A stretch of 64,000 nt of DNA from a virus: the IMG/VR virus record IMGVR_UViG_3300031227_009907, positions 1 through 64,000 of that record, one strand, 5' to 3'. Below the pieces are notes generated by a model, which saw only the letters and a list, made by a program, of their open reading frames with translations, was not told where the DNA came from and ran no database searches. Of this stretch, positions 1 to 64,000 are shown one piece after another. The translations under genes and the position numbers were made by a program. Positions within the stretch are counted from its first letter, which is position 1, and each line of letters starts with the position of its first letter.

Positions 1-1
1 A

Positions 2-1378
2 TGGGGAATTACCGGTTTACAAGGAAAAACAGGGCTATATAAACCTGGGGATACCGGTATTCAGGGAATTACAGGATTAAGCTATCAAGGGGTTACCGGC
101 CTTTGGGGGCGAACAGGAATTGATGGATTAAAGGGAGATACGGGTATCCAAGGTTTTACGGGAATCCAAGGGATTCAAGGGCATACAGGGGTACGAGGGG
201 TTACGGGTGTTGGTGCTCAAGGGACAACAGGATTCCAAGGAAAAACAGGAGTTCAAGGTCGAACCGGTATTCAAGGAGTAACAGGGTTACGAGGATATAC
301 AGGGATAACAGGGGAAGGCGTAACGGGACTTCAGGGGGTGACAGGTCTTCAAGGTGAAACGGGCATCCAAGGTCTTACAGGAATAAAGGGTACTACCGGG
401 ATAATGGGGGAAACCGGAATTCAAGGGGTTACTGGTCCTACCGGAGGAGACCAAGGGGTAACTGGTTTACGAGGATATACGGGCGCTTCGGGAGGGCCTC
501 CTGGTGGAACTGGGGTTAAAGGGGTTACAGGGATACAAGGAGTTACTGGTGTTCAAGGAGATACCGGTATCCAGGGGGTTACTGGAATCAAAGGTGCAAC
601 CGGACTTCAAGGGACTCAAGGGGTTACTGGTTTATGGGGCGTTACCGGACTGTGGGGCGTGACCGGAATCTCTGGAGGTGTCCAAGGAAATACCGGAATT
701 CAAGGAGATACCGGAATACAAGGGGTAACAGGAATTCAGGGTATAACAGGGATGGGAATAACTGGGTTAAGAGGAATAACCGGCGTAAGAGGCCCCACGG
801 GGCTAAGTGGAGGGCAGCAAGGAGTAACGGGATTATGGGGAGTAACAGGATTATATGGAGGGCCTGACGGTAAAACAGGAATCCAAGGTGTAACGGGAAT
901 CCGAGGGATTACTGGTCTTCGAGGGATTACTGGTCTTCGAGGGATTGAAGGACGAACAGGGATTAAGGGATGGACGGGAATACAGGGGGTAACCGGCCTT
1001 GATCTTGCTCAAGGGATGCCTGAAACACTTGTTTTTATTATAGATGGTGGGGGAGCGGAAATTACTACCGGGATTAAGGGAGATATTGTAGTTGATTTTA
1101 GGTGTCAACTTCAAGCCGTTATTCTCCTTGCAGATCAGACCGGAGATATTGTAATTGATATCTGGGGACGTTCTTATGATTTTTATCCCGCTATTGATGC
1201 CAATACCATGACTGCATCAAATCCCCCTACTATTTCATCTGATGATAGTAGCCGAGATATAACGCTTTCGGGTTGGACTACTACTATAAATGATGTGCCT
1301 TTTACTTTACGCTTCAATGTTGATTCTTGTTCTACTATTACTCGTTGCACTGTAGCCCTTAGACTTTTGAGGTTATAA
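2..1378 (+). CDS. Collagen-like phage fibre protein (5' end outside window)
   Basis: The frame is open from the left edge, so the first ATG visible in it (338) is not the start. Roughly the first 334 visible residues are uninterrupted Gly-X-Y repeats in hexads such as GIQGVT and GLRGIT, with Thr in about every second Y position and almost no Pro. The last 125 residues leave the repeat and look globular and beta-rich (LLADQTGDIVIDIW, GWTTTINDVPFTLRFNVDS), a C-terminal cap I know from phage fibre proteins with collagen-like stalks. The likely role is a trimeric virion fibre or host-binding appendage. The repetitive DNA makes length variation by slippage or recombination likely. Confidence 0.85.
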   Translation, partial: WGITGLQGKTGLYKPGDTGIQGITGLSYQGVTGLWGRTGIDGLKGDTGIQGFTGIQGIQGHTGVRGVTGVGAQGTTGFQGKTGVQGRTGIQGVTGLRGYTGITGEGVTGLQGVTGLQGETGIQGLTGIKGTTGIMGETGIQGVTGPTGGDQGVTGLRGYTGASGGPPGGTGVKGVTGIQGVTGVQGDTGIQGVTGIKGATGLQGTQGVTGLWGVTGLWGVTGISGGVQGNTGIQGDTGIQGVTGIQGITGMGITGLRGITGVRGPTGLSGGQQGVTGLWGVTGLYGGPDGKTGIQGVTGIRGITGLRGITGLRGIEGRTGIKGWTGIQGVTGLDLAQGMPETLVFIIDGGGAEITTGIKGDIVVDFRCQLQAVILLADQTGDIVIDIWGRSYDFYPAIDANTMTASNPPTISSDDSSRDITLSGWTTTINDVPFTLRFNVDSCSTITRCTVALRLLRL

Positions 1379-1382
1379 ATAA

Positions 1383-1877
1383 ATGTCTACACTTTATATG
1401 GACCCAAACGGAGATAATTCTATTGAGTGGGATAATTCTACAGAACTTACCCACTGGGAAGCAATTAGTCAATTGGTGCGACAACCTGTCGAGCCTAATT
1501 TATTTAATTACATAGATGATACTCCCCCTCCTACCTCTCATAGTGATATATTTGATTTAACCAATGTTGCATTTTCTGGGACAACTTCCTCGCTAGCTAT
1601 TTGGGTTTTTGGTGAATGTCCAGTTCAGGATATTTCTGTTGACCTTTATATTGATGGATCATGGCAAGGGGTCGGTATAATTATAGCAGGAGCTGCGGGT
1701 AGGCCTCGATGGAATAGTGTAAACTATCCTGGCCTTTGGAGTCCAGAACAGTGTAATGCTTCTTTAATGAAAATTATAAGTGTGGGGGGTGGGGCTGTAG
1801 GGTTAGCTACGGGTTGGGCAGGATATGTAGAAATTACTTTTGATCCTGCGCCTCGATCTTTTTCATGGATTACATAA
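1383..1877 (+). CDS. Hypothetical protein, probable fibre companion
   Basis: A 164-residue protein starting 4 nt after the fibre stop. It is rich in Ser, Thr, Gly and aromatic residues and looks like a beta-sandwich (SSLAIWVFGECPVQDISVDL, TGWAGYVEITFDPAPRSF). No signal peptide, membrane segment or catalytic motif is visible. Its position directly behind the collagen-like gene suggests a structural or fibre-associated protein, but this is inference from context only. Confidence 0.6.
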   Translation: MSTLYMDPNGDNSIEWDNSTELTHWEAISQLVRQPVEPNLFNYIDDTPPPTSHSDIFDLTNVAFSGTTSSLAIWVFGECPVQDISVDLYIDGSWQGVGIIIAGAAGRPRWNSVNYPGLWSPEQCNASLMKIISVGGGAVGLATGWAGYVEITFDPAPRSFSWIT

Positions 1878-1956
1878 GTCAAAATATAAAATAATGAGCG
1901 AATAGGGAGCGAAGTGGCTTTAGTTCTGTGACAAAAGGTTGAATGGGAGAGATAGA

Positions 1957-2760
1957 ATGCGGGAGAGAGCATCTGTTTCACTGTGCATGATTGTAAAAGA
2001 CGAAGAACATTGCATTTGTAGGGTATTAACTTCAGTCCTTGATAACCTTAAATCTCTACGTGAGATAATTTTAGTTGATACGGGCAGTTCAGATAAAACA
2101 ATAGAAAAGGCGCAAGAATGCCTTTCGTTGGCTAACCGGGATGATGTCACTCTGAAGTCCCACCTAAAACCCTTCAGAAACGACTTCGCCCTCTCTCGAA
2201 ACGAGTCATTCCGGTTAGCTACTTCTGACTGGGTAATATGGCTAGACGCAGACGATGAAGCCTCCATAGAGTTTTGTCAACAAATAGACGACTCTATTAA
2301 TAACGCTCTCCCTTATGTGCGGGAAAATGCTGCATTCACTTGTGGTATTTTCCCGTACTATTATCTATTAGACAGTAATGATAATCCAGTAGTCGTTGTT
2401 CCTAGGGAAAGACTCCTTAAGAGAGAAAGTCTACAATTTCCTGTGTGGAGGGGGAAGGTCCACGAATGTATAGATATAAACATATATAAAACCAAAGAAT
2501 TTACTGGCCCTATTCTCCATAGAAGAACATTTAAAGACATGGAAAAAGATGCTAATAGAAATCTTAAAATAATGGGGGATATGATTCAGGGGGGTAGTAT
2601 TGAAATAGAGGGGTATCGTTTTTGGATGTATTATGGATTTGAACTATTTCATAGTGGACAAAAGAAATTGGCAATATCCGCACTAAAAGAAAGCCTGAGA
2701 AGAAATCCATCTAATCAAGAAATTGCTATTATCTGTGAAATGATATGTCAATGCCTCTAA
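1957..2760 (+). CDS. Family 2 glycosyltransferase (GT-A fold), possibly 5' half of a split gene
   Basis: A protein of 267 residues from the ATG at 1957, preceded by GGGAGAGA; an in-frame TTG at 1939 is less likely. It shows the GT2 N-terminus (CMIVKDEE, then ILVDTGSSDKT) and the metal-binding acidic motif WVIWLDADDEAS. GT2 enzymes transfer a sugar from a nucleotide-sugar to an acceptor. After the catalytic domain the C-terminus becomes TPR-like (SGQKKLAISALKESLRRNPS) and stops abruptly. The next gene starts with another TPR-like segment after 190 nt of AT-rich repeats, so the two may once have been one gene. Confidence 0.85.
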   Translation: MRERASVSLCMIVKDEEHCICRVLTSVLDNLKSLREIILVDTGSSDKTIEKAQECLSLANRDDVTLKSHLKPFRNDFALSRNESFRLATSDWVIWLDADDEASIEFCQQIDDSINNALPYVRENAAFTCGIFPYYYLLDSNDNPVVVVPRERLLKRESLQFPVWRGKVHECIDINIYKTKEFTGPILHRRTFKDMEKDANRNLKIMGDMIQGGSIEIEGYRFWMYYGFELFHSGQKKLAISALKESLRRNPSNQEIAIICEMICQCL

Positions 2761-2798
2761 AAGCAAACATAAATAGATATAAGGGAAACTCCAAATGT

Positions 2799-2940
2799 AC
2801 AGTACTGGTACACTAAGAGTACTAAGAGTCTTAAGAGTACTAGAGTTAATAAGTACTAGAGATATAAGTATATATAGATATAAAGATATAGTAGTTATAA
2901 GTAATTATTAGACAGTGCCTTAAGATAGTGCTTTAAGTAG
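2799..2940. repeat. AT-rich low-complexity spacer with AAGAGTACT-type repeats
   Basis: The spacer is built from overlapping variants of CTAAGAGTACT, AGAGTCTTAAGAGTACTAGAG and ATATAAGTATATAGATATAAAG. It has no open frame or strong promoter. The AGAGTCTTA(A)GAG core is close to the leader repeated before genes at 20.06-21.78 kb. It separates two TPR-containing gene pieces. Confidence 0.7.
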
Positions 2941-2950
2941 GACATAAATA

Positions 2951-4255
2951 ATGGGTATTGATTTTTCTTATCTTAGCTATGTTTTTAAAGGAATAGAGGC
3001 AGACCCTAACTATGCTCCTTTGTATTGCTTAGGAGGAGATTATTATAAAAGTAGAAATATTTCTCTTAGTGTTTGGTTTTATGAAAGGGCTATACAATGT
3101 GATATTAATAAAAGCATTTCTGTATTTAAACAACCTGTCTATTGGAATGAATTACCTAAGAATAAATTAATGCTTTTGTACGAAGAAACCGGGGACATTG
3201 AGAAATCAAGGGACTATGCAAGAGAGTTGGGTGATAATTTTGCGGATATGATTTTAACGGCAAGAATACGGTCAGAGAATTTTAATAAATATCCACAACC
3301 TATACGGCTTAATCTTGGTAGTGATGGCCAAAAGAAAGTAGGATTTATTGCTTGTGATATTTGCCATAGAGATGCGGATATGCACTTTGACATGAAAGAA
3401 ATACCTTTCCCTGATAGGTCCGTAGATACAATATATACAGAACATGCTATTGAACATTTAGATTTTAGAGGAGTAATGCAGTTTTTAGAAGAAGTAGGTA
3501 GAGTCCTAAAAATAGGGGGGATGTTGACCATTAAAGCTCCTTGCCTATTGGATTGTTGTAGAAAGTATGTGGAGGCTGTTGAACGGAATGATCTTTCCGA
3601 TCAAATATGGTATAAGAAAACTATTTATGGAAATCAAGATGAGGGGGAAAGAGAACATAAGGGGTTCCAATATCATTTATCTGGATGGGGACAGGTTGGA
3701 CTAAAAAACTTTCTTTCATATTTGAATATCACTAAAAGTGTGGAGTATGACGGATTTAGGACTCCTTCGTTGGCCATAGAAGGCTATAGGGCGCTCATGT
3801 GCTTTGTACAGTGCCCTGTGGATCGTTTTGATGATGCCTCCACGAGGATTAGACGCTTGGGGCTACGAGAAGCCGTCAGAAGGAAGAATCTTCAAGAAAA
3901 AATAAAGGTTGAGTTCTTTTTAGATGTAGAGGAATTAAGAAGTTCTTACCTTAGTGTTGCCGGGGGATGGAGCCCTATTCCTGACATAATTGTTTTTACT
4001 GGGTTTTCAGAAGAAGAAAGGAATTGTGCAAGAGACTATAATGCAAGAGGTGTAATTACTATTTTCGACCATTGTGAAGATTGGCCTATGGAAGGGTTAT
4101 TTGAGATGATGAAAATAGTGAAATTAATTTCATGTTGTTCTTTAGCGTTAAGAGATAAGGTGGGGATAGTAGGGGGATTGAAGGATAAGGTCGTATATGT
4201 TCCTGATTTACCAGATGTTTTATTAATGGGGAATAACCGTGGAAATGAAGCTTGA
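2951..4255 (+). CDS. TPR / SAM-dependent methyltransferase / GT-B N-terminal half fusion
   Basis: A 434-residue protein with three parts. Residues 1-100 are TPR-like (IEADPNYAPLYCLGGDYY, LSVWFYERAIQ). Residues about 115-275 form a class I methyltransferase with RLNLGSDG as the SAM-binding motif, IPFPDRSVDTIYTEHAIEHL and VGRVLKIGGMLTIKAP. Residues about 340-434 (IPDIIVFTGFSEEE, ADxI-type strand near KIVKLISCCSLALRDKVG, KVVYVPDLPDV) resemble the N-terminal Rossmann half of a GT-B glycosyltransferase and end where the second half should begin. That second half appears to be the gene at 6531-7226. The fusion and the truncation are inferences. Confidence 0.75.
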   Translation: MGIDFSYLSYVFKGIEADPNYAPLYCLGGDYYKSRNISLSVWFYERAIQCDINKSISVFKQPVYWNELPKNKLMLLYEETGDIEKSRDYARELGDNFADMILTARIRSENFNKYPQPIRLNLGSDGQKKVGFIACDICHRDADMHFDMKEIPFPDRSVDTIYTEHAIEHLDFRGVMQFLEEVGRVLKIGGMLTIKAPCLLDCCRKYVEAVERNDLSDQIWYKKTIYGNQDEGEREHKGFQYHLSGWGQVGLKNFLSYLNITKSVEYDGFRTPSLAIEGYRALMCFVQCPVDRFDDASTRIRRLGLREAVRRKNLQEKIKVEFFLDVEELRSSYLSVAGGWSPIPDIIVFTGFSEEERNCARDYNARGVITIFDHCEDWPMEGLFEMMKIVKLISCCSLALRDKVGIVGGLKDKVVYVPDLPDVLLMGNNRGNEA

Positions 4256-4775
4256 TTTAGGGTGTGGTCCAGCTAAAGAGGAAGGATATATCGGGATAGA
4301 TATTATCCCCTTTAACCGCGTAGATTGTGTGTGGGATTTAAATAATGGTATCCCATTTAATAATAATGTGTTTGATAGCGTAAAGGCTTATGATGCAATT
4401 GAGCATGTTAGAGATGGAATAAATTTAATGCGGGAAATTTGGAGAGTATTAAAAGGAGGGGGGGTATTTGATTGCCATGTTCCTTCGACTGATGGAAGGG
4501 GGGCCTTTCAAGATTTAACTCACGTTTCATATTGGAATGAGAATTCTTTTTGGTATTATTGGGCAAATGCTCAAGAGTGGCCAGATTATGGCCGTAGAGA
4601 GTGTTTGTTTGAAGCAATTGAATTGTATACAACTCCTATGAGTCAAGACGGCGTATGTCATGTTATTTTTAAAGGGAAGGCTGTTAAGACAGGGGAATGG
4701 TTGGATACTTATAATGAGCGCACAAAAAATCAACCTTGGAAATTAGCTAAAATAGATTGTTTAAAGAAGAATTAA
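4239..4775 (+). CDS. Class I SAM-dependent methyltransferase
   Basis: A compact 178-residue methyltransferase. LDLGCGPAKEEGYIGIDI is the SAM-binding motif I plus motif II; AYDAIEHV and IWRVLKGGGVFDC are later Rossmann motifs. The GTG at 4239 is chosen because GGGG lies 7 nt upstream; the ATG at 4245 is an alternative. It overlaps the previous gene by 17 nt. The gene at 5800 is a close paralogue, sharing EGYIGIDIIPFN and the VPSTDGRGAFQD segment. The acceptor is unknown; the setting among glycosyltransferases suggests sugar or small-molecule methylation. Confidence 0.8.
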   Translation: MEMKLDLGCGPAKEEGYIGIDIIPFNRVDCVWDLNNGIPFNNNVFDSVKAYDAIEHVRDGINLMREIWRVLKGGGVFDCHVPSTDGRGAFQDLTHVSYWNENSFWYYWANAQEWPDYGRRECLFEAIELYTTPMSQDGVCHVIFKGKAVKTGEWLDTYNERTKNQPWKLAKIDCLKKN

Positions 4776-4796
4776 AGCAGTAATTTGTTGTTCTGA

Positions 4797-5351
4797 TTGG
4801 GAAGTAAAGTGCATCAATCTAGTTATACTTTAATGCAACAACTAGTTTTTAAATATTTGGACAGTAGGAGTAAATTATATATTCTTGATGTGGGGAGCGG
4901 AGATGTTAATGGAACATATAAAGATATTTTTTCTTGCGTCACTGTGTGGAATTATGTGGGATTAGATTTAGAACCATTAGATAATGTTGATGTTGTCGCT
5001 ACAGATTTTTTTAAATGGCCCTTTGAGGATAATACGTTTAATATAGTGGTTTCCGGGCAATGTTTAGAACATGTTCCGATGCCTTGGTTGTGGATTAAAG
5101 AAATTGTGCGTATCTTAAAACGTAATGGTATTTGCATTATTATTGCTCCTTGGTCTGTTGGTTTACATAGATTTCCTATGGATTGTTGGAGGATTATGCC
5201 GGATGGTATGTCTGTATTATTAGGGGAATGGGCTGGAATGGATGTAATTGAAGTTGGCATGAATCCGATTGGAAAAGAATTACCAATTGGGGATTGTTGG
5301 GGTGTCGCCATAAAGAAACTAATAGGTAGAAAAGATGAGAAAAGACAATAA
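4797..5351 (+). CDS. Class I SAM-dependent methyltransferase
   Basis: A 184-residue protein with ILDVGSGDVNGTY (motif I), YVGLDLEPLDNVDVVATD (acidic residue ending strand 2) and VVSGQCLEHVPMPWLWIKE followed by VRILKRNGICIIIAPWS. This is a Methyltransf_11-type layout. The start is uncertain: TTG at 4797 is the first possible codon after a stop, while GTG at 4809 has GGGA 6 nt upstream. It overlaps the following zinc-binding protein by 17 nt. It is distinct from the 4239/5800 pair. The substrate is unknown. Confidence 0.75.
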   Translation: MGSKVHQSSYTLMQQLVFKYLDSRSKLYILDVGSGDVNGTYKDIFSCVTVWNYVGLDLEPLDNVDVVATDFFKWPFEDNTFNIVVSGQCLEHVPMPWLWIKEIVRILKRNGICIIIAPWSVGLHRFPMDCWRIMPDGMSVLLGEWAGMDVIEVGMNPIGKELPIGDCWGVAIKKLIGRKDEKRQ

Positions 5352-5607
5352 AATTACTTGTAATCGTTGCGGAGAATGGATCAATCCTTTGCGTATGCAC
5401 TATGACATTAAGCCTCCTTATGGGACTATGCCAGGGAAAGATGGGGTTGAGCTTGTGGTAGGGACACATCGTTTTACTGACTGCATTGGGGCAGGAATTG
5501 GGGATCCAACCGTGGAATCTCGTAAGGTTCTTATGGACCTTTGTTCTAGGTGTTGGAATGATTTGCAGGAAATGATAGAAGCATTTGTTGATGATAAGGG
5601 GAATTAA
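5335..5607 (+). CDS. Small putative zinc-binding protein
   Basis: A 90-residue protein with two CxxC pairs, CNRCGEW near the N-terminus and LCSRCWNDL near residue 70, arranged like a split zinc ribbon. No other domain is visible. It overlaps the upstream methyltransferase. The function is not recognised. Confidence 0.6.
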   Translation: MRKDNKITCNRCGEWINPLRMHYDIKPPYGTMPGKDGVELVVGTHRFTDCIGAGIGDPTVESRKVLMDLCSRCWNDLQEMIEAFVDDKGN

Positions 5608-5608
5608 A

Positions 5609-5797
5609 ATGGAAAAGAATGTCGTTGTTAAATTTATCGCCCTTTTTGTTATATCATTTATGTTTATACTCCCTATATTCGCTTGTCACCTTGTTCAGTC
5701 ATTTAGTGATCCTGTAATAATGTTGATTGTGATTTACATTGTAGCTTACGTTTGTGGCGTTCTAAGCGCATTATTGTCTACCTATAAGTGGGGCTAA
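5609..5797 (+). CDS. Small membrane protein
   Basis: A 62-residue protein from the ATG at 5609, with AAGGGG about 7 nt upstream. Two hydrophobic helices (FIALFVISFMFILPIFACHL and VIMLIVIYIVAYVCGVLSAL) nearly fill the sequence. An upstream in-frame TTG lacks a ribosome site. The function is unknown. Confidence 0.55.
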   Translation: MEKNVVVKFIALFVISFMFILPIFACHLVQSFSDPVIMLIVIYIVAYVCGVLSALLSTYKWG

Positions 5798-5799
5798 AA

Positions 5800-6303
5800 G
5801 TGGATAAATGTCTTGATTTATGTTGTGGGCCTCAAAAACCTGAAGGTTATATCGGGATTGATATTATCCCGTTTAATTGTGTTGATACAGTTTGCGACAT
5901 TAATAATGGGATTCCTTTTGATGATGACACATTTAATAGGGTGAGAGCCCATGATGCCATCGAACATATCTGGGATGGAATGAAATTAATAAAGGAGATA
6001 TGGCGAGTTCTTAAAGATGGCGGCATTTTTGATTGCCTAGTCCCTTCGACTGACGGTAGGGGAGCCTTTCAAGATCAAACCCACGTTAGCTTTTGGAATG
6101 AGAATTCATTTGGATATTGGGTAACGGTTCATCCTTGGGCCGACTATTATAGGGGTAAATGCTTATTTAGCCGTTGTGAGCTTGAGACAACTCCTATGAG
6201 TGATGACAGGGTATGCCACGTTAAGTTTGTTGCAAGCGCAGTAAAGAATAGTGGGTGGATAAACACTATAAAAAATAGAATAAAATCTACGAGGAGATGG
6301 TGA
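5800..6303 (+). CDS. Class I SAM-dependent methyltransferase, paralogue of 4239 gene
   Basis: About 167 residues with LDLCCGPQKPEGYIGIDI, AHDAIEHI and IWRVLKDGGIFDC. It is co-linear with the gene at 4239 along its whole length, including VPSTDGRGAFQDQTHVSF, so the two come from a duplication. Motif I reads DLCCG rather than DLGCG, which may weaken SAM binding. The GTG at 5800 follows GGGG by 6 nt; the GTG at 5788 is an alternative that overlaps the membrane gene. Confidence 0.75.
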   Translation: MDKCLDLCCGPQKPEGYIGIDIIPFNCVDTVCDINNGIPFDDDTFNRVRAHDAIEHIWDGMKLIKEIWRVLKDGGIFDCLVPSTDGRGAFQDQTHVSFWNENSFGYWVTVHPWADYYRGKCLFSRCELETTPMSDDRVCHVKFVASAVKNSGWINTIKNRIKSTRRW

Positions 6304-6306
6304 GGC

Positions 6307-6534
6307 ATGGATAAAGACATAAACGAGGAAGAAGCCATAAGTAGGGCTATTAAGAAATATGGTCTTAAGCCGTGTCCGTGGTGTGGACAAAAGCCAGAGG
6401 TTTATTGTTTTGATTTTGTTTTGGAGTTTCATGTTTCATGTGAAAACAAGAAATGTTCTTATGGCCCTTACTCGTATAAGACCTTTAAAACCGTAGGGGG
6501 CGCGGTTCGTGCTTGGAATAGGAGAAAGAAATGA
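6307..6534 (+). CDS. Lar-like restriction alleviation protein
   Basis: A 75-residue protein with the Lar layout: LKPCPWCGQKPEVY at the start of the domain, a second cysteine pair (SCENKKCSYG) and the closing AVRAWNRRK. Lar (Rac prophage) modulates type I restriction-modification to protect unmodified DNA. Many phages carry Lar-like zinc-ribbon proteins of this length, so the name denotes the family, not demonstrated activity. The RBS GGAGATGGTGAGGC precedes the ATG. Confidence 0.7.
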   Translation: MDKDINEEEAISRAIKKYGLKPCPWCGQKPEVYCFDFVLEFHVSCENKKCSYGPYSYKTFKTVGGAVRAWNRRKK

Positions 6535-7226
6535 AAGAAGGCGTTGCTGTAGAGAAGTATGAAGATTTTGTGAAATTAAGGAATGAGTATAGTAATGATT
6601 TATTCTTTGTCTGGCTTGGATATGGAGGAAACCGGTGGAAGCCCGAAGAAATGATCCCTACTGTTTTTGAAAAAATTCCATTTCCTAATTGGAAGCTGGT
6701 TTTAATAAGTGAGTGGGACCCAGGCGAACTTCATCCAAACTGTATCTTTGTAAAGTTTAATTTGAAAGATTCTCCAAAAATATATAAGCTGTGTGATATA
6801 GCCTTAGCTGCCCAGAGAGAAGACATGCAGCCATGTAAAAGCGGTATAAAGGTGTTGACAGCATGGCTAGCTGGGTTGCCAGTCATTGCGTCTCCGTTGC
6901 CAGAGTATGTATCAATCATTTCACATAAGTTAAATGGGTGGATAGCAAAGACTCCCGAAGAGTGGATTGAGGCAATTTCTTATCTACGTGCTTCAGAACA
7001 TAGAGATGAGATGCGAGATAGAGCTTATCAGCAATTAGCTATATATAATGATGATTATTCATTGGCGCTTTTTAAGTCAGCCATTAATAGTAGCGATAAA
7101 CGCATATTCACAGAAGAATGGCTTAAAAGTTTTTATGAGGTTGAATCTTGTAATACATGTGATGGTAGTAGACTTGATTTGTGCGGGAGAGACAAATGTA
7201 AGGATAATGGAGAAGAAAATGGTTGA
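6531..7226 (+). CDS. GT-B glycosyltransferase, C-terminal half only
   Basis: A 231-residue protein lacking an N-terminal Rossmann domain. FVWLGYGGNRW opens the donor-binding half. CDIALAAQREDMQPCKSGIKVLTAWLAGLPVIASPLPEY is the nucleotide-sugar site typical of GT4-like enzymes. The C-terminal cysteine-rich tail (CNTCDGSRLDLCGRDKC) is an addition. The missing half resembles the end of the protein at 2951-4255, separated by about 2.3 kb of small genes and methyltransferases. If translated alone it is probably inactive unless it assembles with the other half. Confidence 0.7.
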   Translation: MKEGVAVEKYEDFVKLRNEYSNDLFFVWLGYGGNRWKPEEMIPTVFEKIPFPNWKLVLISEWDPGELHPNCIFVKFNLKDSPKIYKLCDIALAAQREDMQPCKSGIKVLTAWLAGLPVIASPLPEYVSIISHKLNGWIAKTPEEWIEAISYLRASEHRDEMRDRAYQQLAIYNDDYSLALFKSAINSSDKRIFTEEWLKSFYEVESCNTCDGSRLDLCGRDKCKDNGEENG

Positions 7227-10200
7227 TTATTTAGTAACCACGAGAGAAGTTATTAGTGGGTTAAAAGAGGTAAGGGAAAGGACTTGGGGCAGTAAGAAGG
7301 TCCTTGTTATATATGGGATGCTTGGAGGGAACACAAATCAATATATGAGTTATGGCGATCATTGGATGAATGCCTTTAGGGCCTTATGTGAAGATGATAA
7401 CGTAGGATACTATAATGCTAATGTTGATATTTATAAACTTCCTAAGGGTTATGACCTTTATTTCTTTGTAGAGTTTAATCCTGAGTTTCTAAAGGTTAAA
7501 GACCTTGATCTAGGCGGAAGGACGGCCATTTATTGCTGGGATACGCATCTTCATCCATTTGTGTATCTTGGATGTTTGCCAAAGGTTTTTGATTATGTTT
7601 TTGTCTCTAACCCTGTAGATGCTTTAAGGCTTGAGGAATATTCTGGGAAGGGGAACGTGCATTGTATCCCTGAGGCTTTTAATCCATCTATTCACCATCC
7701 ATATTTACCTGAATTGGAAGCGGCCAGAATGAATATGGTGATTTTTATAGGGCAAAGAGATGATGTTTATTTGGGGCCTGATCTTAAAACAAAAGATGCC
7801 TGTACACAGTTTGTTGCAAATAAACTTGGAGATAAGTTTGTTAGGCTTCAGGGGGTTTGGGGGAAGCAATATGGAGCCCATTTGAGAGCCTCTAAGGTTG
7901 GATTTGATTTTTCTGTTGGAGAACATCTTGGGACAAGAACATTTGAGGCATTAGCTTCTGGATGTATTTTGTTGACCAATGAGAGAAAGGCAATAAGGGA
8001 TTTTAAAGCAGATAATCTTGGAGATGCTTCTTTTGCTGATAATATTGTTATGTATCGGAATATGGATGATTTGAAAGGGTCTATTGAAAATCTTCTTAAG
8101 CCTAAATTTAAAGCCCATATGGATGAAGAGACATGGAAAAATTTTGTAAGAAATCATAGTTATCAAGCAAGAACATTGGATATGTTGAGGATAGTAGGGG
8201 GCGTAGAGGAGAGTGCGCGTGGTACCGACGATTCAACCTATAGAAAAGAAATAGACCATAGGATTGATGCCGCAGAGATACTTAATGGTCGCCACATTGG
8301 AGATGACCCTGAAAGACAAACCGCTTTAGAAGAGGAGAGGAAAGTTTTGGATAGAAATAAGATTGAGATTTTTATTATTATACCGACTTTACAGGGTAAT
8401 GAAGAATATCTTAGACTATGCCTTGAGAGCCTAAGCAAGTCTACTGAATATGATGGGTTTAAATATAAGCTGTTGATAGTAGGGAATATTGAAAACATTG
8501 CCTATGATGTCCTTTCGCCATCTATTAGTGTTATAAACTTTTATTTAGGTGAAAATTCATATTTTACTATGAAAGTAAATAGGGCCGTTAAATGGCTTTT
8601 GGATAGCGGAAGCCTTGAGAAAGAGGAGGGAATTAATAAATATGTTATTTTTGCGAATGATGATGTTATTGCAAGAAAAGATGCCATTAAAAATATGGTA
8701 GATATGATGCAGAAAGATGAGAATGTGGCCGGTATTTGCCCTGTAAGCAATTGTGATCTTGGGTGGAGGTGCGAAGATTTAGATTTTGCTCTATGGGGTA
8801 GTAATGCAAATAATAAACTTATTCTTCATCCCGATATGACCATAGAAGAAATTAGGGCTATAGTTCCGGTATCTGGGGACATGTTCAATAATAATATTTA
8901 TTGGAGAATAACCAATGCGAATATAGACTTTGATGGGTCGTGGCATATGTTGTGCGATAGTGAAGACCTTGATAATTCTTTATTTTTTGATGGATATGAT
9001 TTATACGAAAGGGTTGTTGAATGGATACCATTTTATTTTGTAATGTTTCCAGGAGAACTTGTTAAAGATACTGGTTTGTTGGATGGCCAATATAGAATTA
9101 CGCACTCTGATTTAGATTATTGTGAGAGAGCAAAGCAGAAATGGGTTTCTACGCAGGGGCCTATTGAGTTTGGAATATGTCATAGCGCCTTCGTATTTCA
9201 CTTTGGAGCTAAAGCAAGGCATCTTTTAGAAGACAAGGATTACGATGAATATCATAGAATTTGCGAGGAAGATATTAAAAAATATCATGTAGCGCATATG
9301 GGGGATATTCCTGTGATGGATGATGGGGGCGTTCAACCACCTATGGTTTCAGTAGGCGATAAAAAACATAGAGAGGCTATAGATAAAATAGATGTTGGGA
9401 CGCAAGACAATGAACCCTTTATTCCTATAGGTGAAATGCCAGGGGGAGATGAAGAGGTTAGGGATAAACCTTTTACCTGTTCTCATGTCGCGTATCCCCC
9501 TAAGTTGGATTTAACTTTATTAACACAGGGGATGGATGATGTTACTAGCCCAAAGATTAGCTTTGATTCTAATTATTGGATTGGAAGGGCCGAAAAGCAT
9601 CCTCGTGGCCGTGTCGTTGTATATTCGGGGTTGGCATGTGAGGACTGGTCAAGGAAGTCTATGACGGAGAAGGGGCTTGGGGGGAGTGAGACCTGTCAGA
9701 TTTACTTGTGTGAGCATTTGGCTAAACTGGGATATGAGGTTTATAATGTGGGTCAGTGCCCTATGGATTGGCATGGGAGGATTGTTAGCGGGGTTGTATG
9801 GGTGCGATATGACCAATGGGAAGACTTTAGGAACCTTATGAATAATGTCTATATTGACTTTTTTATTAGCTCAAGAGACCTTGATGTCCTAAAGGCGGTT
9901 GCCCCTGTCGGATATATGAAGAAAATTCTTTGGGTGCATGATACGTGGTATGGAGAAATGGAGGTTCCATTTGACCTTATTGATAAGATTGTTCTATTGT
10001 CTCCGTGGCATAAGTCGTGGTGGGATCAGTGCTATGGAGATGATATAAAACTAATGCAGAAATATGGGGCTGGATGGCTTAATTATAATATGGTAAGTAT
10101 TATTTCTGATGGAGTAGATACAAGAGATTTTCCTGAAGTGGATTTAGAGAGAAAAGTAAGTAAATGCGGTGAAGATAAGCCCATTGAACTTGCCTACATT

Positions 10201-10779
10201 TCTTCTCCTGATCGTGGCTTAGATGTTTTGATTGAGCATATTTTCCCTGAGTTGGTAAAGATGTATGGGCATAATATTTATTTAAAAGTATTTTATGGTT
10301 GGGAAAATTTTGATGCTGTTGCAGAGTATAGAAATGATAATGACATGAGGGCTTTTAAGAAGAAGGTTACGGATGCGCTCAATAGTATGGTTGCTTTTGC
10401 TGATGGACCCCTTAGGCTTGGGAAAAAGGAGTTTTATCAAGAGTTAGCGAAATGTGATTATTGGATTTATCCAACTTATTTTAACGAAACATTTTGTATT
10501 TCTGCCATAGAAGCTATGTTGTGTGGCGTTACACCTATTGTAACTAATTTGGCGGCATTACGCACAACTGTTGGGGAACATGGGTATCTTGTGAGCCCTG
10601 AGCCTGGAGGAGTTTATAACTCAGTTGTTCAGGACAACTTTATTAATTTATTTGAGGCGGTAAGAAAGATGGATGATAATAGACTTGAAAAACTTAAGAA
10701 GGCTATGGGGTACGCAAAACAATTTGACTGGAGTAATGTCGTTAAAGCATGGGATGAAATGTTGCAACGGATGCGGTGA
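7219..10779 (+). CDS. Three-domain glycosyltransferase (GT-B, GT2, GT-B)
   Basis: About 1186 residues from the ATG at 7219, which has GGAG 6 nt upstream and overlaps the previous gene by 8 nt. Domain 1 is a GT-B/DUF3880-like unit ending in FDFSVGEHLGTRTFEALASG. Domain 2 is a GT2 unit (IIIPTLQGNEEYLRLCLES, YVIFANDDVIARKDA). Domain 3 is a GT4-like unit (GLGGSETCQIYLCEHLAKLG, then YPTYFNETFCISAIEAMLCG). Such chained transferases usually build oligosaccharides step by step. The target could be fibre protein, DNA or host surface glycan; nothing here decides it. Confidence 0.85.
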   Translation: MVDYLVTTREVISGLKEVRERTWGSKKVLVIYGMLGGNTNQYMSYGDHWMNAFRALCEDDNVGYYNANVDIYKLPKGYDLYFFVEFNPEFLKVKDLDLGGRTAIYCWDTHLHPFVYLGCLPKVFDYVFVSNPVDALRLEEYSGKGNVHCIPEAFNPSIHHPYLPELEAARMNMVIFIGQRDDVYLGPDLKTKDACTQFVANKLGDKFVRLQGVWGKQYGAHLRASKVGFDFSVGEHLGTRTFEALASGCILLTNERKAIRDFKADNLGDASFADNIVMYRNMDDLKGSIENLLKPKFKAHMDEETWKNFVRNHSYQARTLDMLRIVGGVEESARGTDDSTYRKEIDHRIDAAEILNGRHIGDDPERQTALEEERKVLDRNKIEIFIIIPTLQGNEEYLRLCLESLSKSTEYDGFKYKLLIVGNIENIAYDVLSPSISVINFYLGENSYFTMKVNRAVKWLLDSGSLEKEEGINKYVIFANDDVIARKDAIKNMVDMMQKDENVAGICPVSNCDLGWRCEDLDFALWGSNANNKLILHPDMTIEEIRAIVPVSGDMFNNNIYWRITNANIDFDGSWHMLCDSEDLDNSLFFDGYDLYERVVEWIPFYFVMFPGELVKDTGLLDGQYRITHSDLDYCERAKQKWVSTQGPIEFGICHSAFVFHFGAKARHLLEDKDYDEYHRICEEDIKKYHVAHMGDIPVMDDGGVQPPMVSVGDKKHREAIDKIDVGTQDNEPFIPIGEMPGGDEEVRDKPFTCSHVAYPPKLDLTLLTQGMDDVTSPKISFDSNYWIGRAEKHPRGRVVVYSGLACEDWSRKSMTEKGLGGSETCQIYLCEHLAKLGYEVYNVGQCPMDWHGRIVSGVVWVRYDQWEDFRNLMNNVYIDFFISSRDLDVLKAVAPVGYMKKILWVHDTWYGEMEVPFDLIDKIVLLSPWHKSWWDQCYGDDIKLMQKYGAGWLNYNMVSIISDGVDTRDFPEVDLERKVSKCGEDKPIELAYISSPDRGLDVLIEHIFPELVKMYGHNIYLKVFYGWENFDAVAEYRNDNDMRAFKKKVTDALNSMVAFADGPLRLGKKEFYQELAKCDYWIYPTYFNETFCISAIEAMLCGVTPIVTNLAALRTTVGEHGYLVSPEPGGVYNSVVQDNFINLFEAVRKMDDNRLEKLKKAMGYAKQFDWSNVVKAWDEMLQRMR

Positions 10780-10843
10780 TGAAAATGAATAGGGAAGTTT
10801 GACAGGAATGTTCAAGTATCTTTAATTGATGGGAGAAAGATTC

Positions 10844-11203
10844 GTGAAACCCTTAAGTGCGTTAAATCCTCAGGTTCCAGGATTGCAAGTGGTAGTTAAA
10901 CCTGAGATACTAATCAATATTAAAAATCGTAATGAATTGATAATTTACATTAATGAGATATTGCAACAAATAGGGGATGGTTTATTGGCGGCTGTAGAGC
11001 AGCTATGGACCTATGAAGGGGATGATTCTCAAAATATTATTGTTCCTGGGGCTCCCAAGGTTGCTGATTTTGACAAGATGAAGAAACTCTTGGAAGGGGG
11101 GAATGGAGGAGAGGGGAAGGAAGACACAGGTGGGGAGGATGAAGTCAGCCCTGAGGCAACACAGGGCGAATTTGATAAGGGGATTGAAGAAGATGAAGGT
11201 TAA
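10844..11203 (+). CDS. Hypothetical protein with acidic tail
   Basis: About 119 residues from a GTG at 10844 with GGGAG 8 nt upstream. The N-terminal half (VKPEILINIKNRNELIIYINEILQQIG) looks folded and helical; the C-terminal 35 residues are Gly/Glu-rich and probably disordered. No family is recognised. It overlaps the next gene. Confidence 0.5.
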   Translation: MKPLSALNPQVPGLQVVVKPEILINIKNRNELIIYINEILQQIGDGLLAAVEQLWTYEGDDSQNIIVPGAPKVADFDKMKKLLEGGNGGEGKEDTGGEDEVSPEATQGEFDKGIEEDEG

Positions 11204-11510
11204 TGTAAATGGTGAAAAGTATGTTGTAGCCTGGAGATATACTAGGCATTTTCCTCCTTTCTTTAAATTTATTGGGATTACATATTGCTATATTAAGCTT
11301 TTCAATTTTAGCGATAAAAAAGGAGATTGGGGAGAAGAGATTGTTGCCTCCGATAGCGCCAAGTGCTCTGTTATGGATCAGTTTTGTAAGGATGTTGGTA
11401 GAAAAATTTCCTTAAAAAGAGCCCTTGTCGGTTTTGATAAAAACATTAGAGGTGCTTTTTGGCACGCATATTTGCATAGGAATGAGGAGGAAAAGAGTGA
11501 AGTGGCTTAG
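11193..11510 (+). CDS. Hypothetical protein
   Basis: About 105 residues from the ATG at 11193 that overlaps the end of the previous gene. The sequence is mixed alpha/beta and aromatic-rich (VVAWRYTRHFPPFFKFIGIT). No motif is recognised. It overlaps the downstream DUF5662-like gene by 14 nt. Confidence 0.5.
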   Translation: MKVNVNGEKYVVAWRYTRHFPPFFKFIGITYCYIKLFNFSDKKGDWGEEIVASDSAKCSVMDQFCKDVGRKISLKRALVGFDKNIRGAFWHAYLHRNEEEKSEVA

Positions 11511-11997
11511 GTATCTTAAATATATTTTAATCCATAAATGGTACGTGATGTTGATGTGTTTTAGATTTGGCCTTATATGGCGCGGTGTTGTGCATGATTT
11601 GTCTAAATTTTATCCTTCAGAGTTCATTCCCTATATTGAACATTTTTATGGTAAGAAAGCAAAAAAGTGGAGAGATAATACTGGCTATTATAAACCTTCT
11701 GATACTGGTGATTTAAATTTTGATAGGGCATGGAATTATCATGCTAATAGGAACGATCATCATTGGCAGTTTTGGGCTATCCCTGAATATGATAGTGTTA
11801 AAGCTCTTGAGATGCCCGAAAAGTGTGTAAAAGAAATGATATGTGACTGGTGGGGAGCCAATAAAGCACAAGGGCATGGGGGATGGGGAGGCCCTGATGG
11901 GGTTAGAGTTTGGTATATGAAAAATGAATATAAGATGGTTTTGCACATTAATAGTAGATTGATGGTGGAGCGCATTCTTAATGAAATTTCTGGGTAA
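11497..11997 (+). CDS. DUF5662-like phage protein
   Basis: 166 residues from a GTG at 11497 preceded by GGAGG. It matches the pattern I know for DUF5662: KWYVMLMCFRFGLIWRGVVH, then DLSKFYPSEF, a central FDRAWNYHANRNDHHWQFW and an EMICDWWGA helix. The conserved His/Asp/Asn residues (HDLSK, HANRNDHHW) suggest a metal-binding active site, perhaps HD-like, but no activity is established. Its last codons (ATGAAATTTCTGGGTAA) repeat the start of the SNF2 helicase gene. Confidence 0.75.
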   Translation: MKWLRYLKYILIHKWYVMLMCFRFGLIWRGVVHDLSKFYPSEFIPYIEHFYGKKAKKWRDNTGYYKPSDTGDLNFDRAWNYHANRNDHHWQFWAIPEYDSVKALEMPEKCVKEMICDWWGANKAQGHGGWGGPDGVRVWYMKNEYKMVLHINSRLMVERILNEISG

Positions 11998-12017
11998 ATT
12001 GTTACCATTCTAAGAGA
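11981..12017. repeat. Direct repeat, copy of the SNF2 helicase gene start
   Basis: 37 nt beginning ATGAAATTTCTGGGTAAATT match the first 37 nt of the helicase gene at 12203-12239 with about four mismatches. Here the sequence is read as the 3' end of the DUF5662-like gene and the following spacer. The small membrane gene at 12030 sits between the two copies. Confidence 0.85.
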
Positions 12018-12029
12018 TAGAGGAGAGTA

Positions 12030-12203
12030 ATGATGGGTATTTTAGAGACAGCTATAAATCTTGTTGTGTGGTTTTTGTGTATGTTATTCTCTATTATATG
12101 TGTTATTTATTCTGGTGAGTTTAAGGGACCTAACAGGGTTATACTTTTTGGTATTGCAATTATCCTTGTTTATCTTATGACATTGCGTAAGCCAGGTGGG
12201 TAA
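12030..12203 (+). CDS. Small two-helix membrane protein
   Basis: 57 residues, with AGAGGAGAG just upstream of the ATG at 12030 (a second ATG follows at 12033). Two hydrophobic stretches (NLVVWFLCMLFSIICVIY and VILFGIAIILVYLM) flank a short polar loop. The stop overlaps the helicase ATG as TAATG. Direct repeats of the helicase start bracket it, which suggests a recent insertion. The function is unknown. Confidence 0.6.
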   Translation: MMGILETAINLVVWFLCMLFSIICVIYSGEFKGPNRVILFGIAIILVYLMTLRKPGG

Positions 12204-13609
12204 TGAAATTTTTGGGTAAATTGTTACCATTCCAAAAGACAGGGGTAGATATTGCCTTTGAGGCTCTACATGAGACCCGTAAGGCGTTTATCCTATCTGA
12301 CCAAATGGGCCTAGGTAAAACTTTTTCTGGGATTGCTATAGCTAGTAGGATGGACATTAATCGATGTCTAGTTGTCTGCCCAAACCCGGCAAAGGAAATA
12401 TGGGCAAGCCATATTGAAAAGCTTACAGATGCTAGCTATTTAATTGTTAATTCAAGGAGCGAATTAAAGAGCAGGGTTAATTTTTTAATAATTGGATATG
12501 ATAGGTTGCGGATATTAGAAGGTTGTATATCTAATAAATATTTTGAATTATTGATTGCTGATGAATTTCATAGCATAAAAAATCCAGACGCTAAAAGGTC
12601 GCAAGCTATTAGATCATTGAATGCTAAGTTTAGGCTTTTCCTGTCTGGAACTCCTGTTTTAAATTATAGGGATGAATTATTTAATGTATTGAATATCGTT
12701 GATCCTGTAGAGTTTCCAGGTTATGATAACTTTGTAAGTCGCTTTTGTACTACAGACAGAATAAGGGTTAGATATAGGAAGGGCAGGCGATGGAGGACTC
12801 ATTTTGTTAAAAAGGTTTGTGGTGGCAAAAATACGAAGGAGTTAGTTGGTTTAATTAGTCCCTTTATGCTTAGGCGTACAAGAAAAGATGTTCTTCCTTT
12901 TTTACCTGAAGAACTTTATCAAACCTATTATGTAGACATGAAGGGAAAACAGTTACAGCTTTATAAAAAGGTTGAGAGGTCACTAAGAGACGATATAGAT
13001 AAGAAGGGGGTTAATACTCAAAATGCAATTGTCCGTTTTACTAAACTTAGGCAGATGTGCCAGATAGTTAAGAGGGATAGTGGAAAATATAGTTCTGTAA
13101 AGTTAGATTTCCTAGAAGAGCTTTGTGAAGATATTTTACAGACTAAAGATGATGGGAATATAAATAAAATACTTGTTGTGTCCCCATTTCGAGTCCCAGT
13201 TAGACATGCCCGTAAGATGCTAAACGCCTTTAATCCCGTATATGTTGATGGGACTGTTTCTGATGATGATATGGAGAAGGAGAAGAAAAAGTTTCAAGAA
13301 GATAAAACATGCCGTGTTTATATTGGAACAATCAGGAAGAATATGCAGGCCATTACCCTTACGGCGGCAACTCATGTTATATATATAGGGTGTGACGTTG
13401 TTCCTGCGTATAATGAGCAAGTTAAGGATAGGGCCATAAGGATAGGGCAGAAAAGGTCTGTATTGGTAATAAAAATTCTTTGCAGAGATAGTATCGAGGA
13501 GAGGATTGAAGAAATATTAGAGAGAAAGGGGGATGATTTCAACGATCTATTTGGTAAGGGGGGGAATAGGTTTAGTAGAAGCATAAGCTCGATAAGAAAG
13601 GTATTGTAA
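12203..13609 (+). CDS. SNF2/UvsW-like superfamily 2 helicase
   Basis: A 468-residue SF2 ATPase. SDQMGLGKTFSGIAIA is motif I. ADEFHSIKNPDAKRSQAI is motif II, with DEFH instead of DEAH. LFLSGTPVLNY is motif III, GTIRKNMQAITLTAATHVIY is motif V and DRAIRIGQKRSV is motif VI, with the SNF2-type IGQ. The length suits a stand-alone phage SNF2-like helicase acting in replication restart or recombination, as T4 UvsW does. Its 5' 37 nt and 3' 50 nt each recur once next to the gene. Confidence 0.88.
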   Translation: MKFLGKLLPFQKTGVDIAFEALHETRKAFILSDQMGLGKTFSGIAIASRMDINRCLVVCPNPAKEIWASHIEKLTDASYLIVNSRSELKSRVNFLIIGYDRLRILEGCISNKYFELLIADEFHSIKNPDAKRSQAIRSLNAKFRLFLSGTPVLNYRDELFNVLNIVDPVEFPGYDNFVSRFCTTDRIRVRYRKGRRWRTHFVKKVCGGKNTKELVGLISPFMLRRTRKDVLPFLPEELYQTYYVDMKGKQLQLYKKVERSLRDDIDKKGVNTQNAIVRFTKLRQMCQIVKRDSGKYSSVKLDFLEELCEDILQTKDDGNINKILVVSPFRVPVRHARKMLNAFNPVYVDGTVSDDDMEKEKKKFQEDKTCRVYIGTIRKNMQAITLTAATHVIYIGCDVVPAYNEQVKDRAIRIGQKRSVLVIKILCRDSIEERIEEILERKGDDFNDLFGKGGNRFSRSISSIRKVL

Positions 13610-13611
13610 TG
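13562..13611. repeat. Direct repeat A, 3' end of helicase gene
   Basis: 50 nt covering the last codons of the helicase (NRFSRSISSIRKVL) and the next start codon. They recur at 13878-13927 with a few substitutions and no role as coding sequence. Confidence 0.85.
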
Positions 13612-13872
13612 AAATACGCTGTCAGTGTAAAAGAGAAAAAGCAGCGTTGTCCTCGTAGGCATGAAAGATTATGGGAATTTGGGAAGGGAGGAGGTGTCGT
13701 TTATTGGTGTCTTGACTGTGGGGGGATTTCTTTAAAGAATATTCCGAAGGGAACAAGAAGGCTTTGGTTTTATCCTGGCAGCACTAATGATAGATTTGAA
13801 AAAGATGTAGAAATATGGAATAAGATTGTGAATATTATTGATGAGATGCACAATAATAGCTGTAGGATTTAA
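13609..13872 (+). CDS. Small zinc-finger-like protein
   Basis: An 87-residue protein whose ATG overlaps the helicase stop (TAATG). Metal ligands look like CPRRHERLW followed by WCLDCGG, a C-x3-H/CxxC arrangement. The rest is basic and aromatic. It lies exactly between the two copies of a 50-nt repeat taken from the helicase 3' end, so it is a good candidate for an inserted cassette. The function is unknown. Confidence 0.6.
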   Translation: MKYAVSVKEKKQRCPRRHERLWEFGKGGGVVYWCLDCGGISLKNIPKGTRRLWFYPGSTNDRFEKDVEIWNKIVNIIDEMHNNSCRI

Positions 13873-13877
13873 GGGGG

Positions 13878-13927
13878 AGGGATAGGTTTAGTGGAAGCAT
13901 AAGCTCAATAAGAAAGGTGTTATAATG
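13878..13927. repeat. Direct repeat B, non-coding copy of helicase 3' end
   Basis: It matches 13562-13611 (about 45 of 50 nt), including the GATAGGTTTAGTGGAAGCAT core and AAGAAAGGTGTTATAATG at its end. Here it serves only as the leader of the gene at 13925. Confidence 0.85.
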
Positions 13928-14353
13928 TGGTTTTTTAAGAAAAGGCATGGAATGTGTTGTGTTTGCGGTAAATTGGTTCACGCTGGATTTGATGGAGACG
14001 TGGGGTGGGTTGACCATTATTTAACGGATCGCTATATTCATTTTTTATGCCGGGAAAGGCATAGTCCTAATGATAGACGGAAAGAAGGTACGAGCACAAG
14101 GCGTCTTAAGGTTCGTCGCAAGGAAGATAGAAATAATTTGCCCCCTGATAGTGTTAATATTTTAAAAATTCAGCTTGATTGTTTAGGGGCATTGGGGGTA
14201 GAGAAGTGGCTTATAAATGATGCTTTGAAGATGGCTCGGGAACGATGTGAGCAGATGAAGACCCCAAAGGGATTTACGGGAATGATTGGGATAACGGGGA
14301 TGGCGGAGAATTATATACGCGACAATGGCCTTAACAGTAAAGGAGATAAATAA
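13925..14353 (+). CDS. Hypothetical protein with N-terminal zinc-finger motif
   Basis: 142 residues. The N-terminus carries MCCVCGKLVH and a distal HFLCRERH, probably one zinc site. The C-terminal half (NILKIQLDCLGALGVEKWLI) is helical. Its leader is the copied helicase 3' end, whose AAAGG supplies the ribosome site. It ends in an ATG overlap with the next gene. No family is recognised. Confidence 0.55.
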   Translation: MWFFKKRHGMCCVCGKLVHAGFDGDVGWVDHYLTDRYIHFLCRERHSPNDRRKEGTSTRRLKVRRKEDRNNLPPDSVNILKIQLDCLGALGVEKWLINDALKMARERCEQMKTPKGFTGMIGITGMAENYIRDNGLNSKGDK

Positions 14354-14859
14354 TGGATAAAGTAGGGGTGGGAGGGTTGGCTGATGCTGTTAAGATTAAT
14401 TCTTTTGTTGTGAAAGAAGAAGTAATTGCTCAAAAAATGGGGTCACAGGGTCAGTGGGGGGTTAAAGTAGTGCCTCTTCAACCAGAGAAATTATATGGGC
14501 ATCCAAGATTTTATGAAATCTTAGGAGAACTAAAGAAATTACATAATGATAAAAACCATGATTATGCCGGTGATGATCCTCTTTCTAATTTTGAGGTTTG
14601 CTTAGACGAGCTTGATGTTCCAGAATGGATAGGGGTTCTTATAAGGACCGGAGATAAAAGAAGGAGAATATCTAATTATGCAAAGCAAGCCTTAAAAGCT
14701 GAAATCTTAGGGAAAGCCGATGTAGAGAAATATCTTCATGTAGCAGACGAGAGCATTATTCAGACAATGAAGGATTTGGCTGTATACTATATATTGATGG
14801 TAATTCTCTTTGAAGAAGCGGTTTCTGCGCGTGAAAAGGACTGTGTTAAGGAGGAATAG
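14353..14859 (+). CDS. MazG/Nmad1-like nucleotide-associated protein
   Basis: A 168-residue protein. HPRFYEILGELKKLHNDKNH followed by DYAGDDPLSNFE and, near the C-terminus, ADESIIQTMKDLAVYYIL recall Nmad1/DUF1599 and MazG-like all-alpha pyrophosphatases. In those families paired acidic residues on four helices bind Mg-NTP. Nmad1 proteins are associated with modified nucleotides in phage DNA. The placement just before the helicase loader suits nucleotide-pool control. The exact family should be checked by profile search. Confidence 0.55.
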   Translation: MDKVGVGGLADAVKINSFVVKEEVIAQKMGSQGQWGVKVVPLQPEKLYGHPRFYEILGELKKLHNDKNHDYAGDDPLSNFEVCLDELDVPEWIGVLIRTGDKRRRISNYAKQALKAEILGKADVEKYLHVADESIIQTMKDLAVYYILMVILFEEAVSAREKDCVKEE

Positions 14860-14860
14860 G

Positions 14861-15607
14861 ATGGCAGGGAAGGCCCCTAACGGCTTGTACAGACAGTTTT
14901 CGTTGAAGGAGGCTATCCATGACAGGGTGATGGCCTTGAAACGCGGCAAAGAGGGAATGTTTAATTGGAAGAGGAAAATGTCTGTGGCCAATATTCCAAG
15001 AGAATTTTGGCCTATTAATTTAAATAATTTTCAGGGAGATGAGTTAGCAAGAGAATACGTAGAAGTCTATTGTGGAAGATTGGATGAAGTATTAAAAAGA
15101 GGAATTGGATTTTGTTTTATGGGGAAACATGGCGTAGGTAAAACTTCGTTGCAGATGATTATCCTTAAGAGGGCATTAGAAAAGGGGTATAGTTGTTTTT
15201 ACTTAACATTGGCTGAACTTTTTAGACAAATATATATGGGGTTTAATTATCCTGAACTTCTTGTAGAGTTACAACGTCTTTTAACAAATACTCAATTTCT
15301 TGCAATAGGGGAGATAGGGAGAGATTATCATAGGAAAGATAGTAAACAGTTTATGTTGTCTGAGTTTGATTTTATTTTTAGAAAGCGGCGTTCTTTATGT
15401 TTGCCTACGTCTATTGATACGAATATGACAGAAGAAGAAATGGAAGATACTTATGGAGAGGCATTAATATCTCTATTTTCTTCGGTATTAAAGGTGACAA
15501 CGGTAGAGGGGGAAGATTTTAGGATAAAAATACAAAGGAAGCAGGTAAATGAATTTTTTGGGGAAGATGAATGTGGGTTGCCAATTAAAGAAGGGGAAGC
15601 GGAATGA
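14861..15607 (+). CDS. DnaC-like helicase loader ATPase
   Basis: 248 residues from the ATG at 14861, preceded by AAGGAGGAAT. FMGKHGVGKTSLQMIILK is the Walker A; SCFYLTLAELF follows. The Walker B reads FLAIGEIG, where loaders normally have a DD or DE pair, so the first acidic residue is Gly. PTSIDTNMTEEEMEDTYG matches the sensor I/arm region of DnaC/IstB-type AAA+ proteins. It probably loads the DnaB-like helicase encoded at 15933. ATP hydrolysis may be altered. Confidence 0.8.
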   Translation: MAGKAPNGLYRQFSLKEAIHDRVMALKRGKEGMFNWKRKMSVANIPREFWPINLNNFQGDELAREYVEVYCGRLDEVLKRGIGFCFMGKHGVGKTSLQMIILKRALEKGYSCFYLTLAELFRQIYMGFNYPELLVELQRLLTNTQFLAIGEIGRDYHRKDSKQFMLSEFDFIFRKRRSLCLPTSIDTNMTEEEMEDTYGEALISLFSSVLKVTTVEGEDFRIKIQRKQVNEFFGEDECGLPIKEGEAE

Positions 15608-15936
15608 AGTTGTTTGATAAGATTTACGATATACATAGGGGTGTTGTGCGTGCTCGTGAAATTTGTAGGGAAAAGAGTTCAATTTTAGAGGATAAACTTA
15701 AAAGGGATAGTATTGAGTTTGAGAAGTTTTCATCCGATTCATGCTTTAAAATATTTACTATTGAGAGAAATATTGTCGCAAAAATAGAGGAAAGCGATTT
15801 TGGTAAATTGGTAATTGTTTTTAGAGAACCTGGGGGTAATAATACTAAATTATTTACGCTCTCTATCCAAGAGGCTCACGCTGTTTGTAATTGGCTCAAT
15901 AAACTATTCAATAAAGAAGAAGGAGAAGATGAGTGA
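15604..15936 (+). CDS. Hypothetical protein between loader and helicase
   Basis: 110 residues, charged, with an N-terminal helical part and a C-terminal alpha/beta part (KLVIVFREPGGNNTKLFTLS). It overlaps both neighbours by 4 nt, so it is translated with the helicase loader and helicase. No motif is recognised; a replication accessory role is inferred from position only. Confidence 0.55.
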   Translation: MKLFDKIYDIHRGVVRAREICREKSSILEDKLKRDSIEFEKFSSDSCFKIFTIERNIVAKIEESDFGKLVIVFREPGGNNTKLFTLSIQEAHAVCNWLNKLFNKEEGEDE

Positions 15937-17237
15937 AAGACAGAATTCTGCTTGAGAGGAAGTGTCTGTATCTATTTTTGATAGATAGGCAGTTTTTTCT
16001 TCAGGTCGGGAGAAGATTTTCTGAAGATTCATTCTCTGAGTCAGCACACAAGTTTATATTTAAATGTTTGCAAATATTTAGAGGAAAATTAACGTATGAT
16101 ACTTTTTCAATAGAATTGCGAAAAAAGAAACCTAAGGATACGGTTATTATTAAATACCTTGATATTTTTAATGTTATTCAAGGATGTAAAGTTTCTAAGA
16201 ATGAGAGAGATTATGTCGTAGATGAATTGTTGTTAAGAATAGGTGCGGACGAAACGGCCAAGATAATGAAAGGGTATCTTGACCTTGTAGACAAGGGAGA
16301 ATATAGAGAGGCTGAGAATCTTTTTCATAGGCGCGCAAGGGTTTTACGTCAACAGTCTATGTTTTTGCCAGTTGATAAAGGAGAGGTTACTGAAGACTTT
16401 AAAGGTAGGTTAAAGGGGGTATTAGAAAAAAAGAAAGATGTCAATATAAGGTACGGGGTATTGACAGGGATTAAAAATATAGATAAATACAGTGGGGGTT
16501 TGTATCCTGGAGAAGTCGGAACGATATTTGGTCTAACGAGCGTGGGGAAGTCCGTCCTGGCAATGCAGTTTGCTCATTATGCGAGGGTAAGAGGGAAAAA
16601 GGTTTTATTTATAAGCCTTGAAATGCCGAAAAATCAGGTTCAATTACGGTATGATAGTATGGTTTCTGGGTTGGACTATAAGGATAAGTTAAAGTTTGGT
16701 CAAGTTACTAAAAAGGATATTCAGAAATGGGTTAAAAGCCTTCGTACAACGGGACAGATGAACGGAAAACTTTTTGTTGTTGGCGTTCCTCCCCTTGGAT
16801 TTACTCCCGAGAATGTAGTTGACATCTTGGAGGAATATGAAGAGTTAGATCATTATTTTGACCTATTGGTTGTTGATTATATTAATTTAATGGATAGCGG
16901 GTCTAAAGGGGGAAATGGCGGGAATTGGCTTGATTTAGCGCGTATAATGAGAATAATGAAAGGGGTAGCGATAGAGAAGAAATTGGCTGTTTGGCTTGTG
17001 GCACAACAGAGGGACAAGAGAGATAAGGAAGATGACTATGAGCCCGACAGTTATGACATAGGATATTCTAAGACAATTGCTCAAGTTAGCGATATGATGG
17101 TAGTATTATTTAAGACAGGGCAAGATGTTGAAGAAGACCTATTGTCTGTAAAGATAGCTAAAATGCGAGATGGGCAGACGAATATAACATTCCGTGTGAA
17201 ACCAGAATTTAAGCATATGAGAATACGAAGTATTTAG
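15933..17237 (+). CDS. DnaB-like replicative helicase
   Basis: 434 residues. The N-terminal 140 residues are helical like the DnaB N-domain. The RecA-like core begins at GVLTGIKNIDKYSGGLYPGE. The Walker A is FGLTSVGKS, LFISLEMPKNQV is motif H1a/2-like, FDLLVVDYINLM is the Walker B, and LAVWLVAQQRDK gives motif H3. It unwinds the fork 5'-3' as a hexamer. The GTG start overlaps the upstream stop (GTGA), with GAAGGAGAAG before it. Loader, helicase and primase are all nearby. Confidence 0.88.
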   Translation: MKDRILLERKCLYLFLIDRQFFLQVGRRFSEDSFSESAHKFIFKCLQIFRGKLTYDTFSIELRKKKPKDTVIIKYLDIFNVIQGCKVSKNERDYVVDELLLRIGADETAKIMKGYLDLVDKGEYREAENLFHRRARVLRQQSMFLPVDKGEVTEDFKGRLKGVLEKKKDVNIRYGVLTGIKNIDKYSGGLYPGEVGTIFGLTSVGKSVLAMQFAHYARVRGKKVLFISLEMPKNQVQLRYDSMVSGLDYKDKLKFGQVTKKDIQKWVKSLRTTGQMNGKLFVVGVPPLGFTPENVVDILEEYEELDHYFDLLVVDYINLMDSGSKGGNGGNWLDLARIMRIMKGVAIEKKLAVWLVAQQRDKRDKEDDYEPDSYDIGYSKTIAQVSDMMVVLFKTGQDVEEDLLSVKIAKMRDGQTNITFRVKPEFKHMRIRSI

Positions 17238-17247
17238 GGGAGTAAAA

Positions 17248-17781
17248 ATGGATTGTATGACGCCTGAAGAAAATAAGGTTTTATCTTCTGGTGTGGGGCG
17301 AGCAACTTATTGCACCCTAAGTCCGCATGAATGGACGTGGACCGATGAACAGGCGCTTGAAATGGCGAGAGCATTAATGTTGCTTGGAAGAAAAGCTGGA
17401 CAACTTGAGGGTATGAATAAGAAGCTTAAAGAGAAGAATGATAGTTTATCTAAAAGATTTTCTTCTTCTATCGTTTGTCTTTGTGGATCAACTCGCTTTA
17501 TGGAGGAATTCTTTGATGTTGGTTGGCAATTAACTTTGGGCGGGGACATTGTTCTATCTGTTGGGGTCTGTAAGCACGCTGACGATCATGGAGGGGAAGC
17601 ACTCGGGCAGGACGTTGTTGAGCGCCTCGATGAACTCCACAAGCGTAAGATTGACCTGTGTGATTGGGTGATGGTGCTTAATGTGGATGGTTATATTGGA
17701 GAAAGCACAAGTTCTGAGATTGAATACGCACGGAAACATGGGAAGCCTATTAAATACTTGTGTCCAGAATTTGTGAAATAA
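17248..17781 (+). CDS. Nucleoside 2-deoxyribosyltransferase-like protein
   Basis: 177 residues. The C-terminal domain starts at IVCLCGSTRFMEEF and continues LTLGGDIVLSVGVCKHADDH, LDELHKRKIDLCDWVMVLNV and YIGESTSSEIEYARKHGKPI. This is the Rossmann-like deoxyribosyltransferase/DUF4406 pattern, with the Glu of SEIEYA in the nucleophile region. The N-terminal 70 residues (EEN..., long helix) form a separate segment. It may exchange bases on deoxynucleosides or hydrolyse nucleotides. The tRNA cluster follows immediately. Confidence 0.7.
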   Translation: MDCMTPEENKVLSSGVGRATYCTLSPHEWTWTDEQALEMARALMLLGRKAGQLEGMNKKLKEKNDSLSKRFSSSIVCLCGSTRFMEEFFDVGWQLTLGGDIVLSVGVCKHADDHGGEALGQDVVERLDELHKRKIDLCDWVMVLNVDGYIGESTSSEIEYARKHGKPIKYLCPEFVK

Positions 17782-17786
17782 AATGT

Positions 17787-17873
17787 GGGCCAGTGGCGGA
17801 ACGGCAGACGCAAGGGACTTAAAATCCCTCGTTATTAAATAACATATGGGTTCGACTCCCATCTGGCCCACCA
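17787..17873 (+). tRNA. tRNA-Leu (UAA)
   Basis: The acceptor arm GGGCCAG pairs with CTGGCCC, followed by discriminator A and encoded CCA. The anticodon arm AGGGA-CTTAAAA-TCCCT gives anticodon TAA. It has a long variable arm (CGTTATTAAATAACA) and a T arm with TTCGACT, all as expected for a class II leucine tRNA. Confidence 0.93.
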
Positions 17874-17884
17874 TTTATATATAA

Positions 17885-17960
17885 GGGGATGTAACTCAAT
17901 CGGCAGAGTAACGCCCTTTTAAGGCGTGAGTTCGGGGTTCGAGTCCCCGCGTCCCCACCA
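17885..17960 (+). tRNA. tRNA-Lys (UUU)
   Basis: A full 76-nt cloverleaf. GGGGATG pairs with CGTCCCC, the anticodon arm is ACGCC-CTTTTAA-GGCGT, the T arm is CGGGG-TTCGAGT-CCCCG, and CCA is encoded. Confidence 0.93.
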
Positions 17961-17965
17961 TTTAT

Positions 17966-18055
17966 GGGATCGTAGCTCAGTTTGGACAGAGCATTCGCCT
18001 TATAAGCGAAAGGCCATTTTGGTTCACGTTGGTTCAAATCCAACCGGTCCCACCA
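17966..18055 (+). tRNA. tRNA-Ile (UAU) with enlarged variable arm
   Basis: GGGATCG pairs with CGGTCCC; the D arm is GCTC-AGTTTGGACA-GAGC. The anticodon arm TTCGC-CTTATAA-GCGAA gives TAT, which reads AUA. The T arm is GTTGG-TTCAAAT-CCAAC and CCA is encoded. Between anticodon and T arms lie about 17 nt (AGGCCATTTTGGTTCAC) that can fold as GGCCA-TTT-TGGTT. Isoleucine tRNAs normally have 4-5 nt there, so this is atypical. Confidence 0.85.
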
Positions 18056-18077
18056 ATATAGCTTGGGGAATATTTAA

Positions 18078-19136
18078 GTGAGTATTTCTATTAAAATAGA
18101 TGAAAAGTTTCTTAAGTGTAAAAGTGTAGATGTTCGTGATGTTCTTAGAAAGGTTAATGTTGATATTGCAAGTGAAACAGATAAGGATTATATAGTTCGT
18201 TGCATCAATTCAGCCCACAAAGATAGACATCCTTCCCTTCGCATATGTAAGGTATCTGGATTATTTCATTGTTATCCCTGTGGGACAGGGGGGGACATTG
18301 TTAAATTTGTTTCTATTCTAATGGGGATAAATAGAGAAGAATCTTTTGAATATATTTTTGGCGAAAGTTATTCTATGGGAGAGATAGAAATGTTAAAATC
18401 AAGATTGAATTCTGTAAAGGAGGATTTAATTGAGGTGCCAAAATTACAAGAATATAAGATTCCTAAGGCTGCTGTTTTAGCGGACACAAGAGGATATGGA
18501 TACCACCACAATATAATGAAACTATTTTTTGCCTATTTGAAAGGGAGAGGTATATCGACTAAAACGATAACAGCTTTTAATGTTATGGGAGTTAAAGATA
18601 TTAAGGGGGCTCTTTTTATTCTTTTTCCTGTAGTTGTTGGAGGAAAGTGTATAGGGACGGTTAAAAGGTCTATTAAAGGAAAAGTATTCCTGAACAGTAA
18701 AAGGTTTCCTATGAAATATGTTTTATATAATGTTGATAGAGTTAAAAGTGGGAAACCTGTTGTGTTGACAGAGAGCATATTTAATGTTTTAAGGACATAT
18801 CAGGCTGGCTATACTGCCGTAGGAATATTAGGATCAGTATGGAATGAGTATAAATGCTCATTGCTCATTAGAAGGAAGCCAAGTAGATTTATATTCTTTT
18901 ATGATAGAGACTCTGCCGGTATCCAGCTATTTCATAAGGCCGCAAAAGATTTGTTGAGCTTTGGTTCAGTGAGTGTTGTTTCTTGGGACCATATGTCTAA
19001 GGTTAGGGCTAATGGTAAGAAGATTAATGATGCGGCTGATTTAACAGAGAAGGAAGTAAAGATGATGATATTAAATGCGAAGACAGTTAATAGATATGAA
19101 GAGTGGGATAGTTTAAGAGAGAGGTTGGTGAGGTGA
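18078..19136 (+). CDS. DnaG-type primase
   Basis: 352 residues. The N-terminal CHC2-like zinc-binding domain shows CINSAHKDRHPSLRI, then FHCYPCGTGGDIVKF. A TOPRIM domain follows: PVVLTESIFNVLRTYQAGY with the catalytic Glu, and FIFFYDRDSAGIQLF with the DxD. The length is short for bacterial DnaG because the C-terminal helicase-binding domain is missing. It synthesises primers at the fork with the DnaB-like helicase at 15933. The GTG at 18078 has TTGGGGA 8 nt upstream. Confidence 0.88.
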   Translation: MSISIKIDEKFLKCKSVDVRDVLRKVNVDIASETDKDYIVRCINSAHKDRHPSLRICKVSGLFHCYPCGTGGDIVKFVSILMGINREESFEYIFGESYSMGEIEMLKSRLNSVKEDLIEVPKLQEYKIPKAAVLADTRGYGYHHNIMKLFFAYLKGRGISTKTITAFNVMGVKDIKGALFILFPVVVGGKCIGTVKRSIKGKVFLNSKRFPMKYVLYNVDRVKSGKPVVLTESIFNVLRTYQAGYTAVGILGSVWNEYKCSLLIRRKPSRFIFFYDRDSAGIQLFHKAAKDLLSFGSVSVVSWDHMSKVRANGKKINDAADLTEKEVKMMILNAKTVNRYEEWDSLRERLVR

Positions 19137-19462
19137 AGAAAATAGTAAAGTTTGAATCTAATGAAGTCCCGTATGTGCCTCTTTATACGATGAGTGTATT
19201 TGATCGTGCAGGAAGGTTAGCTCGTTTGAATAGGCTTATGTTTGTTTTATTTGATAAACTTAGAATTCTTGGAGTGTGGCAATTTATTAAATATAAAATA
19301 ATGCCTCGTTGGATTAGAAAGGAATTTATTGGAGTGCCTGGTTTATTTTTAGGGGATAGTCTTTTACTTGGGGTTGTGCAAGCTACAATAAAATACAATA
19401 ATGCAATGACATATAATAGGAAATTTTTTACCGATATGGGGATTAGGGGGAACTATTCGTGA
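19133..19462 (+). CDS. Hypothetical protein downstream of primase
   Basis: 109 residues, basic, helical, starting with a GTG that overlaps the primase stop by 4 nt. Repeated LxRLxR segments (RAGRLARLNRLMFVLFDKL) suggest amphipathic helices. No family is recognised. It is the last gene before the accessory island. Confidence 0.55.
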   Translation: MKKIVKFESNEVPYVPLYTMSVFDRAGRLARLNRLMFVLFDKLRILGVWQFIKYKIMPRWIRKEFIGVPGLFLGDSLLLGVVQATIKYNNAMTYNRKFFTDMGIRGNYS

Positions 19463-19678
19463 ACAAATTAAAACACGATAGAACGATATAGGGTGGTCTA
19501 CCGTTAGGGGGGGCCATTTTGAACTGCTAAAGAGATATATAATAATGATACCCGGTATGCGGTATCTTGGGCTCCTAGCAAGTTTTATTCCATTATATCA
19601 AAAATATAAAATAAAATGGTTTTATCTTTGGCATAAGATTTGCTCCCATTATATTCTTAATTATTCTTTGGAATTACC
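19463..19678. other. Intergenic boundary of accessory island
   Basis: About 215 nt of AT-rich sequence with no convincing gene. A 45-codon frame at 19545-19682 opens with ATG but has a weak ribosome site and no recognisable features. A G-run (TTAGGGGGGGCC) occurs at 19505-19515. The promoter at 19679 follows. Confidence 0.4.
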
Positions 19679-19707
19679 TTGACTATGCTCTGTGCATATG
19701 GTATGCT
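19679..19707 (+). promoter_or_regulatory. Sigma70-like promoter at island start
   Basis: TTGACT, 17 nt spacer, TATGCT. Both hexamers match the consensus at 5 and 4 of 6 positions with ideal spacing. It lies about 45 nt upstream of the first island gene and would allow the island to be read by host RNA polymerase. Confidence 0.65.
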
Positions 19708-19750
19708 TTACATGTGGGTTTAGAGTCCATTGTCTAAGGGAATTTCAGAT

Positions 19751-20032
19751 ATGCAAACCTTGAGTCACGAAAATGGGAGTATCTCTGTCTATCGTGGACC
19801 TTGGCAAATCATGGTTGCCGTCAAACATTGTCTCTGTTCTGATGGGAGAAAAAGAAGAGTCAGGATTACTGCGGTCCCTGATACGTTTTTTACTGTGTCC
19901 GGTTCTGTCCAGGTCAAAGGGAAAACGGTATCTGGATTCGTCACTACCTCTGCCACATGGAGTGGCGCCAAAGAAGGTCTTATATTTGTATCAAAAAGAT
20001 ATGGGAAAAATGCGAGTCTATTGCCGGAATAG
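19751..20032 (+). CDS. Hypothetical island protein
   Basis: 93 residues from the ATG at 19751 with AAGGGA 9 nt upstream; a TTG at 19730 is possible. It is beta-rich with short repeats (VSGSVQVKGKTVSGFVTTSA, ATWSG). The predicted fold resembles small beta-strand phage/plasmid proteins of unknown function. GC content is above that of the replication genes. Confidence 0.55.
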   Translation: MQTLSHENGSISVYRGPWQIMVAVKHCLCSDGRKRRVRITAVPDTFFTVSGSVQVKGKTVSGFVTTSATWSGAKEGLIFVSKRYGKNASLLPE

Positions 20033-20060
20033 ATGCAGCCTGGGAAGAATTCAAGGCAAG

Positions 20061-20085
20061 CTTAGAGTCTTAGAGTATGAAGGAG
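20061..20085 (+). repeat. Shared leader repeat, copy 1
   Basis: CTTAGAGTCTTAGAGTATGAAGGAG ends in the ribosome site of the gene at 20093. Near-identical copies are at 20374-20398, and shorter relatives are at 20577-20600, 20909-20931 and 21757-21778, each directly before a start codon. Confidence 0.8.
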
Positions 20086-20092
20086 CTTGAAA

Positions 20093-20341
20093 ATGAGATA
20101 TTACTACGCTGCCCAGAGTCCGAAAGGGTCTCGTAATGAGGTAAACGTACATCGGTTCAACTTGCGCGCATCCCGTGACGCTTGGGTCTCGGAGCATCGG
20201 TCCGACGGTGGCGTCAACAGTGTCACGCGGGGTGCGTACGTCCTGACCGCTGTTTCTGCGTGTCGCAAGCTTGCGACCGTAAGCATGAATGTAACTACCT
20301 CTCTCGTGGATCACGACGGGCTAGGAGAGCGTCCGATCTAA
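20093..20341 (+). CDS. Hypothetical island protein
   Basis: 82 residues from the ATG at 20093, AAGGAG 7 nt upstream. Ser/Thr/Arg-rich (HRFNLRASRDAWVSEHRSDG) and clearly GC-richer than the flanking phage core. The family is not recognised, although small proteins of this style are frequent in phage and plasmid accessory regions. Confidence 0.6.
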   Translation: MRYYYAAQSPKGSRNEVNVHRFNLRASRDAWVSEHRSDGGVNSVTRGAYVLTAVSACRKLATVSMNVTTSLVDHDGLGERPI

Positions 20342-20373
20342 AGACCTAAATTATGGATGGGAAGCAAGGCAAC

Positions 20374-20398
20374 CTTAGAGTCTTAGAGTATAAAGGAG
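20374..20398 (+). repeat. Shared leader repeat, copy 2
   Basis: CTTAGAGTCTTAGAGTATAAAGGAG, one mismatch to copy 1 over 25 nt. It supplies the Shine-Dalgarno for the GTG at 20405. The similarity extends upstream (GGGAAG, CAAGGCAA). Confidence 0.8.
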
Positions 20399-20404
20399 TC
20401 CAGA

Positions 20405-20578
20405 GTGTACACAGTCAAAGATTGCGCCGGAAGTGTTTCTTGTCTAAATCGGAGGGAATTGCGGGCTGTCTTGAGATATGAAGGTCTCACGCGCAAGGCC
20501 TTATTCTTTGTGCTGAAGGCACTAGACTTTTACCGTGTCGTCGTGAATGTTGGGGCGTTGTCTGTCTCTAGGGTTTAG
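20405..20578 (+). CDS. Small hypothetical island protein
   Basis: 57 residues from a GTG 6 nt after the AAAGGAG of the shared leader. The frame encodes CLNRRELRAVLRYEGLTRKA then FFVLKALDFYRVVVNVG, a helix-beta pattern. It is too short for routine gene calling, but the leader and codon use support it. The function is unknown. Confidence 0.5.
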   Translation: MYTVKDCAGSVSCLNRRELRAVLRYEGLTRKALFFVLKALDFYRVVVNVGALSVSRV

Positions 20579-20607
20579 TTGAGAGTCCTAAAAGGGAGAG
20601 TCCGGTA

Positions 20608-20883
20608 ATGAAAAAACCGAAAGTGATCCATGTTAGTGGGCGTCGGTGGTTTGATAAGGCAAGCGGCAACACGTACCATACGTGCAGAATTTGGGCAGAT
20701 GTAGACTGCGTCTATGTCTCGGGTATCACATGTGGATGCGGTAGTCAATATAAGGCTACCGCCGAAAGCTGGTTATACGAGAATGGATATCTGGAGGATA
20801 TAGGAAAGAAAGGCATTACATTTGTAAGCGACGTTTCTGATGTTGGACGGCTTAAAGACCTTTGGGGACAACAGCAGAATTGA
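20608..20883 (+). CDS. Hypothetical protein, NTYHT-type family, copy 1
   Basis: 91 residues beginning KKPKVIHVSGRRWF, then GNTYHTCRIW and YKATAESWLYENGYL. This is a widespread small phage/plasmid family of unknown function with a conserved GNTYH core. The paralogue is at 21782. Its last codons (WGQQQN) lie in a 79-nt repeat that is read in another frame at the end of the gene at 20936. Confidence 0.7.
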   Translation: MKKPKVIHVSGRRWFDKASGNTYHTCRIWADVDCVYVSGITCGCGSQYKATAESWLYENGYLEDIGKKGITFVSDVSDVGRLKDLWGQQQN

Positions 20884-20938
20884 GGAATCTTTGTGTTGGG
20901 CATTGGAAAGTTTAGAGTCTTAGGGAGAGTTTGCAATG
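20860..20938. repeat. 79-nt direct repeat, copy 1
   Basis: It runs from TTTGGGGACAACAGCAGAAT through the leader AGTCTTAGGGAGAGTTTGCA to the next ATG. Copy 2 is at 21706-21784 with a handful of differences. Both copies bridge the end of one gene and the start of the next. Confidence 0.88.
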
Positions 20939-21769
20939 GTATCTCAAGCAGACAACGTGCAAGGTATCGCCGATAAGTTTGTCGGCAATTGGAAAAAATT
21001 TGATTCGTTTAGTTGGTCGGGTATGCCCGATTGTGCCGATGAATGCGGCATATATTACGTGGGTACGCGCGATTCTGGTTTGCTAGAGGAAAGTAATTCT
21101 CAAGCGATTCAAGCGTCTCTAGAGCAGCACATGGGAGACATAGATGAAGGTGGCGATATACGAATTGAAACACATAGTCATTATGCGTTTGGGTGGATAG
21201 AGGGATTGACTATCCGCGTATATCGTTGTGGCGTTTTTACGAAAGGATTTTTAGCGTTTGTTGAATTGTTGACGGCGCTAGAATCCTATCCCATCCTAGA
21301 TGAACAGGATTGGTCCAGGCGCGAATATGAAGCCACCCTTGAGAGCATATCAGAGGTAGGCGGGAGCTTTGTATCTGATGATGTGTCTGAGGGCTGGCAA
21401 GGGGCAGTTTTTTCAGCTTTGGACGATAGACAAGTTGAGTCTAGAGACGGCAACGGTGGATACCCTGAAGAATCCGCCGTCAGACAGGCGCTAGGGGGAC
21501 TAGGCTACTTGGACAGGGGATATGTTATCGAAGATATTGAGTCAAGCCTTGATTTATTTGGTCTTTGGCTAGATACATTCCCTGACGATATTGCCGATAT
21601 CGTGCTTGACAGGTTGACCAAGGGGAATAAAGAGGTTATCGGGCAAGGTAGGTTGCCGGGCATGGAAAGTGTTGACCTGGCAGACTATGGCGTCTCTGAC
21701 CTTTACCTTGGGGACAACAGCAGAATTGAAAAGTCTTTGTGTTGGGCATTGAAAGGTCTAAAGTCTTAG
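20936..21769 (+). CDS. Hypothetical acidic island protein
   Basis: 277 residues, acidic, preceded by AGGGAGAG. There are no clear motifs; WVEGL-type aromatic strands (HYAFGWIEGLTIRVYRCGVF) and YPILDEQDWSRREYEATLES recur in uncharacterised phage/plasmid proteins I have seen. Its C-terminus (GDNSRIEKSLCWALKGLKS) is encoded by the second 79-nt repeat copy. It sits between two NTYHT-family paralogues. Confidence 0.6.
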   Translation: MVSQADNVQGIADKFVGNWKKFDSFSWSGMPDCADECGIYYVGTRDSGLLEESNSQAIQASLEQHMGDIDEGGDIRIETHSHYAFGWIEGLTIRVYRCGVFTKGFLAFVELLTALESYPILDEQDWSRREYEATLESISEVGGSFVSDDVSEGWQGAVFSALDDRQVESRDGNGGYPEESAVRQALGGLGYLDRGYVIEDIESSLDLFGLWLDTFPDDIADIVLDRLTKGNKEVIGQGRLPGMESVDLADYGVSDLYLGDNSRIEKSLCWALKGLKS

Positions 21770-21784
21770 GGAGAGTCTGTAATG
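21706..21784. repeat. 79-nt direct repeat, copy 2
   Basis: The counterpart of 20860-20938. Here GGGGACAACAGCAGAATT is translated as GDNSRI in the 3' end of the upstream gene, a different frame from copy 1 (GQQQN). Confidence 0.88.
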
Positions 21785-22084
21785 CGAAAACCGAAAGTGA
21801 TCCACGTTAGTGGGCGTCGGTGGTTCGGGAAAACTAATGGCAACACGTACCATACGTGCAGAATTTGGGTAGACGGAAAATTGGTTTATGTTTCAGGTCT
21901 CACATACGGGTACAGAGACCAGTATGAGGCTACGGCTGAAAGGTGGCTATATGAAAATGGATACCTGAAGGGGATAGAATCATATTCTAACGGGGGCCGG
22001 GAATCCCTGTATTACTATTGCGAAAAGAAAGGCATCAAACTTGTGAGCGACGTCTCAGACGTTTGTCGGCGTAAAGACCTGTAG
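21782..22084 (+). CDS. Hypothetical protein, NTYHT-type family, copy 2
   Basis: 100 residues, RKPKVIHVSGRRWFGKTNGN then TYHTCRIW and YEATAERWLYENGYL, close to the gene at 20608 but with a 15-residue insertion after ENGYL. The start region is nearly identical at DNA level, so the duplication is recent. The function is unknown. Confidence 0.7.
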   Translation: MRKPKVIHVSGRRWFGKTNGNTYHTCRIWVDGKLVYVSGLTYGYRDQYEATAERWLYENGYLKGIESYSNGGRESLYYYCEKKGIKLVSDVSDVCRRKDL

Positions 22085-22187
22085 GGGATATGCCAAGGTC
22101 TGTGTTTATTTAGAGGGTCCGCATCCGAATCGCGTTATCTGGGATGCGATAGGGATTGTTGAGGGTGGCGTCTTGGTAGAGATTTTT
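22085..22187. other. Short spacer with possible gene remnant
   Basis: It contains a third, degenerate copy of the GGGGATATGCCAAGG leader at 22084-22098 and an open stretch encoding GPHPNRVIWDAIGIVEGGVL up to a stop at about 22193, with no usable start codon. It looks like the 3' remnant of a lost small gene. Confidence 0.35.
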
Positions 22188-22221
22188 AGATAGTTTTCTT
22201 AAGGGGATAAGCCAGGATGAG
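22188..22221 (+). repeat. Leader repeat AGATAGTTTTCTTAAGG, copy 1
   Basis: AGATAGTTTTCTTAAGGGGA followed by TAAGCCAGGATGAG. A near-identical copy is at 22400-22433; both end at a start codon. Confidence 0.85.
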
Positions 22222-22405
22222 AGTAAAAAAGCCTGTGTTGAAAAATCTTAGGATGAAACATAAAGAGATATTGGAAATGGTTGAGCAGGCTAGATTCAAT
22301 CTGAGACTTTGGATCGAATTTAGCGAAGATGCAATGTACGAAAAAGGGATAGGCTTTGATTGTTTGTTGGCTGTGGAAAATCTTCTCAATAAAGCTCTTA
22401 GATAG
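22217..22405 (+). CDS. Small helical hypothetical protein
   Basis: 62 residues, mostly helical (MKHKEILEMVEQARFNLRLW), ATG after AAGGGG. It shares its 34-nt leader with the following ParB-like gene. The function is unknown. Confidence 0.5.
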   Translation: MRVKKPVLKNLRMKHKEILEMVEQARFNLRLWIEFSEDAMYEKGIGFDCLLAVENLLNKALR

Positions 22406-22433
22406 TTTTCTTAAGGAGATATGCCAGGATGAG
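22400..22433 (+). repeat. Leader repeat AGATAGTTTTCTTAAGG, copy 2
   Basis: AGATAGTTTTCTTAAGGAGA followed by TATGCCAGGATGAG, overlapping the end of the upstream gene and the start of the ParB-like gene. Confidence 0.85.
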
Positions 22434-22851
22434 AAGAAACGAGCATTCAGTTAAATCAAGTGACCGGGTTGAGTTAGGAGAGTACATTTGCTCAATATAT
22501 CCGCTTGTTGGCGTAACCGTTGACGGCAGAGTAATACGCGATTCAAGCAATGTTCCGAATGTCGATTCAATTGCTGCGTCTGTGCTCTATTATGACGTGC
22601 TCCCTGGACTTAGGGAAGTTCGCATGGTTGATTTTGAATTGACCGGGAAGCACTATTCTGTCAAGGGGAATAATCGGATTCGTGCGCTTCAAGGGGCGAT
22701 TGCCGAAAGCAATGAGATTGCGCCGCTTATCGTTGTCGTTGATGAGGGGGGACCTTATATCCTGGAGGGGGCGACGCGGGCAGATGCGTTGTATAATCTT
22801 GGCGCGAAGTCGTTTCCGGCTCTGGTGGTAATAGACGTGGAAAGTCCTTGA
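22429..22851 (+). CDS. ParB/sulfiredoxin-like nuclease-fold domain protein
   Basis: 140 residues. YSVKGNNRIRALQGAIAESN, APLIVVVDEGGPYILEGATR and ADALYNLGAKSFPALVVID follow the ParB N-terminal domain pattern (ExGxxRxxAL helix, then I/V strand). No HTH or C-terminal dimer domain is present, so it is not a partition protein. Stand-alone ParB-fold proteins in phages act as CTPases or nucleases or are uncharacterised. Confidence 0.65.
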   Translation: MRRNEHSVKSSDRVELGEYICSIYPLVGVTVDGRVIRDSSNVPNVDSIAASVLYYDVLPGLREVRMVDFELTGKHYSVKGNNRIRALQGAIAESNEIAPLIVVVDEGGPYILEGATRADALYNLGAKSFPALVVIDVESP

Positions 22852-22861
22852 ATAATTTTCC

Positions 22862-22889
22862 TTGACTTCTCGTGGTTTTGTGATATGTT
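22862..22889 (+). promoter_or_regulatory. Possible sigma70-like promoter
   Basis: TTGACT, 16-nt spacer, TATGTT, about 45 nt before the gene at 22933. The -35 hexamer is the same as in the island promoter at 19679. Confidence 0.45.
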
Positions 22890-22932
22890 TGTATAGTGAG
22901 GTCTTGAAAGTCTTTTTTCATGGAGCAGAAAA

Positions 22933-23133
22933 ATGGAAGTGAAGTATCCGAATGTGAAGGTTTCATTGGTTGGGAAAAGCGGAGAGGCTTTTGCAATTCT
23001 TGGGGCTGTTGAAGAGGCAATGCGAAGGGCTGGTGTCAACAAAGCAGATAGAGACCGGTACATGGATGAGGCTACGGCTGGTGATTATGATGCGCTTTTG
23101 CAAACGACTATGAAGTGGGTTGAAGTCGAATAG
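22933..23133 (+). CDS. Small conserved hypothetical phage protein
   Basis: 66 residues. The pattern YPNVKVSLVGKSGEAFAILG, AVEEAMRRAGV, EATAGDYDALLQTTMKWVEV is one I recognise as a common small uncharacterised phage/plasmid family. The leader TCATGGAGCAGAAAAATGG is shared with the next gene. Confidence 0.65.
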   Translation: MEVKYPNVKVSLVGKSGEAFAILGAVEEAMRRAGVNKADRDRYMDEATAGDYDALLQTTMKWVEVE

Positions 23134-23178
23134 TTTTCTAATGAATTTTTCTTGTCTTTTTTTTCATGGAGCAGAAAA

Positions 23179-23964
23179 ATGGCGTATCTAGAGAGAATCC
23201 CTGTTGGCGATTTTCCGGCAATCGTTAATATGTTAGGGGAAAAAGGGTCTAAAAAATTGGGCTACAACACGTATCTGGAGTGGAGGAAAGGAGCGCATTC
23301 AAAGGGCTGTATCGGGATTAGGTACAATAGCACTTTCGTTGTAACCTATTATCACGATGGGAAAATTGAGCTTAATAGTGGCGGCTGGAAAACGCGAACA
23401 ACTAAACAACGGATTGTTCATGGGTTGCCTGGAGGGTGGAGTTTGAGTCAGAGGGATTCTGTGTGGTATCTGTCTAATGGTAGCGTTGATTGGCAGTTCG
23501 CAGACGGTATTATCATTGTGCCCGATGGGACCGTTGTAAGTGGCGCTAATCGTACGCTAAGAGAGATTTTTGCGCTAAAGAAGAAAATTTTAGAGTACTG
23601 CAAGGATTATATCGAAAAGCTTTTCAACGGGCATGTTCCGGCCCCTAGTCGTGCGGATTGTTGGTATTGTTTTTTGAGTACGCGAGAGGGTGTCCCGGTA
23701 GGAGAGGCTACCGGTAACATAGATCACCTTGAGAGTCACTTTGAAAGGAGATACTACGTTCCCAGTCTGCTGACTCGTGCCATTGCAGTAATCCCCGTGT
23801 CTAGGCTCGCAATGTCGGTTCTGGGGACATTCTGGGGGGGGAATTGGGCTGAGAGGCAAAAAAGGCAGGCTCTTAATTCTGGGTGGAGCAAGGGGATTGC
23901 TAAGGAGCAGCTATGTAAAAGCCTCTACAGGTATCTAACGCGGCAATTCGGTTTTGCCAGCTAA
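23179..23964 (+). CDS. Conserved hypothetical phage protein
   Basis: 261 residues from the ATG at 23179, which sits in the same TCATGGAGCAGAAAAATGG leader as the gene before it. The N-terminal half (IGIRYNSTFVVTYYHDGKIE, LNSGGWKTRTTKQRI) follows a beta-rich family common in phages. The middle has a possible zinc site (CWYCFLST, then HLESHFE). The role is unknown. Confidence 0.65.
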   Translation: MAYLERIPVGDFPAIVNMLGEKGSKKLGYNTYLEWRKGAHSKGCIGIRYNSTFVVTYYHDGKIELNSGGWKTRTTKQRIVHGLPGGWSLSQRDSVWYLSNGSVDWQFADGIIIVPDGTVVSGANRTLREIFALKKKILEYCKDYIEKLFNGHVPAPSRADCWYCFLSTREGVPVGEATGNIDHLESHFERRYYVPSLLTRAIAVIPVSRLAMSVLGTFWGGNWAERQKRQALNSGWSKGIAKEQLCKSLYRYLTRQFGFAS

Positions 23965-24016
23965 GGGGCGGCTTTTTAATGGGGCTATAGAAAGATAAAT
24001 CTAAAGGAGAAGTCTA

Positions 24017-24685
24017 ATGGGTTTCAAAGTATTCATTTGTTCGGTGTGTGGCAAAGAAGTTTCTAGAAAAAAATCATATGCACTTCCCGATGGGACTCGG
24101 GCTTGTCGCGAGCACGAGGTTGCACAGTCGGGACGGCAAGAACTTCAAAAAAGGGAAATTGCCAAGAAGGCGGCTGAACAGACGAAACGAAGGAAAATAA
24201 AGGAACGCGGGGAATTTTTTGGTGAGCCTTTTTGGGGTATGAACCATTGTTGGACCTGTGGGGCTGAGGGAACTCCTCCGAACGAAATAAAAGACCGTAT
24301 GATGATTGCGTGGGAGAAGGTGCGTCTGAAGGCAGAGTCGGACCCGTTCGCCGCTCCTATCAATTTTCTATCTCCCAATTTTTTTATTGCGCTGAGGAAA
24401 GAATCGGGGATAGAAAATCCTCTTATACAATTCGTAGTGTCTCCCGAGAGGATGGGAGAAATTCTCAATCGTACTAAGCACTCTCAGAGACAGGCAGTTG
24501 AATTTGTCGGGATTACGCAGATATGTCCGAAGTGCGCCAAGGAACTAGGAATGGAGCCACCCTCCATTCCCGAAATAAACATAGAGAATTTGTCTACAAT
24601 GAGCGCTATCTATGATGTAATGGTTAGGCCAGCGGTGGAAGATCGGGCACGGGCTGAAATTAGGGAAGAGGTCGCTAGAAACTGA
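24017..24685 (+). CDS. Hypothetical zinc-finger protein
   Basis: 222 residues with three cysteine clusters: FICSVCGKEV with C/H partners RACREH, CWTCGAEG, and ICPKCAKELG. A basic coiled stretch (ELQKREIAKKAAEQTKRRKI) follows the first. It may bind nucleic acid. AAAGGAG precedes the ATG. The family is not recognised. Confidence 0.6.
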   Translation: MGFKVFICSVCGKEVSRKKSYALPDGTRACREHEVAQSGRQELQKREIAKKAAEQTKRRKIKERGEFFGEPFWGMNHCWTCGAEGTPPNEIKDRMMIAWEKVRLKAESDPFAAPINFLSPNFFIALRKESGIENPLIQFVVSPERMGEILNRTKHSQRQAVEFVGITQICPKCAKELGMEPPSIPEINIENLSTMSAIYDVMVRPAVEDRARAEIREEVARN

Positions 24686-24738
24686 AATTAAGGGGATTGT
24701 TTACATATGTTTTATTTGTCTAAAAAGGAGTCTTTGAA

Positions 24739-25491
24739 ATGTTGAACGTGGAAGTATGCGGTAGAGAAAAGACGTTGGCTCAGTTGAAACTAATCCCTGT
24801 AGATCGTCCTGAGAGGGCGTCGGACCGGGGGCACGGTGTCTCACACCACGAACTAGCCACGGGGCTGCTAGGCGAGTTCCAGGACAGGGAAATTGACGTT
24901 GTGGGGCATAGGTGGGCGACCGATAAGACAAATCAGGTTTTAGTGGGGGCTATTGAGGTAAAATTTCCCGAAGAATTCGACGTTCCTGAGATCGCTGGCA
25001 TGGGATATTGTCTGGGCGTACGTCATTCAAATGATTTGAGGTATGCGCTCGTGGGGGCCGTTGGCGCAAGAGTTTTTGCTTGTTCTAATGGCGTTATCAC
25101 GGGGCAATTCGTTATGTCTCGGAGGCATACGAAAAACATTGACCTTGATGAGCAGATTTATAACGGGATTACACGTTTCATCAGAGAGGCCAGAGGCGTT
25201 AGTTTCTTTGTGGATACTCTCCAGGAGAGAAAATTGTCTGATTCGGATAGTGATAGGATTCTCATGGAGGCAGGCCGGCAAAGGCTCATCCCGTGGAGTC
25301 GAATTGGGCGGATCGATAGAGAGTATCACAATCCGTCTTGTGAGGAGTTTGAGCCCGGGAATGCCTGGGGGCTGTATAACGCTTTTACGCGATACGTCCA
25401 GCTATCCCCTCCACACGATCAGATGAGAGCGATTGCGGGATTTAGGCCGGTTATTCTTGGAGAGAAGCCAGAAACATATCTTGGAAATTAA
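24739..25491 (+). CDS. DUF932-like phage/plasmid protein
   Basis: 250 residues. GMGYCLGVRHSNDLRYALVG then AVGARVFACSNGVITG, SRRHTKNIDL and a C-terminal GNAWGLYNAFTRYVQ match the DUF932 pattern found in phages and plasmids. No enzymatic activity is known for the family. AAAAAGGAG lies upstream. Its codon use is GC-rich like the rest of the island. Confidence 0.7.
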   Translation: MLNVEVCGREKTLAQLKLIPVDRPERASDRGHGVSHHELATGLLGEFQDREIDVVGHRWATDKTNQVLVGAIEVKFPEEFDVPEIAGMGYCLGVRHSNDLRYALVGAVGARVFACSNGVITGQFVMSRRHTKNIDLDEQIYNGITRFIREARGVSFFVDTLQERKLSDSDSDRILMEAGRQRLIPWSRIGRIDREYHNPSCEEFEPGNAWGLYNAFTRYVQLSPPHDQMRAIAGFRPVILGEKPETYLGN

Positions 25492-25502
25492 GGGAGAAAG
25501 AA

Positions 25503-25685
25503 ATGAGTGGAACCGTAGAGAAATTGTCGGATGAAGACTTTGCAGAAAGGGTTAAACAAATGGTCTTAGACATTGATCCTAATGAGATCAACCCAGAGGA
25601 ATTGGATAGCTTTCTTGGGTCTTTATGGGTCACTTTTGGTCTTGATGTCTTTTTTGAAGATGGTTCCTGGCGTATCCATAAGTAG
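25503..25685 (+). CDS. Small acidic hypothetical protein
   Basis: 60 residues, acidic and helical (EDFAERVKQMVLDIDPNEIN), with GGGAGAAAG before the ATG. The function is unknown. Confidence 0.5.
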   Translation: MSGTVEKLSDEDFAERVKQMVLDIDPNEINPEELDSFLGSLWVTFGLDVFFEDGSWRIHK

Positions 25686-25696
25686 GGAGAAATGAA

Positions 25697-26221
25697 ATGG
25701 AGCCTCGTTGTCCAGTAGTGAAGAATGGAGATGGGTTTTGTATGGGGAGTAGATGCCGATGGTGGATGAAAGAAGAAAAGGAGTGTGCTATTTCGTTGAT
25801 AGCAAAGCGGGCTATTGATGCTGGGATCACGGCGGCGGTGGTGCAAGCGGAGAAAGGGGTGTGTACGCGTTGTTGGGGGACTGGATGGTTGCATGATTTG
25901 TCTAATAAGCCAACCAATGTGCGGTGTCCTAATGGATGTTCTAAGCCTGATCTTTCAGAAGAGAAGTGTGGGATTTGTGGACGTGGGTTAGTAGACGGTC
26001 AGTGTCCAGATGATACAGGATTTCCTGAGCCCCCAGAAGAATTAAAATCTTTTATTGTTGGAAAGGACTATGTCAATACATCTTATGTTAGGGTGATGGC
26101 GAAAAATGAGGGGGAAGCAAAACAGAAAGCGGAGGGTGGCGGGCCTCTTGTGATTGGGATACAGGATCAATTTAAGTGTTGGTTGGATTGTGACCAGTGG
26201 AGCGTCCAAGAGGACAAATAA
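25697..26221 (+). CDS. Hypothetical protein with DnaJ-type and zinc-ribbon cysteine motifs
   Basis: 174 residues. An N-terminal cysteine set (RCPVVKNGDGFCMGSRCRWW) precedes CTRCWGTGWLHD...RCPNGC, which resembles one DnaJ-type CxxCxGxG half, and then CGICGRGLVDGQCP. The C-terminal 60 residues (SFIVGKDYVNTSYVRVMAKN) are alpha/beta without cysteines. Several zinc sites are likely. The function is unknown. Confidence 0.55.
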   Translation: MEPRCPVVKNGDGFCMGSRCRWWMKEEKECAISLIAKRAIDAGITAAVVQAEKGVCTRCWGTGWLHDLSNKPTNVRCPNGCSKPDLSEEKCGICGRGLVDGQCPDDTGFPEPPEELKSFIVGKDYVNTSYVRVMAKNEGEAKQKAEGGGPLVIGIQDQFKCWLDCDQWSVQEDK

Positions 26222-26235
26222 GCAAGGAGAATGCT

Positions 26236-26628
26236 GTGAAAGTTGTCGTTAAACAGCCTGAAGGGGTTAAGTTGGTTAAGAACGTCTCGTGGCGCTATAT
26301 TACTCCTGAGATTTTGTATGTCTCGATAAGCGTTACAGAGAAATGGCCTTCTTATGGTTGGGGTGGCGGTATCACCGATAAAGGGGAGTCCTATGGTGGT
26401 GTTTATCTTTATGCGGGGGGTGATGAAGCCATTAGGACTTTTACTGCTAAGACAGTTGAGGTAGGTTTTATCCCGGAGAATGATAGGGAGAAGACTATCC
26501 TTGGGGGGGTAAAAGCTACTCTTGAGCCGTATTATGGCGTTCATTATCTCATAATGACAAATGAATGCCTCTCAGCCGCTTTGAAGAAGCAGTCGGGGGG
26601 TTCCCTTAATCTTGAGGTCAATGAGTAG
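26236..26628 (+). CDS. Hypothetical island protein
   Basis: 130 residues from a GTG at 26236, AAGGAG 8 nt upstream. It is beta-rich (EILYVSISVTEKWPSYGWGG), with no motif recognised. The leader and first seven codons recur as a truncated copy at 27013-27045. Confidence 0.5.
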   Translation: MKVVVKQPEGVKLVKNVSWRYITPEILYVSISVTEKWPSYGWGGGITDKGESYGGVYLYAGGDEAIRTFTAKTVEVGFIPENDREKTILGGVKATLEPYYGVHYLIMTNECLSAALKKQSGGSLNLEVNE

Positions 26629-26665
26629 GGGTATTATTTTTCCTATTTTAAGCGAGGAGAAAGAA

Positions 26666-26977
26666 ATGTCTGAATATGAGTACCCTTACCCTATAACGTC
26701 AGATACTCCGATGGGGAAGCTTATTGATCGGATAGGTGATTCGCTTGCGAGCAAAGGCCAGCAACTGTGTTGGTTCCGCTCAGGCCGGAGCACTAACCGT
26801 GCGAATGTGACCGTGAATGCCGGGATTTTTCCATTGGGTATTAGAACGTCTGTACATGGGAAAGATTGCATTCATCATCTTGTTTCGTGGGACTGGACTC
26901 CGCATGTTGGTAAAACGGAAAGGAGTGCTCAGTATAAAGACCTAAACTATGAATGGGGCAATTATATTAGTGAATAG
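26666..26977 (+). CDS. Hypothetical island protein
   Basis: 103 residues from the ATG at 26666 with GAGGAGAAAG upstream. There are no cysteine clusters or membrane segments; the sequence is mixed (MGKLIDRIGDSLASKGQQLC). The family is not recognised. Confidence 0.5.
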   Translation: MSEYEYPYPITSDTPMGKLIDRIGDSLASKGQQLCWFRSGRSTNRANVTVNAGIFPLGIRTSVHGKDCIHHLVSWDWTPHVGKTERSAQYKDLNYEWGNYISE

Positions 26978-27023
26978 GAATGAAATGTGTCTTAAGGCTA
27001 CCCTGGGAACTAAGGAGAGTGCT

Positions 27024-27065
27024 GTGAAAGTTGTTGTTAAACAGCAGAACAGGGAAGGACGGTGA
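27024..27065 (+). pseudogene. Truncated copy of the 26236 gene start
   Basis: GTGAAAGTTGTTGTTAAACAG repeats the first seven codons (VKVVVKQ) of the gene at 26236, including the preceding AAGGAG and CTGTG. It then runs into unrelated sequence and a stop after 13 codons. It marks a recombination junction where a GC-rich gene (27070) joined. Confidence 0.75.
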
Positions 27066-27069
27066 CGGG

Positions 27070-27252
27070 ATGACTCACCTGTACAAAACGACGTATCATC
27101 GGGATGGAAGCGTGACGCTGTGGAACGTCTACACACAGGATTGGGAGCGGACCTCGTCCCCATCGGATAGGGTCCTGTCCTCGCTCGATGCAGACGAGCG
27201 GCGTCGCGTGACACGACACACTGAGAGCTTGGTTCATAACACACCCGAATGA
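27070..27252 (+). CDS. Small conserved hypothetical protein, GC-rich
   Basis: 60 residues. HLYKTTYHRDGSVTLWNVYT and RTSSPSDRVLSSLDADERRR follow a small phage/plasmid family known from many accessory regions. The GC-rich codon use contrasts with its neighbours. Its ribosome site (GGAAGGACGG) lies inside the truncated copy just upstream. Confidence 0.65.
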   Translation: MTHLYKTTYHRDGSVTLWNVYTQDWERTSSPSDRVLSSLDADERRRVTRHTESLVHNTPE

Positions 27253-27288
27253 CATTTAACGCCCGCGAGGGCAAAGGAGGATGACGCT

Positions 27289-27543
27289 GTGAGTGTCTGT
27301 GACGACATCTGCGAGCTGATAGACGATGGCGTGCCGCTCGATGATATCCTCGTTAATGACGGCGACGATACGCTGGGCGATGACTGCGCTATCACTCAGG
27401 CAGCGCTTGATGAACTTATCCGGGAGTGGGAATCGTCTGGTAGAGATTGCTCCGGCGTTGATCTCTCAAGCGCTCGGGCCTGGCTCACACGTCGAGGGCT
27501 TGATCCCGACAAACCAATGTCTTGGGCCGGTGAGGGAGGCTGA
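27289..27543 (+). CDS. Small acidic hypothetical protein, GC-rich
   Basis: 84 residues from a GTG 8 nt after AAAGGAGG. Strongly acidic (ELIDDGVPLDDILVNDGDD), ending in WLTRRGLDPDKPMSW. The composition matches the preceding gene, so the pair probably arrived together. The function is unknown. Confidence 0.55.
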   Translation: MSVCDDICELIDDGVPLDDILVNDGDDTLGDDCAITQAALDELIREWESSGRDCSGVDLSSARAWLTRRGLDPDKPMSWAGEGG

Positions 27544-27563
27544 AGTAGTTTCATGGTAGTTGA

Positions 27564-27604
27564 ACAATTCAGTGGAACAATTCAGTGTAACAATTCAGTG
27601 GAGC
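27564..27604. repeat. Three tandem copies of AACAATTCAGTG
   Basis: AACAATTCAGTGGAACAATT continues with two further AACAATTCAGTG units, immediately upstream of the sigma-like gene's ribosome site (GTGGAG). They could be an operator or a replication slippage product. Confidence 0.75.
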
Positions 27605-27610
27605 GATATA

Positions 27611-28099
27611 ATGACATTTGAACAAGTTTTAGCGGCAACGATGCCGACTATAAGAAAATGTAGCTTTGTTATGCCAGGGAACAGGGATGATAATGACGCT
27701 GATTTACAGGCGTTGTGCTGGGTTGCTTGGAAGAGGTGCCCAGTTAATGATGAATTTAAGAGGTATTTTTATAAATGCGTAAGGTCTAAATTTAGTAGGT
27801 TCAAAAGATTTACTCTTCCAACGGTTGACCCCGCAGAATTTTGTGAGTGTGTTGGGAAAAGTCTTTTATCATATGAGCATTTTTTTGATAAGGTCCGGGA
27901 AATCCTGCCCCCACTTCCCTCTCCTATTACTCGATTATTTTCATTATATGAAAGTCCTCCGCATGAATTGGCCTGTGATCCTAAGTGGTCTTCGTGGAAG
28001 ATCGCGCAGCACCTGGGGATTAGTGAACAGTATGTTAGGAGGTTAAAGGCAAGGCTTTATGACGTTGTTATTGCTTTAATAAAAAGGGAAATAGGATGA
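27611..28099 (+). CDS. Sigma70-family-like protein
   Basis: 162 residues from the ATG at 27611 with GGAG upstream. The N-terminal part (DDNDADLQALCWVAWKRCPV then RYFYKCVRSKFSRF) resembles a sigma region 2 helix set. The C-terminal WKIAQHLGISEQYVRRLKAR is a helix-turn-helix like region 4. Region 3 is absent, as in small ECF-like or phage sigma proteins. It may direct polymerase to phage promoters. Overlap with the next gene is 4 nt. Confidence 0.6.
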   Translation: MTFEQVLAATMPTIRKCSFVMPGNRDDNDADLQALCWVAWKRCPVNDEFKRYFYKCVRSKFSRFKRFTLPTVDPAEFCECVGKSLLSYEHFFDKVREILPPLPSPITRLFSLYESPPHELACDPKWSSWKIAQHLGISEQYVRRLKARLYDVVIALIKREIG

Positions 28100-28443
28100 A
28101 GTCTTCTAAAAAAACAAATTGGAGTCTTAAGGACTGGGTTAAGTTTGTTCTTGACAAGCCTATTAAGGTAAGACGAAAAAATATAGTCAGAGTGATTAGT
28201 ATAGTAAGGCGGCTATACCTATATTCTGTGTGGAAGAAAGAATCTGTCCGGAAGGAGATATATGGATTTGTGTGTCTTGATCCTATGAGCCAGTCGTCTG
28301 GGGAGAAGAACCAATATCTGTTTGGTGCCCCCATTAAGGGGACGGTCCCAGAGCGGATAGCTCACCCTGGTTACGCTAGGGCTAAGTTGACTGTTTATCA
28401 CGGAGGAATGGAGCCTGGGGCCTGGAAACTTAGAAAGGGGTAG
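28096..28443 (+). CDS. Basic hypothetical protein
   Basis: 115 residues. A basic N-terminus (KVRRKNIVRVISIVRRLYLY) is followed by a region with Gly/Pro turns. It shares the 3' sequence CTGGAAACTTAGAAAGGGGTAG with the following gene. No family is recognised. Confidence 0.5.
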   Translation: MKSSKKTNWSLKDWVKFVLDKPIKVRRKNIVRVISIVRRLYLYSVWKKESVRKEIYGFVCLDPMSQSSGEKNQYLFGAPIKGTVPERIAHPGYARAKLTVYHGGMEPGAWKLRKG

Positions 28444-28448
28444 TTCCC

Positions 28449-28772
28449 ATGGGGCGTATTTCAATGTTGACACTTGATGATGTAAGAAATAAAGATGGTG
28501 GCGGGTTTTATAAGTTCGTTAAAATGAATGAGGGATCGTTTCGTTTTTTCGATGTTACTAATTCTCCCCGGAGGAATCATGCGTCTTTACTTTTAGAGGG
28601 TGAGACCAAAGATGATGTGTCGTCGGCGGGCTCCATATGCACGTATGGTTCTCCCACTAAAGGGTCATGGAGAATGAAGGATTTTGGGTCTTTGACATTA
28701 ATGGTTGGGGGCTCTTACGGTGTCGAAGATGAATTGAGGGCATTGCTTTTGCCTAGAGCATGGAAAACTTAG
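28449..28772 (+). CDS. Hypothetical protein
   Basis: 107 residues; its ATG follows GAAAGGGGTAGTTCCC. Its end (PRAWKT and the DNA TGGAAAACTTAGAAAGGGGT) mirrors the end of the previous gene (AWKLRKG), so the two share duplicated 3' sequence. No motif is recognised. Confidence 0.5.
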   Translation: MGRISMLTLDDVRNKDGGGFYKFVKMNEGSFRFFDVTNSPRRNHASLLLEGETKDDVSSAGSICTYGSPTKGSWRMKDFGSLTLMVGGSYGVEDELRALLLPRAWKT

Positions 28773-28848
28773 AAAGGGGTAGCATTTATGTAATGTTGAG
28801 GCTTTAGTATGGTGTGTTGGGAAATACATTTGTAAAAGGAGATATCGG

Positions 28849-29805
28849 ATGGCGAAGGAAAATGAAATGGAAGAGGCTTTGAGTGGCCTGGAGGATTTGG
28901 ATGACATTTTTGAGGAGGAGGATGGAGGCGAATCTGGAGATGAGCTTGTTGACGAGGAAGGGCTTGACGATTCTGACCCTGATGAGGAGGGTGAAGAGGA
29001 GGTGGTTGATGAGGTAGATGAGGTAGAAGATACGGGTTCTGATGATATTGACAATCTTTTTGGGGCCGATGAGGAAGAGGAATCTGAAGGGGTATCTGAC
29101 GAGGAATTGGGAGGTGATGTATTGTTTGAAGCTGAGGTTTCTGAGCCAGCGTCCAAAGAGGAGCCTGAGAAGGGCACAGATAAAGCGGTTGAACCTAGGC
29201 GGGGTCGTGGTCGTCCGAAGGGAAGCAAAAATAAGGCCACTAAGGCTACCGAGACCGCTAAGAGTGCTAAGACTACTGAGGCTGCTGAGACAACTAAGGC
29301 TGCTAAGGCTGCCGAGACCACTGAGGCCGTTGAGTCCGTTGAGGCCGCTAAGGCTACGGGTAAGGTGCAAAAGGGGTCTCAGGAGGCAAAGGACCGTATG
29401 GCTAAAGCCCGTGAAGCTCGAAAATCGCCTGGACGTACGGGTTACCCAAGGCTCGTTGTTGGTAGCGTAAGGACGGTTATCCCTGCTACATTTAAGGAAC
29501 TTTATTCGCTTTGCGCGACTAAGATTCCTGGTGTTGAGATTCTTCACAAGAAAACCCGGTCTGTTATGCGCGTTAATGGTCATCCATTCGCAACATTCGT
29601 TATGGATGGGATGGGGGTCGCAAATTGCACGGTCTACCTGAATAAGTCCGCGAACACCAAGTTTGATGATCCCAATGGGCTCCTTGGGGATGCTGCTGAC
29701 CTGAGTGTTGCCGGGGTCGGTTATAAGATTTCCGTTACAGTGCCGACTCAGATTGCAGCCCTGAAGCTGATCGCGCAGCATTTTAAGGTCGTTAGAGCTA
29801 CGTAA
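28849..29805 (+). CDS. AT-hook protein with acidic N-terminus
   Basis: 318 residues in three parts. Residues 1-120 are highly acidic (Glu/Asp over half). Residues 122-133 carry a textbook AT-hook, RRGRGRPKGSKNK. A Lys/Ala/Thr/Glu repeat (AKTTEAAETTKAAKAAETTE) of about 45 residues follows. The last 120 residues form a folded domain (MRVNGHPFATFVMDGMGV). The architecture suggests a minor-groove DNA-binding or nucleoid protein. The low-complexity tract may vary in length. AAAAGGAGATATCGG precedes the ATG. Confidence 0.7.
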   Translation: MAKENEMEEALSGLEDLDDIFEEEDGGESGDELVDEEGLDDSDPDEEGEEEVVDEVDEVEDTGSDDIDNLFGADEEEESEGVSDEELGGDVLFEAEVSEPASKEEPEKGTDKAVEPRRGRGRPKGSKNKATKATETAKSAKTTEAAETTKAAKAAETTEAVESVEAAKATGKVQKGSQEAKDRMAKAREARKSPGRTGYPRLVVGSVRTVIPATFKELYSLCATKIPGVEILHKKTRSVMRVNGHPFATFVMDGMGVANCTVYLNKSANTKFDDPNGLLGDAADLSVAGVGYKISVTVPTQIAALKLIAQHFKVVRAT

Positions 29806-29825
29806 CGAGCTTTTCCATTGTGGTG

Positions 29826-29841
29826 TTTGTTCTTTGACATT
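29826..29841 (+). repeat. 16-nt repeat TTTGTTCTTTGACATT, copy 1
   Basis: An exact 16-nt match to 30171-30186. Both lie shortly after a gene stop and both include TTGACA. Confidence 0.8.
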
Positions 29842-29864
29842 GTAGGCGACAGGGTAACTATAAA
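29834..29864 (+). promoter_or_regulatory. Possible sigma70-like promoter
   Basis: A perfect TTGACA with TATAAA 19 nt downstream; the spacer is 2 nt longer than ideal. It would drive the gene at 29982 and the structured element beyond. Confidence 0.45.
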
Positions 29865-29892
29865 ATGTTACTCGTTTACGGAGAACCGTATG

Positions 29893-29923
29893 GAGGATGG
29901 GGATGTATTGAGCATCCCTCCTC
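29893..29923 (+). other. Hairpin in intergenic region
   Basis: GAGGA-(TG)-GGGATG pairs with CATCCC-TCCTC around the loop TATTGAG, an 11-bp stem with a 2-nt bulge. No U-tract follows, so it is not a typical terminator. It may be part of a 5' leader. Confidence 0.55.
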
Positions 29924-29981
29924 TCGTGGTTGAGGCTAAAAAACCCTTTCCTGTCGCTCATTTTACTCCCCGGAGATAATG

Positions 29982-30164
29982 ATGAGTAAAAAGAATTGTG
30001 AGGATGGAATTATTGTTAGTAGGGGAGAAGGAGTCCCATTGCCGTTGCTGGGAACGCGAGTAAGACTTTTTGGGCGAGTATTAGAGGTTTATAGGGCTGA
30101 AGCACCTGGCTATATTCCTCTAAGAAAACCCATTAAGACTCGTATCGTTTTGATTGAGAGATAA
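29982..30164 (+). CDS. Small hypothetical protein
   Basis: 60 residues from the ATG at 29982 (CGGAGA about 6 nt upstream; an ATG at 29979 is possible). Beta-rich and basic (GTRVRLFGRVLEVYRAEAPG). The function is unknown. Confidence 0.45.
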   Translation: MSKKNCEDGIIVSRGEGVPLPLLGTRVRLFGRVLEVYRAEAPGYIPLRKPIKTRIVLIER

Positions 30165-30170
30165 GCTTCT

Positions 30171-30186
30171 TTTGTTCTTTGACATT
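30171..30186 (+). repeat. 16-nt repeat TTTGTTCTTTGACATT, copy 2
   Basis: An exact copy of 29826-29841, 17 nt before the tRNA-like element. No good -10 box is placed downstream here. Confidence 0.8.
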
Positions 30187-30202
30187 CCTTTGGCTGAAGC
30201 CG

Positions 30203-30374
30203 GTGTGGGACAGTGGAGAGCAGCAGGCTACTGCGGATAATCCACGGGAAACGGTTAATTATCGCTCGTCTCTAGGTTCCGGTTGAGTGTGTCTACCCCC
30301 AACACTATTCTACGTTGAGGGAATTCTACTCAAACCTTGCAACGAGGCTACCAGGTTAGAATCCTGGCCCACAC
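30203..30374 (+). ncRNA. tRNA-like structured element, about 172 nt
   Basis: The ends pair as a 7-bp acceptor-like stem, GTGTGGG with CCCACAC. Just inside the 3' side is a T-arm-like hairpin CCAGG-TTAGAAT-CCTGG (loop close to TTCRANY but with A for C). Near the 5' side GTGGA...TCCAC encloses GCAG-CAGGCTA-CTGC. A further hairpin AGTGT...ACACT lies in the middle. No anticodon arm or CCA is convincing. It could be a degenerate tRNA with insertion, a tmRNA-like RNA or a leader RNA. Confidence 0.4.
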
Positions 30375-30408
30375 TGTTTTTATTTTGATGATAATTAGGA
30401 GATGCGCA

Positions 30409-30753
30409 ATGTCTCGATTAGCACTGGAAATAGGACGGTATAAGACGCTGGTTTTTGGAAGCGTGTTGGAGCAGAGCGAGGATTTGCGCCGTGGGAAGAC
30501 GCAGACGCACAAGGATATTTGGGATTCTCCAAGTTTTTCCATTAAGGCTTGTGGTTCTCCTGAACTCACCCTTAATATCCTTCACATTCGGGGTTCGCTG
30601 CTTGATCGTGACTCCGATATGTTTTTATGCAACTGTAATAGTGTTGGTGCTGCGGTTGCGCTTATCAATAACATTCAGATAGGTGTGCATGAGATTAACA
30701 AGGTGGGGTATCCTGATAAAGATCACGCCGTGGAAATGCGCACAATTGAATAG
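30409..30753 (+). CDS. Hypothetical protein
   Basis: 114 residues from the ATG at 30409, TAGGAG upstream. Mixed alpha/beta (LTLNILHIRGSLLDRDSDMF, CNCNSVGAAVALINNIQIGV). No family is recognised. It is the first gene after the tRNA-like element. Confidence 0.5.
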   Translation: MSRLALEIGRYKTLVFGSVLEQSEDLRRGKTQTHKDIWDSPSFSIKACGSPELTLNILHIRGSLLDRDSDMFLCNCNSVGAAVALINNIQIGVHEINKVGYPDKDHAVEMRTIE

Positions 30754-30763
30754 GAGGTGAGTG

Positions 30764-30952
30764 ATGGAAGGTCCTCTCGTGTCGCTCGTGCTTTTATCGT
30801 GGCTGTCCGGAGTGGCAACTATGGCCATCGTCAAATCTGTTGAAAATAAGGACGCAGTAGTCTCCGTATATTTGACGCTTGCTACTGTTGCGCTGCTTGT
30901 CTTTGCTGTCCTTATTGCCGTATTCATTGAGAAAAGAGTCCTCGGATGCTGA
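30764..30952 (+). CDS. Small membrane protein
   Basis: 62 residues from the ATG at 30764, with GGAGG 6 nt upstream overlapping the previous stop. Two hydrophobic segments (LVSLVLLSWLSGVATMAI and LATVALLVFAVLIAVFI) flank a short charged loop. The function is unknown. Confidence 0.55.
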   Translation: MEGPLVSLVLLSWLSGVATMAIVKSVENKDAVVSVYLTLATVALLVFAVLIAVFIEKRVLGC

Positions 30953-31021
30953 CATGGATGCGTTTAGTTTGTAGCCTGGGATTAAACAGGAAATGCACAT
31001 AGTTGAATAAAAGGTCTTATT

Positions 31022-33673
31022 ATGCCTTTTGTTTCTCTCCATAATCACACAGAGTATTCAATTTTAGACGGTATTGGGTCTCCCCTTGAATGGGCGGAAG
31101 GGGCTAAGGCCAAGGGGATGCCTGCAATTGCCATTACAGATCATGGGAATATGTCTGGTGTAATGAAATTCTATTTAGCTTGTAAGGATGTTGGCGTTAA
31201 GCCGATAATAGGTTGCGAAGTATATATCGTAAGGGATGTGGAGGAAAAGACGCGAACAAGGGGGCATTTAGTTCTTTTAGCTAAGAACTATAAGGGGTAT
31301 TTAAACCTATTAAAGCTAGTTAGCGAAAGTTCTCTTCGTGGTTTTTACTATAAGCCACGAGTTGATTTTTCTATGTTATTAAAATACAGCAAGGGACTTA
31401 TTGGTTTATCTGCCTGCGTCCAGGGGCAAATCCCATTAGCTATTGCGGCTGGGAGGTCGTCTCTTGCGGTTAAGTTAGCAAAAACATTTAAGCGCATATT
31501 CAATGGGGATTTCTACTTAGAGTTAATGCCCCATAATCTTAGTGGGTTGGAGCGCATTAATTTTGGTTTAGTGAATATATCTAAAGAATTAGATATCCCC
31601 GTGGTTGTTACAAATGATTGCCACTATATAAATCCTGAAGACGTAGAAATCCAAGATGTCCTTCTGGCTATAGGCTTACATAAACCAATAGAGGAGTCGA
31701 GGTTTGACGTAAGGGATTGCCATTTGCGCGGTGCAGACGCAATGATTAAGGCGTTTTGTGACCATCAACCAAAATTCTATAGTATGCACCCCTCTTTAAT
31801 ACTCAGGGGTTGCGCAAATACGTTGGAAATAGCGGATAAGTGCGATGTTGAAATTCCACATGGTAGTTTTGACTTTCCTATTGTGGATAAAGATAATCCT
31901 GAGCGGTTAATTAAGGAACTTTGCGCTAAGGGTTGGGTTAGAAAGTTCCCCGAAGAATATGAAAGGATTAGAGAAGGAAATTATAATACCGCATATTATA
32001 AGCGATATAGAGTTGAGATTGATACTATCGTTGAGATGGGTTACGCTAATTATTTCTTAATGATAGTTGACCTTGTGTCCTGGGCAAAAAAACAAGGGAT
32101 ATGGGTTGGGCCAGCGAGAGGAAGCGTAGCAGGATCACTTGTGGCCTATTTGTTGGGCATTACAGAGGTTGATCCGCTTAGGTGGGGGCTCATGTTTGAG
32201 AGGTTCCTAAGTCGATCAAGAAAAACAAAGATTCCAGATATTGACTTAGATTTCCAGGCTGATAGGCGCGGGGAAGCTATTGAATATCTTCAAAAAAAGT
32301 GGGGGGAAGATCGTGTAGCGGCTATCTGTACATACGGGCATATGGGGGCTAAGGGGGCTATCAAGGACGTTAGTAAGGCTTTTGATGTCCCTTTTCCCGT
32401 TGTAAACAGTATAACAACGCAAATGGGTTTTAATGTTAGCCTTTCTGATACTAAAACATTAAGGAAGGTTCCTGGTTTTGTGGAGTTTTGTCGTAGAAAT
32501 CCAACAGTATTCAAGATAGCAAGAAGACTTGAGGGAAAGATTAAATATAAGGGAACGCACGCTGCGGGGGTTGTGATAGCCCCGGAGCCCATTGATACCT
32601 ATTTGCCCCTTAGAAGGGCTACAGGGCAGTCTAAGGGGGTTCTACCGGTAACACAGTGGGATATGGATGATGCCGCTGAAAGGGGACTTGTGAAGGTTGA
32701 CATCCTTGGGCTAACAAATCTCCAGGTTATGCAGGAGGCTTCCGATTTAATAAGAGAGGAGAATTCTGGGTTTGATATACATAAATATGATTTTAACAAT
32801 AAACAGGTCTGGAAGGCGTTCTCAACGGGTCTTGCGATGGGGATATTTCAGGCAGAGAGAGGACACTTCAGATATTTACTGAAAGAAATAAAGCCTCAAA
32901 ACATAAATGAACTTGCGGTTGTAACCGCGTTAGTTCGTCCTGGAGCCAAAGAGGTTGGACAGGATGAATTGTATATAATGAATAAGAGAAATCCTAGGAA
33001 AATTGTATATGACCACCCCTTATTTGAAGGTATCCTTAAAAATACATATGGTGTGTTGTGTTTCCAAGAACAAGTGATGGCTATCTGTAATAAGGTTGGC
33101 GGGATTAGTCTTGACGATACAGACCTTATCAGAGACGTTCTTGCAAAGAAGAAGCCTAAAGAAACAAGGGAGTGGAGAGAAACCTTTTTGAAAGGGGCAG
33201 AGAAGAGGATAGGGCCTGAGTTAGCGAATAAATGGTGGAAAATGATTGAGGCACATGCAGGTTATTCATTTAATCTAAGTCATGCAGTTGCTTACTCAAT
33301 TATTTCTTATCAGAATATGGTAATGAAGATTTTTTATCCATTACAGTATATGACCGCTTTGTTGCGCAATAACCTTAATAGCGACAATCTTGGTTTGTAC
33401 ATCGAAGAAGCCAATAAAATGAAGATACGAGTTAAAGAGCCCAATGTAGGATTAAGCGATATTAATTTTAAGATGATTCTTGATAGGCCGGAGCATCCCA
33501 TAAGGGCGAAACGTGGATATGTATTGGCAGGTTTTTTGTTTATTAAAGGAATTGGAGTGAAAAGCGCAAGTCGGCTTGTGAGGCTAAGGGATGAGCATGG
33601 TGTGGGTAAGTTCCTGAATTATGTGTCTAAGGGTATTCTTAAGAAGTTGGAAATCGCTGAGTTTAGAGTTTAA
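31022..33673 (+). CDS. dnaE: DnaE-type DNA polymerase III alpha subunit
   Basis: An 883-residue C-family polymerase. The N-terminal PHP domain (FVSLHNHTEYSILDG, AIAITDHGNMSG) is intact. The palm includes GPARGSVAGSLVAYLLGIT and the catalytic PDIDLDFQADRR; THAAGVVIAPEPI and CFQEQVMAICNKVGG are typical family blocks. It ends at a GIGVKSASRLV helix-hairpin-helix, so the OB-fold and tau-binding C-terminus of bacterial DnaE (about 1160 residues) is missing. It is the likely replicative polymerase, working with the DnaB-like helicase, loader and primase encoded upstream. No clamp gene was seen in the window. Confidence 0.92.
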   Translation: MPFVSLHNHTEYSILDGIGSPLEWAEGAKAKGMPAIAITDHGNMSGVMKFYLACKDVGVKPIIGCEVYIVRDVEEKTRTRGHLVLLAKNYKGYLNLLKLVSESSLRGFYYKPRVDFSMLLKYSKGLIGLSACVQGQIPLAIAAGRSSLAVKLAKTFKRIFNGDFYLELMPHNLSGLERINFGLVNISKELDIPVVVTNDCHYINPEDVEIQDVLLAIGLHKPIEESRFDVRDCHLRGADAMIKAFCDHQPKFYSMHPSLILRGCANTLEIADKCDVEIPHGSFDFPIVDKDNPERLIKELCAKGWVRKFPEEYERIREGNYNTAYYKRYRVEIDTIVEMGYANYFLMIVDLVSWAKKQGIWVGPARGSVAGSLVAYLLGITEVDPLRWGLMFERFLSRSRKTKIPDIDLDFQADRRGEAIEYLQKKWGEDRVAAICTYGHMGAKGAIKDVSKAFDVPFPVVNSITTQMGFNVSLSDTKTLRKVPGFVEFCRRNPTVFKIARRLEGKIKYKGTHAAGVVIAPEPIDTYLPLRRATGQSKGVLPVTQWDMDDAAERGLVKVDILGLTNLQVMQEASDLIREENSGFDIHKYDFNNKQVWKAFSTGLAMGIFQAERGHFRYLLKEIKPQNINELAVVTALVRPGAKEVGQDELYIMNKRNPRKIVYDHPLFEGILKNTYGVLCFQEQVMAICNKVGGISLDDTDLIRDVLAKKKPKETREWRETFLKGAEKRIGPELANKWWKMIEAHAGYSFNLSHAVAYSIISYQNMVMKIFYPLQYMTALLRNNLNSDNLGLYIEEANKMKIRVKEPNVGLSDINFKMILDRPEHPIRAKRGYVLAGFLFIKGIGVKSASRLVRLRDEHGVGKFLNYVSKGILKKLEIAEFRV

Positions 33674-33683
33674 GGGAGAAGAG

Positions 33684-33884
33684 ATGAAGAAGCTAATAGG
33701 TACTAGATTTGTAGTGCAGAGGATGGATGGTTCCTATAAGTGGACAATAATTATCTATGGGAGATTGAATTGTCCTGATTTTAGTGTTAATGGCGAATAT
33801 AAGCATAAATCTGCGGATGGTGCGAGGAGAGGAAGTGGGCGATGGTTGAAGAAGTTTGGCATTGAACTACGCTGGAAGGACTAA
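33684..33884 (+). CDS. Small tandem-family protein 1 (WxWTI...RWxKKxGIEL)
   Basis: 66 residues from the ATG at 33684, GGGAGAAGAG upstream. It has a three-strand plus C-terminal helix pattern: YKWTIIIYGR, a central YKHKSADGARRGS turn and RWLKKFGIEL. It is the first of five adjacent paralogues; a sixth distant one is at 42981. The layout resembles the DUF1508/YegP type of small fold but I cannot confirm homology. Confidence 0.6.
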   Translation: MKKLIGTRFVVQRMDGSYKWTIIIYGRLNCPDFSVNGEYKHKSADGARRGSGRWLKKFGIELRWKD

Positions 33885-33893
33885 GGGAAAGAA

Positions 33894-34094
33894 ATGAAGG
33901 GCTACAAAGCGGAAATAAAAGCTTGGGAGTTTTGTGGGGGAAGGTGGAATTGGACGATTGGATTTATGCTTAGGGGGCAAGCATATGGGGATGATGCTAG
34001 GCTTACTTCTGGTTGGTACAAAGGTTATAAAAGTGCCTCATTAGCTCGCAGGGCAGCGAAACGTTGGGCTAAGAAGTTAGGGATTGAACTGTAA
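33894..34094 (+). CDS. Small tandem-family protein 2
   Basis: 66 residues. RWNWTIGFMLRG, YKSASLARRAAKRWAKKLGI. The C-terminal helix AAKRWAKKLGI is nearly identical to that of members 3 and 4. Confidence 0.6.
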   Translation: MKGYKAEIKAWEFCGGRWNWTIGFMLRGQAYGDDARLTSGWYKGYKSASLARRAAKRWAKKLGIEL

Positions 34095-34107
34095 GAAGGG
34101 AGAAGAG

Positions 34108-34308
34108 ATGAAGGGGTATGTAACGATCCGGGCTAACCCCCCTATTGATGGTGGGTGGAAGTGGACTATATTTGCGTATTATCCCAATAGTCCTATATTG
34201 CTTCGTATTGAGGCCGAATTTGCCTATAGTTCTGTTGATAGTGCGGATAGGGCGGCTAAACGTTGGGCGAAGAAGTTAGGTATTGATTTAGGAAAGGGAG
34301 AGAAATGA
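34108..34308 (+). CDS. Small tandem-family protein 3
   Basis: 66 residues from the ATG at 34108 after GGGAGAAGAG. GWKWTIFAYYPNSP, YSSVDSADRAAKRWAKKLGI. It shares a start and end at DNA level with member 4. Confidence 0.6.
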   Translation: MKGYVTIRANPPIDGGWKWTIFAYYPNSPILLRIEAEFAYSSVDSADRAAKRWAKKLGIDLGKGEK

Positions 34309-34481
34309 AGGGGTATGTAAGGAGGTACACTGTTGATGGTGAATGGAGGTGGACTATATTTGCGCGTCATCCCAATAGTTCTATTCGGCTTCGTGTCGAG
34401 GGCGGATTTGACTATAGTTCTATTGATAGCGCAGATAGGGCGGCTAAACGGTGGGCGAAGAAGTTAGGTATTGAATTGTAA
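34305..34481 (+). CDS. Small tandem-family protein 4
   Basis: 58 residues starting inside the stop region of member 3 (AATGA overlap) with GGAAAGGGAGAG upstream. EWRWTIFARHPNSSIRLR then YSSIDSADRAAKRWAKKLGI, the closest relative of member 3. Confidence 0.6.
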   Translation: MKGYVRRYTVDGEWRWTIFARHPNSSIRLRVEGGFDYSSIDSADRAAKRWAKKLGIEL

Positions 34482-34495
34482 AAATGGAGAAAGAA

Positions 34496-34684
34496 ATGGA
34501 AGGGACCTATTCGGTTTATCCAGACAGTTATAATTCTTGGATTTGGAGTATTTATGTGGTAAGGAATGCTGGCGTTGGTTATGAGATAAAGCCTATTTAT
34601 CATTATACTTCTCGTAAAAGTGCTATGAATGGAATGAGAAGGGCCGCTAAGAGATTTGGGATTACAGCACTTAGGAGGGAATAG
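34496..34684 (+). CDS. Small tandem-family protein 5
   Basis: 62 residues. SWIWSIYVVRNAG, YTSRKSAMNGMRRAAKRFGI. It is the most diverged of the tandem set but keeps the W-x-W-S/T-I strand and the RAAKRxGI helix. Confidence 0.55.
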   Translation: MEGTYSVYPDSYNSWIWSIYVVRNAGVGYEIKPIYHYTSRKSAMNGMRRAAKRFGITALRRE

Positions 34685-34687
34685 TCA

Positions 34688-35188
34688 ATGTCTTTAGCTT
34701 TTTTTAATAGACCAGATACTTATACTAATAAATTAGGTTCCAAGGAAATATGTGGTGTTGCATTAAAGACGTTTAACTCTGAATTACTTGAAGTCCCCCT
34801 TGAGAAGCCCGATCTTCAAGAACATGTTCAAATGCAGGGCTCAGGGCTTTTGTATTTTAATATGTTGTTACAACGAGCTAAAAATACGGCAGATAAGGTA
34901 AATGCAGAATATGATGAATTGTTGGCATCAACAAAGTCGCAGGCCGTTACTGAGTTGAGAGAAGAGTCTGGGGCTAAAAGGCCCACTAATGATGAAATTA
35001 ATGAGAGGTCAAAGACTATATTTGAGGATAAAAGGAGTGGTGCTAACGCATACTATGTTGGTTTAGAGAAGAAAAGAGATAGAGCAAATAAAATCCTCAG
35101 TATGCTTGAGATATGGGTTAGGTGTTGGACAGCAAAGAGTTTTGATATAGGTAGCCAGGCTAAACTTTTAGGTGGAGGAGACATGTAA
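34688..35188 (+). CDS. Hypothetical protein paired with SSB
   Basis: 166 residues. A structured N-terminus (NKLGSKEICGVALKTFNSEL) is followed by long charged helices (RAKNTADKVNAEYDELLAST), probably coiled coil. Its stop overlaps the SSB start (ATGTAATG), so translation is coupled. A role beside ssDNA binding or recombination is inferred from position only. Confidence 0.55.
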   Translation: MSLAFFNRPDTYTNKLGSKEICGVALKTFNSELLEVPLEKPDLQEHVQMQGSGLLYFNMLLQRAKNTADKVNAEYDELLASTKSQAVTELREESGAKRPTNDEINERSKTIFEDKRSGANAYYVGLEKKRDRANKILSMLEIWVRCWTAKSFDIGSQAKLLGGGDM

Positions 35189-35955
35189 TGGCTTATGATG
35201 CTTCTGAAATTGAAAAACGGATAAAGGACAGGCTTAAAGGTCGTGGGATGGGCGGTGGAAAGCTGTGGGTTGATTATGATAGGAAAGTGACAAAGGTGCG
35301 ATTGTATGGTGATTTTGTTGTGGTTCCTAAGCACTGGATTCCTGTGGGAGGGAATAAGCGGATTCCTGCTGTTTGCCCTGGGAAGGGGTGTAGAATTCAT
35401 AAGCTTGTCGAGAAGTTGGGAGGATATAAAGACTATGAACAGACCGCGAAGAGCATGTGGGCAAGCGACAATTTTGTTTTTAATTGCTGGTGGTTGGATG
35501 AACCAAAAGATAAAAATGGGGATTTGATTTGGAAGGTTTGTGAACTGTCATGGTCTGCGATGTCTCAGGTGGTTGATAAAGCGGCCGAAAAAGGAATTGA
35601 TTATCTTGATCCCAAGAAAGGGCATATTCTCGGGATAGAAAAAATTAGTGTTAGAACAAAAGGAGGGAGGACTCGAAACCAGTATGCAATTCGTTTTTCT
35701 AAAGGGCCTAAGCCTATTCCGCGTGAGTTGCTTGATCTTGAGTTGAACGATATAGCGCCTCTATATCCTCCTTTTGGAGATGAAATTTGGCAGCAAGTAA
35801 GAAGCATATATCGTCCTAAATTGCTGAAACTTGAAGGAGATGTATCGACCAAAGAAGAGGGGGATAATTATGATGAAGATGAATATGGTGAAGATGAAGA
35901 TGATACCGATGATGCCGGGGATGCTGTTATAGAGGATGATGATATTCCATTCTAA
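35188..35955 (+). CDS. Single-stranded DNA-binding protein (phage type)
   Basis: 255 residues. The core (TKVRLYGDFVVVPKHWIPVG, a CPGKGCRIH cysteine/histidine patch, FNCWWLDEPKDKNGDLIWKV) does not look like bacterial SSB. The C-terminal 40 residues are acidic and end in DDDIPF, identical to the partner-binding tip of E. coli SSB. It probably coats ssDNA at forks and recruits replication and repair enzymes by that tip. The zinc patch is reminiscent of T4 gp32. Confidence 0.75.
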   Translation: MAYDASEIEKRIKDRLKGRGMGGGKLWVDYDRKVTKVRLYGDFVVVPKHWIPVGGNKRIPAVCPGKGCRIHKLVEKLGGYKDYEQTAKSMWASDNFVFNCWWLDEPKDKNGDLIWKVCELSWSAMSQVVDKAAEKGIDYLDPKKGHILGIEKISVRTKGGRTRNQYAIRFSKGPKPIPRELLDLELNDIAPLYPPFGDEIWQQVRSIYRPKLLKLEGDVSTKEEGDNYDEDEYGEDEDDTDDAGDAVIEDDDIPF

Positions 35956-35970
35956 ATAAAGGATAATGTA

Positions 35971-36225
35971 ATGGGGATTAAAATTGAATCGGTACAAGAT
36001 GAGTTTGACATTACAGTTTTAAAGCCCAAGGATACATTTGAATATGAGGGAAGGTATTATATGGTTGTGAATGTTGCCGCCATTATTAGTGGGGGAGAGG
36101 TTAAGGGGGATTTTTTCTGTGTTGATTTTGGCTCTGGGTTTGTTAATGTATTTTCTTCTAATCCAAAGAAATTAAGTCGTCCGTTTCGTAAGGTTGATTT
36201 TATTGCGCACGAAGAGAAAGTTTAA
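35971..36225 (+). CDS. Hypothetical protein
   Basis: 84 residues, mostly beta (DTFEYEGRYYMVVNVAAIIS), AAAGGATAATGTA before the ATG. No motif is recognised. Confidence 0.5.
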   Translation: MGIKIESVQDEFDITVLKPKDTFEYEGRYYMVVNVAAIISGGEVKGDFFCVDFGSGFVNVFSSNPKKLSRPFRKVDFIAHEEKV

Positions 36226-36229
36226 CGAG

Positions 36230-36811
36230 ATGTCTTGGAAAGGAGTAAAAGATAAAGACGGTCTTTATAATTTTTGCACTCGCTGTTCTTTATGTGAGAC
36301 AAGGCGGCAAATGGTCTTAGGGTACGGAGGGAATAAGGCTATCTTTGTGGGGGAGGCCCCAGGAGAGGAGGAGGACTGGAAGGGGAGACCTTTTGTGGGG
36401 AAATCAGGGAGGCTTGCACGCAGGGGGCTAAACAATCTTGGTTTTTCCCATAAAAGTGGGTTTTTTATGAATACGGTTTTATGTCGTCCCCCTCGAAATA
36501 GGAACCCTACAGCAGATGAAATAAAAGCCTGTCGGTTTAGAGACCGTCTTTATCTTGCAGTTAAACTTAATGACTGTAATACCGTAATATGTTTAGGGAA
36601 AGTTGCCTTTAGTGCCGTTGTTAATGATCGTGATATGTTTGAGACATTATGGAGGATGGAAAAATGTAAATATAGGATGAAACTCAGGGATATTACAGTT
36701 TTTGTTGGGAAAACTAAACATCCTGCTTATTATCTAAGGCAACCCGATTCGCAGAAAAGTTTTGAGAGTGATATGTATAAAACCTTAAATTTTCTTGGCC
36801 TTTTACAGTAA
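36230..36811 (+). CDS. Uracil-DNA glycosylase, family 4-like
   Basis: 193 residues from the ATG at 36230. Iron-sulfur ligands FCTRCSLC at the N-terminus and two further Cys at about 95-115 (VLCRPPRNRNPTADEIKAC). Motif A is FVGEAPGEEEDWKGRPFVGK and motif B is KHPAYYLR. The family removes uracil from DNA and is common in phages that code for their own repair. It has the length expected for family 4/5. It may counteract dCMP deaminase-derived uracil. Confidence 0.85.
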   Translation: MSWKGVKDKDGLYNFCTRCSLCETRRQMVLGYGGNKAIFVGEAPGEEEDWKGRPFVGKSGRLARRGLNNLGFSHKSGFFMNTVLCRPPRNRNPTADEIKACRFRDRLYLAVKLNDCNTVICLGKVAFSAVVNDRDMFETLWRMEKCKYRMKLRDITVFVGKTKHPAYYLRQPDSQKSFESDMYKTLNFLGLLQ

Positions 36812-36823
36812 AGGAAAATAATT

Positions 36824-37060
36824 TTGCATAAGTGTATTGAAAATTGGGCAAATGTAGTTGCTGGAAACGTAAGGAATTATATTGCTAAGGTGAGAGAGGC
36901 CAGGGAGAATGATTTGGAGATAGAAGCGGCATTTAATGAAGGGACCGTTAATGGGCTGAGGATAGCTGTCGCTAAAATGCTAATGTCTATGGCCATGGAA
37001 ATGGAAGATACTAGCAATTCCTTACAGACTATAATTGACGAGTGTAAGAGGATAAATTAA
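36824..37060 (+). CDS. Small helical hypothetical protein
   Basis: 78 residues from a TTG start after AAAGGAAAAT. All helical (VREARENDLEIEAAFNEGTV). It ends immediately before the RecA TTG. The function is unknown. Confidence 0.5.
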   Translation: MHKCIENWANVVAGNVRNYIAKVREARENDLEIEAAFNEGTVNGLRIAVAKMLMSMAMEMEDTSNSLQTIIDECKRIN

Positions 37061-38077
37061 TTGAAAGGAAGAAGCTTTACAACGCTAAAGAATAAATTAG
37101 CTAAGGAATTTCCTGGCTTGATATTTACTCCTGACGAGATTAAGCCCTCCTTAATTATGTCGTCCGGTTGCATAGGGATTGACTGGATTACAAGGATCGG
37201 GGGGTATGAGGCAGGGAGAATATATGAAATATCTGGGCCTGAGCATTCGGGGAAGACAACACTTGCATTACTATTCATTAAGCAATGTCAGAAAAAAAAT
37301 ATCCCATGTGTGTACATTGACGCAGAACATTCAATGGATAAAGATTATGCCAGGTTCCTTGGGGTTAATGTTGATGAACTTATCTACGCTCTTCCTGATA
37401 CGATGGAAGAAGCTTTTGAAATAGTTGAGAAAATAGCAGAGCAATCTTCCATTGATAATTCTAAATGTGTTGTAATTGATTCATTTGCTGCTTTAGCCCC
37501 AAAAAGAGAGATTGACGGGGGTGTTTCTAAAGACACAATAGGGATACAAGCTTCGGTTATGAGTCGCTCATTGCGCTTGTTGAAAAATAAATTGCGTAGA
37601 GGAGGGTGTTTTCTTTTAGGGACAAACCAGGTGAGGCAAAAGGTGGGAGGGTATTTGTCTGGCATAGAGATTACCCCATGTGGGCAGGCCCTTAAGCATT
37701 ACGCTTCTGTGCGAATAAAGCTATCTAATTATTCTTGGGTTAGGAAAGGTGGAGTTAAAACCGGAAAGGCTGTAGCACATAGGATACGTGCCAAGGTTAT
37801 CAAAAATAGGATGGGATGTCCTTTTTATTCAACCGAGTTTAATTTAAGGTTTGAAGGAAAAATTGGGCTAGATCAAACGCTTAGCATTATTGATACGGCT
37901 ATAGCGGCTAAGGTCTTAAGGAAGGTCCAAAGGAACAAGAAGAAGGTTTTGGTCTTAGGAGATATGGAGTGGAAAAGTATGAAAGAATTTGGCGGTAGTG
38001 TCAATAAAGATGTTCTTAGAAAGATGGTTGTATTGATTAGGGAAAGAATTCAGGAAGATAGGAAAAGTTTGTCTTAA
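37061..38077 (+). CDS. recA: RecA-family recombinase
   Basis: 338 residues from a TTG right after the preceding stop. ISGPEHSGKTTLALLFI is the Walker A, PCVYIDAEHSMDKDYARFLG the next RecA block, and KCVVIDSFAALAPK the Walker B; FLLGTNQVRQKVGG matches loop L2. It forms filaments on ssDNA for strand exchange. Compared with bacterial RecA the N-terminal helix is short. It sits with SSB, UDG and SbcCD as a recombination/repair block. Confidence 0.9.
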   Translation: MKGRSFTTLKNKLAKEFPGLIFTPDEIKPSLIMSSGCIGIDWITRIGGYEAGRIYEISGPEHSGKTTLALLFIKQCQKKNIPCVYIDAEHSMDKDYARFLGVNVDELIYALPDTMEEAFEIVEKIAEQSSIDNSKCVVIDSFAALAPKREIDGGVSKDTIGIQASVMSRSLRLLKNKLRRGGCFLLGTNQVRQKVGGYLSGIEITPCGQALKHYASVRIKLSNYSWVRKGGVKTGKAVAHRIRAKVIKNRMGCPFYSTEFNLRFEGKIGLDQTLSIIDTAIAAKVLRKVQRNKKKVLVLGDMEWKSMKEFGGSVNKDVLRKMVVLIRERIQEDRKSLS

Positions 38078-38121
38078 GGGGGTATGGTCTTAATTGAGAT
38101 ACTAATTATGCGGAGGTTGGA

Positions 38122-39240
38122 GTGAAGGTTTATCATATTGCCGATTTACACATAAGAAATGGTTTTACCTGTGGGGTAATGAGAAACGGGTTTGATTCTC
38201 GATTGTTTGACCTGAGAAAGCTTTTGATGTCCGTTGCTTTTGATGCGGCTAAATATAAAAAGAAGAGTAAGGGCGAACAGGTAGTCCTTATAGTTTCGGG
38301 CGATGTATTTAATAGCCCAGACCCAGATACAATATCTCGCTGTGTCTTTGATGAATTTTTATTTTTTTGCCTTGAAAATTTTATTTATATAGTGATGATA
38401 CCAGGTAATCACGAGGTAGAAGGGGCGTATACGTCTCTTGATAATTATGCAAGTATGAACCTTAATCCTTTAATGGTTAGCACCTGTAAGAGTAAATGTT
38501 TTGATGTATGGGAGAAGGGAAGGATTGGGGTTGTCCCTTGGCAGGAAGATATTGGAAAGATGATTGACGGGATTAAGAAGGTTAAGAGGGGAGGGGCTGC
38601 AATCCTAGTTACTCATGGGATAGTTGAAGGGTTTGCTCCGAATAATTGGGAAGAGAGAAATGAGTTAGACGGTAGAATACCGGTTAAGCTACTTAGGGAC
38701 TTTGAATATTGTGCATTAGGTCATTTACATTGCAATCATTTCTCTAAGAATATTGGATACCCTGGAGGAATTATAAGGGAGGGTTTTCACGAAGGAAATG
38801 TTGAAAAAGGAGTTATTGAACTCACATTTAAAGGGGGGAAGCTTACACATAAGGTTTGTAAGATTTTTACTGATAAGCTTTTTGCTATTTATACTTTTAG
38901 CAAATCGGGATGGAAAAAATATAATGCTGACTTAAGCAGTGGATGTATTAATTTTGTTAGATTTAATATCCCATCTTCTTTAATCCGTTATAAGCAAAAG
39001 TTGATTGACAAAGTTCGTAGAGATGGGATAGACTATGTAGAGGCGTGTCGCTTAAATGGGCCTATCAGCCAAGGAGGGGAAGGAAGGAAAATTGAGAAGG
39101 CTAATGTTGTAAAAGGAAAGGGATTAAAAGAGTTTATGGAAGAATGTATTGTAAGTGAAATAAGCCGTAAAGGATTTAAAATGGCCGATGAGATAAAATC
39201 TGTTTGTTGCAAGGCTTTAGATAAAGTATCTATAGAATAG
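38122..39240 (+). CDS. SbcD/Mre11-like nuclease subunit
   Basis: 372 residues, GTG start with CGGAGG upstream. Calcineurin-type motifs: IADLHIRNG, IVSGDVFNSPDPD, MIPGNHEVEGAY, ILVTHGIVEG and ALGHLHCNHF. It is the metallophosphoesterase partner of the SbcC-like ATPase at 39485 and probably processes double-strand ends, like T4 gp47. The C-terminal 130 residues are basic. Confidence 0.88.
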   Translation: MKVYHIADLHIRNGFTCGVMRNGFDSRLFDLRKLLMSVAFDAAKYKKKSKGEQVVLIVSGDVFNSPDPDTISRCVFDEFLFFCLENFIYIVMIPGNHEVEGAYTSLDNYASMNLNPLMVSTCKSKCFDVWEKGRIGVVPWQEDIGKMIDGIKKVKRGGAAILVTHGIVEGFAPNNWEERNELDGRIPVKLLRDFEYCALGHLHCNHFSKNIGYPGGIIREGFHEGNVEKGVIELTFKGGKLTHKVCKIFTDKLFAIYTFSKSGWKKYNADLSSGCINFVRFNIPSSLIRYKQKLIDKVRRDGIDYVEACRLNGPISQGGEGRKIEKANVVKGKGLKEFMEECIVSEISRKGFKMADEIKSVCCKALDKVSIE

Positions 39241-39250
39241 GAGAGAAAAG

Positions 39251-39469
39251 ATGGGTCTTTACTTAACAAGAGATGTAGAAGGGTATGGACTTTGGAATGG
39301 GATGCCACTTTATAGTAAAAGGGAAGGGGCGTTTGTTGTCAAGAACAACTTTATACTAAATTATTGGGGAAATAAGCGGCCTTGGATGGTAAAACTTAAA
39401 GTGGGGGAGATTATGAAAATAGACTATATAGACGGCAATATACGGCAAAGAAAAGTAAAAAAAACATAA
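39251..39469 (+). CDS. Small hypothetical protein between SbcD and SbcC
   Basis: 72 residues with GGAGAGAAAAG upstream. Beta-rich and basic at the end (IRQRKVKKT). The function is unknown. Confidence 0.5.
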   Translation: MGLYLTRDVEGYGLWNGMPLYSKREGAFVVKNNFILNYWGNKRPWMVKLKVGEIMKIDYIDGNIRQRKVKKT

Positions 39470-39484
39470 AAGGTATACAGTGTT

Positions 39485-41200
39485 ATGCAATTGTTAAGCC
39501 TTAAATTACATAATATATTTTGTTACAAAGATGTAGAACTATCTTTTAATGATATGTCTTCAGGGACTGTGTTGGTGTGTGGGCAAAAAGACGGGGATAT
39601 GAAAGCCTCTAATTATTCAGGGAAAACATCTTTATTCGAGGCTATTACGTGGGCGTTGTATGGACAGGTCTATAAGGCGAAAGGAGAGATAAGAAGCGGT
39701 ACTACAAGGGCTCTTAAGGTGCTGAGGTCGGGGAGTAAGCAGGGTTGGGCCGTATTGTCGTTTATGATCGATAATCATAAAGTGGTTGTTAAGCGTTCAT
39801 GTTCCGGAACTGTTAAAATATCTGAAGGGGATAAAGAACATAGTTTCTCAAGGGTAACGAAAGCTAATGAATATATCGAAAAAAATATTATTAGGATGAG
39901 CTTCGATGCTTGGATTAATAGTATTATGTTTAGTGGTGAGAGATTTGCTAATTTTCTTTCCCTTAGTTCATCTCAGAGGAAACAGGTATTGGAGGAGGCA
40001 ATCCGTGTTGAAATACTAAGGAAGGCGGGAGATATTGTCGGGAAGAAATTGAAGTCAGAGGCTATTAAATTAGATGATATTGACAAACGAAAGCAAAATA
40101 TAAGCGGGAGAATAACAACCTATAAAAAGCTTATTGGTGAATATGGTGTAAAGGATTTTCAAGGAGAAAGAGAACGTATAATTAATGAAATTGCTAAATT
40201 AGAGTGCGACAGTAGGAAGAATAAGAAGGAATACAGGAGGGTCGAGAAGAAACTATACTCCCTTGACAATGAAAAGGCTTTGTTGGGGGCACATAGAAAA
40301 GGGGGGTATGCTGAGAAGAAAGTGAAAGAGGGTTTTGCAAGTCTTGTGTCTAAAAATCCAGCCATGTGTCCTATTTGTGGGCATGATGCCGGAAGAAAAC
40401 TTCCTGATATGATATTGTCTTTTATGGATAGACTTTGCGCTTTATGCTTTGGTCCTAGCGATGTTGGTAAAATTGAGATTTTAAATAAGAAGCAGGAGGC
40501 TGTTGAGCGTGTTTTTACAAAATTAGAAGAGAATGAAAGAGCTTTTACTGATAAGATTTATTCCCTACATGAACGCTTAAAAGATTTTGATAAACTGTTA
40601 TCTCTAATTAAGGCGAAGGATGACTACAAGAAAAACTTGAGGAGCCTTTCTATAGGTTATCGAAAACAAGCCATACTCTGCGATGAGGTGCTTCGTCCGT
40701 CTGTGCGGGTGCTTGGAGTGGATGGGGCTGTCAATGTGGCCTTAGAGGCGATCTGTGGTAGTATTCTCAATACCCGTCCCAATGAATACCTTGCCCAGAT
40801 TGATTGTCCTTTCCGTGTAAAGTTTGTGCTAGATAATAAACTTCACATATTTGTTGTCCGAGGGAAGGAAGAGGCTGACATAAGGAGTCTATCGACGAGC
40901 GAGAAAGTAATCTTGTCGATAGCAATTTCCCTGGCCCTTGGTGATATTTTTATTACCTATAGTAGGCCAGTGAATTTTATTGTTTATGATGAGCCGTTTA
41001 TATGCGTAGACATTAAAAATAGTGAAAAGATAATGGATTTGTTCAAGGGAATAGCTAGAGAGTGGGGGATACTCGTATTTATCATTTCTAATAGATTTGA
41101 CATCATTAGTATACATAAAAATTCTCCTTGTGTTTTTGTGGACAATAACAACGGCATATCTGATGTTAGTTATTTAAATAGGGTCCCTGTAAATAATTAA
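39485..41200 (+). CDS. SbcC/Rad50-like ATPase
   Basis: 571 residues. The Walker A region is NYSGKTSLFEAITWALYG. A central coiled coil carries the zinc-hook motif CPICGHDAG. The signature LSTSEKVILSIAISLALGD and the Walker B FIVYDEPFICVD complete the ABC ATPase. It is shorter than bacterial SbcC (about 1000 residues), close to T4 gp46. Paired with the SbcD-like gene at 38122. Confidence 0.88.
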   Translation: MQLLSLKLHNIFCYKDVELSFNDMSSGTVLVCGQKDGDMKASNYSGKTSLFEAITWALYGQVYKAKGEIRSGTTRALKVLRSGSKQGWAVLSFMIDNHKVVVKRSCSGTVKISEGDKEHSFSRVTKANEYIEKNIIRMSFDAWINSIMFSGERFANFLSLSSSQRKQVLEEAIRVEILRKAGDIVGKKLKSEAIKLDDIDKRKQNISGRITTYKKLIGEYGVKDFQGERERIINEIAKLECDSRKNKKEYRRVEKKLYSLDNEKALLGAHRKGGYAEKKVKEGFASLVSKNPAMCPICGHDAGRKLPDMILSFMDRLCALCFGPSDVGKIEILNKKQEAVERVFTKLEENERAFTDKIYSLHERLKDFDKLLSLIKAKDDYKKNLRSLSIGYRKQAILCDEVLRPSVRVLGVDGAVNVALEAICGSILNTRPNEYLAQIDCPFRVKFVLDNKLHIFVVRGKEEADIRSLSTSEKVILSIAISLALGDIFITYSRPVNFIVYDEPFICVDIKNSEKIMDLFKGIAREWGILVFIISNRFDIISIHKNSPCVFVDNNNGISDVSYLNRVPVNN

Positions 41201-41214
41201 TAAGGGAGAGGAAT

Positions 41215-41433
41215 GTGAGGAGGCACGTAGATGAAGATGACGAACTATCTTTTGGTGAATTGTTGGATGAGGATGAAGAACTGGTATGTGGGGAATATGA
41301 CATTGAAGAGAGGTATAAAAGAAATGTTGATTTGGAGGGGAGTATTTTTGTTTGCGGTGTAGCTCTTGTGGGGCTTATTGTTCTTGCTGTAATAGCTTTG
41401 GTTGTTAGAAAAAATAATAATGAAAAAGAATAA
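41215..41433 (+). CDS. Small single-pass membrane protein
   Basis: 72 residues, GTG start with AAGGGAGAGG. The acidic N-terminal half is probably cytoplasmic or disordered, then IFVCGVALVGLIVLAVIALV is one membrane helix with a short basic tail. It overlaps the exonuclease gene by 14 nt. The function is unknown. Confidence 0.55.
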   Translation: MRRHVDEDDELSFGELLDEDEELVCGEYDIEERYKRNVDLEGSIFVCGVALVGLIVLAVIALVVRKNNNEKE

Positions 41434-42397
41434 TAGATATCTATTTGTTGATGGCAACTACCTGATGCACAGGTCTTTTCATTCCATCAGTGGCCTTGAG
41501 TCGTCAGATGGGATTGCCACCAATGCAATATATGGGTTTTTGAAGACATTTATGATGGTTTTAAGGAGGTTTTCTCCTGGGCGTATTCTTGTTGCATGGG
41601 ATTGCATGAGAGAGGAAAATGCAAGAGTAATGTGGACCAAGAAATTGCTTAAGGAGGGGAAGATAAAGAAGTCTTATAAGTCTTCTCGTGGTAAGGCGAA
41701 TAAAGGAGATGACTTATATACTCAGTTTGATTACACGAAGAAGATATTAGGTTTGCTTGGTGTTAGCCAGCTTATGATAAATCATTTTGAGGCAGATGAT
41801 ATAATCGCTGGGGCTGTGAGTGCCGTTAGTCTTACAAAATTAAAGGCACATGAGATTATTATTTTAACAGGAGATAAAGATTACGTTCAATTACTGTCAT
41901 TCCCAAATGTTAGGCTGTGTTTTTATGATGTTTCTAAAAAAGAATGGGTAGTTTATGAAAGTGGGGATATTATTGATGGGGTCAAACCTGAAGATTGGGT
42001 TTATTATGGTAGCTTAATGGGGGATGCGTCAGATGATATCCCTGGTGTCCCTGGTATAGGTCCTGCTAAGGCTAAAGTGCTCATGGAGCATGTTGCTTAT
42101 GAGGATATTCTTAGGTATAATTCTTTAAGTGTTTTAGACAGGGCCTGTTTTAGGACAGGGCATTCTGAGAATGTGTTAAAGATTTTTGATGCGGTAATGA
42201 AGAATTATGAATTATTTATTACAAGTAGGGCATTAAAAGAGATGAAGGGGGATGTTTTACGTAAAAGTGAAAAATTAATAGGCTGTAATTTTAGGCTAAA
42301 AAAACCCTCTGTTAAAGCTCTTGGAGAAATTTTCAATGAATTAGATATGAATGAAATTACTCCGCTTCACCTTATTAGATGTACTGGGAGGCTGTAA
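41420..42397 (+). CDS. 5'-3' exonuclease / FEN-like nuclease
   Basis: 325 residues from the ATG at 41420. FVDGNYLMHRSFHSI holds the first metal-binding Asp. HFEADDIIAGAV, ILTGDKDYVQLL and GDASDDIPGVPGIGPAKAKV are the acidic clusters and the H3TH motif. It probably removes RNA primers or processes flaps, a job PolA's exonuclease domain does in bacteria. Family length is typical (T5 exonuclease, T4 RNase H size). Confidence 0.88.
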   Translation: MKKNNRYLFVDGNYLMHRSFHSISGLESSDGIATNAIYGFLKTFMMVLRRFSPGRILVAWDCMREENARVMWTKKLLKEGKIKKSYKSSRGKANKGDDLYTQFDYTKKILGLLGVSQLMINHFEADDIIAGAVSAVSLTKLKAHEIIILTGDKDYVQLLSFPNVRLCFYDVSKKEWVVYESGDIIDGVKPEDWVYYGSLMGDASDDIPGVPGIGPAKAKVLMEHVAYEDILRYNSLSVLDRACFRTGHSENVLKIFDAVMKNYELFITSRALKEMKGDVLRKSEKLIGCNFRLKKPSVKALGEIFNELDMNEITPLHLIRCTGRL

Positions 42398-42399
42398 AA

Positions 42400-42945
42400 A
42401 TGAAGAAGTATCTAGGATTTGTTGGGTTTGATCCAGGGACAAAAGGGGGCGCTATTGCGTTGTTGGTTTCCCCAAGGAGAGAAAAGGAAAAGGTAAGTTT
42501 TGTTAAGTCTTTGGATTTTCACCTTGTTCCTACGTTGGGCGGAAGAAAAGATTGTGTGGATGTATATTGGTTGAATGATGTTCTTCAGAAATGGAATGAG
42601 CACAAGAATATATCCATAGAAATGGTTGCTATTGAGGATGTTCACGCTTTCCCTAAGCAGGGGGTGGCGAGTGCTTTTTGGTTTGGGGATAGTTTTGGGG
42701 CGATCAAGAGTGCTGTAGCGGCCATTAGAGCCCCCTGTAAGCTTGTTACTCCTGCGAGATGGCAGAAGGCCACCATTGGTAAAAGGGCTGGAGGAAACCA
42801 TGAGTTAATACGTTCTGAGGCGATAAGGATGTTTCCCGATGTTGACTTGAGTAATAAAGGGGACCACAATAGAGCGTGTGCGCTAATGCTTGCGAAGTAT
42901 GCTAAAATGGGTTATTATGGAGAAATTATAGATGGTAAAAAATAG
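42400..42945 (+). CDS. RuvC-like Holliday junction resolvase
   Basis: 181 residues from the ATG at 42400 with GGGAGG upstream. FDPGTKGGAIALL has the first catalytic Asp, VAIEDVHAFPKQGVAS the catalytic Glu, and NKGDHNRACALMLAKYA the C-terminal acidic pair. This matches phage RuvC-like resolvases that cut branched DNA before packaging. Confidence 0.8.
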   Translation: MKKYLGFVGFDPGTKGGAIALLVSPRREKEKVSFVKSLDFHLVPTLGGRKDCVDVYWLNDVLQKWNEHKNISIEMVAIEDVHAFPKQGVASAFWFGDSFGAIKSAVAAIRAPCKLVTPARWQKATIGKRAGGNHELIRSEAIRMFPDVDLSNKGDHNRACALMLAKYAKMGYYGEIIDGKK

Positions 42946-42980
42946 AGTTAAAGCCGATAATCTATTTAAGGGGTGTTTGA

Positions 42981-43181
42981 ATGAACTCCTATGTAAGTAT
43001 TGAAATTGCTAAGGGAGGATATTGTTGGTGTATTGATTTTGTATCAGAGGGTGTGTGTATTGACATGGATTGCGATGAAATTTATACTACTAAAAAAGGA
43101 GCTATCAGGGGTTGTAAAAAATGGTTGAAGAAAATTGATCTGAAGGCGGTATGGGAACATAATGGTGAGGCTTTTAATTAA
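42981..43181 (+). CDS. Small protein, distant member of the 33.7-34.7 kb family
   Basis: 66 residues. GGYCWCIDFVSEGV aligns with the WxWTI strand and IYTTKKGAIRGCKKWLKKID with the Y-x-S...A..RWxKK helix of the tandem family. It is about 8.3 kb away and more diverged. Confidence 0.5.
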   Translation: MNSYVSIEIAKGGYCWCIDFVSEGVCIDMDCDEIYTTKKGAIRGCKKWLKKIDLKAVWEHNGEAFN

Positions 43182-43193
43182 AAGGAGTTAGAG

Positions 43194-43463
43194 ATGGCGG
43201 ATGGAAATAGGAACCAGTTTGTTATCTTTTTTAAGTCGGGATCATTTGTAAGGGTTATGTCCAGTATTGATCTTGTGCAAAAGTTTAGTGTAGCTAAAGC
43301 GGCTAAAGAGGACCAGTTCCTTGTAGCAACGACTAGCGGGGATGTTGTTGGCATGATTTCAACGGACATAGATGCGATTGTAAATTCTAATGTTACTACA
43401 TTTAATTATTCTAGGGCTGGTGGACACCCAATGCAGAGGCCGTATAACAGTGAGAGAACCTAA
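43194..43463 (+). CDS. Hypothetical protein
   Basis: 89 residues, AAAAGGAG before the ATG. The pattern FVIFFKSGSFVRVMSSIDLV is beta-rich. No family is recognised. Confidence 0.5.
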   Translation: MADGNRNQFVIFFKSGSFVRVMSSIDLVQKFSVAKAAKEDQFLVATTSGDVVGMISTDIDAIVNSNVTTFNYSRAGGHPMQRPYNSERT

Positions 43464-43477
43464 GAGGGAACAGTAAA

Positions 43478-43804
43478 ATGGGTATTATTGACATTAGCGT
43501 AGTTGGTGTAACATTTGGTGATCGTCCCAATAAGATTAAAAGAATTTCTGAGGCCGTTGATAAAGGAAAAACAATTGATGTATCCTTGAAACCAGTAAAA
43601 AATGAATATGACCCCATGGCTGTTGCTGTGTGCTACATGGAAAATGGGAAGAGTGTTCAGGTTGGATTTGTCCCGAAAGAGATAGCGGGCCTTATAAGGA
43701 TGGCTTTACACGATAATATGGTTAAGAAAGTTGTATTGGATGATGTTGGATATGATGAGCAGAAGAAGATTCCTTGGATGCGTATAAAAGTAGGAATGGG
43801 ATAA
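43478..43804 (+). CDS. HIRAN-domain protein
   Basis: 108 residues that are almost only a HIRAN domain: VVGVTFGDRPNKIKRI, DVSLKPVKNEYDPMAVAV, KSVQVGFVPKEIAGLI. In HLTF-type helicases HIRAN binds 3'-ssDNA ends at stalled forks. A stand-alone phage copy may sense damaged or stalled DNA together with the SNF2 helicase encoded separately at 12203, but that link is inference. Confidence 0.75.
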   Translation: MGIIDISVVGVTFGDRPNKIKRISEAVDKGKTIDVSLKPVKNEYDPMAVAVCYMENGKSVQVGFVPKEIAGLIRMALHDNMVKKVVLDDVGYDEQKKIPWMRIKVGMG

Positions 43805-44016
43805 TGGAAATATATGTGGGAGATGGAGCTGTTAAGAAATTGAATGAGATGACACAAGACTGCGAAGAACGGCATGAAGCTGGATGGCCTATTAAGTGTG
43901 CTAATTGTGGAGCATATTATTCTCCTGATGAGGATTGGCAAGATCACACAGTTTGTTCGCTTGAATGTAGTGCGGATTATGCTGCTTATTTAAATGGGGT
44001 TATCGCAGGATTTTAG
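43804..44016 (+). CDS. Small zinc-ribbon protein
   Basis: 70 residues; its ATG overlaps the HIRAN stop (TAATG). KCANCGAYYSPDEDWQDHTV then CSLECSADY form a probable zinc site. The function is unknown. Confidence 0.55.
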   Translation: MEIYVGDGAVKKLNEMTQDCEERHEAGWPIKCANCGAYYSPDEDWQDHTVCSLECSADYAAYLNGVIAGF

Positions 44017-44049
44017 TTGTATAATTAGTTTTTAGAATAGGATAATACG

Positions 44050-44334
44050 ATGAAAAACTGTCCGAAATGTGGGGCGTTAGCAGTTCTTTTCGCTGATTAC
44101 GAAAAGAATGATCTCTCGGCTCTTGGGTTACGATGTTTAGATAGGTGTGGGTGGATGCGCACTATGGCGGATGTTGAAGCCGAGAATGTTAAGCTTAAAT
44201 CTGAGATAAAAGATGTCTTTAAAGGATTAAAAGAAATTTTATCGCCCATGAGCCTTTGTTTAACAGGAGGCGTAGAATGGAATAGTTTAAAAATACAACT
44301 AAATAATGTCTTGTGTAGAATCAATACCGAATAA
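44050..44334 (+). CDS. Small zinc-finger/coiled-coil protein
   Basis: 94 residues. NCPKCGALAVLF and LRCLDRCGWMRT make a Lar-like zinc site; VEAENVKLKSEIKDVFKGLK is a coiled coil. The function is unknown. Confidence 0.55.
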   Translation: MKNCPKCGALAVLFADYEKNDLSALGLRCLDRCGWMRTMADVEAENVKLKSEIKDVFKGLKEILSPMSLCLTGGVEWNSLKIQLNNVLCRINTE

Positions 44335-44372
44335 ATAGGCGTAGGGTGCATTTAAAGGTGGAGATAGGATAG

Positions 44373-44501
44373 ATGCCTAAGATTATTTATGTAGAAAAAG
44401 CTTTTCGACCTGATAGTCTTTTAATGATTGACAAAGCTAAGGAAGGGGATGATCGTAAAAAATTAAAAGAAGTGTCTAAATTAGTTTTTAGGAGAGAATG
44501 A
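44373..44501 (+). CDS. Very small hypothetical protein
   Basis: 42 residues, charged (LMIDKAKEGDDRKKLKEVSK), with GGTGGAGATAGG upstream of the ATG. The ribosome site is good but the length is small. Confidence 0.4.
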   Translation: MPKIIYVEKAFRPDSLLMIDKAKEGDDRKKLKEVSKLVFRRE

Positions 44502-44544
44502 AAGGCTATAGGATGAAAGGACGGAGGTTACAGAAATGAACATG

Positions 44545-44663
44545 GGCGCGGGTGGCGCAATGCGCCGGATCGCAGATGAGTCTTATGCTGACGACGGGAT
44601 GGTCATATGCACCCGCCCGCTGGAGCCGGTTGGGGAAAGCCGGTGCCCGCGCCTTGTTTTTTT
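44545..44663 (+). ncRNA. GC-rich structured RNA candidate ending in a U-tract
   Basis: GGCGCGGG at 44545-44552 pairs with CCCGCGCC at 44646-44653, closing about 100 nt. Inside are GGCGC-AAT-GCGCC, GGGATG-GTCATAT-GCACCC-like pairing and GCCGG-TTGGGGAAAG-CCGGT. TTGTTTTTTT follows, as in an intrinsic terminator. A 46-codon frame (44536-44676) also runs through it. The GC content contrasts sharply with the flanks. It could be a terminator, a structured RNA or a foreign insert. Confidence 0.45.
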
Positions 44664-44677
44664 AAAGGAGACGTAGA

Positions 44678-44932
44678 ATGAGCGTATTATCTAATGTTAT
44701 GGAACTTGTGCAACAGCGAGCAGATACTGGCAAGCAGCAAATTAATGCGGCAGACGTGAGTCGTGTTTTGCGGTGTTTTTGGGATGTAGTGTTTAGCGAT
44801 CAGATTACAGATGAAGAGTATGACCAGGTACAGGCAGATGCGCTTAGACTTTGGAAGAAACGACAAGCAAGGATGTTGTGGGAAGATGACTGTGAAGTGA
44901 CACTCATTAAAATGGGGAAGCCCAAAACTTAA
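44678..44932 (+). CDS. Hypothetical protein
   Basis: 84 residues, AAAGGAGACGTAGA before the ATG. Helical (NVMELVQQRADTGKQQINAA) with a DVSRVLRCFWDVVFSD segment. Possibly a small DNA-binding protein; not recognised. Confidence 0.5.
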   Translation: MSVLSNVMELVQQRADTGKQQINAADVSRVLRCFWDVVFSDQITDEEYDQVQADALRLWKKRQARMLWEDDCEVTLIKMGKPKT

Positions 44933-44959
44933 TAAATAAGCAGATAGAGGAGAATAGGG

Positions 44960-45391
44960 GTGGATGTCGTTCCTGAGGTTAAAAGACAGACTAAGACTTG
45001 TATAGTTTGCCGACAAACTAAACCTATTTCTGATTTTTATGCAAAATCACGTAAGTGTGGCGGCTTTTTTACCGAGTGCAAGGAGTGTTTCAAGGAACGA
45101 GTTAGAATAAATTATGCACATATACATAATTTTGGTTATACCCGTGGGACAGTTATAACTCAAGAGGTTATTGGGAAAAAACTAGGAATAACTCCGCAAG
45201 GAGTGTCTGTAATAGAACGGCGTGCTCTTAAAAAGTTGGCTAAAGCTTTTAGGATTTTAGAGGATGGGAGTGTTGATGAACGGGAGAGCATGGTAATGAG
45301 GGTGGCATTAAGTATGGGGGAGAACTGGGAACGGCAACATAAGGACCGACTTATAATTAGCAAGGAGAATAAAATTGCCCAACAAACCTAA
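44960..45391 (+). CDS. Zinc-finger plus sigma region 4-like regulator
   Basis: 143 residues, GTG start after AGAGGAG. CIVCRQTKPISDFYAKSRKC then CKECFKERVRINY is an HNH-like zinc-binding module lacking the nuclease residues. VITQEVIGKKLGITPQGVSV followed by IERRALKKLAKAF is a helix-turn-helix very like sigma70 region 4. It could be a transcription regulator or an anti-host sigma-mimic. The C-terminus is basic. Confidence 0.65.
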   Translation: MDVVPEVKRQTKTCIVCRQTKPISDFYAKSRKCGGFFTECKECFKERVRINYAHIHNFGYTRGTVITQEVIGKKLGITPQGVSVIERRALKKLAKAFRILEDGSVDERESMVMRVALSMGENWERQHKDRLIISKENKIAQQT

Positions 45392-46310
45392 AGAATTGGA
45401 TTATGTAGAATTACGAGATAAACTAGATAAAGATAGGTTTGTTCTTGTTAGACTTCAAAAAACTCCTGATCCAAAGGAAGGACAGATTGTTTTAGAAATT
45501 AAGAACAGGTCTCAGAAAGTATCTGAATCTTTAAAAACTATAAAGGATAAAGAAAAAGAGGAAGATAAAGACAATAGAGAACTAGATGAAATATTTGAAT
45601 ATGTGAAAGAGAACCTATCGAGGGCGGCTACGGTCTTGGTCCTTATGAAGGCCGACGCAAAGCGTTCCGGGCCTAGTTCGAGGGGGCAGGAGACCTATGT
45701 GGGGAGCGTAGTGCATCAACCTAGCGAGTCTATTACGGGAGAAGGCTCTAAGCCTAAACAAACAAAAGAGGAAAATATAGCGGCTGTATTGATAGAGGAT
45801 GCAAAAAGAAAGGCTGCTATTTATAGAAATAAGCTTGATGCTTATGTAAAGACAATTCCAACATTAAGGGCCGATGAAGTAGTTCAGGTGGTAGGATACT
45901 TTAAAAATACAATTTTAGCTTTAAGTGAGATAAAAAAGCAACTCATTAAATATAAAGACGAGAAGGGGGCACAGGGAGCTATTGATGTTATTGATGAATT
46001 AATTAAGGACTGCAATAAGGGGATTGGGGGAACGGAAAGAAAAGGAGAACATGTAGTAAGCAAAACAATGAGGAAAGCATTAGATTGTACAGAGAAGTTA
46101 ATTAGTTCCGTAGAGAATGACTATATGGGGCTTAATAGGGCGAACCTTGAATCACGAATAAGAGATTTTCGTCAAATTATTGTAGTTTTTAGTAAGTTTA
46201 GGAGTCTTTCTCAAATGGGAGAAGAAAATAGAAAAAGGAGTGTGAATCTTGGAAGTCGCGTTGGAGTTCTTTTGAAGAGAATGCAAAGGCGTTTTGCAAA
46301 GTTAGGATAA
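45375..46310 (+). CDS. Hypothetical coiled-coil protein
   Basis: 311 residues from a TTG with CAAGGAG upstream. Largely helical and charged, with a coiled coil near residues 45-75 (VSESLKTIKDKEKEEDKDNR) and several long helices later. A disordered middle (GEGSKPKQTKEEN). No family is recognised. Being upstream of terminase, it could be a packaging or scaffold accessory, but nothing in the sequence shows this. Confidence 0.5.
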   Translation: MPNKPKELDYVELRDKLDKDRFVLVRLQKTPDPKEGQIVLEIKNRSQKVSESLKTIKDKEKEEDKDNRELDEIFEYVKENLSRAATVLVLMKADAKRSGPSSRGQETYVGSVVHQPSESITGEGSKPKQTKEENIAAVLIEDAKRKAAIYRNKLDAYVKTIPTLRADEVVQVVGYFKNTILALSEIKKQLIKYKDEKGAQGAIDVIDELIKDCNKGIGGTERKGEHVVSKTMRKALDCTEKLISSVENDYMGLNRANLESRIRDFRQIIVVFSKFRSLSQMGEENRKRSVNLGSRVGVLLKRMQRRFAKLG

Positions 46311-46328
46311 AGTAATGGGACACAAGTA

Positions 46329-46610
46329 ATGAGTGAGCCGAACCCCTGGGAACTACCGGGCGAGGAACTGGACGAGGCGGTGGCGAAAGCGAAAGGGTGG
46401 GTGGAAGACCCCAGCTGGTATTGGGAGCTCGGCCGCCCCTGGCTGCTGTGGAGAGAGATCAGGGTACACATGTTGATTCTCTACGCACAAGGAGCCCACA
46501 GAATAGCTCCATACCGGCACCCAACTCTAGATTTTGGACCGCTCTCCCCCGAGGCCGTCACCCGCGCCTGGCTGTGGTGGTGGTATCACCAGGAGGACAA
46601 AGAGAAATAA
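46329..46610 (+). CDS. Phage ABA-sandwich-like protein, GC-rich cargo
   Basis: 93 residues. LPGEELDEAVAKAKGW at the start fits the phage ABA-sandwich/DUF2591-type families, with Trp-rich strands and the end AVTRAWLWWWYHQEDKEK. GC content is far above the flanks. Its stop is at the beginning of the DNA methyltransferase. Its 3' end recurs at 47452-47485 in a truncated remnant. Confidence 0.6.
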   Translation: MSEPNPWELPGEELDEAVAKAKGWVEDPSWYWELGRPWLLWREIRVHMLILYAQGAHRIAPYRHPTLDFGPLSPEAVTRAWLWWWYHQEDKEK

Positions 46611-47374
46611 ATAAAAATTGTAGAATAATTTGTGGTGATTGTGAGAAGGTTATTTGCTGGTTTCCCAATGAAGTAATAGACCTTGTTGTTACTTCCCCGC
46701 CATACAATGTAGGGCTTGGGGAAAATAAATATAATAAACGGGGGTATGATCTTTATAATGATAAAAAAGGGTTTAAGGATTATATTGAATGGCTAAAAAG
46801 CGTATTTTCTTTGCTGAAACCTAAAATGAGAAAAGGAGGGCGTATTTGCATCAATGTTGGAGATGGGAAGAATGGAAAGGTCCCAACGCATGTATTCATT
46901 TCTTCTTTTATGATGAGTATTGGATATTTGCCTATTTCTATAATTGTTTGGGATAAGAAAGAAACGAGCAATAGAGCTAGTTGGGGAAGTTGGTTGTCGC
47001 CTTCGTGCCCTAGTTTTCCCCGGCCATTTGAATATATTTTAATATTTGCCAATGAAACAAGAAAGCTTTGTGTAAACGGGGAAACAGACCTTATTAAAGA
47101 AGAGTTTATAAAGTATTCTTATGGTTTATGGGAGTTTAGTGGAGAGAAAAAGGGAAGGGTTGGGCATCCCGCTCCTTTTCCAGAAGAGTTGCCATACAGG
47201 CTTATAAAGATGTTGTCATGGAAGAGGTCTGTTGTTTTTGATCCATTTTGTGGGAGTGGAACAACCTGTGTGGTGGCTAATAAACTGGGAAGGAAAACCG
47301 TTGGCATAGATATATCAGAAGAATATTGCAAGATAGCTAGGGATAGGATTGAGCAGTCTGAAAAGGAGAAATAA
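46607..47374 (+). CDS. Site-specific DNA methyltransferase (amino-methyltransferase, N6A/N4C)
   Basis: About 255 residues. VVTSPPYNVGLG is the catalytic motif IV and VVFDPFCGSGTTCVVANKLG the SAM motif I near the C-terminus, giving the beta-class order. No ATG, GTG or TTG lies in frame between the upstream cargo gene and motif IV. The codon best placed at the domain start is ATA at 46607, 10 nt after AGGAGG; in-frame GTG codons near 46572 lie inside the cargo gene. It may protect phage DNA from restriction. The end RIEQSEKEK recurs downstream. Confidence 0.8.
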   Translation: MNKNCRIICGDCEKVICWFPNEVIDLVVTSPPYNVGLGENKYNKRGYDLYNDKKGFKDYIEWLKSVFSLLKPKMRKGGRICINVGDGKNGKVPTHVFISSFMMSIGYLPISIIVWDKKETSNRASWGSWLSPSCPSFPRPFEYILIFANETRKLCVNGETDLIKEEFIKYSYGLWEFSGEKKGRVGHPAPFPEELPYRLIKMLSWKRSVVFDPFCGSGTTCVVANKLGRKTVGIDISEEYCKIARDRIEQSEKEK

Positions 47375-47375
47375 A

Positions 47376-47428
47376 ATTCCTATTACAAGGTTGTGGCAAT
47401 TGGCAGGAGTATTAGTGGGGAGGGAAAA
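47376..47428 (+). pseudogene. Truncated start of a DUF4326-like gene
   Basis: After AAAAGGAGAAATAAA, ATTCCTATTACAAGGTTGTGG matches the start of the intact gene at 47596 (ATTCTTATTACTAAGGTTGTG). It then diverges and stops at about 47431. It seems to be the original gene start cut by an insertion. Confidence 0.6.
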
Positions 47429-47491
47429 ATGAGCACAGTAGAGAAACTGAATTGGCTGTGGTGGTGGTATCACCAGGAGGACAAGCCGTGA
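47429..47491 (+). pseudogene. Remnant fusing two cargo-gene ends
   Basis: 20 codons: STVEKLN resembles the start of the cargo gene at 47870 (VIEKLD) and WLWWWYHQEDK is the end of the cargo gene at 46329. The central part is missing. The preceding AGTGGGGAGGG could be its ribosome site. Confidence 0.6.
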
Positions 47492-47534
47492 AGCCGAAAA
47501 CCGACATGGTCTACAAAATAGTACGACGCAAGGG

Positions 47535-47589
47535 CGGTGAGGAGTGTGTGAAATAGCCTGGAATAGAATTGAGCAAGCAGAAAAGGAGG
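47535..47589. repeat. 55-nt direct repeat, copy 1
   Basis: It begins CGGTGAGGAGTGTGTGAAAT and ends AAGCAGAAAAGGAGG, with two mismatches to 48246-48300. The part ATAGAATTGAGCAAGCAGAA resembles the methyltransferase 3' end, here decoded as IAWNRIEQAEK-like. It carries the ribosome site for the gene at 47596. Confidence 0.9.
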
Positions 47590-47595
47590 TAGAAA

Positions 47596-47868
47596 ATTCT
47601 TATTACTAAGGTTGTGAATGTAAGGGCAGGGGGATGCGACGTATATATCGGGCGTCCTTCGATATGGGGGAATCCATTTATTGTTGGCAAACATGGAACA
47701 CGGGAAGAGGTTATAAAGAAGCATGAGGCGTATTTACGGAAGAATCTTTACTTGATTGCTAATTTATATAAGCTTGCTGGGAAGCGGATAGGGTGCTATT
47801 GTGCCCCTAAGCCTTGTCATGGTGATAATTATATAAAGCTTATACATGAATTTGGATTGGATTTATAG
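47596..47868 (+). CDS. DUF4326-like protein with probable ATT start
   Basis: 90 residues if the ATT at 47596, 6 nt after GGAGG, is the start; a GTG at 47614 would lose the ITKVV lead and has no good ribosome site. KVVNVRAGGCDVYIGRPSIW, GNPFIVGKHGTREEVI and IGCYCAPKPCHGDNYIKLI match DUF4326, a small domain of unknown function with conserved Cys/His near its end. Family members normally begin just before (T)KVVNVR, which favours the ATT. Confidence 0.75.
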   Translation: MLITKVVNVRAGGCDVYIGRPSIWGNPFIVGKHGTREEVIKKHEAYLRKNLYLIANLYKLAGKRIGCYCAPKPCHGDNYIKLIHEFGLDL

Positions 47869-47869
47869 T

Positions 47870-48262
47870 ATGGTTATAGAGAAACTGGACCTATCAACCG
47901 TGAAAGGCCCGTCGCCCGAACTAGCAGCGGCGGTGGCAATTGCACTGGGGTGGCGCAAAAAGGGTTGCGTCTGGCTGGAACCGAATGGCGACTCGCGATG
48001 TCTGATTTGGACGTCCGCTGATGGAGATGATCGCCACCGTTTCGTATGGCGTCCTGATCTGGACGACTCGCCCGCTATCCAGCTACGGGAGACGGAGGTG
48101 GCGCTGACAGAGCCACAATGGGGCCGATATACAGAGGCGCTGGAAAAGCATGTATGCCATAAACATGGAACTTACGATTACTGGATAATCCTACGGTTTC
48201 TACGTCAAGCCCCCGCTTGGCTCTGCTGTCGTGAACTGGTGCGAGCGGTGAGGAGTGCGTGA
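47870..48262 (+). CDS. Phage ABA-sandwich-like protein, GC-rich cargo
   Basis: 130 residues from the ATG at 47870; the upstream ATG at 47846 is inside the previous gene. SPELAAAVAIALGW is the family start and ILRFLRQAPAWLCCRELVRA the typical closing helix. Codon use is GC-rich. The last codons and downstream sequence form the second 55-nt repeat copy. No strong ribosome site is visible, so translation may depend on the preceding gene. Confidence 0.6.
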   Translation: MVIEKLDLSTVKGPSPELAAAVAIALGWRKKGCVWLEPNGDSRCLIWTSADGDDRHRFVWRPDLDDSPAIQLRETEVALTEPQWGRYTEALEKHVCHKHGTYDYWIILRFLRQAPAWLCCRELVRAVRSA

Positions 48263-48300
48263 AATAGCCTGGAATAGAATTGAGTAAGCAGAAAAGGAGG
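48246..48300. repeat. 55-nt direct repeat, copy 2
   Basis: The counterpart of 47535-47589; it ends in the GGAGG that precedes the gene at 48307. Confidence 0.9.
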
Positions 48301-48306
48301 AATAAA

Positions 48307-48987
48307 ATCGGAAGCCTTAAAAAACATCGTGAAAATGTAATTGAATTTAAGAAGAAGGTTTGCAATAAATATCCCGAATATAAACTTGGTATGTGTCTCG
48401 CTAAATTGAAAAATCCCTCAGGAGATGGGCATAGTTTTTGCAAAAGGTTGGCCATCAAAGGGACATTGCGTTGCAGGCGTCATGGAGGGCTTAGGGCTGG
48501 TCGTCCTGTGACTACGGGCCGCTACAGCAAGGATTTCACAGGAACGCTTGGAGAGCGGTATGAGGAGTTTCGTAATGATCCTAAATTATTGGATTTAACG
48601 GATGAGTTGGCTTCTTTTCGTGCTCTTTTTTCCGAGTTTAAAGGGCGTGGAGACGAGCTAATGGATATTGGCGTAGATGAAGATGGTAAACTTGTTATAA
48701 AAACTGTGATTATAAAAAATCTACAAGAATTATTGAAGAATATTAGCGTAACGGTAGAGAGAATACATAAAATACAGTCTGGATATTTTTCACCAGAAAC
48801 ATTGCCCATTATTATTAATCAAATTGTTAGTATCTCGGGAGGACTGTTGACTAGGTGCCCCCATTGTGGTAAAAGTCTTGCTGAAGTGGGGACTAGATTG
48901 TTTAATGCCTTACAAAAGATAAGAGTCCCTGGCGCAGAAAGTCTTAAGCTTCCTACGATGCCTTCTCAAAAAATATTAAAAGGATAG
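48307..48987 (+). CDS. Hypothetical zinc-finger protein, possible small terminase or packaging factor
   Basis: About 227 residues if translation begins at ATC 48307, 6 nt after GGAGG; a TTG at 48280 lies inside the duplicated segment. A C/H cluster (MCLAKLKNPSGDGHSFCKRL, LRCRRHGG) recalls HGGAP/HGGxR-type small phage proteins found before terminase. The middle is helical and a second zinc motif CPHCGKSLAE is near the C-terminus. The small terminase guess rests on that cluster and on position 0.8 kb before TerL. Confidence 0.5.
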   Translation: MGSLKKHRENVIEFKKKVCNKYPEYKLGMCLAKLKNPSGDGHSFCKRLAIKGTLRCRRHGGLRAGRPVTTGRYSKDFTGTLGERYEEFRNDPKLLDLTDELASFRALFSEFKGRGDELMDIGVDEDGKLVIKTVIIKNLQELLKNISVTVERIHKIQSGYFSPETLPIIINQIVSISGGLLTRCPHCGKSLAEVGTRLFNALQKIRVPGAESLKLPTMPSQKILKG

Positions 48988-49081
48988 AAAGCTTACAGTC
49001 TTTTTACGTTTTACATTTTTATATTTATTTATGCAACATAAATAGGCTGTGCATCTCTCCTTTATAGATAAGGATTATTAT
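48988..49081 (+). promoter_or_regulatory. AT-rich intergenic region with ACATAAATA box
   Basis: 94 nt, strongly AT-rich. ACATAAATAGG at 49037-49047 resembles the T4 late promoter core TATAAATA. The same ACATAAATA occurs at 2768-2776 and 2942-2950. This is a suggestion only. Confidence 0.3.
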
Positions 49082-49840
49082 ATGGGTAAGAGTGTAAAAG
49101 GGAAAGGAACGATTACTAGTGAAATTAGTGGGATATATGATAAATATAGCGGGGGTGAGATAAGCAAGGATGAGTTGGGCGAAAGGATTTTTCCTTATCT
49201 TGAGAATTTAGCGGCTTATTATTTTCAAAAAGCAATTAAAGATGGTTTTGGTGAAAATGATGGCGTTTTTTCTACCATTATTACAAAAGAAGAGATTCTT
49301 TCTGATTTAGCTTACAATTTTGTGCGCTCTATAGATAGGTTTGATCCCTCTAAGAATGTTACATTTGGAACATTTTTTTTCAAGAGAGCTATATTTTCTA
49401 TATTTAATGTGTATAGGGCCATATTAGGCAGAAGTAAAAATTGTCATGTTTTTAACGCAACGGACGAAAGAGAGGGGTGCCCTCGATCTTTTTCATTAGA
49501 TAACCCTAAACCCCATATAACTTTTTTATTTGACAATATTGTTTCAAGAGATAGGACTACTTCATATGGGGCCTTTAAATTGGGAAAGGCTGTAGACGCA
49601 AGCATGGGGACTACGGTTGTTATTGCTACTGGAAATGTGTTAAGGCGGCTTAAGGATGGACATAAATTATGGGGGGGGTGGTTTATATTGCATTATTGTG
49701 GAGATGTTACATTGGCTGATATTGCGAGAAAGAATGGTGTAACATTAGCATATATACATCAGAAAGTTAAAAGCATAAAAGAAAAAATAAAGATTGAATG
49801 TAAGAGATTGGATAGAGAGGGGTCTTTTATAAATGTTTAA
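49082..49840 (+). CDS. Sigma70-family-like phage sigma factor
   Basis: 252 residues from the ATG at 49082. Residues 75-120 (ILSDLAYNFVRSIDRFDPSK, FGTFFFKRAIFSIFNVYRAI) resemble sigma region 2, where the core-binding and -10 recognition helices lie. The C-terminal VTLADIARKNGVTLAYIHQK with VKSIKEKIK is a region 4-like helix-turn-helix. A role in late transcription like T4 gp55 is plausible. It overlaps TerL by 8 nt. Confidence 0.7.
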   Translation: MGKSVKGKGTITSEISGIYDKYSGGEISKDELGERIFPYLENLAAYYFQKAIKDGFGENDGVFSTIITKEEILSDLAYNFVRSIDRFDPSKNVTFGTFFFKRAIFSIFNVYRAILGRSKNCHVFNATDEREGCPRSFSLDNPKPHITFLFDNIVSRDRTTSYGAFKLGKAVDASMGTTVVIATGNVLRRLKDGHKLWGGWFILHYCGDVTLADIARKNGVTLAYIHQKVKSIKEKIKIECKRLDREGSFINV

Positions 49841-52772
49841 TCCCGGTATGAATGCGTTTGAAATGGCTAAAAAATGTTTGTGCGAAATAGGCAGACAGGG
49901 GGAAGAGTATTTTAGAAGGAAAATAAGCGATCCTCCTTCTCGTTCTTGTTTTAAAGAATATCCCGTTTCCACAAGAGAGTTTTTTAATAAATGGCTTGGA
50001 GAACCTTGTTATCCCTTACAGCAGAAAGGAATAGATAATCTTCTTGGAAGAAATCCCCTTAAGTGGAATATAAGATATAACGAGGGGATACTTTTTTGGG
50101 GAAAGGGAGGGGGAAAAGATAGAACGATTGCAAAACTTCTTGCTTATGTTATTTATTGGTGTATGTGTTTAAAAAATCCACAGAAGTTTTTTGAGAAACA
50201 AGGAAAAGATAGTCAAATTGCTTTTGGTAATGTTTCTATCAATAGGGATCAGGCAGCACAAGTATTTTTTAGAGAATTTAAAGCTATTCTTCGTAATATT
50301 GTTGACCCAAGAACAAAAAATAATTGGTTTGAAGATCATGGGGTGAATTTAAGTGAATCAAGGGGACACATTCATAAACGCGACATTGAATTTCCAGGAA
50401 ATCTTGTTGCCTATTCTCTTGATTCTCGGGAATACACAGGAGAGGGGTATAATCTATTAGTTGTTATTTTTGACGAGATGGGGGGCTTTAGGCCCGAGGA
50501 TGCCTTCCCTTTGTATGGTGCGTTAAAAGACACACAAACTTCTCGATTTCCATTAACACATAAGAGGGCTTTATTATCATTTCAGCGGAGTCCTACTGAT
50601 CCGATGAGTATTCGCTACGAGGAAGCTAAAACAGAGCCCAGGACATACAGAATGAGGGCTTCTACGTGGGAAGTCAATGCGGCTAGAAAAAAAGAAGATT
50701 TTTCTGAAGAGTTCCTTAAAAATCCTGAGCAGGCAGAACGTGTTTTTATGTGTAAGGCAAGGGTAGGAGAAAGAGGATTTTTTAGATACCCACAAGTTAT
50801 TGCTGGGGGAATAAATAGGCAAAGGCCCAACCCTATTATAGCGGGGTCTTCTCGTATTTTTGATTTAATGAAATTGAAAATAGACGGGCTTAGACCCGAT
50901 TTTATTGGTAATCCTAATCTTCAGTATTTTGGGCATTGTGATTTGGGCACTGGTTCTATAAAGAAAAAAAGAGGAGGGAAAGAGTCTTTTTCTCCTTCAA
51001 ACGAAAGAGATTGTGCTGGATTTTGTTTAGGTCATATTGTAAAGACGAAGGTTAGGGCGTTTAGAAGCGTAGGGGGAGAAAGCAAGTCAATTATTGAAGG
51101 AGTTGACCTTTCTAGGTTTAATGGGAAAGAGATGTATGGTGTCTATATTGATATATTTTTTCAATTGACCGTAAAAGAAGGGGAAATATTTTTTCCATCT
51201 ATTATTGATTTTATTGACTATCTACAGAGAATTCGTGGGTTTTATATTAAGAAATTCACGTACGATGGATGGCAATGCGTTTTTTCAGATACATATATCC
51301 CCCTATTAAGTGGGAGGAAGATTAAAATAAAGGATTTGGTGGGAAACTATGAAGGAAAATATGTTTATTCTTATGATATAAAAACGGGGAAGGTTGTTCC
51401 GGGAAGGGTAATTGGTGCAAAAAAAACAGGCAGAAAGAGAATTTTAAAGATAACATTAGATAATGGTAAATTTATTAAGTGTTCTTGTGGGCATCCTTTT
51501 TTAATGAGGAATGGTAGATATAAAAGGGCAAGAGATTTAAAGGTTGGAGATTCTTTAATGCCTTTATGTCGGCGTTTTTGGAAAGGTAAAATTAAAGGAT
51601 ACACGGAAGTATATCACCCTGAGAGTCGATATTATGAGATGGTTCATAGCATTGTTGCGAGAGAAGTTTTACAAGGAAGAAAGAAGAATGAAGTAGTCCA
51701 TCATAAAAACTTTGTTAAGTGTAATAATAATCCTGATAACTTATGTGTGATGGATAGGAAAAGCCACATAGGGTTACACGGTAAAAATGTTAGGAAGTTA
51801 TGGAAGATTCCGTATTATAGAAGATTGTTTATGGACGGGATTAGGAAGGTCTCAAAATGGAGGAGCAATAATAGAGAATATAAGGATAAGGTAAGGGAGA
51901 TAATTAAGAGGGTTTGGCAAGGAAGAAGTATAGAAGAAAGGAAGAAACTTTCTCAAAGAATTGCTAAGAGTGTAAAGAAATTGTGGGATGATCCCAATTA
52001 TAGGGAAAAACAGCGAAAAGCCCATTTAGGGAATCCGGGTTTTTGGAAAGGTAAAAATAGATCGCCTGAAACTTGTGCAAAAATAAGTAAAACGAAAATG
52101 GGAGTTAAGCACGGGAAATATAAAAATCATAAAATTGTTTCTATTGAAATGGAGGGGATGGAAGATGTTTATGACATTAAGGTAGAGAAATATAATAATT
52201 TTGCTTTATCTGCTGGTGTTTTTGTTCATAATTCAAAAAGTGATATTCAGCGTCTTAAGGCTATGGGGATTAATTCTGAGGTGTTGTCCGTAGATAGAGA
52301 TGCCGTTGCGTATGATACAATGAAAGGACTAATGTACTTAGGCCTGTTGGATTATTATAATAATCTTATTTTTATACGTGAATGTGAGGAATTGGAAAAA
52401 ATAGAGAGGGGGAACAAATATATTGTTGACCATCCTGCGCGTAGTGTAACCAGGCGAGTTCAAGAGGGGCGTATATCGGGGTCTAAGGATTTAACCGATT
52501 CTTGCGCAGCCACATGTTTTCACTGCATGGAAAGTGCTGGGGTTGAGTTTAGTTTTGGGATTCTTAATATGCAACCGTCTGAAACCGATAACCTTTTAAG
52601 GGATAGGGACCATAGAGGGGCTGAAAAGTATTATGAAATAGTAAGAGGAAGAGAAGTTCAAAAAGGGGTTGATACATTGAAACAATTAAGACAAGTCCCA
52701 TTGGTCCGGTATGGAGAGATTCCCGCACAGGAATTTCCTGAGGTTGATGATGTTCTTAATCTAGGGAGGTAG
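49833..52772 (+). CDS. terL: Terminase large subunit with intein
   Basis: 979 codons; about 660 residues after intein removal. The ATPase N-terminal domain has ILFWGKGGGKDRTIAKLLAY (Walker A with Asp after Lys) and NLLVVIFDEMGG (Walker B plus catalytic Glu). The nuclease domain has FGHCDLGTG, YGVYIDIFFQLTV and, split by the intein, FTYDGWQ/SKSDIQRLKAMG, then a final acidic DLTDSCAA segment. It packages DNA into proheads. No portal gene follows, which is unusual for compact phages but common in large ones. Confidence 0.92.
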   Translation: MFNPGMNAFEMAKKCLCEIGRQGEEYFRRKISDPPSRSCFKEYPVSTREFFNKWLGEPCYPLQQKGIDNLLGRNPLKWNIRYNEGILFWGKGGGKDRTIAKLLAYVIYWCMCLKNPQKFFEKQGKDSQIAFGNVSINRDQAAQVFFREFKAILRNIVDPRTKNNWFEDHGVNLSESRGHIHKRDIEFPGNLVAYSLDSREYTGEGYNLLVVIFDEMGGFRPEDAFPLYGALKDTQTSRFPLTHKRALLSFQRSPTDPMSIRYEEAKTEPRTYRMRASTWEVNAARKKEDFSEEFLKNPEQAERVFMCKARVGERGFFRYPQVIAGGINRQRPNPIIAGSSRIFDLMKLKIDGLRPDFIGNPNLQYFGHCDLGTGSIKKKRGGKESFSPSNERDCAGFCLGHIVKTKVRAFRSVGGESKSIIEGVDLSRFNGKEMYGVYIDIFFQLTVKEGEIFFPSIIDFIDYLQRIRGFYIKKFTYDGWQCVFSDTYIPLLSGRKIKIKDLVGNYEGKYVYSYDIKTGKVVPGRVIGAKKTGRKRILKITLDNGKFIKCSCGHPFLMRNGRYKRARDLKVGDSLMPLCRRFWKGKIKGYTEVYHPESRYYEMVHSIVAREVLQGRKKNEVVHHKNFVKCNNNPDNLCVMDRKSHIGLHGKNVRKLWKIPYYRRLFMDGIRKVSKWRSNNREYKDKVREIIKRVWQGRSIEERKKLSQRIAKSVKKLWDDPNYREKQRKAHLGNPGFWKGKNRSPETCAKISKTKMGVKHGKYKNHKIVSIEMEGMEDVYDIKVEKYNNFALSAGVFVHNSKSDIQRLKAMGINSEVLSVDRDAVAYDTMKGLMYLGLLDYYNNLIFIRECEELEKIERGNKYIVDHPARSVTRRVQEGRISGSKDLTDSCAATCFHCMESAGVEFSFGILNMQPSETDNLLRDRDHRGAEKYYEIVRGREVQKGVDTLKQLRQVPLVRYGEIPAQEFPEVDDVLNLGR
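51276..52232 (+). other. Intein with HNH homing endonuclease inside TerL
   Basis: 319 codons. It starts at Cys1 (CVFSDTYIPL) after DGWQ and ends at NFALSAGVFVHN before Ser+1, with a CSCGHPF block B-like motif. The insert between splicing blocks has HNH residues VVHHKNFVKCNNNPDNLCVM and repeated NUMOD-like helices (WDDPNYREKQRKAHLG, GRSIEERKKLSQRI). The rejoined extein DGWQ-SKSDIQ is the conserved TerL nuclease segment, a classic intein insertion site. Confidence 0.93.
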
Positions 52773-52776
52773 ATTA

Positions 52777-52986
52777 TTGGATATTGTAAATCTTGTAGAT
52801 AACAATAAAAAGCCAGCTCATTTGAAAAAGCGGATTACTTTAACCATATTTGATGATGATCTTGCAAAACTTATTTGTGATATATCTGAAGCGGTTGAAA
52901 TAGTAGGAAATAATAACAACGAAGTAGGGATGTCATTGGAGGAATGGAGGGTATGGTTTTCAGATCATTTAACAAAGGGAGAATAA
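52777..52986 (+). CDS. Small hypothetical protein
   Basis: 69 residues from a TTG after GGGAGGTAGATTA. The segment LKKRITLTIFDDDLAKLICD could be a ribbon-helix type strand/helix. The function is unknown. Confidence 0.5.
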   Translation: MDIVNLVDNNKKPAHLKKRITLTIFDDDLAKLICDISEAVEIVGNNNNEVGMSLEEWRVWFSDHLTKGE

Positions 52987-52987
52987 A

Positions 52988-53164
52988 TTGGGCATTTTAA
53001 CAGGATTATTTATTACATTTAAAATGTCTTGTTTAATTTATGGTGTATTCGCGTTGGCTAATATGTTTTATAGGATATATTGGGGGGAAGTATCTACGAG
53101 AGGCACCTACAATCTATTAGAGTTAATTATTTATTCAATACTCATAGGAATTGGGATAACATAA
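52988..53164 (+). CDS. Small membrane protein
   Basis: 58 residues from a TTG with AAGGGAGAATAAA upstream. Hydrophobic segments GLFITFKMSCLIYGVFALAN and LLELIIYSILIGIGIT suggest two membrane helices. The function is unknown. Confidence 0.45.
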   Translation: MGILTGLFITFKMSCLIYGVFALANMFYRIYWGEVSTRGTYNLLELIIYSILIGIGIT

Positions 53165-53181
53165 GAAGCAGAGGAGGTTAG

Positions 53182-53583
53182 ATGGATAATAATGAAATAA
53201 AAAAAATAAGGAACGCGATAGGTGAGGTGGATGAGCTTAACAAGGCCCTGGGGGTTGCGATTGGGGCCTTGGCAGTCAAGTATGGTCCTAAGCTGCTTGC
53301 GGGGGCTAAGAAGGCATGGAAGGGGGTTAAGTGGGCTGCTGGGAAGAAGGGGAAACGGGCGCTAAGAAGGAAGTTGGTACAGAATCCTGTAACGGGTAAA
53401 TTAATAGCACGTAAGAGACGTTTTAAAAGGAGACATCCTCGTGCATATAGGATTGGAAGCGGCATTGTTGATTATGCGGCTCTTCATGCTGGGTTTAATG
53501 TCGCTGGGAAGGTGGGAAGGAAGATTAAAGGTAGGCGTGAACGAGAACAGGTATATAGACAATTAGGCCGAAGAAACAGATAG
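53182..53583 (+). CDS. Basic Lys/Arg-rich protein
   Basis: 133 residues, very basic after residue 35 (KKAWKGVKWAAGKKGKRALR, ARKRRFKRRHPRAYR) with an Ala-rich helix before it. It belongs to a run of basic, Ala/Gly/Arg-rich proteins after TerL. They may be DNA-condensing or internal virion proteins; this is inference from composition. Confidence 0.5.
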   Translation: MDNNEIKKIRNAIGEVDELNKALGVAIGALAVKYGPKLLAGAKKAWKGVKWAAGKKGKRALRRKLVQNPVTGKLIARKRRFKRRHPRAYRIGSGIVDYAALHAGFNVAGKVGRKIKGRREREQVYRQLGRRNR

Positions 53584-53602
53584 TTAGAATAAGGAGAAAG
53601 AA

Positions 53603-54304
53603 ATGAGTGAGGTGAGGAATATTCTTGGTGAGATTAGAAGTGCCGTTAAGACCATGAATGGGGAGATTCAAAAAGTATCTCCTCGTGTTTTAGGGTTGAT
53701 GGCAAGGGGAACTAAGCGCAGAAAGCAGATTACAGGGGTTTTAAGGGGGGTGGGCTCTGCTGCGTTGAATGTTAAAAGAAATGAGGCTGCTGCAAAGACC
53801 TATAGAGGCATGGCAAGTGCCGCCAAGACTTCTTCTAAAAGAAGGAAATTTTTAGCTTTAGCTCGTAAAGCCGAAAAGACGGTGCGAACCGGTAGGAAGG
53901 CTAGGATTGGTTCGGCTGCTGCCGGAGTTGGTGCTGTTGCTTATGGTGCTGGTAGGCGCAGGGGAAGACGGCAGGGAGACGAGTATGAAGGAGAGGAAGA
54001 GTATGCTCGTGGAGAAGGGCGGGGGGTTGGTGGTCCTCGTCAGGGCTTAGGTCCTGTTGCGTACTGTACTTGCCCTAAGTGTGATTATAAAGTGAAGCAT
54101 ACCCCTAATAAACCTTGTCTTGATATGACTTGTCCTAAATGTGGGGCAAAGCTGGTTGGTACAGAGAAGAAACCTAAAGAGGCGGCTAAAGAAGAGTTTA
54201 GCAACCATATTTCTGAGCCTTTAAGAAATGCCAAGTTTGCCGCTGAAGTATTTCAAGATAGAGCAAAAAGGGTAGAGAAAATACTTAAGACGATTGAGTC
54301 GTAG
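53603..54304 (+). CDS. Basic protein with internal zinc ribbon
   Basis: 233 residues. The N-terminal half is basic and Ala-rich, then YGAGRRRGRRQGDEYEGEEE, then a zinc ribbon CTCPKCDYKVKHTPNKPCLD followed by CPKCGAKLVG, and a helical tail. The zinc ribbon form (CxCPxCx10-15CxxxxCPxCG) is frequent in phage proteins encoded in virion-structure regions. A related RRKRRRNEYEEEYA stretch is in the gene at 63243. Confidence 0.55.
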   Translation: MSEVRNILGEIRSAVKTMNGEIQKVSPRVLGLMARGTKRRKQITGVLRGVGSAALNVKRNEAAAKTYRGMASAAKTSSKRRKFLALARKAEKTVRTGRKARIGSAAAGVGAVAYGAGRRRGRRQGDEYEGEEEYARGEGRGVGGPRQGLGPVAYCTCPKCDYKVKHTPNKPCLDMTCPKCGAKLVGTEKKPKEAAKEEFSNHISEPLRNAKFAAEVFQDRAKRVEKILKTIES

Positions 54305-54307
54305 CAC

Positions 54308-54607
54308 ATGGATACTATACAAAAAATTCAAGTTCAGAATTTAAAGAAGGTTGTAGGTCGCCTTGCAAGACGGGCTACTCTTTTGTCTATAGTTCGTCGT
54401 ATAGGCCCAAAGGTATATTATACTTCCGGCGGTCTCCTTATTGGGGCTAAGGTAGCCAGTAATAGGAGAAGGAAAAGGAAGAAGAGGAAATGGGGGGGTG
54501 CTCCTTGGCGACATTTTAGTAAGGCTGCACTAATCTCGAAGCGTACGAGTGACTTGGTATTCAGTAAGATGATCGGGGAGTATGAAGATGGAACAAGTAG
54601 AGTTTGA
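54308..54607 (+). CDS. Basic hypothetical protein
   Basis: 99 residues, very basic (KVASNRRRKRKKRKWGGAPW), with a short hydrophobic segment YYTSGGLLIGAKVA. Composition like its two upstream neighbours. The function is unknown. Confidence 0.5.
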   Translation: MDTIQKIQVQNLKKVVGRLARRATLLSIVRRIGPKVYYTSGGLLIGAKVASNRRRKRKKRKWGGAPWRHFSKAALISKRTSDLVFSKMIGEYEDGTSRV

Positions 54608-54845
54608 TTTTAAAAAGATTGTTAATGCGGGAGAAGTGAAAGAAGGGGATATATTTGCTATAAAGACGGAATATCGTTTGCATCCTGAGCAGTGTGTTAA
54701 TTTTCGTAAATGTTTTGAGGAATGGTTTTCTGGGATGAAGACTTTGATTATTTTTTTTAAAGTGGGAGAAAGCATAGAACATATCTCTGAAGAAGAAATG
54801 AATAAAATGGGGTGGTATAGGAGGGATGATAGGGCAGGTAGCTGA
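54588..54845 (+). CDS. Hypothetical protein
   Basis: 85 residues from the ATG at 54588, GGGGAG 7 nt upstream, overlapping the previous gene. Mixed alpha/beta (EQVEFDFKKIVNAGEVKEGD). No family is recognised. Confidence 0.5.
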   Translation: MEQVEFDFKKIVNAGEVKEGDIFAIKTEYRLHPEQCVNFRKCFEEWFSGMKTLIIFFKVGESIEHISEEEMNKMGWYRRDDRAGS

Positions 54846-55035
54846 AATACCCAAGGTTCTTCATAAAACCATTTATTGCTGTGGAGAATGCCCTTTTTAC
54901 GGATATGTGCATTTACCTGGATTTCATAGTATAGGTAGTTTTATTGGATGTAGGGAGCGAAATATGTTTGTAACTGATAGCCAAGCTCCTCCTAAAAAAT
55001 GTAGGCTACCTAATTTAGAAGATAATAGTGGATAA
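54826..55035 (+). CDS. Small cysteine-rich hypothetical protein
   Basis: 69 residues. CCGECPFYGYV, then IGCRERN and PPKKCRLPN form a C-x2-C...C...C pattern seen in many small uncharacterised phage proteins (ending PxWCPL-like). The start is uncertain because GGAGG is only 1-2 nt before the ATG. It overlaps both neighbours. Confidence 0.5.
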   Translation: MIGQVAEIPKVLHKTIYCCGECPFYGYVHLPGFHSIGSFIGCRERNMFVTDSQAPPKKCRLPNLEDNSG

Positions 55036-57328
55036 AGCTCATAATCCTAGACTAATAGCGACACAGCGATCTAAAAAGCCCTATAAGAAGATACCTACAC
55101 AGAGAGTATCTTTAATTAAGTCTGTGATGCAGGCTGCACAAGACAATAGAAGCATCGTTATAAGCTACACGCGGGTTAGTGATGGGAAGCGAGTTAAGCG
55201 TAATTTAGATTATTATTCATTACGTTTGAGAAAAGCCGGGGGAAGGGTGCAACCGGTATTATTTGGGTATCATCCCGCACACAATAGTATTGAAATGTAT
55301 GTCGTAAAGAACATTCACTGGGTCAAGCCCGGACGTAGGAAATATGAACCTATATGGCCCGTTGAGATTGGAGAGAAAGGGATAAAGAAGGGAAGGAGAC
55401 AAATATCAGAGATTCTTGAATGGGTTCCTGCCGTTAAATATAAAAGGAGAATATATGTTGGGGGTGTAATGTGGGATCGTAGTTTTAAAGATAGACCTTA
55501 TTTTAGAAGGGCCATGCACCATCCTGATATTATTAGGACATATTTACAGGATGAGATAGACAGGCTTGGATATGATGAATTTATTAAAGGAGTAACAAGG
55601 GGGTGGGTTGACCTTAATGGAAGATTTCATTCTGTGCAAGAAGTTAGGATAGGTAACGAAAAACTTGCTGCAAGAAAGCAAAGATTACAAAAGAAAATGG
55701 AAGCTGGCTATAGAAATAAGATGAGGAAAGGTGGAAATAGGCTTCAGCGTTTTATATGGAGAGATAAGCCAAGCAATAATTATGCCTTTAGAGGGGTATC
55801 ATTTGTTGAACTAAAGAATATTTATAAAACTAAACAAATTAAGTCTCATGGTAAAATGAATATTTTTGATAAGGAACCAGGAAAAACGTATTTTTCTGAT
55901 ACGGCTGTAGTTGCTTCGAGTAGGGCGGCTGACTATAAAGGATACCTTTTAATACTTAAGAAAGATAAAAGATATTTAAATAGAGGGATAAGACATTGGG
56001 AGGACATGCTTTATTACACCCCCACCAAACCTGTCCCATCGTCTATTGTGAAGAGGGTTATAAAGTTTATTCCTCTTAGTGCTCCCGGTAAATGGCCCGA
56101 AGAGTGGTTTAGTTATGCTGATGTAACAAAGAGATTTAGGGATGGGTCTTTATTCAGTCGAAAGAAGAGAATAAGGAAAGTTTCTAATAAAACAAAAAAG
56201 ATAAGGCAATTAGATAACTTTTTTGCTTCTCTTACAAGGGCGGTGAAGTATGGGCGTAGTGAAATATATCCAGCAAAAGACCCTTACGAAACTCACGAAG
56301 AGATTTTTGATAGGGTATATAGAATTGCAAGGGGCTCTAATGGAAAGGAGGGCTATGTTACCCCCACTGGTCGTTTTATTTCTTATTATCAAGCGTCTGT
56401 ATATGAAAGAGAGTATGTTGAATTAGCTCAAGATTCTTCAATGGAATGGCCCATAGATACGGGGAAATATAAGGGGGTAAAAAACCTGTGGGAGCGTCCT
56501 AGGTCTTATAAGCGAAAGAAGAGAATAAAGAAGTCCCTTAGTGTTCCCGATGGTCCTAATATTTCTCCTGAAGGGAAAGCTTATACAATTATATGGGCAA
56601 ATGGGAAGGGGCTAACTACATGGAAAACACGCAAGCAAGCCCTTCAATTTATTCGCATAAAAGGGGATGACGTAAACAGTTTTACTTATGGAGATAAAAA
56701 AGGTCCAAAATATATGGATGTTTCTCTTATTGGTAAGGCAATAATGAAGTTCCGTAGAATGCCGTGGCATTATATTGGAATGTTACAGAGGGCATTTGGG
56801 GGTGTATCCCATCATGTATTGGCAGTGGCGGCAAGGAAAGGTAAGCTGACTATAGAAAGGTTAGCCGAAGCAGGAATCCCTAGAGGTAAAGCCTCTTCAA
56901 TTGTTGAATATCTAAAGAGAACAAGAATTCCCGGGAGAGTTAAAAAGCCTTGGGTTGCTTCATATTATCCCAAGGGAAGAGAAATTCACATGTCTCCTAA
57001 TATTTTAGGGGGGAGAAAATGGGCGGCATATATACATGAAAATGCGCACGATATTTGGTTTAAGGTATTAAAGCCTAGAGAAAGAAAAATATTTACTAGA
57101 ATAGTGCGTAGACATTATCCTGATTATTATAATGCAATTAAGGAAGGGTTAAAAGATAGCGGGTATAATGTGACACAAGTCCCTGGTGAATTTTTTGTTA
57201 GAGTAGTTGAAGCACGTAGCCGTTTTCCATCTAAATATAAAAAGCTTATTGGAGATGACCGGTTTTTCCCTAAGGTAATGAATTATTTCTTTACAAAATA
57301 TCCCGCTTTATTAAATCCCCATAAATAA
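55028..57328 (+). CDS. Multidomain WYL / ADP-ribosyltransferase-like / HExxH metallopeptidase-like protein
   Basis: 766 residues from a GTG at 55028. Residues about 25-115 look like a WYL-type SH3-like domain (IVISYTRVSDGKRVKRNLDY, LFGYHPAHNSIEMYVVKNIH). Residues 250-345 resemble an R-S-E ADP-ribosyltransferase: YAFRGVSFVE, TYFSDTAVVASSRAADY, HWEDMLYY. Residues 640-700 carry YIHENAHDIWFKVLK, an HExxH zinc-peptidase motif. Many basic linkers join them. Such mixtures suggest an injected virion protein that modifies host targets. Domain calls need profile checks. Confidence 0.55.
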   Translation: MDKAHNPRLIATQRSKKPYKKIPTQRVSLIKSVMQAAQDNRSIVISYTRVSDGKRVKRNLDYYSLRLRKAGGRVQPVLFGYHPAHNSIEMYVVKNIHWVKPGRRKYEPIWPVEIGEKGIKKGRRQISEILEWVPAVKYKRRIYVGGVMWDRSFKDRPYFRRAMHHPDIIRTYLQDEIDRLGYDEFIKGVTRGWVDLNGRFHSVQEVRIGNEKLAARKQRLQKKMEAGYRNKMRKGGNRLQRFIWRDKPSNNYAFRGVSFVELKNIYKTKQIKSHGKMNIFDKEPGKTYFSDTAVVASSRAADYKGYLLILKKDKRYLNRGIRHWEDMLYYTPTKPVPSSIVKRVIKFIPLSAPGKWPEEWFSYADVTKRFRDGSLFSRKKRIRKVSNKTKKIRQLDNFFASLTRAVKYGRSEIYPAKDPYETHEEIFDRVYRIARGSNGKEGYVTPTGRFISYYQASVYEREYVELAQDSSMEWPIDTGKYKGVKNLWERPRSYKRKKRIKKSLSVPDGPNISPEGKAYTIIWANGKGLTTWKTRKQALQFIRIKGDDVNSFTYGDKKGPKYMDVSLIGKAIMKFRRMPWHYIGMLQRAFGGVSHHVLAVAARKGKLTIERLAEAGIPRGKASSIVEYLKRTRIPGRVKKPWVASYYPKGREIHMSPNILGGRKWAAYIHENAHDIWFKVLKPRERKIFTRIVRRHYPDYYNAIKEGLKDSGYNVTQVPGEFFVRVVEARSRFPSKYKKLIGDDRFFPKVMNYFFTKYPALLNPHK

Positions 57329-57444
57329 GAGGATGGCAATAGATTAATTAAATAAGGAGCAAGGTTATTATTAAAGAATGGGGGTTCTTTGAGAAGGTTG
57401 GTATATTGGACACTATTTTAGGGGAAACTAATAAGGAGCGAAAA

Positions 57445-57627
57445 ATGGTTAATTTGGACGATAGAAAGTTTTTACAAGAATTGAGATACAAAGCTATTGC
57501 AAGAGCACACAATACCCCTAATTTAAGTTAGGTATGGGAGGAGGCTTATGAGGATTTAGCACAGGCGGCAGATAAGTTGGATGCAATGTTGGCAAGGAAA
57601 GTTATTATTGAGGAGAAAGAAGGATGA
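57445..57627 (+). pseudogene. Small gene interrupted by one in-frame TAG
   Basis: ATG at 57445 with AATAAGGAGCG upstream. The frame encodes VNLDDRKFLQELRYKAIARA, then NTPNLS, a TAG at 57529, VWEEAYEDLAQAADKLDAML and a normal TGA at 57625 overlapping the next ATG. The part after TAG keeps coding character, so a single CAG-to-TAG change is likely. The same frame is also open upstream to an ATT at 57367 with AAGGAG 7 nt before. Confidence 0.6.
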
Positions 57628-57932
57628 AGAGGATTTGTGTTGCGTTGTTGATAGTCATTGGTTTATTGGGTATGTCTGGCTGTGTTACACTTCAGGCACA
57701 GTTCGACGAGAAAGTTGATGTCTACGCAGATAGTATTGTTGAGGCTATCGGCCCTGAGCTAACTGATGCTATCATAACGGCGGCAGACAATGAGACCGCG
57801 AAAGCAATGGTCTTAGATTGGATTGAGGACAAGTGGCTCAAGGGAGACGATCACCCCGTTATTAAAGCGTTGCTATCTGAGGCCGCTGATATTGTTGTCA
57901 GAGAATTAAGACAGGCCGTTGAGAGACCGTAA
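57624..57932 (+). CDS. Small lipoprotein
   Basis: 102 residues. The N-terminus KRICVALLIVIGLLGMSGCV is a lipoprotein signal with lipobox GMSGC. The mature part is acidic and helical (DVYADSIVEAIGPELTDAII). It could be a spanin (Rz1-like) or other envelope protein of lysis or superinfection control. A small membrane protein and a second lipoprotein follow. Confidence 0.6.
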   Translation: MKRICVALLIVIGLLGMSGCVTLQAQFDEKVDVYADSIVEAIGPELTDAIITAADNETAKAMVLDWIEDKWLKGDDHPVIKALLSEAADIVVRELRQAVERP

Positions 57933-57934
57933 AG

Positions 57935-58051
57935 ATGTTTAAGAAGAAATGGGATAAAGGTCTTGTGGTCTTCGGGATACTATTCATTGTAATAGTTATA
58001 ATCTGTGCCATTATTGGCATTTTTGACATTATAAAGCTTACTGGGGGATAA
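57935..58051 (+). CDS. Very small membrane protein
   Basis: 38 residues: a basic start (FKKKWDKG) and one long helix, VVFGILFIVIVIICAIIGIF. Its ATG is 3 nt after the lipoprotein stop; it may be a holin-like or spanin partner. Confidence 0.45.
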   Translation: MFKKKWDKGLVVFGILFIVIVIICAIIGIFDIIKLTGG

Positions 58052-58054
58052 ACC

Positions 58055-58492
58055 GTGAAAGATATATGCGCGTCATATTTATTGACCGCTGGGATGGTGG
58101 TTTTAACCTGCTTTCTTTTTCTAGGTTGTCAATCCAGCGGCCCTACCCTTGGGGACTCCCCACAAGCCCAGGATAGTAATTCAGACGTAGGATGGTATCA
58201 GGGGGTCACGACTAAGTTGAAGCTGGCCATACAAAACCCTAAAGTGCAACTAGGGACTGGGGCAACCGGTATATTTGCTATCCTTTTTTTAATATTAAGA
58301 TGGTCGTTGAAGTTTATAAACCTTTTTGGTAAATTGACAGGGAGTATTGCAACTGCTGATAAGATTGGGATGGATCGTAAAGAGTTAGGGACACTTCTTA
58401 AGATATTTAAGCAGGGATTAAAGCCTAGTGAGCTTACATTCCTTGATAAATATTTGGTTAAGAACAAAAATAAGGTAAGTATAAAGGAGTAA
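58055..58492 (+). CDS. Membrane lipoprotein
   Basis: 145 residues from a GTG. The signal LLTAGMVVLTCFLFLGCQSS has lipobox LFLGC. A second hydrophobic segment GATGIFAILFLILRWSLKFI is membrane-spanning, then a charged helical tail. Position after a lipoprotein and a small membrane protein suggests a lysis or envelope module. The family is not recognised. Confidence 0.55.
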   Translation: MKDICASYLLTAGMVVLTCFLFLGCQSSGPTLGDSPQAQDSNSDVGWYQGVTTKLKLAIQNPKVQLGTGATGIFAILFLILRWSLKFINLFGKLTGSIATADKIGMDRKELGTLLKIFKQGLKPSELTFLDKYLVKNKNKVSIKE

Positions 58493-58496
58493 GGTG

Positions 58497-58820
58497 ATGG
58501 CGGTAGACCCAAGAGCGGAAGAGAATGTTGAGCCTGGGACAAGTCCCTCTCATTATGTTGAGCGTTTGACGAAGAAGTATTTAGAGAAGGTGCTTGGTAA
58601 TAAAGACGTAAAGGGGGTTGTCGTTATCGCTGAGTTTCAAGATAGCGATGAGCCAGTTGTGAGGATATGGCCCTCTGCTTCAAGGTTATTTAATGTAGGG
58701 GCATCTATGGAACTTAATGCGTTTATCGGTGAGGATGATTTTAGGTTAGAGGGCGAAGATGAGGATTTTGAGGGAAGGTTGACAGATTTGGAGTTGCAAG
58801 GAGAAGAGGAAGGAGAATAA
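58497..58820 (+). CDS. Acidic hypothetical protein
   Basis: 107 residues from the ATG at 58497 with AAAGGAGTAAGG upstream. A beta-strand core (GVVVIAEFQDSDEPVVRIWP) and a strongly acidic tail (RLEGEDEDFEGRLTDLELQG). The function is unknown. Confidence 0.5.
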   Translation: MAVDPRAEENVEPGTSPSHYVERLTKKYLEKVLGNKDVKGVVVIAEFQDSDEPVVRIWPSASRLFNVGASMELNAFIGEDDFRLEGEDEDFEGRLTDLELQGEEEGE

Positions 58821-58826
58821 TTAAGC

Positions 58827-59651
58827 ATGAATGAGAGCCCCATATCTATAAAAGATGGCCTGTTAAACGCAAGAGATAGTAGGAGGAATATAGATTGCGG
58901 CGACATAAGATATGGGGCTTCTTTTTTATCTAAAGGAAGTTTGCGTAGAAAGAGAGATTTACAGATAAGGCGTCTTGAGTTATTCTTATTATCTCTTAGA
59001 AAAGCTCTTAATGTTGATGGACAGGTTATTGTGGGGAGCGAACATGAGAATCATTTACAAATAGCTGATAGAGTGGCTGTAAAGTTAGGGTATAAAGGGA
59101 GTGAAAGAGTTATTGATTTTGTGAATGGGTCAAGACGCGATGTGAATTTTGGCTTTGTAAATATAAGGACGGGGAAATGGATTGATGAAGATGCTGCCGT
59201 TGGGTTTGAAGGGAAGTATGCACGATTGATGGGAGTGGTTGGATTGCCGAATAGAAAGATTATAAGAAAGGCTAATAATAAGCTCCAGAAAGGTCTTTTA
59301 CATTCAGGAGAGAAAGAGATTATCTTAAGCATCTGGAAGTGGCTTGAGAGGAATGGAGAATTTCAGCGTAGGATGGCTGAGATCATCACGAGGTATGGTT
59401 ATGGGGGCATAGGGGGTAAGTTTGGCTCTACGGTCAAGCTATCTATGGGGAAAGCGATCAGGTTGGCTAGGGAGGCAGACCAACAACGGCTGATTGGCCT
59501 CAAGGTGTTGGCTCCTAGGGTAAGCTTCCTTGATAATGTTAGCAGAGATATGAAAAGGAGATATAAGGGGAATATAGAAACGATAGTAACTCTTCTTGGG
59601 AAGAGGAGAGACCAGTTAGTCAGTATTGCCGTTAGAAAGAAATATTCATAG
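58827..59651 (+). CDS. Hypothetical protein
   Basis: 274 residues, basic and helical, with segments LRRKRDLQIRRLELFLLSLR and AEIITRYGYGGIGGKFGSTV. No catalytic motif is visible. GGAGAATAATTAAGC precedes the ATG. The family is not recognised; virion-associated by position. Confidence 0.5.
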   Translation: MNESPISIKDGLLNARDSRRNIDCGDIRYGASFLSKGSLRRKRDLQIRRLELFLLSLRKALNVDGQVIVGSEHENHLQIADRVAVKLGYKGSERVIDFVNGSRRDVNFGFVNIRTGKWIDEDAAVGFEGKYARLMGVVGLPNRKIIRKANNKLQKGLLHSGEKEIILSIWKWLERNGEFQRRMAEIITRYGYGGIGGKFGSTVKLSMGKAIRLAREADQQRLIGLKVLAPRVSFLDNVSRDMKRRYKGNIETIVTLLGKRRDQLVSIAVRKKYS

Positions 59652-59682
59652 GGTGACAAGATAATCTTAATGGAGCAAAACA

Positions 59683-60096
59683 ATGGAAAAGGTAGAGACG
59701 GAAAATAAAAGATGCTATGAATTAAAAATAGGACAATTGCGTAAAAAGGTAAAGGGGTTAGTAAATGAGAGTGGACCCGAGGATGGCACCAGTGCATTAA
59801 GAGGGTTTGCCTTAGGTCTTGTTAATGAGATAGAGAGGTTAAGAGAAGAAATAAGGAGTAAAATTCCAATAAGATATTTAGCGGATGTAGACCTGGAAAG
59901 GATGGGGCATAAGGAGTTAAGAGATGCTATAATAAAGAGGGAGGTTGAGAGAAGTAAGGATAAAGCCAGAGGTAAGCCAGTTAGCGAAGAGGAGGGATTG
60001 AAGAACTTTCTTGCATGGTTTAAAGGAGAAACTAATTCACGTACAATACAGCTAATAATAGAAGATTTTATAGAGGCTCGTGACAGGATTTCATAG
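59683..60096 (+). CDS. Hypothetical coiled-coil protein
   Basis: 137 residues, mostly helical and charged (ETENKRCYELKIGQLRKKVK, IERLREEIRSKIP). The leader TGGAGCAAAACAATGGA is shared with the next gene. The function is unknown. Confidence 0.5.
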   Translation: MEKVETENKRCYELKIGQLRKKVKGLVNESGPEDGTSALRGFALGLVNEIERLREEIRSKIPIRYLADVDLERMGHKELRDAIIKREVERSKDKARGKPVSEEEGLKNFLAWFKGETNSRTIQLIIEDFIEARDRIS

Positions 60097-60125
60097 AATA
60101 TATATACGGACAGTGGAGCAAAACA

Positions 60126-60734
60126 ATGGACATGCAGGAAAGAGGGCACTTTTATAGGAAGGCATTCCCAAATTATCCACCCTTAGCGTATAATAATGGA
60201 TGGTTATACGGGGTGTGGATGATAGGGAATAACTATAAAGGAACAGGATATTACGGGAGTTATCCTCCAGGCTATGTAAAGAGGGTGATGAGTTTATTTC
60301 CAGATATGAATAATGTTCTACATTTATTCTCAGGATCATTAAAGAAAGAAGACGTAGGGGAGAAGGATGTAAGGGTAGATTTACATGACGTGAAGAATGA
60401 GAGGACAGGAGAGGTTATACAGCCAGACGTGTGTTGTGACGTCCATAAGTTGAACAAGAGTATAGGGACAGAGGTATCCGATCTCATATTAGCCGATCCT
60501 CCTTACTCTGAAGAGGATGCTGCCCATTATGGTGTATGCTTAATTAATAGAAGAAAAGTATTTAAACAATGTTATAAGGTATTAAAATATAATGGTTATA
60601 TGGTATGGTTAGATCAAGTATTTCCTATGTATAGAAAAGAATATTGGAAATTAGAAGGAACAATAGGGATTATAAGGAGCACGAATCATAGGGTGAGAGT
60701 ATGTTTTATATTTAAGAAGTTAAAGGGAGAATAG
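60126..60734 (+). CDS. Adenine-methyltransferase-like protein
   Basis: 202 residues. VLHLFSGSLKKEDVG resembles SAM motif I and LILADPPYSEEDAAHYG motif IV (DPPY), in gamma-like order; YKVLKYNGYMVWLDQVF follows. The target-recognition part is missing, so it may be a compact phage DNA methyltransferase or an RNA/base modifier. The start shares a leader with the gene at 59683. Confidence 0.7.
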   Translation: MDMQERGHFYRKAFPNYPPLAYNNGWLYGVWMIGNNYKGTGYYGSYPPGYVKRVMSLFPDMNNVLHLFSGSLKKEDVGEKDVRVDLHDVKNERTGEVIQPDVCCDVHKLNKSIGTEVSDLILADPPYSEEDAAHYGVCLINRRKVFKQCYKVLKYNGYMVWLDQVFPMYRKEYWKLEGTIGIIRSTNHRVRVCFIFKKLKGE

Positions 60735-60736
60735 TA

Positions 60737-60892
60737 ATGTATGAGGAACTTGAAATAGGGATAATTGCTTTAATGGTAATAAGTTTCTTAGTAGGTATTT
60801 ATATAGGTAGAAGGAGTAGAGATAAAGAGGTAGATAAGGTTAGGGGAGAGCTAAATAGGCATATATGGAATTCTTATATTAGACATGATTAA
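60737..60892 (+). CDS. Small membrane protein
   Basis: 51 residues. One membrane helix (EIGIIALMVISFLVGIYIG) followed by a charged tail (RRSRDKEVDKVRGELN). AAAGGGAGAATAGTA precedes the ATG. Confidence 0.5.
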   Translation: MYEELEIGIIALMVISFLVGIYIGRRSRDKEVDKVRGELNRHIWNSYIRHD

Positions 60893-60924
60893 TTACGTAG
60901 GGACTGACAAAGGAGAAGAGAGTA

Positions 60925-61437
60925 ATGACTCGCCCAAATAAGCACATGTATTATTTAAACATTGCACATGAGGTAGCCAAGAGAGGAACGTGTTTAAGAA
61001 GGAACTATGGAGCAGTAATAGTTAATAATGACCAGATAGTTTCTACAGGATATACAGGAGCGCCAAGAGGACTTCCTAATTGCACAGACAGAGGAACATG
61101 CTTAAGGGAAGAGTTAAAAGTAAAGCCAGGAGAGAATTATGAGCTATGTAGATCAGTACATGCAGAGATGAATGCTTGTTTACAGACAGGGAGAGAGAAG
61201 TGTATTGGTGCAGCATTATACTTAGAGATGATAGAATCCCCTAAAGATAATGGGATGATAGAGGGTTCTCCCCGTATAATCCCTGAACCTTGTAGGATGT
61301 GTAAGCGAGTGATTATAAACTGTGGGATTACAACTGTGGTTACAAAAGGGATAGAAGCAAAAGCTGTTGGGAATAGAGAGTGGGTTGTTGTAACGTATGT
61401 TAAAGAATGGATAGATACAAATTTGTATGAGTTATAA
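60925..61437 (+). CDS. dCMP deaminase
   Basis: 170 residues. CRSVHAEMNACLQ contains the zinc-binding His and catalytic Glu; EPCRMCKRVIINCGI the PCxxC pair. NYGAVIVNNDQIVSTGYTGA with PRGLPNC is the substrate side. It converts dCMP to dUMP for thymidylate synthesis, as in T4 Cd. An added C-x6-C loop near residue 55-60 is typical. No thymidylate synthase was seen in the window. Confidence 0.9.
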   Translation: MTRPNKHMYYLNIAHEVAKRGTCLRRNYGAVIVNNDQIVSTGYTGAPRGLPNCTDRGTCLREELKVKPGENYELCRSVHAEMNACLQTGREKCIGAALYLEMIESPKDNGMIEGSPRIIPEPCRMCKRVIINCGITTVVTKGIEAKAVGNREWVVVTYVKEWIDTNLYEL

Positions 61438-61489
61438 GAAAAGGACGGTAAGTTAATCCCTGTTCAGGGTTTTGTGTGGAAGGGTAATA

Positions 61490-62266
61490 ATGTATGATTT
61501 TGAAAAGATTGAACCTATGGTATTTTGTTTATCAACGGGAAGGACAGGGACTTTAACTCTGGAAAGGCTTTTTAGAGATAGTCCTGAAGCCCTATGTTGG
61601 CATGAACCCTTACCTCATATATCAGTATTTCCTTTAGATAAAACAAGGTCTTTATGGGACACAAGGACGCACTTATTTTGTCAATCTATAAAAGCGAATG
61701 TAGGATATGTAGAATTAGGCGCACACCTTACATTCATAGCCTATGAAATATCTAAAGAGCTTCCACAGTCTAAGTTTTTGCACTTAATCCGTGACCCAAG
61801 GTATTTTGTAAGATCAGGGGTAAGGAGAGGATGGTATAAGGCGGGTAGGATACATGCGGGTATGTGCCCTAAAGAAGGGGATATGTTTTATAAAGAATGG
61901 CCTCTCTTAGCAGAGTATGAGAGAGTTGCATGGAATTGGAGAAAGAGAAATGAGTGGATTAGAACATTTTGCGAGACATTACCGAAAGAAAGGCATCTTA
62001 CATTTTACTCTGAAGACTTATTTGCAGGGAATAGATTAGATGTCCTTTCAAACTTCTTAGGGCTATCTCTCCCTTGTGGAGAAAATACAGGGAAGATATT
62101 ATCTTGCCCCCTTAATAGTCAGAGCGAAGGAGAGTTCCCTAAAGTTAAAGATTGGAGCATAGAGACAACGAATAGGGTGTTGAGAATAGTGGAAGATGAA
62201 TTAGTAAACTATACCAGATATGCTCACTTGTTAGTTAGTCCTATAATAGAAAAAGAGGAAAAATAA
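61490..62266 (+). CDS. Sulfotransferase-like P-loop protein
   Basis: 258 residues from the ATG at 61490 after GGAAGGG. CLSTGRTGTLTLERLFRD is the 5'-phosphosulfate-binding loop and FLHLIRDPRYFVRSGVRRGW the 3'-phosphate site of PAPS-dependent sulfotransferases. It could sulfate a glycan or small molecule. Its 3' end overlaps the related gene at 62266. Confidence 0.75.
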   Translation: MYDFEKIEPMVFCLSTGRTGTLTLERLFRDSPEALCWHEPLPHISVFPLDKTRSLWDTRTHLFCQSIKANVGYVELGAHLTFIAYEISKELPQSKFLHLIRDPRYFVRSGVRRGWYKAGRIHAGMCPKEGDMFYKEWPLLAEYERVAWNWRKRNEWIRTFCETLPKERHLTFYSEDLFAGNRLDVLSNFLGLSLPCGENTGKILSCPLNSQSEGEFPKVKDWSIETTNRVLRIVEDELVNYTRYAHLLVSPIIEKEEK

Positions 62267-63069
62267 TGCACCTTCTTGATGCCTTTAAAATTAATCCCTG
62301 TGTAATAGGGTTGTCTACAGGGAGATGTGGGACGATGACATTAACGGACATATTTAAAGATGCCCCTGAAGCATTTGTTTACCACGAACCTGGTCCTCAA
62401 ATGGATGGTGGACTGAATACATTTTATGGTCTTGGGGATATACCCCATAATATTGATAATTGGCTAAAGTCAAGGGAAGCCTTATTGGTTAAATCTATTT
62501 TAGCTAAAAAGGGATATGTTGAACTTGGAGGCAGGAATGCGTTTAGGTGTTATGAAGCGAACGCCTGTCTTCCTCACTGTAAGTTCCTACACATAGTAAG
62601 AGACCCAAGAGCTTTTATTCGTTCTTGCATGAGAAGAAAATGGTATACCCCTTATGTTGGGGATAGGAGAGAAGGCTATAATATGTCTATGTTTCCAAAT
62701 AGAGATGACCCTGATATTGAGCTATGGCCTAAGTGAGGGCCATTCGAGAAAGTATGTTGGTATTGGAAGAATAGAAATAGGTTTATCCGTGAGTTCTGTA
62801 ATAGGGTAGGGACAGAGAGAAGTTTATTGTTTTATGCAGAACATATATTTGCGGGAGAGTGTTTATCCAGTCTAGCAACATTCTTAGGGTTAACGCTACC
62901 TAGCGGAGAGAAGATAAGGGCTGTTCTTAGTGACAATTATAATAGGCAGAAGGAAGGTGAATTTCCTAAGCCTGAAGATTGGCCTAAGGATATGGTAGAT
63001 ACCGCAAATAATATCATAGGGGATGAGTTAGATCATTACCCTCTTTATTGGGCAATTAACGATAGGTAG
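62266..63069 (+). pseudogene. Sulfotransferase-like paralogue with in-frame TGA
   Basis: 268 codons in one frame with a single TGA at 62734. Upstream, VIGLSTGRCGTMTLTDIFKD and FLHIVRDPRAFIRSCMRRKW; downstream, WYWKNRNRFIREFC, LLFYAEHIFAGE match the co-linear parts of the 61490 protein (WNWRKRNEWIRTFC, LTFYSEDLFAG). The TGA aligns with Leu there, one base from TTA. It is either a fresh nonsense mutation, readthrough or a sequencing error. The two halves appear otherwise intact. Confidence 0.75.
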
Positions 63070-63075
63070 AATGTT

Positions 63076-63242
63076 ATGATGGAATATAAAGAGAGATTGG
63101 GGGGGGCGAATATGACTGTCTTTCAAGGTTTAACTATCGTATGGGGCGTAGAGAGCGGTAACGTCTTAATACAATGAAGTAGTAAGACGATAATCTTAAA
63201 GTAGCAATCTGTAAAATAGTTATATAATTAGGAGGACATATA
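63076..63242. other. Intergenic region with possible tiny ORF
   Basis: A 33-codon frame opens at 63076 (ATG ATG) and ends at 63177, without a good ribosome site. The rest, up to the AGGAGG before 63243, holds nothing recognised. Confidence 0.3.
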
Positions 63243-64000
63243 ATGCCAGTTTTCGGTTCTGGGGCAGTTCGTATTCCTGAAGCAGCCAAGTGGCATCTAT
63301 TATTTTGGCTATTAAGCGATTTATACACAGGGGCAAAAGGACCCGCTATGAGGGAGAAACTGGAGCGTATTATAGATCGCGTTCAAAGGCGCTATAATAC
63401 AAGGAAAGTCTCCATTGATGGTGACTTAAAGAAAGTTTCTATCCTTGGTGAAAGCCCTATAACTGCTTTGCATGAGTTGATGGGTGTATTTAATAGACAT
63501 AAACTCTCTAAGCAGCAGATACAGTGTGTATTCAGCCAATTAAATAAGCCGGAAGAGAAGGTTAATCTTGTAAAAGACTTAATTGGCGTAGATACTGATG
63601 AAGATAGAATGATATTAAAATGTGTTGCAACCGTAGCAGGGGCTAAAGGGAAGGTAGAAGAGTATGCTAGTGGTAAAATAGGGGTTTTTGCTAGTAAACA
63701 GGGAAAGAGATTAATTGACTATATTGCTCGTAAGAGTCCTAAGAAGGCAGCGGAATTGGCGCGGACTCTAAAGGATGCGAAAACTATCGGTAGGACGACA
63801 AGAGATGTTGCAAGACGCCATAAATATACAACAGGGGCAATAGCGGGTGTTGCCGGAACATTGGCTGTTCAAGCGGGTAGACGTAAAAGACGGCGTAATG
63901 AATACGAGGAAGAGTATGCTGGAGGTAAACTGGGGGTCTTTGCTGGGGAACAAGGGAAGAGATTAATTGAGTATATTGCCCGTAAGAGTCCCAAGAAAGC
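63243..64000 (+). CDS. Basic repeat protein (3' end outside window)
   Basis: At least 252 residues from the ATG at 63243 after TTAGGAGGACATATA, with no stop before the window end. The C-terminal visible part has two copies of EEYAGGKLGVFAGEQGKRLI followed by YIARKSPKKA (about 63658-63750 and 63910-64000), separated by a basic Ala/Gly segment with RRKRRRNEYEEEYA. It resembles the basic protein at 53603. Possibly a DNA-associated or internal virion protein. Confidence 0.55.
   Translation, partial: MPVFGSGAVRIPEAAKWHLLFWLLSDLYTGAKGPAMREKLERIIDRVQRRYNTRKVSIDGDLKKVSILGESPITALHELMGVFNRHKLSKQQIQCVFSQLNKPEEKVNLVKDLIGVDTDEDRMILKCVATVAGAKGKVEEYASGKIGVFASKQGKRLIDYIARKSPKKAAELARTLKDAKTIGRTTRDVARRHKYTTGAIAGVAGTLAVQAGRRKRRRNEYEEEYAGGKLGVFAGEQGKRLIEYIARKSPKK

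Follow-up and report, generated by a model that had tools for sequence, protein, structure and literature searches.

Copies of both ends of an SNF2-family helicase gene enclose single small genes in a phage genome and point to probable insertion with junction duplication

In the phage DNA analysed here, a helicase gene of the SNF2 family is bordered on both sides by copies of its own ends, and, as a sequence-only reading had reported, one small gene lies inside each repeat pair (57 aa at 12030-12203 and 87 aa at 13609-13872). In our opinion the best reading of this arrangement, and a probable one, is insertion of single genes with local duplication of the junction on each side of the helicase gene. 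By the window we mean the whole stretch of 64,000 nucleotides that was analysed, taken from an uncultured virus record that is 81,576 bases long. The genome encodes DnaE polymerase, DnaB, DnaC-type proteins, primase, RecA, a putative terminase and tRNAs. Three tRNA genes (Leu-TAA, Lys-TTT, Ile-TAT) lie at 17787-18055; the putative large terminase gene at 49833-52772, its identity unconfirmed by Pfam, contains an intein with an HNH motif (PF14890, PF13392). The helicase locus consists of the following features.

11482-11997, + strand: DUF5662 gene (Pfam PF18907, E=4.7e-36), with its final codons and stop codon within the helicase-start copy
11979-12023, + strand: copy 1 of repeat A, the duplicated SNF2 5' end, beginning TAATG, 89% identical to 12201-12245
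12030-12203, + strand: enclosed gene 1, an ORF for a 57-aa hydrophobic (probable membrane) protein, its stop overlapping the SNF2 start codon (TAATG)
12201-12245, + strand: copy 2 of repeat A, by repeat comparison the real SNF2 gene start
12203-13609, + strand: SNF2-family helicase gene, 468 aa (PF00176, E=3.2e-33; PHROG 62, E=5e-97)
13555-13611, + strand: copy 1 of repeat B, by repeat comparison the real SNF2 end up to the ATG of the enclosed gene
13609-13872, + strand: enclosed gene 2, 87 aa, with a CxxC motif and no significant family (Pfam below threshold)
13870-13927, + strand: copy 2 of repeat B, the duplicated SNF2 end, now serving the 142-aa gene as untranslated leader and start codon, 90% identical to 13555-13611
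13925-14353, + strand: 142-aa gene (ORF), its start region being the duplicated SNF2 end

That the start of the helicase gene recurs upstream and its end downstream is confirmed by self-BLAST. Pair A (11979-12023 and 12201-12245) extends over 45 nt with 5 mismatches (~89% identity, 59.9 bits), and pair B, in which the last 54-58 nt of the gene recur (13555-13611 and 13870-13927), over about 58 columns with 6 substitutions and a 1-nt gap (89.7% identity, 75.2 bits), whereas the best self-match anywhere in ten block-wise first-order shuffles of the window reached 36.5 bits. The edges are abrupt, and one edge of each repeat falls exactly at a TAATG/ATG junction.

On the left, the DUF5662 gene shares its last codons and stop with a (former or copied) helicase start, because TAATGAAATTTCTGGGTAA, within the 3' end that reads ATT-CTT-AAT-GAA-ATT-TCT-GGG-TAA, opens the helicase-start copy. 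The earlier statement that this copy forms the end of the DUF5662 gene is correct for its first 17 nt (11981-11997), but what follows in the copy is spacer together with the ribosome-binding region of the 57-aa gene. In a Moorella phage and in a Manatee Spring phage the DUF5662 homologues stop at nearly the same place, no more than several residues away. No SNF2 gene was seen beside two DUF5662 homologues of other phages. The 57-aa gene closes with GGGTAATG, in which its stop overlaps the real helicase start; its product has no Pfam match, and its best PHROGs match has E=0.039.

On the right, the helicase gene ends in TATTGTAATG, the ATG of which opens the 87-aa gene. This gene stops at 13872, directly after it stands the second helicase-end copy, TGTTATAATG, and the ATG of that copy opens the 142-aa gene. 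A non-coding leader is therefore a fair description in so far as the copy is untranslated, but it is not an anonymous one, since its end coincides exactly with the ATG (13925) of the 142-aa gene and it is a translation-start region. The product of the 87-aa gene, which had been called a zinc finger, has the appropriate cysteine spacing, but its Pfam match is below threshold (E=0.026); it shows no phage match and no similarity to its 142-aa neighbour, for which no phage match was found either.

The copies can be compared letter by letter with the intact helicase ends. All 11 mismatches in the two pairs are transitions, one of them is a stop codon, and 4 of the 11 are synonymous, against 34% of the possible transitions in the same stretches (neutral model, P=0.55), a comparison that involves a small sample of 11 differences at gene termini, which can be loosely constrained. 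Because this proportion fits the expectation for no constraint, we read the copies as drifting neutrally; they look as if they had drifted as non-coding DNA after the duplication. The same numbers bear on the possibility of a single allele replacement, in which a donor cassette carrying the 57-aa gene, SNF2 and the 87-aa gene displaced a resident SNF2 gene whose two ends remain. One such event would account for both pairs and for their equal identity (~89%), and the methyltransferase 3' ends at 47-48 kb, listed below, resemble remnants of another allele. However, in remnants of an allele that had been functional most differences would be expected at synonymous positions, which is hard to reconcile with 4 of 11 and a stop codon: the probability is 0.0005 at a dN/dS of 0.1, 0.014 at 0.2 and a borderline 0.065 at 0.3, and weak constraint on gene termini may apply. 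We regard a single replacement as unlikely. An assembly artefact was also considered and rejected: the copies have diverged, and a further record, which comes from another sample and carries SNPs, shows the repeats at 46-48 kb as well; for the SNF2 locus there is one record only.

Neither enclosed gene has DNA or protein similarity to its neighbours, though the adjoining repeat is 89% identical, and for this reason a simple tandem duplication is excluded. A tandem duplication of the junction and a neighbouring gene, after which one of the two gene copies diverged extremely, would be in keeping with the true tandem families of this genome (the genes at 33684-34684 and a 91/100-aa pair), but the same contrast between unlike genes and a well conserved repeat makes it very improbable. 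The family at 33684-34684 consists of five small genes in tandem, 58-66 aa, of which the middle three have the end AAKRWAKKLGI in common.

The insertion was proposed to be independent of a visible transposase, and this agrees with our analysis: no transposase or integrase family was found among the proteins of the SNF2 neighbourhood, where an IstB-like match is a DnaC-type loader by PHROGs, and there are no local inverted repeats near this locus. Thus the terminal inverted repeats and target duplication of fixed length by which a transposon or IS element is known are lacking here, and with repeats of variable length such an element was rejected. Neither the 57-aa nor the 87-aa product matches an endonuclease family, as a homing-endonuclease insertion would have it. 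Like morons, the enclosed genes sit between intact genes to which they are unrelated; the promoter and terminator pair of a classical moron was not found in plausible form around either of them, the scan giving no excess. It counts against insertion that the G+C of the 57-aa and 87-aa genes is not clearly different from that of their surroundings, and that two independent insertions at the two ends of one gene are needed.

The helicase locus does not stand alone. Besides the SNF2 pairs and true paralogue pairs, self-comparison of the window gave about ten further short direct repeats, as follows.

20041-20085 and 20358-20398, + strand: 45-nt repeat of a gene end and ribosome-binding site around an 82-aa ORF (20093-20341), 87% identity
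20862-20938 and 21708-21784, + strand: 77-nt repeat with AATG end on both sides of a 277-aa gene, 88% identity
22186-22232 and 22398-22444, + strand: 37-47-nt repeat around a 62-aa gene, 95% identity over 37 nt
22913-23182, + strand: 24-nt repeat (22913/23159) with ATGG end around a 66-aa gene, 100% identity
26224-27045, + strand: 34-nt repeat of a gene start (ribosome-binding site, start and 7 codons; 26224/27012) around two ORFs, 94% identity
28413-28782, + strand: a weaker case, 32-nt repeat of a gene 3' end including the stop (28413/28751) around a 107-aa gene, 37 bits
46569-47484, + strand: 32-nt repeat (46569/47453) of a 76-aa ORF 3' end and ribosome-binding site around an N6/N4 DNA methyltransferase gene, 100% identity
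47333-48308, + strand: three copies of the methyltransferase-gene 3' end (from 47333, from 47534, and 48245-48308), 81% and 94% identity

At 36 bits or more all repeats of the window are direct and lie within 1.6 kb, none being inverted or dispersed; at a low threshold there are 31 local direct matches against 1-2 in shuffles, and 2 inverted ones against 0-1. Repeat length varies from 24 to 77 nt, and each family has its own sequence with no cross-family matches in self-BLAST. A predicted gene start or stop is carried by 17 of the 22 copies (11 pairs), while random placement gave a mean of 2.9 and a maximum of 9 in 5000 trials. The gene caller for this comparison was a simple home-made program based on codon usage, and the count of 17 is conservative because the program misses genes near 20 kb.

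Some of these repeats deserve further description. The last ~20 codons of the 277-aa gene are the second copy of the 77-nt repeat (21708-21784). Paralogous 91-aa and 100-aa genes (20.6 and 21.8 kb) stand on either side of this gene within 20593-22086, the first of them joined at TTGGGG to a copy of the end of the 277-aa gene; this order suggests serial duplication and insertion at one spot. The block at 20000-30000, of ~47% G+C against ~38-40% in the genome, has many small ORFs and junction repeats and looks like a region of recent gene gain. The sequence of the repeat at 46569-47484 is also found in two other records of the same phage. Of the copies that resemble the coding end of the methyltransferase C-terminus, the one at 48245-48308 serves in another frame as the start of a 235-aa gene, and it apparently has a 1-nt deletion in common with the one at 47534-47597.

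Two further explanations have to be weighed against these families. A DNA fragment captured at a staggered double-strand break (paired nicks), with fill-in, would produce a target duplication of variable length; it would leave the same footprint and is in accord with repeats of 24-77 nt, but by itself it does not explain why one edge is so frequently placed at a start codon, though selection could. We hold such capture to be quite unlikely. It could also be that the repeats are functional regulatory elements (promoter, terminator or translation signal) copied for use, and ribosome-binding regions are indeed present in the copies. This fails because no two families share a sequence, because their folding does not surpass that of shuffled controls (no stable RNA fold, z-scores +0.6 to +1.5), and because promoter- or terminator-like sites are not in excess; we find it scarcely credible.

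The earlier proposal of cassette insertion at gene ends with terminal duplication thus fits best, given the sharp TAATG edges, the unrelated DNA inside, the neutral drift and the many similar pairs, and it falls short of proof. Since no empty site and no relative was found, we infer the ancestral gene order, as we do the direction of insertion, its enzymology and the role of selection. The older string of genes would have been DUF5662, SNF2 and the 142-aa gene, with the two small genes inserted on either side of SNF2. As genes overlap or abut here (TAATG stop/start junctions), a plain insertion would break a neighbour, and the surviving events would be those in which the junction was duplicated and each neighbour kept a complete end: DUF5662 would keep its stop in the helicase-start copy, the helicase would keep both of its ends, and the helicase-end copy would preserve the ribosome-binding region of the 142-aa gene. 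The duplication could arise by illegitimate template-switching recombination in phage replication, one joint using the microhomology of start codons (TAATG/AATG) and the other lying 45-58 nt inside the helicase gene, at no evident homology; synthesis that returned upstream of its departure point would duplicate the junction. Where no duplication occurred, the overlapping neighbour or the ribosome-binding site of that neighbour would be broken; such events would be lost, and selection would thereby enrich the footprint. Recombination-linked replication is plausible in this phage, given its RecA, a 5'-3' exonuclease, and a metallophosphoesterase and AAA/SMC-like ATPase in SbcD/SbcC order.

No close relative other than the same phage was found in the collections searched. 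There was no DNA match to it in 50,697 phage records, and when viral contigs were scanned with single proteins (SNF2, DnaB, DnaE and the putative terminase), two other records of the phage came up, which are 100% identical over 50.9 kb and at least 99.95% over 54 kb, and collinear throughout; neither covers 11-15 kb. No relative was found among genome contigs, and an exact scan for the helicase-end repeat found none. A degenerate scan for helicase motifs gave only helicases of 21-37% identity, and in an alignment-based DnaE scan the best identity, the same phage aside, was 38% among the matches listed. A relative, whether it had the small genes or lacked them, was not found in these collections; the three records represent one phage, and the SNF2 locus is in the window's own record alone. 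The window starts with a collagen-like repeat gene (1-1378), for which L094 8307-8724 is also listed. Positions 1-406 are matched at 94% by the end of record G001, which may mean a circle of ~99 kb or variation at the window start.

How common are such repeats elsewhere? The same filter gave 15 repeats in the window, or 11-12 without collagen-like and coding repeats, against 8 in 852 kb of other phage loci, about half of them of low complexity; these loci (L012-L090) are surroundings of DnaE genes and an imperfect match, as they may be quieter than average. The full genome of Streptomyces phage Byblos has no local pair except tRNA copies; a human-gut phage contig (L114) has a few. Most repeats in the first 75 kb of T4 are far apart, as dispersed elements would be, and the local ones lie around internal-protein genes. 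A clear independent case of junction duplication is present in an unrelated high-G+C phage (L072), where 39 identical nt with a TGATG end (821-859 and 1516-1554) stand on both sides of a methyltransferase gene, at the end of the upstream gene and again at the end of the methyltransferase gene. No empty site was found for it: the upstream gene has no phage homologue, and L106, the one further contig in which the repeat occurs, carries both copies.

We offer the wider idea tentatively, and consider it rather doubtful, that this phage lineage gains single genes recurrently at start codons, each accompanied by a local duplicate of the end of the gene before it. If true, a tightly overlapping genome could grow with no gene broken, and recent gene gain in phages could generally be read from its footprint, a local direct repeat. 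The addition of small genes to overlapping phage genomes has so far been inferred largely from comparing relatives; with a footprint in a single genome, gene gains could be dated and oriented more easily when relatives are lacking, the newer of two adjacent genes could be suggested, and gene gain would become countable across public phage genomes, where the case in the high-G+C phage suggests that a survey would find more.

Among known systems, phage mosaicism and moron-type insertions are alike in that single small genes lie between conserved genes, with no mobility gene and with joints at gene ends; the difference is that in the present genome a duplicated junction surrounds the insert, and this is seen many times over. 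The PeSL mobile regulatory cassettes of T4, as far as they are described in PMC4503421 (which cites Arbiol 2010 and Comeau 2014), are promoter/stem-loop elements dispersed over the genome, a short repeated sequence between genes that is tied to gene shuffling. In contrast, the repeats here are local only, family-specific and without stem-loop or promoter excess, and PeSL cassettes were rejected, since the repeats fold no more stably than shuffled sequence, all significant repeats of the window are local and no family matches another. In Cluster K mycobacteriophages, the start-associated sequences are a single motif common to many genes and might serve recombination (PMC3203893); repeats at gene starts are the likeness, but every pair here has its own sequence, and the absence of cross-family similarity in self-BLAST speaks against such a motif. 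In brucellaphages, indels are bounded by direct repeats, 9-bp repeats at one region, and a duplication made a new ORF (PMC5350156); direct repeats border the inserts there as here, where they measure 24-77 nt and occur at about ten gene junctions. Recurrent duplication of gene ends around phage inserts was not found described in the open-licence literature. The SNF2 locus is therefore best filed as illegitimate single-gene insertion, marked by junction duplication and by recurrence in one genome.
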